A stretch of DNA of 37,615 bases, from the NCBI GenBank assembly GCA_020832285.1, contig JAFIFB010000051.1, forward strand, positions 1-37,615, read 5' to 3'. A program made the position numbers and the translations under genes. The notes below the pieces were generated by a model. It ran no database searches. It saw nothing but the letters and a program-made list of their open reading frames with translations, and was not told the origin of the DNA. This stretch comes from Balneolaceae bacterium (GTDB taxonomy: Bacteria; Bacteroidota; Rhodothermia; Balneolales; Balneolaceae). Shown piece after piece: positions 1 to 37,615 of this stretch (the first letter of the stretch is position 1; the number at the start of each line of letters is the position of its first letter).

Positions 1-215
1 TTAATATTTAAATATGAAAAAAGAAAAAATAAATAAACCTCATCCCGCATCCCGCAAATAGTGGGCAGGCATTGGTAATTGAACCTATTAAATCTGTGAT
101 ATATGTAAAGTATTACAAGTAATATATACCGCAATTTCTACAGAAAATGATCACATTTCGGATGTGTGGAGAATCCATACATCCAACATCATGCATTGAG
201 CAATCAGGAGTAAAT
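1..215. other. AT-rich leader region without a gene
   Basis: No coding region is supported here. An in-frame extension of the next gene would open at 147, but it adds a stretch unlike the membrane protein that follows and lacks a ribosome binding site. The stretch probably contains the promoter and 5' leader of the small gene at 216. Confidence 0.5.
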
Positions 216-413
216 ATGAACCAAACATTAGGCGCTATTTTAAGTGTAGCCGGATTGATAGGAATTATATTCTTTGGCTATCAGTACATGCAAGACTCAG
301 AATCTTTTTCATTATTTGGAGCTGACATAGCCGTCAGTACTGGAGACGTTATTCCGATTATTATTTCTGTTATCGTACTTGTGGTAGGTCTGTTTATTTA
401 TCGATCCAAGTAA
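216..413 (+). CDS. Small two-helix membrane protein (65 aa)
   Basis: The predicted 65-aa protein has an N-terminal hydrophobic helix (about residues 4-24), a polar linker of about 20 residues, and a second hydrophobic helix (about 45-62) ending in a positive tail, YRSK. The start at 216 is chosen over the upstream in-frame ATG at 147 because CAGGAG lies just before it and the hydrophobic segment begins at once. The layout (two helices, polar loop, about 60-65 aa) resembles the DUF3185-type small membrane proteins, but that assignment is from topology only. It stands alone, about 200 bp before the M48 protease gene. Function is unknown. Confidence 0.6.
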   Translation: MNQTLGAILSVAGLIGIIFFGYQYMQDSESFSLFGADIAVSTGDVIPIIISVIVLVVGLFIYRSK

Positions 414-618
414 AGCAGTATCAAGCTATCGGTAAGTCATGTGTATATTATCGGGAAGTCCTGTCAGATTATAATGTCAAAAAAAATTATCATCTCATTA
501 AATCTGTAAAAACTGACAGTATTCGAGTAATTCTATGTAAAAAATCTGCAATCCTTTTTTTTAATATTGCTTGAATTAAGAGTATTAACATTTTATCAAA
601 TCACAGGATCAGGAGTGA

Positions 619-2121
619 ATGATGGTGAAGTCAATGAGTAAATACTATATTCTGGCACTTTCTTTGGGCCTGTTGGTATCTGCCTGCAGTGTTCAGCGAA
701 GTGCAATTACCGGAGATAAGAGGGCATATGGCTATAGCTGGGAACAGGAAAAACAGATTGGGGCAGAAGCTGATCAGCAGATTCAGCAGCATTATGGAGT
801 ATATGATAATGATGCACTACAACGGTATGTAAACAATATAGGGCAAGAGATGCTGGCCGTAAGCCACATGAAAAGAGAGGACACACCCGATTTCTATAAG
901 AATACAGACTTTTATTTTCGTCTTTTAGACAGTCCGGTTGTCAATGCATTTGCTTTGCCCGGTGGTTACATATATGTAACCAGAGGATTGTTATCACATC
1001 TTGATAATGAGGCTCAGCTGGCAGTGGTGCTTGGCCACGAAATTGGCCATGTGGCTGCCCGCCATGCATCACAACGGGCATTTATACAACAAGTGAGCCA
1101 AATCGCCCTGATTGGCGGAGCCATTGCAGGGCAACATTTCCTGGGACTGCCGGGAGGGGAACTTCTTGGTATAGGAGGTATGGCAGCACAAATTATGTTT
1201 TTGAGTTATAGCAGAGAAGATGAAAGGGAATCAGATCGCCTGGGAGTAGAATATGCAGCCATGCAGCGTTATAGATCTGCCGAAGGAGCACAATTTTTCG
1301 TATCGCTTGAACGAATGTCGGCCCAATCGGGTCAAAGTATCCCAAACTGGCAATCAACGCATCCCGACCCCGCTGAAAGAGCTACATCCATCCCCGAACT
1401 TGCTGAAGAGTGGAGAGCCAAAGGGTATGAACAGACGATTGTGAATACCGATCAGTACATGGCCATGCTCAATAACATGATCTACGGTGATAATCCCCGG
1501 GAAGGGTTTACACGAGGTGGCACGTTCTATCATCCCGAAATGAAATTCCAATTCTCCTATCCGCAAGGCTGGCAGGTGATCAATCAGAGATCGCTCGTAG
1601 CCGTTGTTAACAGCGATCAAAATGCGGTTTCAATTATGACACTGGACAGCAAGTCGGCTGGTGCAGAGGCTTCGGTTAACGAGTTTTTAAATCAGGATGG
1701 GATTACAACATCCGGTAAGTCAGATGTAACCAGCAGAGGTCTTCGGGCTTTTCAGGCTGAGGCCACCGGGCAGACCGAAGATGGAACCGATCTCAAATTC
1801 TACCTCTATTCTATAGAGTATGATGGAAAGATTTACCGGTTTGTAAATTATACTACTGTTAACAACTATGGAAGCTACGGGCCTCGTTTTAAAGAAATAG
1901 CAAGTGGTTTCAGACAACTGACAGATTCAGGAATATTGAATATTCAGCCCACACGCCTGCAAACTGTTAAAACCACCCGTGCGGGTACATTCCGGTCTTT
2001 TCTTCCCGCTAATCTCGAAAGCCTTACCATTACTGTTTCGGCTGAAGATCTTGCAATTATGAACCAGGTAGGGTTAGATGAGCGTATCGAGAGTGGTACG
2101 TGGTTAAAGATCCCTAGATAG
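619..2121 (+). CDS. M48-family zinc metalloprotease, lipoprotein
   Basis: This 500-aa protein is a probable periplasmic, membrane-anchored zinc endopeptidase of the M48 (HtpX/BepA/Oma1-like) family, which in other bacteria acts in envelope protein quality control. A signal peptide ends in the lipobox SAC with Cys23. The zinc motif HEIGH is at residues 140-144 (catalytic Glu141) and the third ligand is probably Glu204 in ERESD. Beyond about residue 270 come a separate beta-rich domain and a C-terminal module ending GTWLKIPR, which looks LysM-like in spacing; there are no obvious TPRs. Start codons at 619, 622 and 634 are all possible, with CAGGAG just upstream favouring 619 or 622. It is 9 bp ahead of the AI-2E gene, so the two are probably co-transcribed. 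Confidence 0.9.
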   Translation: MMVKSMSKYYILALSLGLLVSACSVQRSAITGDKRAYGYSWEQEKQIGAEADQQIQQHYGVYDNDALQRYVNNIGQEMLAVSHMKREDTPDFYKNTDFYFRLLDSPVVNAFALPGGYIYVTRGLLSHLDNEAQLAVVLGHEIGHVAARHASQRAFIQQVSQIALIGGAIAGQHFLGLPGGELLGIGGMAAQIMFLSYSREDERESDRLGVEYAAMQRYRSAEGAQFFVSLERMSAQSGQSIPNWQSTHPDPAERATSIPELAEEWRAKGYEQTIVNTDQYMAMLNNMIYGDNPREGFTRGGTFYHPEMKFQFSYPQGWQVINQRSLVAVVNSDQNAVSIMTLDSKSAGAEASVNEFLNQDGITTSGKSDVTSRGLRAFQAEATGQTEDGTDLKFYLYSIEYDGKIYRFVNYTTVNNYGSYGPRFKEIASGFRQLTDSGILNIQPTRLQTVKTTRAGTFRSFLPANLESLTITVSAEDLAIMNQVGLDERIESGTWLKIPR

Positions 2122-2130
2122 GGATATGAG

Positions 2131-3279
2131 ATGCGAAACCGAACAGTTACATCATTTGAACCCTATCCTTTCTGGTTAAAGGCAACCCTGATTCTGTTTG
2201 GACTCTGCCTGTTGGTAGTTGTTTTAAGCTTAGGGAAATTTATTGTTATGCCCCTTGCATGTGCCGCCATTATTTCGTTTTTGCTAAACCCGATAGTAGA
2301 ACGACTTGAGATCTGGAACCTGGGGAGAGTCTTTAGCATAATTCTTGTATTACTTTTAATCACAGTGATTTTTTCGGGTTTTTTTACACTGATAGCAGTC
2401 CAGGTTGTAGAGTTTTTTGACAAACTCCCCGAAATCACAGAGCGACTTAAAAGCACCGTTACTGAAGGAATAATTGCCATTGAAAATTATTCAGGTATTT
2501 CTCAGGACAGGCAAAACGAGTACGTGAAAAATGCTTTGGATAATTTATTTGATACAGGTGGTGAGTTTCTAAGCTCTCTGGCAGGCGCCACAACCGGCAC
2601 AGTTACCTTTTTCGTTTTGCTGCCCATCTTCATCTTTTTCATGCTCTATTACAAAAAAATGTATGTAACCTTTTTACAGATAATTTTTGAGAAGAGTCAA
2701 AACTCTGAAATCGACAATGTTCTGCTAAGAGTTCAAAATGTAACCCAAAATTATCTAGTGGGTTTATTCACTGTTCTTGGGATAATGGCCGTCTTAAATT
2801 CAATCGGCCTGCTGATTATTGGCCTTGATTATGCTATTCCTTTCGCAATTTTTGCATCAATGTTGGCAATTATCCCATTTGTGGGAGCAATATTAGGAGC
2901 AGTTCCTGCTGTTCTTTATGCTTTTCTTATCCATGATTCACTTTGGTTGCCGTTACTGGTTATTGCTGTTTTTACTACAGTACAACTTATCGAAAGTAGC
3001 TTTCTCACTCCTAGAATTATTGGATCAAAAGTCTCCATCAATCCATTTGTGGCCATTATCGTACTTCTTGTGGGTGGAAAGATCTGGGGAATAGCAGGCA
3101 TGATCCTGTTTATACCACTCATTGGAATTATGAGGGTCGGGTTTACTCAGGTTCATGGATTGAAACCCTATGGGTACCTGTTAGGTAATATTTTTGAATA
3201 CAAAAAATATGAAGAGATCGACAAAAAAGAACATGATGTGGCCGAAATTACAAATTCAAAGAAAGTGACTGTTCCATAG
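2131..3279 (+). CDS. AI-2E family transporter (TqsA/PerM-like)
   Basis: A 382-aa polytopic membrane protein of the AI-2E/UPF0118 permease family, which includes autoinducer-2 exporters and Na+/H+ antiporters, so the substrate cannot be named. It shows the usual layout: two or three N-terminal helices, an amphipathic soluble stretch (about residues 95-150) with FDKLPEITERLK, then a C-terminal block of helices containing the family-typical IIPFVGAILGAVPAV and LTPRIIGSKVSINP. It follows the M48 gene by 9 bp and probably shares its transcript. A second member of the family is encoded at 13000; the two differ clearly in the soluble loop. Confidence 0.88.
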   Translation: MRNRTVTSFEPYPFWLKATLILFGLCLLVVVLSLGKFIVMPLACAAIISFLLNPIVERLEIWNLGRVFSIILVLLLITVIFSGFFTLIAVQVVEFFDKLPEITERLKSTVTEGIIAIENYSGISQDRQNEYVKNALDNLFDTGGEFLSSLAGATTGTVTFFVLLPIFIFFMLYYKKMYVTFLQIIFEKSQNSEIDNVLLRVQNVTQNYLVGLFTVLGIMAVLNSIGLLIIGLDYAIPFAIFASMLAIIPFVGAILGAVPAVLYAFLIHDSLWLPLLVIAVFTTVQLIESSFLTPRIIGSKVSINPFVAIIVLLVGGKIWGIAGMILFIPLIGIMRVGFTQVHGLKPYGYLLGNIFEYKKYEEIDKKEHDVAEITNSKKVTVP

Positions 3280-3469
3280 AAGTATCCACTACTGATTGAA
3301 CCCGGAGTCCATAGATTTGATGAACAGACAGCAAACCGGGGAGATCACAGAAAATGTGGCTGCTATGTTATGGATAAATTTTACCTGATGAATGATTTAA
3401 TATATTTATAAGTTATTAGTGTAATTACATTTACAATGCATTTTTTTAAAAATCATTGGTAAAAAAGAG

Positions 3470-4354
3470 ATGGAAAAAAGTAAATCGATTAAGTCTCCGA
3501 AAGAGATTGATTTCTCTGGGTGGAAAAAAGTTTTGAAAAAGGTAAAGGAGCGTTCTGTGGAGGATAATTTACCGATCGTATCTGCTGGTGTGGCATTTTA
3601 TGCGTTCCTGGCAATATTTCCCGGTATTATAGTTCTGTTCTCTATATATGGGTTAGCGATAGACGCTCAATCGGCTGAAAGACAAATCACGAGGCTGGCA
3701 GAAGTGATGCCAGAGCAAACCATTTCAATCATCGAGGGTAGAATGGATACTTTAATGGAGACATCAACAAGTGCGCTTGGCTGGGGAACCGCTTTTGGAA
3801 TCATGATTGCTTTCTGGAGTGCAAATAGGGGGATCAAATCTCTGTTTACCGGACTTGATGTTACCTACAGGGTAGAAAACGGCAGAGGTTTTATTAAACA
3901 AAATGCTATGACCCTGGCTTTTACTCTTGGAACCATTCTTGTTATCATCGTGAGTATGGCGTTTATAGTACTATTTCCCGTACTGGTTAATACGATTGGT
4001 TTGCCCGGTACTATTGGCAGCCTTATAGCCTGGTTAAGGTGGCCCTTACTGGCTATAATTGTTATTTCGGCAATTAGTTTAATTTATCAATACGGTCCGG
4101 CACGGGAAACTCCCAGATTTCGATGGGTGGTTTTAGGAGCTACCGTGTCTACATTCGTATGGTTGATAGCCTCCTGGGGATTTTCTGTATATGTAAGCAA
4201 TTTCGGGAATTTTGGTGAAATTTACGGGTCGTTATCGGCGGTAGTGATTATGCTATTCTGGCTCTTTATTACCAGTTTCATCGTTCTTGTGGGTGGAGAA
4301 CTAAACTGCGCGACTGAAGACTATGCAGAAAACAGGCTTGAGCTTTCTGAATAA
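3470..4354 (+). CDS. YihY/virulence factor BrkB family membrane protein
   Basis: A 294-aa inner-membrane protein of the YihY/BrkB (formerly 'RNase BN') family. The diagnostic N-terminal segment AGVAFYAFLAIFPGIIVLFS is present at about residues 40-59, followed by the predicted extracytoplasmic loop with AEVMPEQ and later helices with WLRWPLLA and the conserved YGPARETPRFRWVVLGA stretch. The C-terminal helix ends VGGELNCATEDY, which matches the family's conserved GGELN terminus. Function in the family is poorly defined (proposed roles in transport and envelope integrity). It sits 190 bp after the AI-2E gene, so it probably has its own promoter. Confidence 0.9.
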   Translation: MEKSKSIKSPKEIDFSGWKKVLKKVKERSVEDNLPIVSAGVAFYAFLAIFPGIIVLFSIYGLAIDAQSAERQITRLAEVMPEQTISIIEGRMDTLMETSTSALGWGTAFGIMIAFWSANRGIKSLFTGLDVTYRVENGRGFIKQNAMTLAFTLGTILVIIVSMAFIVLFPVLVNTIGLPGTIGSLIAWLRWPLLAIIVISAISLIYQYGPARETPRFRWVVLGATVSTFVWLIASWGFSVYVSNFGNFGEIYGSLSAVVIMLFWLFITSFIVLVGGELNCATEDYAENRLELSE

Positions 4355-5566
4355 TTATATTCTAATAATGTTTAACTCAAATTCTGGTAAAATATTAAAA
4401 CCGGTTTCTTTTACCTGTTATCGATGATGCGCATGAGCATCAGGTAAACTATCTTTCACACGGAGTGATTTAAATGATGATTGCAGTCAGGTCATTACCC
4501 AGTTTATAAGAATTCATTTATAAAAAAACGGACATTATATAACCAATAGCCATTACTCCACCACCTGAAACAGTAAAAACGGTTATTTCTTCGCTTACTT
4601 ACCGGTTATATTTCTCTGACACTGTTGTTCTTCGAGATCCGTTTTTATTCAACTCCGAAATCCAATTCTCTGCTTTCCTCATTACTGCTCACAAAATAAT
4701 GGTAACTCTCATCACCAGGGTAACAGGTTATTTTAGTGAAATCAGAACCTAATTAGAAAGGTGGATTTGAAAAATGGTAATCCATTGGTGATAAATCCAT
4801 GATTTTAAAGATAAGATGATAAACAGTTTCTATGTTTGTATGATGATTAAATAACATTACATATTTACTAGATCTGCTATAAATCAATGACTGCTATTCA
4901 CACACAATGTTATTACTCACTCCTTCTATAAGAATAAATTTATCTGTTGGGTAAGGTTAGATCAACACCTTCTTACCACCATTCCTGAAGATGTGGTTGT
5001 ACAAGCCATTCTACAAAGTGTGCCAGAGCTGAATATGTTAGAGACTTGAGTTCAACTCTTAGGTTATTCATGAAAATTAGATTTGTGATATAATATGCTC
5101 GAGATTGATTGAGATAATAAACAGCAAAAATTTCTAAACAAACCACTTTAATATCAGCTTTCACCTCTGATCATGCTCAGCTAGTTTGAGACAGAGAATA
5201 AAAGAGAATAATATTGAAGATTCCGGATGAGATTCCATGAGATTTATATAACTATCATTCAAAAATATATAATGGATAAAGTCCCTGAAATAAATATTTT
5301 TCCCAAGTCAAATATGCAATTAGTAACAAGAGAAATAAGTTGCCGGAGATTAAATACTTAAATTGTGTTCACTCTCCTTGTATCAATTAACGCGTTATGC
5401 ATTTAGTAATAAATATGTAGCAATCATTACTACTATATCACCCCTCTTTTTACAATTTATCAACACGTAAAATAACACAAATATTGAAGATGGTATTATT
5501 TAATCAAGAGCAACTGTTATTAAGTACACTTATCTAAAAATAACCTTAAAAAATAAAATCAAGACA
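4355..5566. other. Long gene-poor gap
   Basis: Over 1.2 kb with no convincing gene. It contains the nested inverted repeat at 4410-4448, a weaker imperfect hairpin around 4762-4800 built on GGATTT/AAATCC, and short ORFs of no recognisable family. A 63-codon minus-strand ORF at 4973-5164 has no ribosome binding site and no familiar motif. The region reads as decayed intergenic DNA, with the promoter of the small gene at 5567 presumably near its right edge. Confidence 0.55.
4410..4448. repeat. Nested inverted repeat after the YihY gene
   Basis: TTTACCTG (4410-4417) pairs with CAGGTAAA (4441-4448). Inside, TGATGC (4425-4430) pairs with GCATCA (4436-4441), so the two stems share their boundary base. 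It lies 55 bp after the YihY stop codon and could be a transcription end or an RNA-stabilising hairpin. There is no T-run after it, so a rho-independent terminator is not well supported. Confidence 0.45.
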
Positions 5567-5809
5567 ATGGCAAAAAGCAAAAAGGCAAAAAATAAAAAAG
5601 AAGGAAGAACAGCTAAAGAGATAGAAGATTATACTGCAGAAGTTCCATCAGATGCCTATCTGTGGACTGCATTTGGTGCAATAGGTGTCTCATTAACCCT
5701 TAAACTTTTCCAAAAAGACCACCTGGCCCTGTTTGTGGGTCAATGGGCCGCTCCGATATTAGTGATGGGAGTATATAATAAAATTGTAAAAGTTGAAGGT
5801 TCAGATTAA
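5567..5809 (+). CDS. Small lysine-rich membrane protein (80 aa)
   Basis: An 80-aa protein with a very basic N-terminus (MAKSKKAKNKKEGR) followed by an acidic patch and two hydrophobic segments (about residues 30-45 and 52-70). It ends KIVKVEGSD. I do not recognise a family. The coding look is good: clean ATG and a sensible charge and topology pattern (positive-inside N-terminus). No strong Shine-Dalgarno is visible, only AATCAAGAC just before the start. It stands alone between a long gap and the SGNH hydrolase gene. A role in envelope or stress physiology would be a guess from the many similar small proteins nearby. Confidence 0.6.
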   Translation: MAKSKKAKNKKEGRTAKEIEDYTAEVPSDAYLWTAFGAIGVSLTLKLFQKDHLALFVGQWAAPILVMGVYNKIVKVEGSD

Positions 5810-5921
5810 ATAAAGTAGAGCACCCTTTTATTCCTTTATGATGTGCAAAATTCACATGGAAGTCTCTTAGTGAAGATGCGTGTTTTCATTTTTCATAAAT
5901 AATGGGAAGAGAAACTGGAAA

Positions 5922-6680
5922 ATGCCCAAATTACTTCTTATGTCCTGGTTAATAATTTGCCTTCTTTTTATAAGTTGCAGTCAGATTACAGATGAGCAGA
6001 ATGAGCCACACGTTGAAGAACGCCCTGACCCATCGGGTGAAAAGCTGATCATTATGCCGTTGGGTGACAGCATGACTAACGATTCCCGTCCAAGGGTAAA
6101 ACTGTGGAATTTGCTGACTGATGATGGCCATATTATAAATTATGTTGGCAGTCAATATCAGGTGAGCTCCATCTCTTCTCCTTATCATGAAGGGGTAGGC
6201 GGTATAAAGATACAGGGCATCATGGATAAAGCAGAAGCTCTGATGCAGGTATACAGCCCAGGGTATGTGGCGCTGATGGTGGGCACCAATGATATTGCAT
6301 GGTATTTTGATGAAACCGCTTTGGAAATTGCTAACCGGTGGAAAGATCTGATCGATTTTATTTTTGCCTCATCTGATCCGGGAACGTATATCCTTGCCGC
6401 TACCATTCCGCCCGTTTCATCAAAGAATGTTGGAAATACACGTATGGCAATACAAGACAGGGCTATCATGGTACAACAATATAATGCTGAATTGCGCTCT
6501 TACATTAACGACCGGAAAGCGGATGGCGATCACATCATCCTGGCAGATATGGAGGCCGCTTTAGATCCGGATGATCACCTCTCAGCTGATGGTGTGCATT
6601 TGAATAAAGCGGGATATATCATCATGGGAACGGTATACTACGACGCAATGAATAAAGCCATGGAAGAACAGGCCAGGTAA
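5922..6680 (+). CDS. SGNH/GDSL-family hydrolase, lipoprotein
   Basis: A 252-aa predicted lipoprotein esterase or lipase of the SGNH fold. The start at 5922 (MPKLLLMSW) is preferred over the in-frame ATG at 5880 because GGGAAGAGAAAC precedes it and the signal peptide starts there. The lipobox LFISC gives Cys19. SGNH block I is PLGDSMT with nucleophile Ser50, block III is VGTND, and block V is DGVH with Asp223 and His226. The fold acts on ester or acetyl groups of carbohydrates or lipids; the substrate cannot be read from sequence. The closest feel is to the acetylxylan-esterase/rhamnogalacturonan-acetylesterase-like SGNH proteins, but this is tentative. It is monocistronic as far as visible. 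Confidence 0.87.
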   Translation: MPKLLLMSWLIICLLFISCSQITDEQNEPHVEERPDPSGEKLIIMPLGDSMTNDSRPRVKLWNLLTDDGHIINYVGSQYQVSSISSPYHEGVGGIKIQGIMDKAEALMQVYSPGYVALMVGTNDIAWYFDETALEIANRWKDLIDFIFASSDPGTYILAATIPPVSSKNVGNTRMAIQDRAIMVQQYNAELRSYINDRKADGDHIILADMEAALDPDDHLSADGVHLNKAGYIIMGTVYYDAMNKAMEEQAR

Positions 6681-6795
6681 TACATGTAAATGGCGGTGAA
6701 GCTGTGGAACGCTGATATAAAAGTTTTTAACAATCATTGTAGTAAAAAGCTACATATAAACAATAAACATCAACTAAAATTAAATATTAAATATT

Positions 6796-7161
6796 ATGAA
6801 ATCTAATAATATATCCTCATCCTCACTAACCGGACAAAATGTCTACAATCTAAAAGATGAAAGTATAGGTGACATCAAAGACTTAATGATCGATCCGAAC
6901 AATGCAGAAGTTCTATACGCCGTATTGTCTTTCGGAGGCTTTATGGGCATAGGCAACAAGTTATTTGCCATTCCACTTGAAGCCCTTCAGTTTTCAGGTA
7001 ATGATGACACGATACGACTGGATATTAACAAGGAGAAACTGGAAAATGCGCCCAGCTTTGACAAAGATAACTGGCCAAAATCAGGCGATGATAACAAGTT
7101 TGTTGATTCTGTATACAACCATTATGGAATTAAGAACCAGCGACACTCAATGGCTAATTAA
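6796..7161 (+). CDS. PRC-barrel domain protein (121 aa)
   Basis: A 121-aa soluble protein consisting of one PRC-barrel domain: LTGQNVYNLKDESIGDIKDL begins the barrel, followed by the typical YAVLSFGGFMGIGNKLFAIP strand-turn-strand and ending by about residue 85. The tail is polar. PRC-barrel proteins of this stand-alone type are common in stress-responsive regions of environmental bacteria, but their role is not settled. It is followed by a strong hairpin at 7200-7222, which probably ends its transcript. Confidence 0.85.
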   Translation: MKSNNISSSSLTGQNVYNLKDESIGDIKDLMIDPNNAEVLYAVLSFGGFMGIGNKLFAIPLEALQFSGNDDTIRLDINKEKLENAPSFDKDNWPKSGDDNKFVDSVYNHYGIKNQRHSMAN

Positions 7162-7199
7162 ATAACGTGAGTTCGACTTAAAGTTTTGGAATAGAGTCA

Positions 7200-7222
7200 C
7201 CCCTCCTTTTTGTAAGGAGGGG
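7200..7222 (+). terminator. Hairpin terminator after the PRC-barrel gene
   Basis: CCCCTCCTT (7200-7208) pairs perfectly with AAGGAGGGG (7214-7222) around a 5-nt loop, 39 bp after the PRC-barrel stop. It is followed by ACTTTTCGG, a short T-run. The CCCCTCC core resembles the dispersed AAAAAGGGGAG elements at 22024 and 37337, so it may be a repeat co-opted as a terminator. Confidence 0.6.
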
Positions 7223-7573
7223 ACTTTTCGGCTCAAATTTCAATACTTTTTTTCAAACTCAAATTAAAGACTGTTTTCTAATAAAAGAAGACTTAAATCT
7301 CTTGGTCAGATATTCGGGTTAGCTGCGATATTTATCAGGTTTATGATATTTATCAGCCCTCTTCATTTTTTTATCCAGTTGATAGGTTAAAAGTTGATAT
7401 TCAAAAATATCATGTCGCCCAACCCTTCACATTCGATAATAATTCATCATCCTTATGTCACTTTTGTACTTTTCATATATGTCCATAGCGATAAACTTGA
7501 ATTAAAGTTTTGAAGTTCTTCTACTTGCGAGTTGTTGTAGTGCCATTTCTCTTTTGAATTTTGTATTCACTTA

Positions 7574-7665
7574 GCCCACATTTCTCACCAAGAAATTTGG
7601 TTGTGGGCAATCCCGACGGCGGTCGGGAGAAAATGGTGGCGTAAACAGTCCGACCGCTGTCGGAC
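7574..7665. repeat. Cluster of three palindromic hairpins (decayed REP-like element)
   Basis: Three successive inverted repeats. The first is GCCCACA (7574-7580) with TGTGGGC (7602-7608), with an inner ACCAA/TTGGT stem. The second is TCCCGAC (7611-7617) with GTCGGGA (7622-7628). The third is GTCCGAC (7648-7654) with GTCGGAC (7659-7665). The first shares the string ATTTCTCACCAA and the flanking TAGCCC with the hairpin at 17528-17570, which points to a family of dispersed palindromic elements. The local GC content is visibly higher than in the surrounding DNA. Confidence 0.6.
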
Positions 7666-7681
7666 GTTGAGCAAGCCATTT

Positions 7682-7800
7682 CAGAGACAACACAGCCCAC
7701 GAGCAATTTCACTGCGTGGGAATCGCTACGCTCGGAGCGCAGCATCTGACAGAGTGTTTTTGGCACCATCGCTGAAAATGTAGGCTAAGGCATTAATAAT
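7682..7800 (+). repeat. Dispersed repeat, copy 1 (about 119 bp)
   Basis: This stretch aligns end to end with 37383-37473: both run from GAGACAAC.CAGCCCACG, through CATCTGACAG.GTGTTTTTGGCAC, to CATTAATAAT. Copy 1 carries an extra segment of about 25-30 bp (around 7711-7740) that is itself hairpin-rich (CGCTACGCTCGGAGCG). The same strand and order are kept in both copies. No coding capacity is credible in either. It is a non-coding dispersed element of unknown nature. Confidence 0.75.
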
Positions 7801-8320
7801 CAAATTAATAGATTTTTCCATGATTTTTTCTGTGAGAAATGGGGGTTAGATCTGAATTGCTCAATATCAAAAAAGGATAAGGAGAACATTCCAAAACCTA
7901 ACAGGTAAACTACATCAGATTGTTAGCGAAATAACCCGGTTTGAGGAAACTGTATAGTAAATAAATACGATGGGAAATGGATTACACTGATTAGTTCAAC
8001 AGTTACAGAATTCACATATAGCTCTACTTATAGAGATGAACACTGCTCAGTTCTGGACCATCAAGTTGATCCGGGCAGGCAACATCTTCACATCGCCTTG
8101 TTCACATCACCCCAAATGCTTTCGGGGCTTGATGAATAACCCGGGTTAAACAGATAGATAATATGTAAGAACCAATTGCAATGTTGTAACACAAAAATGG
8201 CGTCGTATACATTAATTTCATGCTAATTAGATACTTAAGCAGTTGAATATCAGAAGTCAGGTCGGGTCGAAATCATGCTGCGATGCTATTTACTCAGGAC
8301 ATAAAAAAAGGTATTCCAAC

Positions 8321-9631
8321 ATGCAATATTCACTTAAAAACGGATTTTTGTGGCTCTCTATTTATGTGTTGCTCGCCCTGATTCCAATGATCATTGCAGT
8401 AGCCGGAGATTTACCCGAATTCCGCACTTTCTGGATTGAGTTTGGTGTTGCACTTGGATTTATGGGCCTCTCTTTATTTGCACTACAGTTTATTTTTTCC
8501 GGCCGAATTCGACGTATTGCCCCAAAATTTGGCACTGACAATCTTATTAATTTTCACCGCCAGATTGGAATTACCGCATTCTTTCTCATCCTTGCACATC
8601 CTGTCACATTAATCATCGCAGAACCCAGTTTCATCGCGTATTTTGATCCACGCATCAATTTTATGCGTGCCATTGCCCTGAGTTTTGTCACCATTGCCAT
8701 CATTTTCATAACAGTGACCAGTATGTGGCGTATGACTTTTAAACTCCAGTATGAGTACTGGAGATTGCTGCACGGCTTTTTGGCCCTGGCCATTGTGTTT
8801 ATAGGAGTTGTACATGCAATGCAGGTTTCTCACTATATGGAACCTCTGTGGAAAAAAATTGGATTGGGAGCTGTAATGTCAGCAGCAATGTACATGGTTA
8901 TTCATACCCGGATGGTTCGGCCCTGGATGAATAAGAAAAAACCCTACACTATAACGAATATAAAAGAAGAGATTGGAGATTGCTTCACAATATCACTAAA
9001 ACCTGATGGCCATCCAAAAATGGACTTTATTCCAGGTCAGTTCGCCTGGATAACAATCGGTTCTACTCCATTTTCGCTTCAGCAAAATCCATTTACATTT
9101 TCTTCCAGTGCCCGCAGCGATGTTTTAAAATTTACAGCAAAAACGGATGGCGATTTTACCTCTACTTGGAAAAATATACCAGACGGGACAAAGGCATGGC
9201 TTGAAGGGCCCTTTGGTTCATTTACACCCGTAAAAGGCCGGCATCTGTTTTTTATCATGGGTGGAATTGGAGTAACCACCGCAATAAGTATGCTGCGTAC
9301 CATGCGTGATGATAAAGATCCGCGCAAGACAATACTTGTATATGCAAATACATCTGTTGAAGAGATTACTTTTCATGACGAAATTGAAAAGTTAAGCTTT
9401 GAAATTGATCTAAAGGTTGTTCATGTACTTAACGAACCTTCTGAGGACTGGGAAGGCGAAGAGGGGTATGTTACTGAAGAACTTCTGGAGAGACTCTTAC
9501 CTGATGACCATAGTAACTATCTGTTTTATATCTGCGGCCCAGCACCTATGATGGATATGGCAGGCATTGCGCTACATGATCTGGGAATCAAATGGAATCA
9601 CATCTATATGGAGCGCTTCCAGATTGTTTAA
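8321..9631 (+). CDS. Ferric-reductase-like transmembrane flavocytochrome (NADPH oxidase/FRE type)
   Basis: A 436-aa membrane oxidoreductase. The N-terminal half has about six helices with two pairs of histidines each 14 residues apart (NFH...LAH and LLH...VVH), as expected for bis-heme ferric-reductase transmembrane domains. The C-terminal half is a ferredoxin-NADP reductase-type unit: a flavin-binding region with NPFTFSSS, pyridine-nucleotide loop MGGIGVT, and the terminal ICGPAPMM motif. It should move electrons from cytosolic NAD(P)H through FAD and heme across the membrane, to ferric iron, oxygen or another acceptor. The start at 8321 (MQYSLKNGF) is chosen over 8243 because AAAGG lies upstream and the helices begin there. 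The gene for a ten-helix protein follows after 26 bp. Confidence 0.88.
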   Translation: MQYSLKNGFLWLSIYVLLALIPMIIAVAGDLPEFRTFWIEFGVALGFMGLSLFALQFIFSGRIRRIAPKFGTDNLINFHRQIGITAFFLILAHPVTLIIAEPSFIAYFDPRINFMRAIALSFVTIAIIFITVTSMWRMTFKLQYEYWRLLHGFLALAIVFIGVVHAMQVSHYMEPLWKKIGLGAVMSAAMYMVIHTRMVRPWMNKKKPYTITNIKEEIGDCFTISLKPDGHPKMDFIPGQFAWITIGSTPFSLQQNPFTFSSSARSDVLKFTAKTDGDFTSTWKNIPDGTKAWLEGPFGSFTPVKGRHLFFIMGGIGVTTAISMLRTMRDDKDPRKTILVYANTSVEEITFHDEIEKLSFEIDLKVVHVLNEPSEDWEGEEGYVTEELLERLLPDDHSNYLFYICGPAPMMDMAGIALHDLGIKWNHIYMERFQIV

Positions 9632-9657
9632 TTTTTAAAATTCAGGAGATTCTGCCA

Positions 9658-10773
9658 ATGGAAAAACATCGCAAATTACTGCATATAATCATCCATCGTG
9701 TGGCCGATTTGGTAGTAATCGTTCTTGTGCTTGTATGTATTGGTTTTGCAGTCTGGGGCTTTAAGCCCGATCATCCGAATCTTATGTTATATATACTCAT
9801 TTTGCTTTCACTTACAGGTATTGGCATCTCCTTCTCTAAAAGGTATATGCGGGAGCACTCTGATCATTCAGAAATGGAAACTGAGGATGAAACTGAAAAT
9901 CACCCCATAGCACAAATTAAAAGCGTACTCTTTCTCGAGGTTCCCCTTGAAAAAATTATAATGGGTTATTTTATCTGCATCACCCTGGTTTATTCAAGCA
10001 TGCTTATTTTTGGATTCACCCTTCCGGTACTTGACCTGGCCCTCTTGACACTTTCCGGGATAATAACACTGCTTTTATTCTATAACCTGGTGACGGTTTT
10101 CGGAATTGCTAAATGGTTTAGCTGGCGGGTTTTACTGTTTCTGATTTTATCCTGCATTATCTCTGCACTGATGATGGCAAGACCGGAAGTAATTAGCATA
10201 TCATTGCTGCAGGAAGCTATGCCCTATATGCTAACCGTTCACCTGCTGGGGTTGGTACTGGGTTTAGGTGGCGCCATTATTATCGATGTGATGATTTTTC
10301 ATTTCCTCGGAAATTTTAAGATATCAACCCGTGAAGCTGTCATTATGCACCTGCTTTCTCAAATGATTGTGCTGGGTCTCATCTTGCTGGTTATAAGCGG
10401 TATTGCGCTTATGTTCACTGACCTTCATGGCTATCTGGAAAATCCCCGATTTCTTATGAAAATGACAGCCGTGGGAATTGTCTCTCTTAATGGAGCCGTT
10501 TTAAATCTCTACGTGGCACCAAAGATGGAGCTGATATCTCTTCGTGAGGAAGACAGGGAATCGAACCAGACTCTTGTAAAGGCCTCTTTCATTGTGGGGG
10601 CCGTCTCGGCTATTTCATGGTTAACAGTATTTTTCCTGGCTATGATCGAGATACTGGAAACTTTTTCATATATCACACTACTGGTTACTTACATGCTTCT
10701 ACTGGCAATGGCCATCGGCGGCGGTCTGTTCACCAAACAACGGTACGAAAAGAGCGCCAAGCAGGAAGAATAG
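9658..10773 (+). CDS. Uncharacterised polytopic membrane protein, partner of the flavocytochrome
   Basis: A 371-aa protein with about ten hydrophobic helices. The start at 9658 follows AGGAG by a good distance; the longer ORF from 9592 would overlap the previous gene. An acidic cytosolic loop (EMETEDETENH) sits between helices 2 and 3. In the middle, HLLGLVLGLGGAIIIDVMIF is reminiscent of CopD-like or cytochrome-type four-helix proteins with buried histidines, but I cannot name a family with confidence. The 26-bp spacing from the ferric-reductase-like gene makes a two-gene operon likely, so it may be an electron-transfer partner, a heme-carrying subunit or a metal permease. This is an inference from context. 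Confidence 0.7.
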   Translation: MEKHRKLLHIIIHRVADLVVIVLVLVCIGFAVWGFKPDHPNLMLYILILLSLTGIGISFSKRYMREHSDHSEMETEDETENHPIAQIKSVLFLEVPLEKIIMGYFICITLVYSSMLIFGFTLPVLDLALLTLSGIITLLLFYNLVTVFGIAKWFSWRVLLFLILSCIISALMMARPEVISISLLQEAMPYMLTVHLLGLVLGLGGAIIIDVMIFHFLGNFKISTREAVIMHLLSQMIVLGLILLVISGIALMFTDLHGYLENPRFLMKMTAVGIVSLNGAVLNLYVAPKMELISLREEDRESNQTLVKASFIVGAVSAISWLTVFFLAMIEILETFSYITLLVTYMLLLAMAIGGGLFTKQRYEKSAKQEE

Positions 10774-10870
10774 AATAGAAAGATTATTACAACTTGAAAA
10801 CCGGATTCAGCAGGACAGGGTGGTCGGGGAGCACAATTCTTACCGTGTAGTTGGGAACGAGGTTTAGGCA

Positions 10871-11305
10871 TTATTGTGCATTTTTAATATAGTGTGGCGA
10901 CTCACACTCTTGCCAGTACTCTACAATTTTTACTATAGTATTTTTAATCTCTTTATAATTATTCGATTTAATAAAAAACCCCTGAACAGACCTTGAATAA
11001 GCATCAACTACATGCTCTTGCTCTGCACTTGTTGAAAAGAAGAGGTAAGGAATAGATTTTTGCCTCAAATCTTCATTATTGAAAATTTTCTCTCGTAATT
11101 CTATGCCATTTAGTTTTGGCATATTTATGTCAGACAGGACAAGGAAGGGTTCTATTTTTGTGTTTTGTAAAAAAACTAATGCTTCTTCACTATCTTCAAA
11201 AAAAATAACCTGATTCTTGTAATTCAACTCTTCGAAGATTTCTTCCAAAATAATTTTGTCTCCTGAATCATCTTCGATAATGACAATAGCTCCTGTTTTA
11301 TTCAT
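10871..11305 (-). CDS. Single-domain response regulator (Rcp1-like)
   Basis: A 144-aa receiver-only protein. The acidic pocket EDD is at residues 11-13, the phospho-acceptor is Asp59 in LSDINMPKLNG, the conserved Ser/Thr is in FFSTSAE, and the conserved Lys is in FFIKSNN. There is no output domain, so it acts by protein-protein contact or as a phosphorelay intermediate. It is the second gene after the beta-barrel protein (41-bp gap, same strand). No kinase is adjacent, so its partner lies elsewhere; the hybrid kinase at 32857 is one candidate in the window. It is shorter at its C-terminus than the two regulators at 32396 and 36304 and lacks their terminal NF.L motif. Confidence 0.92.
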   Translation of the reverse strand: MNKTGAIVIIEDDSGDKIILEEIFEELNYKNQVIFFEDSEEALVFLQNTKIEPFLVLSDINMPKLNGIELREKIFNNEDLRQKSIPYLFFSTSAEQEHVVDAYSRSVQGFFIKSNNYKEIKNTIVKIVEYWQECESPHYIKNAQ

Positions 11306-11346
11306 TTTAGTACGTTATAAGGATGGTTTATTGAATATGTTTCAAA

Positions 11347-11943
11347 TTAAAAATAAAACATCAGGCTGGCCGAAAGGATATTGCCATTAAAATTAGCGCC
11401 TTCGAATAATTGCTCATTGTCGTTTGGATTCAGAAAAATGTAGCGGTAGTCGATACTTATGGCAATGTTACTGCTAAACGGTATCTCGGCACCAAAACCA
11501 AGATGATAACCAAGATTGAAATCACTGTTGCTTTCGAAACCAAGATCTTCAAGAACTCCTGAAGGAGAGTAACGTGTGAAGTAAGCACCAAGCCCCGCTA
11601 CACCATAAGGTGCAAAGTGATTGCTGATAGGTGCGAACAAAAGCAGAGAAGCCGTTACGGGCACAAAACTTGTCTTCACTGTACTGTTTCCTACTCCAAA
11701 CTCATGTCCGGCACTATACTCTACGGCTGCCTCTATTCCAAAACTAGCTCCCGGCCTGTATCTCGCCTGAATACCATAGTAGAGATTTCCCTGCTCAGCA
11801 TCCTGGGCATTGTAGTAGCCGAGGCGCGGTCCAAATCCGAAAGTATTGGAAATACTTGCACGATCTGCTGCAGATTGTGCACTTGCTGTAAAGACAGCCG
11901 TACCTAAAATTAATGCCAATATTGTTAATAGTCGTTGAATCAT
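11347..11943 (-). CDS. Outer-membrane beta-barrel protein
   Basis: A 198-aa protein with a clear signal peptide (MIQRLLTILALILGTAVFTASAQ) cleaved about residue 23. The mature part alternates aromatic and polar residues in strands typical of an eight-stranded barrel of the OmpW/OmpA-like size class (LGYYNAQ, YYGIQARYRPG, FAPYGVAGLGAYF, IAISIDYRYIFL) and ends in SASLMFYF, a terminal Phe as recognised by the BAM machinery. It is probably a small outer-membrane protein of the 'outer membrane beta-barrel domain' group; no ligand can be assigned. It is the first gene of a pair with the response regulator at 10871. Confidence 0.85.
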   Translation of the reverse strand: MIQRLLTILALILGTAVFTASAQSAADRASISNTFGFGPRLGYYNAQDAEQGNLYYGIQARYRPGASFGIEAAVEYSAGHEFGVGNSTVKTSFVPVTASLLLFAPISNHFAPYGVAGLGAYFTRYSPSGVLEDLGFESNSDFNLGYHLGFGAEIPFSSNIAISIDYRYIFLNPNDNEQLFEGANFNGNILSASLMFYF

Positions 11944-12359
11944 AGTTGTTCTCTCTTTATGCCATATTCTGGGTTGCTTAGGAGTTCTATCTGAAGAACT
12001 TCTTCATATATCTGGCAGCCAGCAAAAAATGATTTATTCGTTTTATTGTGAAACTTATTTCACAAATAGAAAATGCGATTAGCCAGAATCAAAACTGTTA
12101 TACGATATACTTTAAGATTTGTATATATCATTGATTCAGATATCATATTGATCTTTGTTTAATGACCTGTATAAAGTGGCAGTTCTTATCAAGAACTGTA
12201 AGTTTTGTAAATCTTTTCCATCATTATATAACGTTTGCAAAATCTTAGTTTATCACATTAATAATGTTAACGAGGTTTCTATACCGTATTTATTCTGGCT
12301 GATATTTAGATCAGAAAAACGATTCATTTAATTAACAATCAAACATAAAGTGATTACTC
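11944..12359. other. Divergent intergenic region
   Basis: About 416 bp between the minus-strand beta-barrel gene and the plus-strand CsbD gene. It must hold promoters for both directions. It is very AT-rich; I see no convincing sigma-factor pair, riboswitch or operator palindrome. Confidence 0.45.
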
Positions 12360-12533
12360 ATGGGAAACTGGAATGAGATTAAAGGCAAGCTTAAACAAAA
12401 GTATGCAGATTTAACAGATGATGATCTCAAATATGCTGATGGTAAAAGTGATGAACTTCTTGGTAAACTTCAGAAGAGGACAGGTAAAACCAAAGATCAA
12501 CTCTCCAGTGAAATCAATAAGATGAGCAGTTAG
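12360..12533 (+). CDS. CsbD-family stress protein (57 aa)
   Basis: A 57-aa protein, [20 protein letters not shown]..., matching the CsbD family signature W-x-x-I-K-G-K-x-K. The repeat-like [15 protein letters not shown] and [14 protein letters not shown] segments are typical of CsbD-like helical proteins. These are general stress proteins in Bacillus and many environmental bacteria, with no assigned biochemical activity. It sits 120 bp before another small stress-type membrane protein. The start codon's first base is 12360. Confidence 0.88.
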
Positions 12534-12653
12534 TGATATTAGTAGTATTGAATTTTAAACATCGTAGTAAAAACTCAAAATGAACCATAAAAAAATAAAC
12601 CAATTCCTTTAAACGGTTTGCAACCAATATCTTCAACATTCGAAAATTAAACT

Positions 12654-12812
12654 ATGAAGACACTCTTATATGGTTTTGCAGTTATAATGATAATTGGATG
12701 GGTCATTGGATTTATTTTTTATGCAATCGGAGGCCTCATTCACTTACTTCTTGTGATTGGTCTTATTTCCATTCTGTATAACCTGCTTAGTAATAAAATA
12801 AGCAGTGCCTAA
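12654..12812 (+). CDS. Small membrane protein, lmo0937/DUF5670-like (52 aa)
   Basis: A 52-aa protein made of two adjacent hydrophobic helices: MKTLLYGFAVIMIIGWVIGF then a GG-containing turn and HLLLVIGLISILYNLL. The pattern (helix, AIGGLIHLLLVIG, helix) is that of the lmo0937-type small membrane proteins commonly annotated next to CsbD genes. Function is unknown. It lies between the CsbD gene and the second AI-2E gene. Confidence 0.8.
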   Translation: MKTLLYGFAVIMIIGWVIGFIFYAIGGLIHLLLVIGLISILYNLLSNKISSA

Positions 12813-12999
12813 GAGATACTTGCATAAAAAATTTGAGATGAAGTGCAGGTATTAATAGTCCTGGCTTTAAGTCTGATATTAAAATTCAGGAACTGCTTAA
12901 ATACCGGTGGATTTGGTTGTAATTCTATCAGGACTAAAAATAGTTTAGGATGACAGAGAAGAGACGTGAATATTTATATTGATTACAGTTGGGTAGACT

Positions 13000-14118
13000 A
13001 TGGCAAATAGAAAAAAGGGAGATGTTGTAACTGCAACTGTTATAGCTCAGTACACGCTTGTCGTAATAGGTGTTCTGATTACAGCCGCATTCCTGTTCTT
13101 TATCAGAGACGCACTTTTAATGGCTTTTGGAGGAATTATTTTTGCAGTTATCATTAATGGTTTTGCAAGAATTATCCGACGCTTTATTCCGATTTCGCGT
13201 GGATGGTCGATAGCCGCTGTTGGAGTCATTTTTCTTATTGTAATCACTTCCTTTGGATTTCTATTTGGTTCACAAATTGCAGAACAGTTTGAACAGCTTA
13301 CTGAAAAACTTCCACAACAAATATCACAATTAAAAGAGACAATAAGTGAATGGCCTTTGGGTGATGAATTGATAGGTAATGATAATGAACAGGAAGCGAA
13401 CAGTGAAGTTGATGAACAGAATGGTAATAATGATGAAGGTAATGGGTCAGGCAATGATTTGCCGGATGGTGCCGGCGGAATGGCATTCCAGGCTGGAATA
13501 ACTATTGTAGATGTTCTCGCAACTTTTGGACTTATCTTAATTATAGGTATTTACTTCGTTATTGATCCGGATACCTACAGGAATGGTATTGGTCTGCTTT
13601 TTACGAAGAAAAGAGCGGAACGAATCACCGAAGCTCTGGATACCAGTGGCAATGCTCTGTGGAGCTGGTTAAGCGGACAGTTTATCGTAATGGCATTTGT
13701 TGGCATTGTTGTCACTATCGGTTTGATGATTATCGGGGTGCCGCTTGCTCTTCTTCTGGGCATTATTGCCGGTTTATCGGAATTTATTCCCATAATTGGG
13801 CCCTGGATCGGTGCTGTTCCCGGAGTTTTGCTGGCACTATCTGTTGATGCCCAAACAGCCTTATATACGGCCATTCTCTATGTTGTTGTTCAGCAAACTG
13901 AGAGTAACGTTATGACCCCTCTAATTCAGCAGAAAATGGTTCATATCCCACCGGCTTTAGTCATTCTGTCAATTGTGGCATTCGGGCTGTTATTCGGAAT
14001 TGCCGGAATTATCCTTGCTACTCCACTTGCAGTTATTGCAATGGTGCTGGTAGGTATGTTCTATGTAGAGGACGTCTTGGGCAAAGAAATTACAATTCCC
14101 GGGAGGGATGAGAATTAA
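13000..14118 (+). CDS. AI-2E family transporter, with acidic Asn-rich loop
   Basis: A 372-aa polytopic protein of the AI-2E/UPF0118 family, paralogous to that at 2131. The N-terminal helices (residues 10-92), the amphipathic segment EQLTEKLPQQISQLKETI, and the C-terminal block with LSEFIPIIGPWIGAVPGVLL and VMTPLIQQKMVHIPP are all in the expected order. Odd feature: residues about 127-160 form a low-complexity insertion rich in Asn, Asp, Glu and Gly within the soluble loop. The substrate cannot be inferred. The start at 13000 follows GGGTAGACT. Confidence 0.87.
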   Translation: MANRKKGDVVTATVIAQYTLVVIGVLITAAFLFFIRDALLMAFGGIIFAVIINGFARIIRRFIPISRGWSIAAVGVIFLIVITSFGFLFGSQIAEQFEQLTEKLPQQISQLKETISEWPLGDELIGNDNEQEANSEVDEQNGNNDEGNGSGNDLPDGAGGMAFQAGITIVDVLATFGLILIIGIYFVIDPDTYRNGIGLLFTKKRAERITEALDTSGNALWSWLSGQFIVMAFVGIVVTIGLMIIGVPLALLLGIIAGLSEFIPIIGPWIGAVPGVLLALSVDAQTALYTAILYVVVQQTESNVMTPLIQQKMVHIPPALVILSIVAFGLLFGIAGIILATPLAVIAMVLVGMFYVEDVLGKEITIPGRDEN

Positions 14119-14248
14119 AATGTCAATTCACAATGGCAGAGATGATTCAAAAGGATCATTTTATTAGGGATTTACTCAGCTCGATAGAGGCTATGAAAAT
14201 ATACATTTAATCATATGCATTCTTTACTTTTTTAAGATTTAAAGCTTG

Positions 14249-14986
14249 TTATGAAGCCTCTAAATCAATCTCTTTACTCAAAGCGGATGCGATTAAACCG
14301 GTGGGGATTGCAATCATAGCGATACTGACCATTAGAACTAAATATGTAAATATACGCCCACCAATTGTCACAGGGTAAACATCCCCATATCCAAGAAGAG
14401 TAATAGTAGTGACTGCCCACCATAAACTGTGAAAAACGGACTTGAAAATTTCAGGTTGTGTAGGGCTTTCGAAGTAATAAATACCGACTGCTGCAATATA
14501 GACTATACAAATTGTTATCAGTAGAAAAATCAAAAGTTCAGCTTTGATCATTTTAAATACATTTAGCAGGCGGGTAGCTGCCTCACTATAACGGGTAAAC
14601 TTCAATATTCTGAATACTCTTAAAAGACGAAATATCCTGATCGATCGTAAATCAATACCGGCTGCCATATAAAAAGGCACGATTGCCAACAGATCAATTA
14701 TGCCGTAGAAACTGAAAATGTACTTAGGCTTTCTGTCTGCCACATAGATTCTGAGCAGGTATTCGATTGAAAAAATTATTACTACTACAAGTTCGAATAT
14801 CACCAGGACTCTTAGAATATTCGGATCCAGATCCGGAAGGGTTTCAACAGAGAGGCTGATTACCGATAGCAGAATCAAAGCCATAATAAAGAGGTTGAAA
14901 ACCTTTCCTGCTACTGTTTCCTCTCTTTCAACTATCTCCTTTAGCCTCTTTTTTATCGAAAAGTTCTGTCTGATTTTATTATTCAC
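14249..14986 (-). CDS. Voltage-gated-type cation channel (six-helix, Kv-like)
   Basis: A 245-aa six-helix channel of the bacterial 'ion transporter' family. S4 carries regularly spaced arginines (RSIRIFRLLRVFRILKFTR, about residues 113-131), preceded by an acidic S2/S3. The pore helix WWAVTTITLLGYGDVYP leads to the selectivity filter. Unusually, the filter reads T-L-L-G-Y-G-D rather than the canonical T-T-V-G-Y-G-D. Translation starts at GTG (14984-14986). S6 ends with IAMIAIPTGLIASAL. There is a short C-terminal tail and no RCK domain. The sequence argues for a potassium or related cation channel with voltage sensing. The next gene on the same strand is 88 bp upstream. Confidence 0.88.
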   Translation of the reverse strand: MNNKIRQNFSIKKRLKEIVEREETVAGKVFNLFIMALILLSVISLSVETLPDLDPNILRVLVIFELVVVIIFSIEYLLRIYVADRKPKYIFSFYGIIDLLAIVPFYMAAGIDLRSIRIFRLLRVFRILKFTRYSEAATRLLNVFKMIKAELLIFLLITICIVYIAAVGIYYFESPTQPEIFKSVFHSLWWAVTTITLLGYGDVYPVTIGGRIFTYLVLMVSIAMIAIPTGLIASALSKEIDLEAS

Positions 14987-15074
14987 CTGAGTACGATTGT
15001 TAAATGTTTATTATTAAGTACCCGGATACCTCACCAAGAGAAGACTCCATACCTGGATCATATAGCAATAAAAT

Positions 15075-15320
15075 TCAATTTTTCAATTTTAGTTTTAGCA
15101 TAAGATATCGTTCTGTAGCCAGTTTTGCAGAGCTTATGGCCGTACCTGTGATGATGCTCCAAAGGATTACTTTCTTCCAGTTGATCTTTTGTGAAGGATG
15201 AGTGGAAGGAGGCTCTTCATCGTATATTTTAAACCAGCTATTTCGCGCAATTTGATTCAGTGTAAAACCCACTAAAACCGTTGCGCCAGTGATAATTATC
15301 TTCTTGCTTGAATCATCCAT
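15075..15320 (-). CDS. DUF4235-like small membrane protein (81 aa)
   Basis: An 81-aa protein with an N-terminal hydrophobic helix (IIITGATVLVGFTLNQIA), a polar proline-containing linker (DEEPPSTHPSQKINW), and a second helix (VILWSIITGTAISSAKLATER). The helix-linker-helix pattern with a conserved W-K-V in front of helix 2 and A..K...ER after it matches DUF4235. The start at 15320 is selected because GAGGAAAAAA lies directly upstream; the ORF could extend 9 codons further without support. It is probably a small inner-membrane stress protein; the role is unknown. Confidence 0.72.
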   Translation of the reverse strand: MDDSSKKIIITGATVLVGFTLNQIARNSWFKIYDEEPPSTHPSQKINWKKVILWSIITGTAISSAKLATERYLMLKLKLKN

Positions 15321-15449
15321 TTTTTTCCTCGTTATATTTAAATCCACAATCCTGATCTTGTTTCATTGAAGTTGATCCGGTTGTGATTTTTTATTGTTGT
15401 TTAAAAATACCTTCTCTGAACATTCGGAAAGGAATCAGAAATTCGGCCA

Positions 15450-16841
15450 TCACGGCTTCAGAAGGTTTTCTCCTTCTTCCGGTGATCGTGCATGACGAGC
15501 CTGCTCCCGAATTTCTTCATCATCACTTTCCAGATCACCTTCTCCTTCAGCCGCTACCCTGAAATCCTCTGATGATTGCGTTTTTTCGTCTGTTTTATCT
15601 TCTATTTCTGTGGACGGTTGCGAAACCCGGGTTAACTGTATGGGCAGAATGCCCGGAAAAATCCTCTCTCTCAATTCATCCGGCATAGAAATTCCTTCTT
15701 TCATGTAGGCTGTTTTCATCAATCGCAAAACGGATGACTTCACTTTAAACAGATTGTGAGTATGTACATTCACCCAAAAATAGAACTTAATATTAACGGT
15801 GGAAGCGGCCAGTTCGTCCACTAAAATCCAGGGTTCCGGTTGCTTTAACACTGCGGGGTGCTCCTCCAGGATTTTTGCACCTAATTCCTGGGCTGCAGCG
15901 ATACTTTCATTGTAACCGATACCAATTGTGTATGTTGTTCGCTCGTTGGGATTGCTCGTGAAATTGAAAATATTGCTTTTATAGACCGTAGAATTCGGGA
16001 TTTGTAAGTGGTTGCCGTCCAGTGTCATAAGCAGTGTCGCGCGAATTGTAAGCCGCTCAATAAAACCGGTAGTGCCATCAATCTGCACAAGATCTCCGGC
16101 GTGAAAAGGATTTTGAATACTTAAAAAAATACTTGCCAGGAAATTTTCGGTGATATCGCGAAATGCGATCCCAAGGACAATACCCAGCAGGCCGGTACCG
16201 CCCAAAACCGTGAGGGCAACACCGGCTAAACCAGCTATATGAAAAATGATGTATAACCCTAAAAGAAAAACAATAACAGCAACGCCTTTTGAGACAATGT
16301 TCTGCAGCAATAAATTCATTTTCCGACTCCTTAATGAAGCCCGGGTGACTTTAGCTACTATAAATGAGAGACCCCAGAATATAACAACAACGAATAAACC
16401 AAAGACCAAAAAGGGAATCGAACGCATGATGCTGCGCCACAGCTCCCGCATGCCGGTTAAAGCAGGTTCGTAGTTCCAAATATCAGGCTCCATAATCTGT
16501 ATATGATTGACGACCGCTGCCACATCCTGTGTATTTCTGGCGAGATCGCCTGCCCATCGTTTGAAATCCTCTGTCTCAGTTGAGCCCCGGAGAAATACAA
16601 CTCCGTCATTAACCTCCACTTCGGTATCTGTAAACCAGCCAGTTGCGTCCAATATTCTCCTCAGGCGATCACGGATCTCCGAATCTTCTGCCTCCGGGCG
16701 GACATCCACTTGTTCAGGTGCCGGTGTCTCGGTTGTGGTTTCAGGCGGCACGGTCTGACTGCCATCTTGTGCCGATGCCAAAGCCGGCAAGATGACCAAT
16801 AAGAAAAAAATCCCAAATAAGCGAAGTTTTTGGTTCTGCAT
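15450..16841 (-). CDS. Mechanosensitive channel of the MscS family with periplasmic BON domain
   Basis: A 463-aa protein. A signal peptide (MQNQKLRLFGIFFLLVILPALASAQ) is followed by a BON domain (about residues 53-117, including EVEVNDGVVFLRGSTE), then three transmembrane helices (about 140-165, 185-210, 212-236) and the MscS pore/beta domain, with the pore helix GGTGLLGIVLGIAFRD and the beta sandwich starting PFHAGDLVQIDGTTGFIERLTI. The acidic tail after about residue 400 is low complexity. MscS channels release solutes under hypo-osmotic shock; the BON domain probably contacts membrane or envelope. AAGAGAGT precedes the ATG. It stands alone or is the second gene after the Pmp3-like peptide. 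Confidence 0.92.
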   Translation of the reverse strand: MQNQKLRLFGIFFLLVILPALASAQDGSQTVPPETTTETPAPEQVDVRPEAEDSEIRDRLRRILDATGWFTDTEVEVNDGVVFLRGSTETEDFKRWAGDLARNTQDVAAVVNHIQIMEPDIWNYEPALTGMRELWRSIMRSIPFLVFGLFVVVIFWGLSFIVAKVTRASLRSRKMNLLLQNIVSKGVAVIVFLLGLYIIFHIAGLAGVALTVLGGTGLLGIVLGIAFRDITENFLASIFLSIQNPFHAGDLVQIDGTTGFIERLTIRATLLMTLDGNHLQIPNSTVYKSNIFNFTSNPNERTTYTIGIGYNESIAAAQELGAKILEEHPAVLKQPEPWILVDELAASTVNIKFYFWVNVHTHNLFKVKSSVLRLMKTAYMKEGISMPDELRERIFPGILPIQLTRVSQPSTEIEDKTDEKTQSSEDFRVAAEGEGDLESDDEEIREQARHARSPEEGENLLKP

Positions 16842-16916
16842 ACTCTCTTGTTTAATGTTTTTAACAAAAGCTTCAGGGGTTATGTCTATACATCACGGTG
16901 GATAATTTTCGGAAAA

Positions 16917-17075
16917 TCAATTTTTAGTAATTATCCAAATAGCATGAATAATTCCGGGAATATATCCGAGGATGGTCAGCAAAATATTTAGCCAGAATGC
17001 CCCGGTCAATCCCACTTGTAAAGCTACGCCTACCGGCGGAAGAATAATTGCAAAGATGATTTTTATAATATCCAT
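16917..17075 (-). CDS. Pmp3/YqaE family small membrane protein (52 aa)
   Basis: A 52-aa hydrophobic peptide found by reading the minus strand: MDIIKIIFAIILPPVGVALQ then a short loop and LNILLTILGYIPGIIHAIWI. The LPP-x-G-V and LTILGYIPGIIHA signatures are diagnostic of the Pmp3/YqaE (UPF0057) family, plasma-membrane proteolipids linked to salt and cold stress and membrane potential. No clear Shine-Dalgarno is visible. It is 75 bp before the MscS gene on the same strand; the two may be co-transcribed, which fits an osmotic-stress unit. Confidence 0.9.
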   Translation of the reverse strand: MDIIKIIFAIILPPVGVALQVGLTGAFWLNILLTILGYIPGIIHAIWIITKN

Positions 17076-17527
17076 AGGAGTTGCTCTTGATTATTTTTTA
17101 ACGTTGATTGGTGTCTGATTGAAAGATTAACAAACAGAAAATGTGATCCATAAGACTACAAATACAAGTTCAATATATTGCAGAATTTGCCAACTAAAAA
17201 GCTACCGGCCGAAATCCGTAAATCATATAACAATATTCAGGATATGTGTAAGAAAGATGGACAAACAATAACAGGATAAGTTGAGATTAAATCAGGCAGA
17301 CTTAAGCCTGAAACTGGGAAATGTAATTCAAACTGTTCTATTGGATGCACATAGATTTGCAGAGAACTTCATTAATCAAGATAGAGATGAACCAATTACG
17401 CGAAAAAATTGAAATATAAAATCAAAAATGGCATGCTGATAATCTGTAAAACATGTAATTGTTGACGCACGGTATATAATCCCTTTCCAATTATTTTTGC
17501 CTATCTATCTATAAATACACTCGATTT
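17076..17527. other. Divergent intergenic region ahead of the PLP operon
   Basis: An AT-rich stretch of about 450 bp between the minus-strand Pmp3-like gene and the plus-strand PLP-enzyme operon. It must carry promoters in both directions. TTGACG (17462) and TATAAT (17475) occur, but only 7 bp apart, so they do not form a sigma-70 promoter. No gene is visible. Confidence 0.45.
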
Positions 17528-17585
17528 TAGCCCGGATTTCTCACCAAATAATACTTGTGAGATGTCCGGGTTAGTGATGCTAACC
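17528..17585 (+). promoter_or_regulatory. Structured leader with mutually exclusive hairpins
   Basis: CCCGGA (17531-17536) pairs with TCCGGG (17565-17570), with CTCAC (17540-17544) and GTGAG (17557-17561) as an inner stem. A second stem, GGTTAG (17569-17574) with CTAACC (17580-17585), overlaps the first by two bases, so both cannot form fully. The structure ends 20 bp before the purine-rich ribosome binding site of the operon. It shares ATTTCTCACCAA with the palindrome at 7574, so it may be a dispersed repeat rather than a purpose-built regulator. No riboswitch class is recognised. Confidence 0.5.
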
Positions 17586-17627
17586 GGGAGTATTGATTCG
17601 TACGGAGAGGAGGGAAGAGAGGATTGT

Positions 17628-17675
17628 ATGAGCATAGAAACAGGCAGGTATATCAAATTCAGACTACATCAATGA
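17628..17675 (+). CDS. 15-codon upstream ORF (possible leader peptide)
   Basis: An ATG at 17628 follows the strongest ribosome binding site of the region (GGAGAGGAGGGAAGAGAGG, 17605-17623). It encodes 15 residues, MSIETGRYIKFRLHQ, and ends TGA at 17673-17675, overlapping the ATG of the PLP synthase (ATGA). The first codons mirror the true start: ATGAGCATAGAAACAGG here and ATGAGAATAGAAACCGG at 17672, a 44-bp offset that is out of frame. This is either a partial tandem duplication of the gene start or a leader ORF for translational coupling. No Trp/His/Leu-type codon run suggests classical attenuation. Confidence 0.5.
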   Translation: MSIETGRYIKFRLHQ

Positions 17676-18751
17676 GAATAGAAACCGGACTTTTATCGAC
17701 GATTGGCAAAACTCCTCTGGTGCTGCTGAAAAAGCTATATCCGGGTTTATCATCGACGTTTTATGCAAAACTCGAAATGTTCAACCCGGGCGGAAGCAGC
17801 AAAGACAGGACGGCTTGGTTTATGCTGTCTAATGCAATGGATGAAGGAAAGCTCACTCAAAACAGTACAATTATTGAATCAAGTTCGGGCAATATGGCAA
17901 TAGGCCTCGCCCAGGTCTGCCGTTATCTGGGTTTACATCTTATCGTGGTAACGGATCCGAAAATTAATCGTCGAACACTCGACCTTCTGCGGGTGTATGG
18001 AACTCAGATCGAACGAGTTACAAAGGCCGATTCGAGTGGGAACTATCTGAATAACAGGCTGGAACGTGTCAGGCAGCTGCTTGATACTATATCGGACAGT
18101 TACTGGCCTAACCAATATTCAAATGAACTGAACCCCGCAGCCCATTATGAGACGATGAAGGAGATCGTAAACAGCTGCCCGGAACCACCCGATTACATCC
18201 TTGCTGCAACAAGCACATGCGGTACAATTATGGGATGTGCAAGGTATGTACGTGAACATCATCTGAAAACCAAAATTGTGGCTGTAGATGCGGTCGGGAG
18301 TGTAATCTTTGGGTCATCAAAATGCAGGCGGCTGATACCGGGGCACGGGGCAGGAAAAATATCGGATTTACTTGATGAAAGCTTTATAGACCATGTTCTT
18401 CATGTGTCTGATAAGGAGTGTGTGATCGGGTGCCGGCGATTACTGCAACGGGAAGCAATTCTGGCAGGAGGATCAGCCGGCGCTGTAGTAATGGCCGCAG
18501 AAAAACTACAGGCAATTATCCCGCATGATTCAAACTGTGTGATGATTTTTTCTGACAGTGGCGAGCGCTATCTGGAAACAATTTTCAATGATAAATGGGT
18601 TGAGAATCAATTTGACAGAATAGATGAGTCGGTCAAAAAGGAACCGGAAACATCAATAGAACCTGACATGACGCCAGTCTTGGTTAGTGGCCATGATCTC
18701 AGTATCGATCATTCTGCAGGTAAAAATGGGAGTACAAAAAACTATTCGTAA
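17672..18751 (+). CDS. SbnA-like PLP-dependent beta-synthase (cysteine synthase fold)
   Basis: A 359-aa fold-II PLP enzyme. It closely resembles SbnA of staphyloferrin B biosynthesis, which joins O-phosphoserine and glutamate to make N-(2-amino-2-carboxyethyl)-glutamate, the precursor of 2,3-diaminopropionate. Visible: the TIGKTPLV opening, the PLP lysine Lys44 in NPGGSSKDR, the substrate loop ESSSGNMAIGLA, a TSTCGTIMG phosphate loop, AVDAVGSVIFG and EAILAGGSAGAVV. It is longer than SbnA by an acidic tail that overlaps the next gene. Start at 17672 is based on homology; a TTG at 17624 in the same frame is nearer the ribosome binding site. First gene of a coupled three-gene operon. There is no SbnB-like dehydrogenase in the window, so the real substrate pair is open. 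Confidence 0.8.
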   Translation: MRIETGLLSTIGKTPLVLLKKLYPGLSSTFYAKLEMFNPGGSSKDRTAWFMLSNAMDEGKLTQNSTIIESSSGNMAIGLAQVCRYLGLHLIVVTDPKINRRTLDLLRVYGTQIERVTKADSSGNYLNNRLERVRQLLDTISDSYWPNQYSNELNPAAHYETMKEIVNSCPEPPDYILAATSTCGTIMGCARYVREHHLKTKIVAVDAVGSVIFGSSKCRRLIPGHGAGKISDLLDESFIDHVLHVSDKECVIGCRRLLQREAILAGGSAGAVVMAAEKLQAIIPHDSNCVMIFSDSGERYLETIFNDKWVENQFDRIDESVKKEPETSIEPDMTPVLVSGHDLSIDHSAGKNGSTKNYS

Positions 18752-20579
18752 AGTTGCCATCATAGGAGGAGGTCCGAAAGGGATCTATGCATTTGAGCGG
18801 CTGGCAGCCTGGTTTAAGGTCAAACCTCCGTCTGAAAGAACCGAAATTCATATTTTTAATCGATCGGATTCTTTTGGGGCCGGAGAAAACTACAGTATTG
18901 GACAACCAGCCTGGCTGCTTATCAATAACCCTGTTGGAGATGTTAATATGTGGGCTGAAGAGATGCCGCCGCCCGTGATTCCCCATCCACTTTCACTTAC
19001 CGAGTGGGTATGTCGAAATGAGAACCTGTACGTAACGGACTATGATTATATTTCCCGAGCTATGGTAGGCCGGTACCTCGTAAATGGATTTACCTTAATC
19101 GCATCAAATCTTCCGGAAAAAGTAGTTGGCAAATATATTGTCGGAGAAGTAACTGATATTTACATAGATTCAGGGAAATATACTCTCTGCATGAAATCAG
19201 GCGGGGATGAAAAAAAGCACCTGACAGATCTTTATGATCATGTGCTTCTGGCAACAGGCCATCCTAAAAACAGGGCAACGGAAGATCAGTTACGTTATCA
19301 ATCGTTTGCCGGTGAACCTCAAAGTGCAGGGTATATACCATTTGTCTATCCGGCTGAAAAAGTATTTAAAGATCTGCCACCGGGCTGCAGTGTTGGAATA
19401 AAAGGAATCGGCCTCACGTTTGTTGACGCGGTATTGGCACTGACCGAGGGAAAAGGAGGGCTTTTTCTGCGAAATGAGAAAACTGGAAAAATTGTGTATA
19501 CCCCTTCCGGTAATGAACCGAAGGTTATTTATCCATTCTCCCGAAGCGGACTGCCCATGCTACCGCGAAGATCCGTACCGGGCAAGAAAATAAGTCTGAA
19601 GTTTTTTACCAAGTCTGCAATACAGATGATGCAAAACGAAGGGAAAATAGATTTCAAGCAACAGCTATGGCCACTACTGAAACAGGAGATGATCTACGCT
19701 TATTATGATACCGTGATGAAGGAAGCAGAATTGCCGGAAGGTTTAGCAGGCTCTGTTGATATTGAGGACATTCAGCGAGCGGTTGCGAAGTACCATAAAA
19801 AGTATCCGGCAATGAGGCGTTTTGATCCCGAGACGTTTTTAGAACCATTACAGAAGAAGGATTCTTTTAATGACCAAACATTTCATCAGTATGTACAATC
19901 GCAGTATAATTTTTATTTGAAAGAAGCTCGAAAAGGAGAGTTGAAAAGCCCGCTGGCAGCCGTTACCGCAGTCTGGAGGAAAGCATCACCTTTATTTTGT
20001 GAGATCTACTCTTTTGGCGGCCTAACCCCGGAGTCACAAAGACATTTTGACCATTCATTTCGCGGAAAACTGAATCGCGTTACATTTGGTCCCCCGGTTG
20101 AAAGTGCTGAAAAAATAGCTGTATTAATGGAATCTGGTGTTTTGAATTTTGAAACAGCCAGGAATCCCAAACTGTCGCTGGATGAAAAAACCGGCTCGTT
20201 TATTCTTGAATCGGGACACAATTCCAACCGAAATTCTGTACAATACCTTGTGGATGCACGTATCCCCAGGATGTCTCTGACAAATGACCGCAGCTCCCTG
20301 TTCCGGAATCTGCTGGATCGGGAGTTGATCACAATATTCGAAAACAGGTCCGGTCAGGAGACGTATAAAACGGGAGCGGTCAACATCACACCGGGTGGGT
20401 TTGTAATTGATAGAGAAGGTAATGTGAATCCCGGCATAGCCGTGACAGGAACCCCCACTGAGGGAATCACTTTTGATAATGACACTCTTTCGAGGAACAG
20501 AAATAATTTTGTAGATAGCTGGGCCGAATATATAAGTAAAGAGTACGCTAAATCTGAAATAGAACACTATGCAAACTGA
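18726..20579 (+). CDS. FAD/NAD(P)-binding protein (NAD_binding_9-like), 617 aa
   Basis: A large flavoprotein opening with the dinucleotide motif VAIIGGGPKGIYAFERL (about residues 10-26) and FGAGENYS. A second nucleotide-site stretch is VLLATGHPKNR, the usual ATGH motif of the FAD-NAD(P)-binding family (PF13454), then GIKGIGLTFVDAVLALT. The C-terminus ends GIAVTGTPTEGITFDNDTL. It overlaps the SbnA-like gene by 26 bp (start at 18726) and the decarboxylase gene by 11 bp, so the three are translationally coupled. An oxidative step on the synthase product is the simplest role (inference); a monooxygenase is also possible. I know no characterised close homologue. Confidence 0.75.
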   Translation: MGVQKTIRKVAIIGGGPKGIYAFERLAAWFKVKPPSERTEIHIFNRSDSFGAGENYSIGQPAWLLINNPVGDVNMWAEEMPPPVIPHPLSLTEWVCRNENLYVTDYDYISRAMVGRYLVNGFTLIASNLPEKVVGKYIVGEVTDIYIDSGKYTLCMKSGGDEKKHLTDLYDHVLLATGHPKNRATEDQLRYQSFAGEPQSAGYIPFVYPAEKVFKDLPPGCSVGIKGIGLTFVDAVLALTEGKGGLFLRNEKTGKIVYTPSGNEPKVIYPFSRSGLPMLPRRSVPGKKISLKFFTKSAIQMMQNEGKIDFKQQLWPLLKQEMIYAYYDTVMKEAELPEGLAGSVDIEDIQRAVAKYHKKYPAMRRFDPETFLEPLQKKDSFNDQTFHQYVQSQYNFYLKEARKGELKSPLAAVTAVWRKASPLFCEIYSFGGLTPESQRHFDHSFRGKLNRVTFGPPVESAEKIAVLMESGVLNFETARNPKLSLDEKTGSFILESGHNSNRNSVQYLVDARIPRMSLTNDRSSLFRNLLDRELITIFENRSGQETYKTGAVNITPGGFVIDREGNVNPGIAVTGTPTEGITFDNDTLSRNRNNFVDSWAEYISKEYAKSEIEHYAN

Positions 20580-22050
20580 TCCTCTCTCACATCTTTATCC
20601 TCGGTTAACGGCGGTAACATCGCCATGGATGACTGAGCTATTTGATAACCATTCGTTACTGGATGATCTGTTCCGGGAATATGGTTCACCGATAAATATT
20701 CACCATGCTGGCCCGTTTGCGGAGAATTATGAAAGTTACAGATGTGTGCTTGAAAAGCACAGGTTGGACCATACAATATTCTTTGCCCGGAAAGCCAATA
20801 AATGCCGGATTTTTGTAAAAGAAGCGAAAAGACTCGGATTGGGAGTGGACACTGCAAGTTACCGCGAATTAAAAGAGTGCCTGGACCTGGGATGCGATCC
20901 CGATAAACTTGTACTTACTGCAGCGGTAAAAAATGAAATACTGGTGCGGCTTGCACTTCAGCACGGTGTTCTGATGGTTCTGGATAATGAAGATGAGTGT
21001 CGACTTGTTAACAGGATTGCTGAGGAGCTCGGCATAGTCTCAAAAATTGGTATTCGCATCAGCGGTTTTTTGCACAATGGGGAAAAACTGTACAGCCGTT
21101 TTGGTTTTGATGTAGATTATGTTGCTGAATTTATCACTTCTCAACTGGAAAGCGGCAATCATTTTGGGAACCTTAGGTTTAGCGGATTTCATTTTCATTT
21201 GAATAGTTACTCCATACAAGAACGGGCTGATGCAATTATACAAACCATCTATCTGTCGGATATGCTTAGGAAAAAAGGAATATCAACCAAATTCATCGAT
21301 TTAGGAGGCGGATTGTTGATGAATTATCTGGCTGATAGAGAGGACTGGGAAACTTTCCGGGCAGAGTTGAAAAAAGCGGTTATGGGTGAGCGGAACCCGA
21401 TTACATTTGGGAACAACGGACTTGGGTATGAATTGATTAACGGCAGCTTGCATGGTGAAACTGACGTATATCCATACTACAATGAAACGCCAAAAGAGCA
21501 ATTTCTGGAAGCTGTCTTAATAAATAAAACTGAAAATGGCTCCACGCCGGCCGGGATGTTGCGTGAACGGAATATAGAGCTGAGGATGGAGCCGGGACGA
21601 TCGCTGCTGGATCAGACTGGAATGACTATGGCAAGAGTCATCCACAGAAAGAAAGATCAGAGAGGCGACTGGCTCGTAGGTCTTGAGATGAACCGAAGTC
21701 AGTTAATGAGTTCCAGCGCGGACTATCTGCTTGACCCAATCCTAATTCCAATGCAGAAATCAGCGGTTGATTCAATTCCGGCTGCGGTCTATTTTACAGG
21801 CGGCTACTGTCTTGAGCAGGATTTGATCTTAAAACGCAAAATTACTCTGCCACACCTGCCATATATTGGTGATATAATCTGCTTTCCCAACACAGCCGGA
21901 TATATGATGCATTTCTATGAAACACAATCTCATCTCTATGATTTCACAACTAATTTGGTGATAAATGAAGATTCAGAGGAGATGTCAATCAAACGCGATG
22001 AGTTATATAAGTTTAATAAGTTTCCCCTAAAAAGGGGAGTACGGCATTAG
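20569..22050 (+). CDS. Fold-III PLP-dependent decarboxylase-like protein (Y4yA-like)
   Basis: A 493-aa protein of the diaminopimelate/ornithine decarboxylase group (alanine-racemase fold). The PLP lysine is Lys75 in FFARKANKC, which replaces the usual YAVKAN. Other matches are DTASYREL, GGGLLMNYL, the arginine/phosphate region EPGRSLLDQTG, GGYCLEQD (the dimer-shared Cys) and NTAGYMMHF. Sequence and length recall the Rhizobium 'Y4yA' family, which is a memory-based assignment. SbnH in the staphyloferrin B pathway is a decarboxylase of the same fold, so the trio looks like synthase-oxidase-decarboxylase. It starts inside the FAD gene (11-bp overlap). The C-terminal residues FPLKRGVRH come from a dispersed AAAAAGGGGAG repeat that runs through the stop codon. 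Confidence 0.78.
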   Translation: MQTDPLSHLYPRLTAVTSPWMTELFDNHSLLDDLFREYGSPINIHHAGPFAENYESYRCVLEKHRLDHTIFFARKANKCRIFVKEAKRLGLGVDTASYRELKECLDLGCDPDKLVLTAAVKNEILVRLALQHGVLMVLDNEDECRLVNRIAEELGIVSKIGIRISGFLHNGEKLYSRFGFDVDYVAEFITSQLESGNHFGNLRFSGFHFHLNSYSIQERADAIIQTIYLSDMLRKKGISTKFIDLGGGLLMNYLADREDWETFRAELKKAVMGERNPITFGNNGLGYELINGSLHGETDVYPYYNETPKEQFLEAVLINKTENGSTPAGMLRERNIELRMEPGRSLLDQTGMTMARVIHRKKDQRGDWLVGLEMNRSQLMSSSADYLLDPILIPMQKSAVDSIPAAVYFTGGYCLEQDLILKRKITLPHLPYIGDIICFPNTAGYMMHFYETQSHLYDFTTNLVINEDSEEMSIKRDELYKFNKFPLKRGVRH

Positions 22051-22066
22051 CAAGGAGGGGTGTAAA
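22024..22066 (+). repeat. Dispersed AAAAAGGGGAG...GGAGGGGTGT element, copy 1
   Basis: CCCCTAAAAAGGGG (22024-22037) is a small inverted repeat, followed by AGTACGGCATTAGCAAGG and AGGGGTGT. The element at 37337-37361 has the same order (AAAAAGGGGAGATTTAGAGGGGTGT). It overlaps the 3' end of the decarboxylase gene and supplies its last residues and stop codon. This suggests that insertion of a dispersed element remodelled the C-terminus. Confidence 0.6.
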
Positions 22067-22072
22067 ACTCCC

Positions 22073-22095
22073 TTAATCTCGCTTTTGCGAGTTAA
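22073..22095. promoter_or_regulatory. Hairpin between the decarboxylase and isoaspartyl peptidase genes
   Basis: TTAA-T-CTCGC (22073-22082) pairs with GCGAGTTAA (22087-22095) around a TTTT loop with a single bulged T. It lies 22 bp after the decarboxylase stop and 38 bp before the next ATG. There is no T-run on the plus strand after it, so it is better read as an RNA-processing or stability hairpin or a weak terminator. Confidence 0.45.
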
Positions 22096-22133
22096 AAAGA
22101 AGAACGTTTAAAAATATAAAACTCAATTAATAT

Positions 22134-23060
22134 ATGAACATTCCATCTATAGCAGTTCACGGAGGATCAGGAACTATAGCTTCATCGATTGAGGATCCGA
22201 TAATCAAAAAAAACTATCTGGATGCTTTACAAGATGCGCTGGAGGCCGGTTTCAGTATATTAAATAATGATGGCACAGCTCTGGAGTCCGTAACGAAAGC
22301 GGTGACTGTTCTTGAGGATTGTGATCTTTTTAATGCCGGAAAAGGTTCCGTATTTACTTCTAAAGGGGACCATGAAATGGATGCGGCTGTTATGGATGGC
22401 AAAAACCTGAATGCGGGCGCCGTTGCAGGGATTAAAGGAATAAAAAACCCGGTATTGTTAGCTGAAGATATCATGAAGAACACTCCATTTGTTTTTTTGG
22501 CAGGCAACGAAGCGATGGAGTATGCGCGTCGTCAGGAGTATGAAATTTTGCCTGACTCCTATTTTTTTACACAGCTTCGATACGACCAGTGGACCATCTT
22601 GCGGGACTCCGGAGAAGTAAAGCTGGATCACTCTTCCGGAAATGATTTCAAGTTTGGCACGGTAGGGGCTGTGGCGGTCGACAGTGAAGGCAATCTGGCT
22701 GCGGCAACTTCAACCGGGGGTATGACGAATAAAGCCTGGGGCCGGGTTGGAGACAGCCCGTTGATTGGCGCCGGTACGTATGCTAACAATAAAACGTGTG
22801 CAATATCGTGCACAGGCCACGGGGAATTCTTTATACTCGGAGTAGTGGCCTATGACGTTTCATGCCTGATGGAATATGCTGGGATGAGTCTTGAAGAAGC
22901 CACCAATGAAGCAATATTTATACGACTAAAAAAGTTGGGCGGAGAGGGGGGACTTATTGCGGTTGATGCACAGGGCAATATTAGCTTACCTTTCAACACG
23001 GAAGGCATGTACCGCGGAATGAAGAATAACCGGCAGACTTTGATTGAAATCATGCACTAA
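22134..23060 (+). CDS. iaaA: Isoaspartyl peptidase / plant-type L-asparaginase
   Basis: A 308-aa Ntn-hydrolase that is made as a proenzyme and cuts itself before the catalytic threonine. Here this is Thr176 in the FKFGTVGAVAVD stretch, with the following STGGMTNKAWGRVGDSPLIGAG substrate-binding region intact. The N-terminal half has IAVHGGSG and NAGKGSVFT, both family signatures. Members hydrolyse beta-aspartyl dipeptides and L-asparagine. In cyanophycin users this enzyme class cleaves the beta-Asp-Arg dipeptides released by cyanophycinase. With the cyanophycinase and synthetase genes within 9 kb, that is the likely role (inference). No strong Shine-Dalgarno is seen. Confidence 0.88.
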   Translation: MNIPSIAVHGGSGTIASSIEDPIIKKNYLDALQDALEAGFSILNNDGTALESVTKAVTVLEDCDLFNAGKGSVFTSKGDHEMDAAVMDGKNLNAGAVAGIKGIKNPVLLAEDIMKNTPFVFLAGNEAMEYARRQEYEILPDSYFFTQLRYDQWTILRDSGEVKLDHSSGNDFKFGTVGAVAVDSEGNLAAATSTGGMTNKAWGRVGDSPLIGAGTYANNKTCAISCTGHGEFFILGVVAYDVSCLMEYAGMSLEEATNEAIFIRLKKLGGEGGLIAVDAQGNISLPFNTEGMYRGMKNNRQTLIEIMH

Positions 23061-23070
23061 GTTCGATTAA

Positions 23071-23271
23071 CAATATGTCCTGCATGATCATGGCGGTTTC
23101 TATTATTATGGCAAAGAGAAACACAACCGGATTATTGAACAGCCCGAAATATTAAGCACGTACATCACTAATTTATATAATGGACAGACCTATGCCGGTG
23201 AACTTGCCGGCAGAGGATTTGGGGTGCTCAGATCGAATGCTTTTAAATGGTTGGAAAGATGGCTAAAATGA
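23071..23271 (+). pseudogene. 3' remnant of a lost gene (about 66 codons)
   Basis: An open frame with no start but good coding character runs from a stop at 23068-23070 to TGA at 23269-23271. It reads LHDHGGFYYYGKEKHNRI... and ends with RSNAFKWLERWLK. Its stop overlaps the ATG of the YiaK-like gene in an ATGA arrangement, the classic sign of an ancestral operon partner. The 5' part is gone; the isoaspartyl peptidase gene now ends 10 bp upstream of it. I do not recognise the family. The pattern implies a deletion or replacement event that joined the peptidase gene to an older sugar-acid operon. Confidence 0.6.
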
Positions 23272-24335
23272 GTCAAAATTTTAAAGATGAAACATATTCG
23301 AGCTTCTTATTTATGAATGAATTGAGAATTCCATATAAAACATTGACAGCCACCCTCAGGGAGGTCCTACTTAAATATTCTTTTAAGCCTGACCGTGCAG
23401 AGCTTTGCGCAACGTTGTTCGCCAAAGCCAACCTGGATGGTGTGGCCTCACACGGCTTGAACAGATTTCCTTTTTTTTTGAAAGATATACGCGAAGGCTA
23501 TATCGATGTAAACGCAAAGCCGGAATGCGCAGGTTCTTTTGGTTCGTTTGAACGATGGGACGGAAACCTGGGGCCTGGTAATCTAAATGCACATGACTGT
23601 ATGGGCCGTGCTGTTTCCCTTTCGAAAAAACATGGTATGGGATGTTTGGTCCTGAAAAATACCAACCACTGGATGCGCGGTGGCAACTATGGATGGCAAG
23701 CGGCAGATGAAGGCTGTATCGGGATCTGTTTCACAAATACAAAGCCAAACATGCCCGCATGGGGCGGTAGTGAACCCGTTCTTGGCAACAATCCCGTCGT
23801 TTTAGCGGTGCCCCGAAAAAATGGGCATGTGGTGATTGATATGGCATTGGCTCAGTATTCCTACGGCAAAATGTATACTTATAAAAGCCGTGGGGAACAG
23901 CTCCCTTTCGATGCCGGATTCGACGAAGACGGACATCTGATAAGAGATCCTGAAAAAATTATCGAAAACGAACTGGCCCTGCCGATCGGGCTCTGGAAGG
24001 GAGCCGGGTTATCATTGATTCTGGACATGATCGCTTCCGTCTTATCCGGAGGAAACGCCACTTGTGATATCGGGGAGATGGAAAGAGAGCACGCCATCTC
24101 CCAGCTCTTTCTCTGCTTTTATCCGCCCAAACTCGGGACTTCCCCCCTGCCGGGTGAGAAAGTTGACGCCATTCTCCAACACCTGAAATCTTCTTCTGAA
24201 TTTCCGGATTCGGATGTTCGGTATCCCGGTGAAGCCACACGTGCAAGACGCCGTGAAAATATGGAACATGGCGTACCGGTTGATAAAGATACCTGGGAAC
24301 ACGTTCTTGCTCTCGGGTCCGGGCTTAATTCTTAA
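23268..24335 (+). CDS. 2,3-diketo-L-gulonate reductase-like dehydrogenase (YiaK family)
   Basis: A 355-aa NAD(P)H-dependent dehydrogenase of the Ldh2/malate-lactate family. It aligns in memory very well with E. coli YiaK: SHGLNRFPFFLKDI, GPGNLNA, the signature NHWMRGGNYGWQAADEG, CIGICFTNT, WGGSEPVLGNNP, MALAQYSYGKM, and WKGAGLSLILDMIASVLSGG. YiaK reduces 2,3-diketo-L-gulonate, and other family members act on 2-oxo acids and cyclic imino acids, so the substrate here is open. The start at 23268 is chosen because it overlaps the stop of the upstream remnant (ATGA); 23247 and 23313 are alternatives. The Gfo/Idh gene follows after 12 bp. Confidence 0.85.
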   Translation: MSQNFKDETYSSFLFMNELRIPYKTLTATLREVLLKYSFKPDRAELCATLFAKANLDGVASHGLNRFPFFLKDIREGYIDVNAKPECAGSFGSFERWDGNLGPGNLNAHDCMGRAVSLSKKHGMGCLVLKNTNHWMRGGNYGWQAADEGCIGICFTNTKPNMPAWGGSEPVLGNNPVVLAVPRKNGHVVIDMALAQYSYGKMYTYKSRGEQLPFDAGFDEDGHLIRDPEKIIENELALPIGLWKGAGLSLILDMIASVLSGGNATCDIGEMEREHAISQLFLCFYPPKLGTSPLPGEKVDAILQHLKSSSEFPDSDVRYPGEATRARRRENMEHGVPVDKDTWEHVLALGSGLNS

Positions 24336-24347
24336 TAAAGTGAAACC

Positions 24348-25343
24348 ATGAAAAAATTTCCTGATTCAAAGATCAGATGGGGTATTCTTGGAGTAGGTGA
24401 TGTATGTGAGGTAAAAAGTGCTCCTGCCATGAACAAAATCGATCGCTCTTCGCTGGTGGCCGTGATGCGACGGACCGGAGAAAAAGCCAGGGATTATGCT
24501 GAACGCCACCAGGTACCCAAATGGTATGACGACGCTGATGAGTTATTGAAAGATCCTGAGATCAACGCAATTTATATCGCCAGCCCGCCCAACGCTCACG
24601 AATATCTCACCCAAAGGGCCTTGGCTGCCGGGAAACCGGTTTATGTAGAAAAGCCAATGGCCCGAACATCCATCGAATGCCGGTCGATGCTTGCGACATC
24701 CTCGAAAGCCGGCCTTCCACTCTATGTTGCCTACTATCGAAGGGCGCTACCAAATTTTCTCAAGATCAAAGAACTTGTAGAGGAGGGAATGATTGGTGAT
24801 GTACGGCTGGTAAACATTCGGCTTTATAAACCCGCAAATCCACAACTGGTGGCGAAAACGGAAACGGAGTGGCGTCTGAAACCGGAAATCTCTGGCGGAG
24901 GCTATTTTTACGACCTCGCATCCCATCAGCTCGATTTTCTGGACTTTATGTTCGGACCGGTAGAAACTGCGACCGGCTTTGCAGGAAATCAAGCCGGGTT
25001 GTATGACGCCAACGATATCATTTCGGGAACTTTTCGATTTAAAAATGGCGTAATAGGTACGGGAAGCTGGTGTTTTACATCTTCAGACGCATCTGCGGTT
25101 GATCAAACGATCATTGTGGGAAGCAGGGGACAGATCACCTATCCTACTTTCGATGGATCTCATGTTGTGCTGGAAACCGATAGAAACGGAACGGAAAGAT
25201 TCGAGTTTGATCTGCCCAAACACATTCAGCAGCCTCTTATTCAATCGGTTGTGGATGATCTTCTTGGAACGGGCAATTGCTCAAGCACTGGCATTTCTGG
25301 TGCCCGTACGAATTACGTAATGGAACAGTTAAGTACTGTATAA
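24348..25343 (+). CDS. Gfo/Idh/MocA family oxidoreductase
   Basis: A 331-aa NAD(P)-dependent dehydrogenase. It has the N-terminal Rossmann motif WGILGVGDVCE, IYIASPPNAHEYLTQRALAAG, the catalytic-lysine motif YVEKPMA (Glu101-Lys102-Pro103), and a C-terminal substrate domain with SGGGYFYDLASHQLDFLDFMFG carrying the conserved D-x-x-x-H. Family members oxidise sugars, inositols and related polyols. The gene is 12 bp after the YiaK-like gene, so a short sugar-acid or polyol operon is likely. It converges with cyanophycinase, separated by a hairpin at 25353-25384. Confidence 0.9.
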   Translation: MKKFPDSKIRWGILGVGDVCEVKSAPAMNKIDRSSLVAVMRRTGEKARDYAERHQVPKWYDDADELLKDPEINAIYIASPPNAHEYLTQRALAAGKPVYVEKPMARTSIECRSMLATSSKAGLPLYVAYYRRALPNFLKIKELVEEGMIGDVRLVNIRLYKPANPQLVAKTETEWRLKPEISGGGYFYDLASHQLDFLDFMFGPVETATGFAGNQAGLYDANDIISGTFRFKNGVIGTGSWCFTSSDASAVDQTIIVGSRGQITYPTFDGSHVVLETDRNGTERFEFDLPKHIQQPLIQSVVDDLLGTGNCSSTGISGARTNYVMEQLSTV

Positions 25344-25352
25344 AGTTAAACT

Positions 25353-25384
25353 ATCGTTCAAAACTAAGCATTGGTTTGAACGAT
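25353..25384. terminator. Hairpin between convergent genes
   Basis: ATCGTTCAAA (25353-25362) pairs perfectly with TTTGAACGAT (25375-25384) across a 12-nt loop, 10 bp after the Gfo/Idh stop and 25 bp from the cyanophycinase stop. It sits where a bidirectional transcription end is expected. Neither side has a long T-run, so the call rests on position and the perfect 10-bp stem. Confidence 0.6.
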
Positions 25385-25408
25385 AAATGAACTCTCTTAA
25401 AACCGAAC

Positions 25409-26287
25409 TCAGGTTGTAAGTACTTTCTGATAATTTTGCGGGTTAAAATATATTTCAGATTTTTTCTCCCTGATATAATATTTGTCTTTTGGAGCAAGAA
25501 TATGAACTCTTAAATTAGCGAGTGATATTGGTATATGTTTTTTCAAATATTGTGATTGGTTATACTCGAGTTCACTTCCATCAAACAGAATTACCATTCC
25601 CGTACCGATAATTTCACACACATTTCCTTCTGTTATAATTATGCCGGTATCTTCACCAAGGCCAATTCCTAATTTATCCGGGAAAATCGCAACGGCTTCA
25701 GCGAGTCGCCCAAAACGGGCACGATGAATAAAATGGCTGTCAATAATTGCCTCTTTCAACAATCCGAGGCCTTTTCCCATTTTAAGGTCATTTCTTTTTA
25801 GTACATTCCCGTTTCTGCCCCCTGTAATCATCTCATCGGACATTACCATGGCTCCTGCGCTGGTACCCGCTATAACGAACCTGTCATTGTAATAGCGATC
25901 GCGTAACAGTTCGTGTGATCTGGTATCTTTAAACACTTTGCTGATTTTACTTTGATTCCCCCCGGAAAACAGTACAGCATCTGCATCTGCGATTACTTTT
26001 AGAGCTTCCGGGCTGTTTGCCACTTCTCGTTCGCGAATATCTAAAATACCTATATTTTTTACTCCTAATTTTCTGAACGTCTCCATGTATTGCCGTCCTA
26101 CTTCAACCGGAATATCAGATGCGGTTGTAATGACTTCTATACGGCTTTCCGGACCTCCGGCAAGCTTTTTGACGTCGTGAAGAATAACTCCTTCCCCAAA
26201 ATCAGTTTGAAGTTTTTCATCCAAATTTTTGAAGTTTTTTTTCTCATTACCGCCAATTGCTATTAAAGTACCTTTGGGTTTAATCAT
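25409..26287 (-). CDS. cphB: Cyanophycinase
   Basis: A 292-aa serine exopeptidase of the S51 family that degrades cyanophycin, a multi-L-arginyl-poly-L-aspartate storage polymer, to beta-Asp-Arg dipeptides. The nucleophile elbow is GTSAGAM with Ser143. Other family features are the N-terminal GTLIAIGGNEKK, LFSGGNQSKI, SDEMITGG, HFIHRARFGRLAEA and GIGLGEDTGII. The full length matches typical intracellular CphB, and no signal peptide is present. It is divergent from the cyanophycin synthetase gene across 614 bp, a common arrangement for cph loci. A weak ribosome binding site precedes ATG at 26287. Confidence 0.93.
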   Translation of the reverse strand: MIKPKGTLIAIGGNEKKNFKNLDEKLQTDFGEGVILHDVKKLAGGPESRIEVITTASDIPVEVGRQYMETFRKLGVKNIGILDIREREVANSPEALKVIADADAVLFSGGNQSKISKVFKDTRSHELLRDRYYNDRFVIAGTSAGAMVMSDEMITGGRNGNVLKRNDLKMGKGLGLLKEAIIDSHFIHRARFGRLAEAVAIFPDKLGIGLGEDTGIIITEGNVCEIIGTGMVILFDGSELEYNQSQYLKKHIPISLANLRVHILAPKDKYYIREKKSEIYFNPQNYQKVLTT

Positions 26288-26901
26288 ATTGAAGATTTAC
26301 GCACTGTTAAATATTAAATTTCAGCCAAGTTATTATATAATGTCTATTCATCTTCATTAAAGCTGAGCCGAAGTTTTCTTCCTGTAATAATTATGTTTAA
26401 AAATTATGGGAATTGAGCTATTTAACTAATTTTCTGAAGGTTTTGAATTACCGTCAGTAATTGCAGGAAATACTATTGAGCAATAATTAAATGAGTAAAT
26501 TTACCCTCATAAATTGATAAAGACCAACCACTTTTCATAACTCTTGAAGTAGTTGGTTTAAAAATTGTTTCCATATAGTGAATGTACTGCAAAAGATCGC
26601 CAAGTATGTTATGTTTTAAATTTTATAATTTGGGCTGTAATTTCCGTACTACTTTTTTGCGGTAACTACAGTAACGATCTATTATATATATAAAACTTTT
26701 AAAGATAAATATAACAGTCTGATGCTGCCTATATACATATTTTATCTTGTAAAAAAAGATTCACAATACTACCATAAAGTCAATTTTCTTTAAAATTTAA
26801 TTGTCTGGTCAAGATTTTTGTTCCAAGAACCTTTCTAATTGATTGATACTGTAGAATTAAGAAAATTTAGATTAAAGAGAGCTAGAAAAGAGACGATACT
26901 T
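26288..26901. promoter_or_regulatory. Divergent cphB-cphA intergenic region
   Basis: 614 bp, very AT-rich, that must hold promoters for both cyanophycin genes. An imperfect palindrome, ACCAACCACTT (26523-26533) with AAGTAGTTGGT (26547-26557; one mismatch), lies near its middle and could be an operator or a terminator-type hairpin. I see no arginine-repressor (ARG box) or NtcA-like site that I would defend. The ORF extension upstream of 26902 (to 26839) is not conserved in cyanophycin synthetases. Confidence 0.5.
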
Positions 26902-27354
26902 ATGAAAATTTTAAACATTAAGGTAACCAACGGCCCTAACTTATGGTCTGTCAATAAAAAACGGCTTGTGGTTATGGAACTCGATATAGAAGATTTGGAA
27001 ACAAAGCCCACCAATGAGATTGATGGCTTTTACCAACGAATAAAAAAAGCGATCCCAAGTCTGCAGGATCATTATTGTTCAGAAGGAGTGCCTGGAGGTT
27101 TTTTCAACCGGGTTGAACGTGGCACCTGGATGGGCCATGTAATAGAACACATCGCCATTGAATTACAGGTACTGGCAGGTCTGGAGGTTGGTTTTGGCAA
27201 GGCGCGCGGCACCGGAGTAAAAGGGCACTATAATATAGTCTTTGAATGCGTTGATGCCGAATCGGGAGAGCTTGCTGCAGAAAAAGCTGTATTGATCGCC
27301 AAAAATTTGTATCCACCCGACCAACTACATGTATCAGATAATAAATTAAGGTGA
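26902..27354 (+). pseudogene. cphA: Cyanophycin synthetase, 5' fragment (interrupted by IS66)
   Basis: The first 135 codons and part of the 136th encode the N-terminal domain of cyanophycin synthetase: MKILNIKVTNGPNLWSVNKK opens exactly as CphA does, followed by GGFFNRVERGTWMGHVIEHI and GVKGHYNIVFECVDAESGELA. The start at 26902 (preceded by AAAGAGACG) is taken from this family pattern. At 27308/27309 an IS66-family element begins; translation then runs through 15 element-derived codons to a stop at 27352-27354. Joining base 27308 to 29688 restores the frame into the 3' part, giving 895 residues, a typical CphA length. Nothing else in the gene is broken. Confidence 0.9.
27301..27308. repeat. 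Target-site duplication, left copy (AAAAATTT)
   Basis: The eight bases directly before the left end of the IS66 element are AAAAATTT, identical to 29680-29687 directly after the right end. Eight base pairs is the duplication length known for IS66-family elements. Deleting the element with one copy restores the reading frame of cphA. Confidence 0.93.
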
Positions 27355-27374
27355 TAGTTTGCTTGTCAAAAACG

Positions 27375-27668
27375 ATGACAGCAAAAACAAAGACCGAGAC
27401 CATGTTTGCTCTGGTGGATAAATGGAAGTCCTCCGAAGCTACTCAAAAACAGTTTTGCGCCGAGCATGAGGTGAAAGTTGGCACCTTTGCCTACTGGGTT
27501 GCCAAACATAAACGAGCTGGCTCCAGTGATCCCGCTGGAGGGTTCGTAGACGTAGATATTTTCGGGTCGGCAGACTCAGCCGCGGTGCGTATTACCTATC
27601 CCAATGGCGTTGTGGTTAGCTGCCAGGCAGAACCGGCCCTGATCGGCCGGCTTATCCACCTCGCATAA
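27375..27668 (+). CDS. tnpA: IS66 family accessory protein TnpA
   Basis: A 97-aa protein with a helix-turn-helix-type beginning (MFALVDKWKSSEATQKQFCAEHEVKVGTFAYWVAKHK), typical of IS66 TnpA (IS3/IS911-like HTH). The C-terminal half is AVRITYPNGVVVSCQAEPALIGRLIHLA, a beta-strand tail usual for this protein. The start at 27375 fits the family; the open frame extends to 27351. Its stop TAA overlaps the ATG of tnpB as TAATG. It is needed with TnpB for IS66 transposition, though its exact role is not settled. Confidence 0.88.
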   Translation: MTAKTKTETMFALVDKWKSSEATQKQFCAEHEVKVGTFAYWVAKHKRAGSSDPAGGFVDVDIFGSADSAAVRITYPNGVVVSCQAEPALIGRLIHLA

Positions 27669-28009
27669 TGTTCTCGCTGAGTTCCTCCCACCGCTACCAC
27701 CTCTACCGCGGGGCCTGCGATATGCGCAAAAGCTTCAATGGGCTATCTGGGTTGGTGCGTTCAGAGCTGGGCCGTGATCCGGCCAGCGGAGAGGTGTTCG
27801 TATTTCTCAACCGCCGCCGCACGCTGATGAAGCTGCTTCATTGGGAAGCGGGCGGATATGTTCTGTACTATAAACGACTCGAAGAAGGCACCTTCACACC
27901 ACCCACCGGGCAGGGTAGGCAAACGGTGGTTCGATGGCCGGAGCTGGTGCTTATGGTCGAGGGAATCCAGGTGCAGGCCTCGCGGCAAACCCGACGGTAC
28001 CAGCGATAA
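27668..28009 (+). CDS. tnpB: IS66 family protein TnpB (Orf2)
   Basis: A 113-aa protein with the diagnostic IS66 Orf2 stretch: YHLYRGACDMRKSFNGLSGLV, then FVFLNRRRTLMKLLHWEAGGYVLYYKRLEEGTF. These motifs are nearly invariant in the family. It starts within the stop codon of tnpA (TAATG), so translational coupling is expected. It ends 72 bp before tnpC. Its biochemical role is not established, but deletions in other IS66 elements abolish transposition. Confidence 0.93.
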   Translation: MFSLSSSHRYHLYRGACDMRKSFNGLSGLVRSELGRDPASGEVFVFLNRRRTLMKLLHWEAGGYVLYYKRLEEGTFTPPTGQGRQTVVRWPELVLMVEGIQVQASRQTRRYQR

Positions 28010-28081
28010 AAAAAGTGTCTTATTTTGGTTAAAATGTTCCATTCAAGTAGTTAATAACGTTGGTTATGCGTATATTCACTC

Positions 28082-29650
28082 ATGTTAACAGACCTGCATA
28101 TCCTTACCAAATCCGAGCTGATTGAACGGCTTTCTGCCGAGCAAAAAACGGCCCAATCTCACTTGGAACAGGTAGCTGACTTGCAGAAAAAACTGGCTCA
28201 CAAGGAGCAAACCCTTGAGCGTAAACTGGCCCGAAAAGATCAGATTATTGCCCAGCTTCAGCGGATGCTCTTCGGGCAGAAGCGCGAGCGCTTTGCCGGT
28301 GACCCTGCACAGGGAAGCCTTCCCTTTGAGCAGGAGCCCCTGTCCGAACAAGAGCACGAGCAGCACCACCAGAAGACCATTACCTATGTACGCAAAAAGC
28401 AGTCCCGGCCCAACCACAAAGGCCGCCTGCCGCTGCCGGATCACCTGCCGGTTGAGGAAATTGAGATTTATCCCCAGGGAGACCTCTCGCAGATGGTTTG
28501 TATTGGCAAAGAAGTGACCGAGGAGCTGGAAATGACCCCGGCCCGTTTTTACATCAAGCGGTATATTCGCTATAAATACGCGGCGAAGGACTTCCGCAGC
28601 GATGGGGTTCACATCGGTGAGCTTCCCGAGCGCGTGATCGACAAGGGAATCCCCGGAGCGGGCCTGCTGGCTGGGATTCTGGTGGACAAATACGTGGATC
28701 ACCTGCCGCTGTACCGCCAGCGCCAACGATTTTTGCGGGAAAACATCCCCATCGCTCAAACGACTCTTGACGGCTGGGCAGCTCAGGCGATGGATCGCCT
28801 GGAGATTCTCTACAACCACCTGCTTGATCAAACCAAAGCCCGCGGATATCTTCAGGTGGATGAATCACGCATTAAGGTGTTGGAATCCCCCAAAAAGGGG
28901 GCGTGCCACCAGGGGTGGTACTGGGTGTACCATAGCCCGATCGAAAAGACGGTGCTCTTTGATTACCATCCGACCCGCGGGGCGCCTGCTCCCAAACGGA
29001 TCTTGGATGAGTTTACCGGTTATCTGCAGAGCGATGGATATAGCGTTTACGAGGAGATTGGCCGCCGTAAAGACGTGGTGCATCTGGGGTGCTGGGCGCA
29101 TGCCCGCCGGGAGTTTGAACGCGCCCTGGAGAATGACCGCGAGCGGGCAGAGAAGGCGATGAACTGGATACAGGATCTATATGCAGTGGAGCGGCAGGCC
29201 CGCGATAAAGGGCTTTGCCCACAGGGGCGTAAAGAACTGCGCCTGGCCCGTTCGTTGCCCATCATCAACGAGCTGGGCGGGTGGATCAAAAGCCAGATTG
29301 CTCAGGTACTGCCCAAAAGCCAGATTGGTAAGGCGATGGCCTACTCGGCCAAGCGGTGGGACGCTCTCAGCGGCTATCTGTATGATGGGGTCCTGGAGAT
29401 TGATAACAACCTTGTCGAGAATACGATCCGCCCGCTGGCCCTGGGCCGCAAAAACTACCTGTTTACCGGATCGCACAAAGGTGCCCAACGAGCTGCCATG
29501 GTGTACTCTTTGCTGGGAACCTGTAAACTGCACGGCGTGAACCCCACACAGTGGCTCACCCACGTGCTGGCCAACATCCTGCAAACCAAATACAACGACG
29601 TGCCGTCATTATATCCCCAAAACTTCACTGATAAGCAATCCGTCGGGTAA
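28082..29650 (+). CDS. tnpC: IS66 family transposase TnpC
   Basis: A 522-aa DDE transposase. N-terminal coiled-coil (about residues 12-65) with leucine/lysine heptads is followed by a zinc-finger-like/HTH region and the catalytic core. The DDE residues are visible in YLQVDESRIKVLE (first Asp), YLQSDGYSVYEEI (second Asp) and EIDNNLVENTIRPLALGRKN (Glu). CWAHARREFERA lies between the second Asp and the Glu, as usual. It is intact and full length. No Shine-Dalgarno is visible upstream. Confidence 0.95.
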   Translation: MLTDLHILTKSELIERLSAEQKTAQSHLEQVADLQKKLAHKEQTLERKLARKDQIIAQLQRMLFGQKRERFAGDPAQGSLPFEQEPLSEQEHEQHHQKTITYVRKKQSRPNHKGRLPLPDHLPVEEIEIYPQGDLSQMVCIGKEVTEELEMTPARFYIKRYIRYKYAAKDFRSDGVHIGELPERVIDKGIPGAGLLAGILVDKYVDHLPLYRQRQRFLRENIPIAQTTLDGWAAQAMDRLEILYNHLLDQTKARGYLQVDESRIKVLESPKKGACHQGWYWVYHSPIEKTVLFDYHPTRGAPAPKRILDEFTGYLQSDGYSVYEEIGRRKDVVHLGCWAHARREFERALENDRERAEKAMNWIQDLYAVERQARDKGLCPQGRKELRLARSLPIINELGGWIKSQIAQVLPKSQIGKAMAYSAKRWDALSGYLYDGVLEIDNNLVENTIRPLALGRKNYLFTGSHKGAQRAAMVYSLLGTCKLHGVNPTQWLTHVLANILQTKYNDVPSLYPQNFTDKQSVG

Positions 29651-29679
29651 ATCCAATATGCAGTTGGTCGGGTGGATAC

Positions 29680-29687
29680 AAAAATTT
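29680..29687. repeat. Target-site duplication, right copy (AAAAATTT)
   Basis: This matches 27301-27308 base for base. After it cphA coding resumes in frame: the hybrid codon TTA (27307-27308 plus 29688) is followed by GTC at 29689. Confidence 0.93.
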
Positions 29688-29754
29688 AGTCGATGGAATA
29701 ACTATAGATATTAATAAGCATGTAAAAGAGATCCGGGAAATTAATTCTGTAAAT

Positions 29755-31968
29755 ATGCCCGGTCCAAGTACAGCTTCTTTGTTGCGGGAAGCCGCCTCAC
29801 GAGACATTCCGTATATCCAACTTGAAGACAGATCAACCTATCAGTTGGGCTATGGCTGTTTTCAAAAGAAAATTGCTGCTACCGTAACATCATCAACAAG
29901 CAACCTGGCAGTGGAAATGGCTTGTGATAAAGAAGCCTGTAGTGACTTCCTGAAAGAGATTTCAATACCCGTTGCCGAAGGGGAAGTAGTAGAGAGTGTT
30001 GATGAGCTTCAGTTGTCTTTGAAATCTTTAGGCTATCCCTTGGTTATAAAACCGGTTTCAGGCAATCAGGGGCGTGGAGTAACAACCAACATTAAAACCT
30101 GGGAAGAAGCAGCAGCAGCATTTGAATTAGCCATTGAAATTTCTGAGAGAGTCATTGTTGAACGCCATGTTTCCGGTTTGGATTATCGTTTGCTTACAAT
30201 TGGCGGTAAATTTGTTGCCGCAGCAAAGAGAACTCCTGCACACGTTAAGGGAGATGGTACTTCAACTATACAACAGTTGATAGACAGTGTAAATGATGAT
30301 TCAGGACGTGGTGAAAACCATGATAATATCCTCACCAAAATAAAAATCGGGCCCAGCGCAAAAACCATTCTCTTACAGAAAGGCTATACACTTAATACTG
30401 TGTTACCAAAAAATAAAATTCTCTATTTAGATTATGCAGCAAATCTTAGTAAAGGCGGTACTGCAGAAGATGTAACCGATGATGTGCATCCTGAAATTGC
30501 GATGATGGCCGCCAGAATTGGCAGGATGGTTGGTCTTGATATTTGTGGAATAGATGTAATGGCTTCTACACTGAAAAAGCCATTGAGTGAAACAGGGGGA
30601 ATCGTTCTTGAAGTGAATGCCGCACCGGGGTTTCGGATGCACTTGTCTCCATCGAAAGGGACGCCCCGGAATGTTGCAGCTCCAGTGCTGGATATGCTTT
30701 TTCCCCCAGGGCAAAAAAGTCGAATACCTATCATCGCGGTGACGGGCACAAATGGAAAAACCACCACCACACGCCTTATATCTCATATTATGAAAGGTGC
30801 AGGACGAAGGGTTGGGTACACAACAACGGATGGGGTCTATGTAAATGATGAACTCATCATGAAGGGGGATTGTGGCGGCCCTGTAAGCGCTCGAATGGTG
30901 CTCAAAGATCCGGGTGTGGATACAGCGGTTCTGGAGTGTGCGCGTGGCGGAATATTACGGATGGGACTCGGCTTCGATTATTGTGATGTGGCTGTGGTAA
31001 CGAATGTAAGCTCCGATCACCTGGGAATGAAGGGAATAAATAACCTGGACCAAATGACCAGCCTGAAATCTGTGGTGCCTGAAAGTGTACACCCATCAGG
31101 TTTTGCCGTACTGAATGCAGATGATGAACGTGTATATTCCATGCGGAAAAAAGTTCGCTGCAATGTGGTTCTGTTTTCACTTGAGTCAGATAATCCGGGA
31201 ATTATGTCACATCGCGAAGCGGGTGGTATTTGCGTGGTGCTTAAAAATAACGGTATCACTATTTGGGATGGAGAATCAGAACATATGGTAGAACAAGTAG
31301 AAAAAATTCCGCTCAGCTTTAATGGTCAGGCTGGTTTTATGATTGAAAATATAATGGCTGCGGCAGGAGCGGCTTATACCCAAAATATTTCCCCTGCAAA
31401 AATAGGTGAAATGCTGCGCATTTTCGTGCCTTCACCAGAGAAAACTCCGGGCAGGATGAATCTTTTTAAATTTACAAACTATGATCTGCTTGTAGATTAT
31501 GCTCATAATCCCGCCGGCTTGATGGCCATCCAAAATTATCTGAAAAACTTTTCTTATCATTATAAAATAGGAATTGTGGGTGGCATGGGTGACCGGAGAG
31601 ATGAGGACAGTATGGAATTAGGCCGGATTGCCGCAGAAATGTTTGATAAAGTTATTATAAGAGAAGATAGAGATCTCAGAGGTAAAGCAGCAGGGGAAAT
31701 CACTGAAATTATAAAAAAAGGCATTGCTTATTCCTCTCATAACCCGAAAGTAGTAGCTATTGCAAACGAAAAACAGGCATTGCTTTATGCCATGGAATAT
31801 GTTTTGCCAGGTACTTTAATAATGCATTGTATAGAGGATATTGAAGGGGTCATCCCTATGATCCAAAAAATGGAAAGGGAACAGCCGTATATCAGGCGAA
31901 AACATCTAAAACACTCTGTGCAAAGTACCCAAAATGGGAGTAGACTTCCCGTAGGGATAAATATTTAA
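29755..31968 (+). CDS. cphA: Cyanophycin synthetase, 3' fragment (ATP-grasp and Mur ligase domains)
   Basis: The remainder of cyanophycin synthetase, which polymerises Asp and Arg onto a primer with ATP. The cphA frame is open from 29688, and the first ATG in it is at 29755 (MPGPSTASLL), giving 737 aa. It holds the ATP-grasp domain (YQLGYGCFQKKI, VIKPVSGNQGRGV, VIVERHVSGLDYRLL, GIDVMAST, VLEVNAAPGFRMHLSP) and the Mur-ligase-like domain with P-loop TGTNGKTTTT (Gly489-Lys493 in restored numbering), ECARGGILRMGLGF, and LLVDYAHNPAGL. A separate product would lack the N-terminal domain, so activity is doubtful. The frame is otherwise clean. It may be transcribed from within the co-directional IS66 element. 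It ends 151 bp before a strong terminator. Confidence 0.9.
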   Translation: MPGPSTASLLREAASRDIPYIQLEDRSTYQLGYGCFQKKIAATVTSSTSNLAVEMACDKEACSDFLKEISIPVAEGEVVESVDELQLSLKSLGYPLVIKPVSGNQGRGVTTNIKTWEEAAAAFELAIEISERVIVERHVSGLDYRLLTIGGKFVAAAKRTPAHVKGDGTSTIQQLIDSVNDDSGRGENHDNILTKIKIGPSAKTILLQKGYTLNTVLPKNKILYLDYAANLSKGGTAEDVTDDVHPEIAMMAARIGRMVGLDICGIDVMASTLKKPLSETGGIVLEVNAAPGFRMHLSPSKGTPRNVAAPVLDMLFPPGQKSRIPIIAVTGTNGKTTTTRLISHIMKGAGRRVGYTTTDGVYVNDELIMKGDCGGPVSARMVLKDPGVDTAVLECARGGILRMGLGFDYCDVAVVTNVSSDHLGMKGINNLDQMTSLKSVVPESVHPSGFAVLNADDERVYSMRKKVRCNVVLFSLESDNPGIMSHREAGGICVVLKNNGITIWDGESEHMVEQVEKIPLSFNGQAGFMIENIMAAAGAAYTQNISPAKIGEMLRIFVPSPEKTPGRMNLFKFTNYDLLVDYAHNPAGLMAIQNYLKNFSYHYKIGIVGGMGDRRDEDSMELGRIAAEMFDKVIIREDRDLRGKAAGEITEIIKKGIAYSSHNPKVVAIANEKQALLYAMEYVLPGTLIMHCIEDIEGVIPMIQKMEREQPYIRRKHLKHSVQSTQNGSRLPVGINI

Positions 31969-32074
31969 AAAACGTTTTGTAGTGCTACATCCACTATTTT
32001 AAAACAGGTCAAGCTTCCTGTTCTTCCTTTCATTCCTACACGCCTGCAGCGCTTCTTTCGTTATCGGTCTGGTT

Positions 32075-32110
32075 TTACCCCCAGAATCACTGCGTGATAC
32101 TGGGGGGTAA
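32075..32110. repeat. Long GC-rich hairpin after cphA
   Basis: TTACCCCCAG (32075-32084) pairs with CTGGGGGGTAA (32100-32110) with one extra G, and ATCAC/GTGAT continue the stem inside, leaving a TGC loop. The stem is about 15 bp. It lies 107 bp after the cphA stop and 10 bp before the terminator at 32120. It may be a dispersed element or an RNA 3'-end stabiliser. Confidence 0.6.
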
Positions 32111-32119
32111 GGGTATGCC

Positions 32120-32142
32120 GCCCCGAAACGGGGCTGGTTTTT
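32120..32142 (+). terminator. Rho-independent terminator after cphA
   Basis: GCCCCG (32120-32125) pairs with CGGGGC (32129-32134) around an AAA loop, followed at once by TGGTTTTTC (32135-32143). A compact GC stem with a T-run makes this the clearest intrinsic terminator in the window. It ends plus-strand transcription from the cphA direction. Confidence 0.78.
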
Positions 32143-32147
32143 CACTA

Positions 32148-32172
32148 AAAAAATGAACGTCATTCATTTTTT
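32148..32172. terminator. A/T palindrome, possible bidirectional terminator
   Basis: AAAAAATGA (32148-32156) pairs with TCATTTTTT (32164-32172) around a 7-nt loop. The A-run on one side and T-run on the other could serve transcription arriving from either strand, including the minus-strand signalling operon that ends at 32396. The stem is AT-only, so termination strength is doubtful. Confidence 0.45.
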
Positions 32173-32395
32173 CTAAGATCTACTGATTTTAAAAGAAGTG
32201 AAGGAACAATGACCAGCTAAACCAATTTATGCAGATGAAAAGTTATGGTATTAAATAATTCTATCACTTTTAAATGAAACTAATTTTGTAACCACTACAT
32301 CGCTTTTTTTCGGAATTTGAGATAGAGGCGGGGGATGGGTCCAGGTGGATCAGGTTAACTGAAATAAACGAAGTAATGAACTATTTGACCAAAGA

Positions 32396-32848
32396 CTATA
32401 TCCTCAATACGAAATTATCCCTGTCGAAAGCAGAATTATGGTTCAGGTGGGCAGCAGCCATAGATTTGGTTAATGCTTGTTTGAGTTCATTGTAGTCGCC
32501 AGGCTTCGCAATATAGATATTGGCTCCATGCAGAAACGAATCCTCGATATCTTTTTCAGACGTTGATGTAGAGTAAATGGCAATTGAAATATCGTTGTAC
32601 TTCTCATTACTTCTGATCTGTTTAAGGCATTCCAACCCGTTCATATTTGGCATATTGAGATCCAGGTAAATAATGTGGGGGAGTGGATTTTTTCCATTCG
32701 CAAGAAAATCCATCAACTGATTGCCATCATTCACCATTTGGACGATGGTATTTCTGCCCATCTCATTAATTATTTCTTTAAAGACGAGTCTGTCACCTTC
32801 ATCATCATCGGTAAGTAGTATGCGAAGCGGAGCTTTTTGGTTTGCCAT
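32396..32848 (-). CDS. Single-domain response regulator (Rcp1-like), operon gene 3
   Basis: A 150-aa receiver-only protein: acidic triplet DDD at residues 14-16, phospho-acceptor Asp63 in IYLDLNMPNMNG, switch Ser/Thr in IYSTSTSE, and Lys in YIAKPGDY. The C-terminus ends FDRDNFVLRI, similar to the NFML end of the regulator at 36304. The Shine-Dalgarno AGGAGGAAAT lies at the very end of the kinase gene, 8 bp upstream, so it is co-transcribed with and probably phosphorylated by the hybrid kinase. Confidence 0.93.
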   Translation of the reverse strand: MANQKAPLRILLTDDDEGDRLVFKEIINEMGRNTIVQMVNDGNQLMDFLANGKNPLPHIIYLDLNMPNMNGLECLKQIRSNEKYNDISIAIYSTSTSEKDIEDSFLHGANIYIAKPGDYNELKQALTKSMAAAHLNHNSAFDRDNFVLRI

Positions 32849-32856
32849 ATTTCCTC

Positions 32857-35800
32857 CTATGATTGATTTAACAATGGAATATAAATATCAAATGTAGTCC
32901 CTTTGTTTAAGGTGCTTTTTACTTCTATGACACCATTATGATGGTTTACAACTTTTTTCACGGTTGCCAGCCCGATTCCCGTACCGGGATAATTGTCTTT
33001 GTTATGAAGTCGCTGAAATACCTCAAATATTTTCTCATTGAACTTCTCTTCAAAACCAATGCCGTTGTCAGACACAGAAATATGGCAATACTTCTTATCT
33101 TGCACAAGGTTTTTAACTTTAAATGCAGCGCCTTTTTCAATCCTGCTTTTGATCTTAATATGAGGCTTTACTCCCGGTTTCGAAAATTTAAGCGCATTGC
33201 TGATAAGATTATGTGCCAGTTGCCTGAACTGGAAAACAATTACATCTGCCTCACACATTGTTTCCATTTCAACAGTGGCTTGTTTTTCTTCTATGATTTC
33301 ATTGAAGCTGGCAATAACATTTTCAAAAATAGTGCCAAGATTCACTCTTTCAAATACTCGCTCAGTGGTGTTAAGGCGCGAAAAATCGAGCAGGTCACCA
33401 ATTAATTTCTGCATTCGCTGCGCAGCGTTTTGCATCAGATTGAAATAGGTTTTGCCCTTTTCTGAAAGGTTTTGGTATTCTTTTTCGAGTATACGGCCGG
33501 CAAAGGTCTGTATTTTCCGGAGCGGTTCCTGCAAATCGTGGCTGGAAATGTAGGTAAATGCTTCCAGCTCTTTATTCATGCTTAGCAATTCCTGGTTTAT
33601 CTCCCGGAGTTCTTCATTTGCGCTCTTTAATTCGGCCGTGCGTTCTTCTATCTTCTCTTCAAGTTCTTTGGTATGCCGTTCCTGAATTCTCCGGTTTTTC
33701 TCTTTCTCTTTTACCTGTTCGGTAATATCCTCGATGGAGAGAAGAATTAGATTTTCTGATTTATCTTCATTCACTACTTCACGTGCATTCATCAGTAAAT
33801 GCAGCTTGCCAATCCCCGAAAATTTCCGGATGACTTCGTAATCGTGTACAATTGATTTTTCAGGAATAATTTCTTCAAGCAACTTTCTTAATTCTGGAAA
33901 TTCCCACTTCTTGCCTTCCAGGTCGTAAATCAGTGTGCCAACTGTTTTCTTTTCATTTATTTTAAACTGTTTGTAGAATGCATTATTTGCCGCTCTTATC
34001 TTCAGATTTTTATCCAGTGCAAGCAGTGGTTCGCGAATATTTGCAACAATAGATTGAGAATAATTCCTTTCAATCTCTATCTGTTCGTTTAAGCTGCTCA
34101 TTTCCTGGTTCAGAACAATAAGCTCTTCGTTGGTGCTTTGCAGCTCTTCCTTGCTCGTTTCTAATTCTTCATTTAATGTTTGCAGCTCTTCACTGCCACT
34201 CATCAACTCTTCGTTGGCACTTTGAAGCTCTTCGATGACAACTTCCTGGTCTTCCGTAATGTTCCGCATATCTTCTCTTGTGTCAACAAGTTCTTTTTCT
34301 AATTGCTCTATGCGAAGGTCTTTTTCGTTTACTGATGGCTTGGCTGTTTCTCCATCATCAGTATTAGATTTTGGCGTATCAATCTTTGCAGAGGTATCAT
34401 GAAAAAGTACTAAATAATAGGGCTCTATGGTATTTGGAAGCGGAATGGCTTCGATGGAAATAGTACGAAGGTCCCCGTTTATTTTAACCGGAATATTCTC
34501 TTTTTTTACTTCATTATTCTCCTGTTTCGCTTTAAAAAGAATATTCCGCAGTTCAAAAGCCAAACCCTGCACAGCCAATACCATCAGATTGTGGCTCGGT
34601 TTTCCTGATGTTTGCTCTAAATATGGGCCGGTTTTGCCGCGATATTGTACAATATCCATCGCCTCGTTCACCACTACACCGGCAGGGGTGTACTTTTTGA
34701 TTACAATCTCATCTGCTGTTTTCTGGAATTCAGGATTTTTCTTTATTGGTTTTGTGCTTACTTCCGATTGGTTAAAATCGAGTTCCGATCTCCGGTTAAT
34801 CACCTGCATGAATTTACTGGAAACATCTTTTCGCGAATATATTTTTTCGCTTTTGGCAACTTCAGCAAAAAGGTCGGGCACACCGCTGGTAGTTTCCGAT
34901 TTACCAAGCAATAACAGACCTTCCGGATTCATCACATAATGAAAAGTAGTGAGCGCTTTTTTCTGTAAATAGGGTTCAAAATAGATGAGCACATTCCGGC
35001 AGCTTATAAAGTCCATTTTGCCAAATGGAGGGTCTTTTAAAAAATTATGAACGGCAAACACGCACATATCCCGGATCTGCCTGTTAACCTGAAAACGCCC
35101 ATTCGTTTTTGTAAAGAATCTCTTCAGCCGTTTCTCGGATACTCCGGCTACTTCAGCCTCTGAATATCTGCCCAGGCGCGCTTTTTCGATAGCGGTTTCA
35201 TTCAAATCAGATGCAAAAATCTGAATTTGTTTTTCGTGATTTTTCGGAGTTTGGGTGTCAAAAAGTTCTTTAAATAAAATAGCCAGAGAGTAGGCTTCCT
35301 CCCCTGTGCTGCAGCCTGCCACCCACACCCGAATGGTTTTACCGGCAGGAATTTCTTTTATAATTTGAGGTAAATAGATAGATGATAATTTTTCAAAAAT
35401 ATTAGGATCTCGGAAAAAAGATGTGACCGGGATTAAGATATCCTGGTACAGAATATCCTGTTCTTTTTTGTTCTCTCTTAAATATTCAAGATATGCGGTT
35501 ACTTTTTTATTTTTGTTGATTGCCATTCTCCGAAGTATTCTCCTGCGGATGGTGGTCTGTTTGTAATAGGTGAAATCTGTACCATTTCGCACTCGCAGAA
35601 GGGCGACTATCTGCCTGAAAACGTCATCGTCATTCAAAGACTGAGGTTTCTCTAAGGCTGCCGGGGTGTTAATAATCTGAGTGACTTCGAGTAGTTTAGC
35701 GGGAATTTTATCAGGCGAAAGAACAAAATCAACCATACCCGACTGTATTGCACTATTGGGCATGCCGCTATAGCCTGCTGATTTTGTATCCTGTGCAAAG

Positions 35801-36294
35801 GTGATACCTCCGTAATCTTTAATCGCTTTCAAGCCTTTGGTGCCATCCGACGCTGTACCCGACAGTACCACACCAATGGCATGGGATTCGTAAGTTTCAG
35901 CCAGCGCTGAGAAGAAAAGATTGATGGGATGAACAACTTCATTTCTGTTTCTTTCGGGCAGAGGAGCAAGTTCCAGTTCACCATCGGATGCCACCATTAT
36001 TTTATTGCTGGGCATCACATAAATATGATTGGGTTCAATGACAGTTTTGTCTGAAAACTCATTAACGGAGATGTTAGTAACATTTTGGAGAATGTCTGGT
36101 AACTGGCTTTCGTGGGTTGAATCTAAATGCTGTACAAGAATAAACCCCATGCCTGAATCTTCCGGAATGGCTTTGAGCAATGCTTTAAAAGCCGCTAACC
36201 CCCCGGCCGACGCACCAATACCAACAACCGGAAAAAGTTTCTCTGTTTTAACTCTTTTTTTTTTCTGATCAGTGGATTTTTTATCTGACTTCAC
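32857..36294 (-). CDS. CheB-CheR-PAS hybrid sensor histidine kinase (1145 aa)
   Basis: Domains in order: a lysine-rich N-terminus; a CheB methylesterase (about residues 20-205) with the full catalytic triad Ser29 (GIGASAGG), His56 (QHLDSTHES) and Asp150 (SGTASDGT); a CheR methyltransferase (about 225-490) with FFRDPNIF, the SAM motif VAGCSTGEEAYSLAI and NVLIYF; a glutamate-rich coiled coil (about 655-755); a PAS-like domain (about 760-880); a second coiled coil; HisKA with His919 in SSHDLQEP; and HATPase with NLISNALKFS, DNGIGF and GTGIGLATVKKVV. There is no receiver and no transmembrane segment. It probably senses a cytosolic or coupled signal and phosphorylates the flanking regulators. The CheB/CheR parts could modify a receptor, but no chemoreceptor is encoded here. 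Confidence 0.95.
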   Translation of the reverse strand: MKSDKKSTDQKKKRVKTEKLFPVVGIGASAGGLAAFKALLKAIPEDSGMGFILVQHLDSTHESQLPDILQNVTNISVNEFSDKTVIEPNHIYVMPSNKIMVASDGELELAPLPERNRNEVVHPINLFFSALAETYESHAIGVVLSGTASDGTKGLKAIKDYGGITFAQDTKSAGYSGMPNSAIQSGMVDFVLSPDKIPAKLLEVTQIINTPAALEKPQSLNDDDVFRQIVALLRVRNGTDFTYYKQTTIRRRILRRMAINKNKKVTAYLEYLRENKKEQDILYQDILIPVTSFFRDPNIFEKLSSIYLPQIIKEIPAGKTIRVWVAGCSTGEEAYSLAILFKELFDTQTPKNHEKQIQIFASDLNETAIEKARLGRYSEAEVAGVSEKRLKRFFTKTNGRFQVNRQIRDMCVFAVHNFLKDPPFGKMDFISCRNVLIYFEPYLQKKALTTFHYVMNPEGLLLLGKSETTSGVPDLFAEVAKSEKIYSRKDVSSKFMQVINRRSELDFNQSEVSTKPIKKNPEFQKTADEIVIKKYTPAGVVVNEAMDIVQYRGKTGPYLEQTSGKPSHNLMVLAVQGLAFELRNILFKAKQENNEVKKENIPVKINGDLRTISIEAIPLPNTIEPYYLVLFHDTSAKIDTPKSNTDDGETAKPSVNEKDLRIEQLEKELVDTREDMRNITEDQEVVIEELQSANEELMSGSEELQTLNEELETSKEELQSTNEELIVLNQEMSSLNEQIEIERNYSQSIVANIREPLLALDKNLKIRAANNAFYKQFKINEKKTVGTLIYDLEGKKWEFPELRKLLEEIIPEKSIVHDYEVIRKFSGIGKLHLLMNAREVVNEDKSENLILLSIEDITEQVKEKEKNRRIQERHTKELEEKIEERTAELKSANEELREINQELLSMNKELEAFTYISSHDLQEPLRKIQTFAGRILEKEYQNLSEKGKTYFNLMQNAAQRMQKLIGDLLDFSRLNTTERVFERVNLGTIFENVIASFNEIIEEKQATVEMETMCEADVIVFQFRQLAHNLISNALKFSKPGVKPHIKIKSRIEKGAAFKVKNLVQDKKYCHISVSDNGIGFEEKFNEKIFEVFQRLHNKDNYPGTGIGLATVKKVVNHHNGVIEVKSTLNKGTTFDIYIPLLNQS

Positions 36295-36303
36295 GGCTTT
36301 TTT

Positions 36304-36777
36304 TTAATCTGTGGTAAGCATAAAGTTTTCTTTTCCCGGAAGAGATGTTTCTTTATCTGCTATCAATTTAAGTGATTTGTAAATCAATTGTTTAAGTTCC
36401 CAAAAATGCACCGGTTTTCGAATATAATAGTGCGCAGCATTTTTAAAAACCTGCTTTATCATTTCATTATTGGTAGAGGTGGAAAAAATAATCACTGGTA
36501 TATCCTGTAATTTTTTGTTCCTCTTTATATCTGCTAAAGTAGCAAATCCGTTTTTACGAGGCATATTAAGATCAAGAAAAAGAACATCGGGAAGCTTGTT
36601 ATTTTTCTTGATAAGCCACTCCATCAGTTCATCACCATTATTGAAGGTATCAAGTTGAACAGAAACCGGCAATTCTTCAATGGCTTCTTCAAAAAGGAGG
36701 CGATCGTCAAGATCATCCTCAGCAAGAATAATGTTTAATTTTTGAGAGATTGGTGTGTAATCTTTTTTACTTTGCAT
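36304..36777 (-). CDS. Single-domain response regulator (Rcp1-like), operon gene 1
   Basis: A 157-aa receiver-only protein: acidic pair EDD at residues 20-22, phospho-acceptor Asp69 in LFLDLNMPRKNG, Ser/Thr in IFSTSTNN, and Lys in YIRKPVHF. It ends GKENFMLTTD. It is the first gene of the operon, 9 bp before the hybrid kinase gene. The two operon regulators are clearly related and share the C-terminal NF.L pattern; the regulator at 10871 is more distant. It is a likely phosphorylation partner of the kinase. Confidence 0.93.
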   Translation of the reverse strand: MQSKKDYTPISQKLNIILAEDDLDDRLLFEEAIEELPVSVQLDTFNNGDELMEWLIKKNNKLPDVLFLDLNMPRKNGFATLADIKRNKKLQDIPVIIFSTSTNNEMIKQVFKNAAHYYIRKPVHFWELKQLIYKSLKLIADKETSLPGKENFMLTTD

Positions 36778-37336
36778 AATATTAACCTACCTAATATTGT
36801 GGGTGTTTACAATCTGATTATTTTTCTTGATATAGGCTGAAATAGTTATTGTTCTAATCTGAATGAAATTCCAACCCCATTTATCAGCAATACTCATCAG
36901 ATCTTTAAAAATGTCTGACTATAATAGTGTAGATGGCTTTTCCAAATAAGGGATGCCAGTGTCACAAAACCGATCTTTAACCCAATATTGGTGTTATCGG
37001 TCGGTTGAAATCCTCACATATGGATAATATATAGTGGTTCCAATCTCACGCTTGTCTTGATAACGAACAAAATCACTGGATCTGCAATGCTTTTTAATTA
37101 TGTTTAAGAATGCATTATTTAGTCTCAAGGTGATTCAATTCTATGTTTCAATCGTTGCTTTTATACTATTCTCATAACAATAACTTGCACAATTCCTTAC
37201 CCAATCTTGTTACAGATCAATATGTAAGATTTGTATCAATTACTGATCGGGCCGGATGAATAGTTGAATTGATTGATACATGGATGTGTGAGCTCGGGAT
37301 AAGAAGAACAGTTAAGAAATGGAAAAATTCTCTCAT

Positions 37337-37361
37337 AAAAAGGGGAGATTTAGAGGGGTGT
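37337..37361 (+). repeat. Dispersed AAAAAGGGGAG...GGGGTGT element, copy 2
   Basis: AAAAAGGGGAGATTTAGAGG followed by GGTGT has the same order and orientation as the element overlapping the decarboxylase gene end at 22024-22066, but with a shorter middle. It directly precedes the 91-bp repeat at 37383. Confidence 0.6.
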
Positions 37362-37382
37362 TTAATTGGCTTTTCCTCTATT

Positions 37383-37473
37383 TGAGACAACGCAGCCCAC
37401 GGGCAAATTTTGCAACATCTGACAGGGTGTTTTTGGCACTACCGCTGAAATTGCAGGTTAAGACATTAATAAT
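37383..37473 (+). repeat. Dispersed repeat, copy 2 (about 91 bp)
   Basis: This is the partner of 7682-7800. It shares GAGACAACGCAGCCCACG, ACATCTGACAG, GTGTTTTTGGCAC, CGCTGAAA and ACATTAATAAT in the same order, without the hairpin-rich segment of copy 1. The two copies lie nearly 30 kb apart in the same orientation and are about 80% alike by eye outside the gap. Confidence 0.75.
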
Positions 37474-37615
37474 AATTGGTTCTACTGGAAACCTTGTGGG
37501 TAGAGGTCTAACTTGCCAAAGTAAAACAAGATGGCTGTGCGGAAATTATCATAATTTCGATAGCCTTTTGAAATGGACTTTACCTGCTGAATTTTGGAGT
37601 TCACCTGTTCGGCTC

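Follow-up and report, generated by a model that had tools for sequence, protein, structure and literature searches.

A conserved gene trio of SbnA-type synthase, FzmM-fold flavoprotein and fold-III decarboxylase in a Balneolaceae bacterium, with a candidate N-oxygenation pathway

Gene content of the locus

The window, comprising the whole 37,615 nucleotide stretch of Balneolaceae DNA that was analysed, encodes an SbnA synthase, a PF13454 flavoprotein and a fold-III PLP decarboxylase, in this order and all on the + strand (hereafter the trio). The features of the trio and its surroundings are as follows:

17527..17574, no strand assigned: hairpin upstream of the synthase gene, dispersed repeat (fold z -1.77)
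17624..18751, + strand: SbnA-type PLP beta-synthase, predicted N-(2-amino-2-carboxyethyl)-L-glutamate (ACEGA) synthase (TTG start; TIGR03945)
18726..20579, + strand: flavoprotein with FzmM fold and altered substrate pocket, predicted to be an NADPH- and O2-dependent N-oxygenase (PF13454; fold comparison)
20569..22050, + strand: fold-III PLP decarboxylase, "Y4yA family" (PF02784)
22134..23060, + strand: Asparaginase_2 of the isoaspartyl-peptidase type (PF01112), neighbour only
25409-26287, - strand: cyanophycinase (TIGR02069, 226 bits, cut-off 126.6), neighbour only
26839-27354 and 29755-31968, + strand: cyanophycin synthetase in two pieces (PF18921, Mur ligase and ATP-grasp domains), neighbour only

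The start and stop codons of the three genes were rechecked, and the open reading frame coordinates bear out the coupling described in the first-pass annotation, with an overlap of 26 bp between the synthase and flavoprotein genes (counted from the flavoprotein ATG at 18726, in a frame open from 18687) and of 11 bp between the flavoprotein gene, which stops at 20579, and the decarboxylase gene. An in-frame ATG at 17672, the position at which the nearest relative of the synthase (in locus L037) begins, is a likelier start than the TTG at 17624. The family assignments made earlier likewise stand, with scores of 415.5 bits against TIGR03945 (SbnA, 2,3-diaminopropionate synthase; curated cut-off 349.95), 89.7 bits against PF13454 (cut-off 21.8) and 94.4 bits against PF02784 (cut-off 23.4) for the three proteins, respectively. 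The decarboxylase scores 111.7 bits against the lysA model TIGR01048, far under the cut-off of 297.9. The five closest plasmid relatives of this protein are named "Y4yA family" in RefSeq, a name which derives from the annotation of relatives, there being no curated model so named among the models listed.

A regulatory RNA role was weighed for the hairpin but set aside, the element being a dispersed repeat with four other partial copies in the genome and a fold that is equalled in 14 of 200 shuffles; the start of the stretch under study (17528) falls inside it, and it was not judged to be part of the operon. Neither Rfam matches at gathering thresholds nor tRNA genes were found in the window. 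The Asparaginase_2 gene adjoins cyanophycin genes in two further genomes (G011 and G253), while the cyanophycin synthetase in the window is split by an IS66 element, the transposase of which was matched.

Conservation of the trio and its neighbourhood

A scan with one genome per species yielded 221 relatives of the decarboxylase, of which 80 loci were kept and examined. The flavoprotein gene adjoins the decarboxylase gene in all 80 of these, and the synthase gene is adjacent or fused in 78, with the same three-gene order, while the other two loci stop at contig edges. Given this shared order and the position of the two exceptions, the trio is a conserved, ordered unit and more than a chance assemblage, and its earlier treatment as one set is supported by a co-occurrence that is not rare across the loci kept. 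Fusions of the synthase and flavoprotein occur in six loci from two separate parts of the tree, making it more likely that condensation and oxidation are consecutive steps. The curated SbnA cut-off is exceeded in seven of 394 genomes of the phylum, all seven of which carry the full trio; a further 11 SbnA matches in this sample lie below the cut-off, two of which (L183 and L184) are without a trio-type flavoprotein or decarboxylase. Genome G011 encodes flavoprotein and decarboxylase fragments with no SbnA upstream. Contigs G404 and L058, as well as G321 and L050, are of equal length and were taken to be the same. The sbnA and sbnB genes are described as common in Bacteroidetes gene clusters (PMC9248904), which the 394-genome sample reflects only in the 11 SbnA matches below the cut-off.

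SbnB was not found above its cut-off in any of the ten genomes searched, seven of which carry the full trio, and IucA/IucC was not found at E <= 0.001 in these seven, in agreement with the earlier remark that SbnB and the NIS synthetases are absent. Matches to the SbnB model below the cut-off were found in six of the ten genomes (best 102.8 bits, cut-off 326.9), so that an unrecognised substitute for SbnB may be encoded elsewhere. Searches of the 80 loci with a single query each for SbnB, an opine-dehydrogenase-like protein and IucA/IucC gave no homologues above 50 bits, and clustering of the neighbouring genes revealed no fourth gene constant across them. This includes the exporters and TonB receptors that the first-pass annotation proposed to tabulate as constant neighbours, and SusC-like receptors, identified by eye, show no enrichment (5/38 genus labels versus 4/40 random loci). 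Among the 75 neighbour clusters compared, DUF421 genes occur near the trio in 13 of 38 genus labels, six of which are higher-rank MAG labels (Chloroflexi, Saprospiraceae, Kiritimatiellaeota, Opitutales, Cyclobacteriaceae and Cytophagales), versus none of 40 random control loci that come from only nine genomes and are counted as loci rather than genera (p 2.5e-5), and KatE-type (large) catalase genes show a similar pattern under the same counting (10/38 versus 0/40, p 3.8e-4). DUF421 proteins are linked to stress, and the two enrichments hint at a stress role for the trio. None of 21 neighbour markers defined by the window's own genes passes correction, the best being a CheB/CheR-PAS kinase (11/38 versus 2/40, p 0.005).

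Active sites of the three predicted enzymes

The closest solved chains to the synthase are those of Staphylococcus aureus SbnA (5d84-5d87, best E 2e-84), and the SbnA residues K47, S75, R132, Q151, Y152 and S185 are all kept in the window. Arg132, Tyr152 and Ser185 of the S. aureus enzyme are said to select O-phosphoserine in PMC12414870, from which the residue roles, including that of the PLP Lys47, are taken. These four residues are each kept in 85 of 86 trio synthase rows, a count which, like those of 88 rows below, includes one duplicate (L040 and L058, identical); the one odd row has a gap at Arg132 and Tyr152 and Gly at Ser185. The O-phosphoserine-selecting residues are intact, no match of the active site to ordinary cysteine synthase was found, and the SbnA-type assignment made earlier holds for both family score and active site. 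The trio synthase thus resembles SbnA of staphyloferrin B (TIGR03945, PDB 5D84-5D87) in exceeding the family cut-off and in its PLP lysine, serine loop and Arg132/Tyr152/Ser185, but differs in being coupled or fused to a flavoprotein, and in the trio genomes searched it is accompanied neither by SbnB above the cut-off nor by NIS synthetases, unlike in staphyloferrin B. Formation of ACEGA from O-phosphoserine and glutamate is the predicted reaction and the best-supported step of the pathway.

The only sequence relative of the flavoprotein in the PDB at E <= 0.001 is FzmM (8cp2/8cp5, E 6e-40). FzmM is an L-aspartate N-hydroxylase, and CreE is here grouped with it. The AF2 model of the flavoprotein (pLDDT 89.7) superposes on 8cp5 with a Z of 37.5 over 573 aligned residues (rmsd 2.7), while the best non-FzmM entry reaches a Z of 19.8, and the three-domain FzmM fold, including the helical substrate domain, is present in the model. 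The catalytic Asn62 of FzmM is conserved in all 88 trio flavoproteins, and both dinucleotide sites are shared with FzmM; the invariant columns of the second of these (GxGLT..D) are kept, which argues for the use of NADPH. N-oxygenation with NADPH and O2 is accordingly predicted from the retained cofactor-site residues. The substrate pocket is altered. The FzmM Arg266 column holds Arg in 78 and Lys in 10 trio flavoproteins and Arg409 is present in 65 of the 88, while the Arg13 column holds Lys in 84, Asn413 and Arg416 are found in three and two, respectively, and Arg412 is kept in none. The aspartate entry chamber of FzmM/CreE consists of Arg13, Arg276, Asn413, Arg416 and Arg577, of which the first four were compared and are not matched by the window flavoprotein, where Lys, Ile, Pro and Cys take their places, the Arg276 column aligning poorly. 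Asn413 is also replaced in seven of eight other FzmM-like proteins aligned, all eight of which keep Arg412; on these alignments it is the company of Asn413, above all Arg412, and not Asn413 alone, that sets the trio apart.

In a tree with one row per genus label, the flavoproteins of the 80 loci form one clade (support 100/99), separate from that of the FzmM side (100/98); the trio also differs from FzmM and CreE in its gene neighbours. The two most distant trios (Sulfitobacter L007 and Tsukamurella L008) have long-branched flavoproteins that do not fall in the main clade. G059 encodes a flavoprotein within the trio clade with no adjoining synthase or decarboxylase. The viral contigs scanned with the flavoprotein gave no match. 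The FzmM fold and catalytic Asn, together with the loss of most aspartate-pocket residues, suggest that the flavoprotein is probably an N-oxygenase with a substrate other than aspartate, most simply the product of SbnA itself. The fold gives the family of the flavoprotein and not its substrate, and the altered pocket is no proof that ACEGA is bound.

The best solved relatives of the decarboxylase are diaminopimelate and D-ornithine/D-lysine decarboxylases. Lys75, His208, His210, Gly246-248, Glu341, Gly343, Arg344, Cys414 and Tyr445 are invariant in all 88 trio decarboxylases, and Pro342 of the EPGR motif is present in 87. These sites are taken to include the catalytic PLP lysine, the GGG and EPGR motifs and the Cys/Tyr pair of the second subunit. 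Together with the PF02784 match, these invariant residues sustain the earlier classification as a fold-III decarboxylase; the structural model (pLDDT 79.3, moderate, with a weak C-terminal third) was used for the fold only. Catalytic residues and fold are shared with the diaminopimelate, D-ornithine/D-lysine and N-citrylornithine decarboxylases and with y4yA of pNGR234a, although identity to the solved enzymes listed is only 15-20% and Y4yA of NGR234 does not share Met374, Asn375 and Gln378 of the trio. The role of Y4yA is called enigmatic or unknown in PMC3973906 and PMC4881576.

A candidate pathway and its alternatives

In the tentatively preferred reading, to which a little less than an even chance is given, the trio would constitute a self-contained three-enzyme pathway, in which ACEGA is N-oxygenated and then decarboxylated to a diamine or hydroxylamine for intracellular use under stress. 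The synthase would join O-phospho-L-serine and L-glutamate to ACEGA, and the flavoprotein would then oxygenate one of the nitrogens of ACEGA, most simply the secondary amine, at the expense of NADPH and O2, giving a hydroxylamine or nitrone that can split to alpha-ketoglutarate and N3-hydroxy-diaminopropionate; the flavoprotein would thereby replace SbnB. The decarboxylase, which needs a free alpha-amine, would strip the carboxyl group from the diaminopropionate half, yielding an N-oxygenated 1,2-diamine or aminoethyl-glutamate, or the plain form if the N-O bond is lost, and this product would probably stay in the cell for stress use rather than be exported as a siderophore. We infer both the order of condensation, oxidation and decarboxylation, as first proposed from the gene content, and the chemistry of the pathway as a whole. 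A more specific version, possible but rather doubtful, would have the trio as an undescribed, self-sufficient stress pathway: ACEGA, an opine-like compound, would be oxygenated by a new branch of the aspartate N-hydroxylases and finished by the decarboxylase as an intracellular hydroxylamine- or nitrone-type diamine, possibly a radical-trapping protectant and not a siderophore.

The flavoprotein could alternatively oxidise ACEGA to an imine in place of SbnB, leading to diaminopropionate and then ethylenediamine with no N-O bond formed. Such a route would fit the missing SbnB, a decarboxylase requiring a free alpha-amine and the pNGR234a locus, where an opine-dehydrogenase-like gene of possibly the same role accompanies Y4yA and an SbnA-like gene, but it is unlikely, as a simple amine dehydrogenase would have no need of the second dinucleotide site and N-hydroxylase catalytic Asn that are kept. 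The same plasmid region also includes IucA/IucC and an MFS transporter, and SbnA belongs to staphyloferrin B, both of which are consistent with the trio providing a diaminopropionate- or hydroxylamine-type ligand for a siderophore or metallophore. With IucA/IucC in none of the seven full-trio genomes, no match above 50 bits to the SbnB, opine-dehydrogenase-like or IucA/IucC query in the 80 loci, no constant fourth gene, SusC-like receptors no commoner than in random loci, and DUF421 and large catalase genes as the enriched neighbours, the metallophore product put forward in the first-pass annotation is very unlikely.

It is decidedly unlikely that the flavoprotein converts aspartate, diaminopropionate or another amino acid into a nitroso or nitro compound resembling nitrosuccinate, in which case the synthase and decarboxylase would belong to a side branch. 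The product of FzmM, the closest relative with a solved structure, is nitrosuccinate, from which 3-nitropropionate arises by decay (PMC10404684), and related flavoproteins adjoin a nitronate monooxygenase gene in Parageobacillus and G049 (named by eye in the latter) and follow sbnA-sbnB in Deefgea. These three flavoproteins, however, fall in the other clade and keep the Arg412 that is absent throughout the trio, where no constant neighbour is found. The Deefgea piscis set (L017) resembles the trio in that an SbnA-type gene is closely followed by one for a flavoprotein belonging to this fold family, but it contains SbnB and no decarboxylase; Arg13, Arg412 and Arg416 are all present in its flavoprotein, which groups with FzmM. 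In FzmM, aspartate hydroxylation was lost on the single exchange of Asn413 for Glu (PMC10404684), and 85 of the 88 trio proteins are without Asn413, as are most of the FzmM-side relatives aligned. A part in cyanophycin metabolism, in which the trio would modify or supply amines for the adjacent genes, is suggested by the window and by genomes G011 and G253, where cyanophycin and trio genes are close together, and by the Myroides MAG L126, in which they are arranged differently. It is highly improbable, given that cyanophycin genes occur in only one of the 80 loci within a flank of at most 10 kb, that a synthetase match is absent from five of the seven full-trio genomes while 44 of 47 genomes with a synthetase have no trio, and that in the window IS66 interrupts the synthetase, the trio being intact.

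A literature search found no description of the trio, which is carried in full by at least 78 records of the one-genome-per-species collection. Should the preferred reading of ACEGA synthesis, N-oxygenation and decarboxylation be true, SbnA-family enzymes would gain a role outside siderophores and antibiotics, the aspartate N-hydroxylase family would extend to a new substrate, and a short three-enzyme route to N-oxygenated diamines would be provided. With catalase and DUF421 genes enriched in its vicinity, the physiological role of the trio may lie in stress survival.

Organisation and distribution of the trio

The 37,615-base window makes up contig C51 of a 5.33 Mb genome, which belongs to the same family, Balneolaceae, as the sampled genome G321. 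Three overlapping same-strand genes are located where the first-pass annotation had placed them, with overlaps of 26 bp (synthase/flavoprotein) and 11 bp (flavoprotein/decarboxylase):

17624-18751, + strand, synthase gene, first of the trio
18726-20579, + strand, flavoprotein gene, second of the trio
20569-22050, + strand, decarboxylase gene, third of the trio

A hairpin just upstream of the operon (17527-17574) is a dispersed repeat with four other partial copies in the genome, and is unexceptional against shuffled sequences (z -1.77).

A species-level genome collection was scanned with an alignment of nine decarboxylases, yielding 221 decarboxylase relatives, of which 80 were kept. In all 80 loci the gene adjoining that of the decarboxylase on the same strand encodes the flavoprotein, and the synthase gene is adjoining or fused in 78; in the other two the flavoprotein stops at a contig edge. 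By record title, 77 of the 80 loci are from Bacteroidota. The trio is also carried by one Chloroflexi, one Kiritimatiellaeota and one Opitutales record, and it occurs on Sulfitobacter and Tsukamurella plasmids. Synthase and flavoprotein form a single open frame of 933-957 codons in six loci (Gracilimonas L050, and L097, L102, L103, L105 and L110 of Mesonia, Salegentibacter and Zunongwangia), and the three of these fusions included in the flavoprotein tree come out in two distinct regions.

Among 394 genomes sampled evenly across the phylum (decarboxylase E <= 1e-30, flavoprotein E <= 1e-15, SbnA E <= 1e-80), ten encode the decarboxylase. Seven of these have the full trio, G011 has fragments across two contigs, and G100 and G146 lack the flavoprotein. 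SbnA exceeds its cut-off in precisely the seven full-trio genomes, with sub-cut-off matches (E <= 1e-80) in 11 further genomes. The flavoprotein occurs in 11 genomes, namely the seven, G011, and G059, G413 and G155, which lack the trio. Among genomes of the window's own genus, the flavoprotein is encoded in that of the window and, in fragmentary form, in G011, and was found in none of the 26 others searched. On these counts the trio is a real unit, rare and patchy yet tightly held together; the predicted co-occurrence of the three genes across genomes is borne out, and they were not found to co-occur only rarely.

Family assignment and active sites

The synthase scores 415.5 bits against TIGR03945 (SbnA; curated cut-off 349.95) and falls under the cut-off of each cysteine-synthase and CBS model listed. 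Arg132, Tyr152 and Ser185 of SbnA are described as responsible for selective O-phosphoserine binding (PMC12414870). These residues, along with Lys47, Ser75 and Gln151, are all present in the window's synthase, and each of the six is kept in 85 of 86 trio sequences, the odd row having one gap or, at position 185, one glycine. Comparison with the SbnA active site revealed no ordinary cysteine-synthase site, and the SbnA-type assignment stands on both the cut-off and the O-phosphoserine-selecting residues.

The flavoprotein matches PF13454, and the only solved protein it matches at E <= 0.001 is the L-aspartate N-hydroxylase FzmM. A structure model built from 26 sequences (mean pLDDT 89.7) aligns with FzmM (8cp5) over its whole length (Z 37.5, 573 residues, rmsd 2.7), against Z 19.8 for the best non-FzmM entry; Foldseek likewise ranks FzmM first. 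FzmM is described as repeatedly hydroxylating the aspartate amine with NADPH and O2, an activity on aspartate abolished by replacing Asn413 with glutamate alone (PMC10404684). Among 88 trio flavoproteins, Asn62 is kept in all, Arg266 is Arg or Lys in all, Arg409 is kept in 65 and Arg13 is Lys in 84, while Arg412 is kept in none, Asn413 in three and Arg416 in two. Asn413 and Arg416 also vary in eight other aligned FzmM-like proteins (missing in seven and two, respectively), whereas Arg412 is kept in all eight, so that Arg412 and Arg13 are the better markers separating the trio flavoproteins.

In the flavoprotein tree the main trio clade is distinct from the FzmM side, with support of 100/99 and 100/98, respectively. 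The G059 flavoprotein falls within the trio clade though its genome lacks the trio, and those of Sulfitobacter and Tsukamurella form long branches outside both groups. Unlike the main trio clade, flavoproteins downstream of sbnA-sbnB in Deefgea and adjoining a nitronate monooxygenase in Parageobacillus group with FzmM. On the Deefgea piscis plasmid (L017:3373-7894), sbnA, sbnB, the gene for this flavoprotein (Asn413 being Asp) and thrH follow one another, and together they may form a set for N-oxygenation of diaminopropionate. The Parageobacillus plasmid (L014:5986-10234) encodes the FzmM-like flavoprotein, an MFS transporter and the nitronate monooxygenase, resembling a set for 3-nitropropionate production with self-protection. 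The trio flavoprotein is probably the same N-oxygenating machine as FzmM, acting on a different substrate.

The decarboxylase is of the fold-III PLP type, matches PF02784 and lies far under the cut-off of the lysA model. Its structure model, weak toward the C-terminus, matches diaminopimelate and D-ornithine/D-lysine decarboxylases. Lys75, His208, His210, the GGG loop, Glu341, Gly343, Arg344, Cys414 and Tyr445 are invariant in all 88 decarboxylases, with roles assigned from the fold. On pNGR234a (L009:7968-14585), y4yA, SbnA-like, opine-dehydrogenase-like, IucA/IucC and MFS genes form one run, which looks like an NIS-type small-molecule cluster, inside the type III secretion region; a review terms the role of these genes enigmatic (PMC3973906).

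Neighbouring genes

Downstream of the trio are genes for an isoaspartyl-peptidase-type Asparaginase_2, an Ldh_2 protein and a Gfo/Idh/MocA oxidoreductase, followed by the cyanophycin genes:

26839-31968, cyanophycin synthetase gene split by an IS66 insertion (27351-29650), adjoining an intact cyanophycinase gene

Unsplit relatives of the synthetase occur in other genomes of the family. The same neighbours lie upstream of the trio in different order in G253, with the synthetase ~10 kb off, and cyanophycin genes precede the flavoprotein fragment in G011. In a Myroides MAG of unlike lineage (L126:393-11395), Asparaginase_2, cyanophycinase and cyanophycin synthetase genes are upstream of the trio. 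The synthetase was rejected as part of the unit because, of the 47 of 394 genomes encoding it, only the window's genome, G253 and G011 (fragments) have the trio.

As controls for enrichment, 40 random 20-kb loci were drawn from nine genomes; each of the 38 genus labels was counted a single time, neighbour families were named from one exemplar apiece, and p values were corrected over 75 clusters. DUF421 membrane proteins (13/38 versus 0/40; p 2.5e-5, corrected ~0.002) and large KatE-type catalases (10/38 versus 0/40; p 3.8e-4, corrected ~0.03) are enriched. Topoisomerase IB (7/38, p 0.005), DUF2383 (5/38, p 0.02), Ku (4/38, p 0.05) and LigD (2/38, p 0.2), each versus 0/40, fail correction. The DUF421 and catalase enrichment may point to a stress role; none of the 21 markers drawn from the window's genes passes correction. 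The window also encodes a CheB/CheR-PAS histidine kinase, named by eye, and single-domain response regulators (32857-36294); homologues of the kinase occur near the trio in 11/38 genus labels versus 2/40 controls (p 0.005, uncorrected).

Proposed pathway and product

The absence of SbnB and the NIS synthetases is upheld: SbnB exceeds its cut-off in none of ten genomes searched (weak matches in six), and IucA/IucC have no match in any of the seven full-trio genomes. Single SbnB, opine-dehydrogenase-like and IucA/IucC queries found no homologue above 50 bits in the 80 loci, nor is any further gene constant across them. The metallophore product proposed earlier is unsupported by these results.

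Gene order and the fusions suggest that the flavoprotein acts straight after the synthase, and its natural target would be the secondary amine of the SbnA product, N-(2-amino-2-carboxyethyl)-L-glutamate (ACEGA). Oxygenation there would give a hydroxylamine or nitrone, and hydrolysis of the nitrone could release alpha-ketoglutarate, replacing the work of SbnB. PLP decarboxylases require a free alpha-amine; the diaminopropionate half of ACEGA offers one, and decarboxylation would then yield an N-oxygenated aminoethyl compound. The condensation-oxidation-decarboxylation scheme of the first-pass annotation is partly supported: enzyme families, residues and gene linkage are established, and the reactions and their order are inferred. 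The trio is a new combination of known enzyme families.
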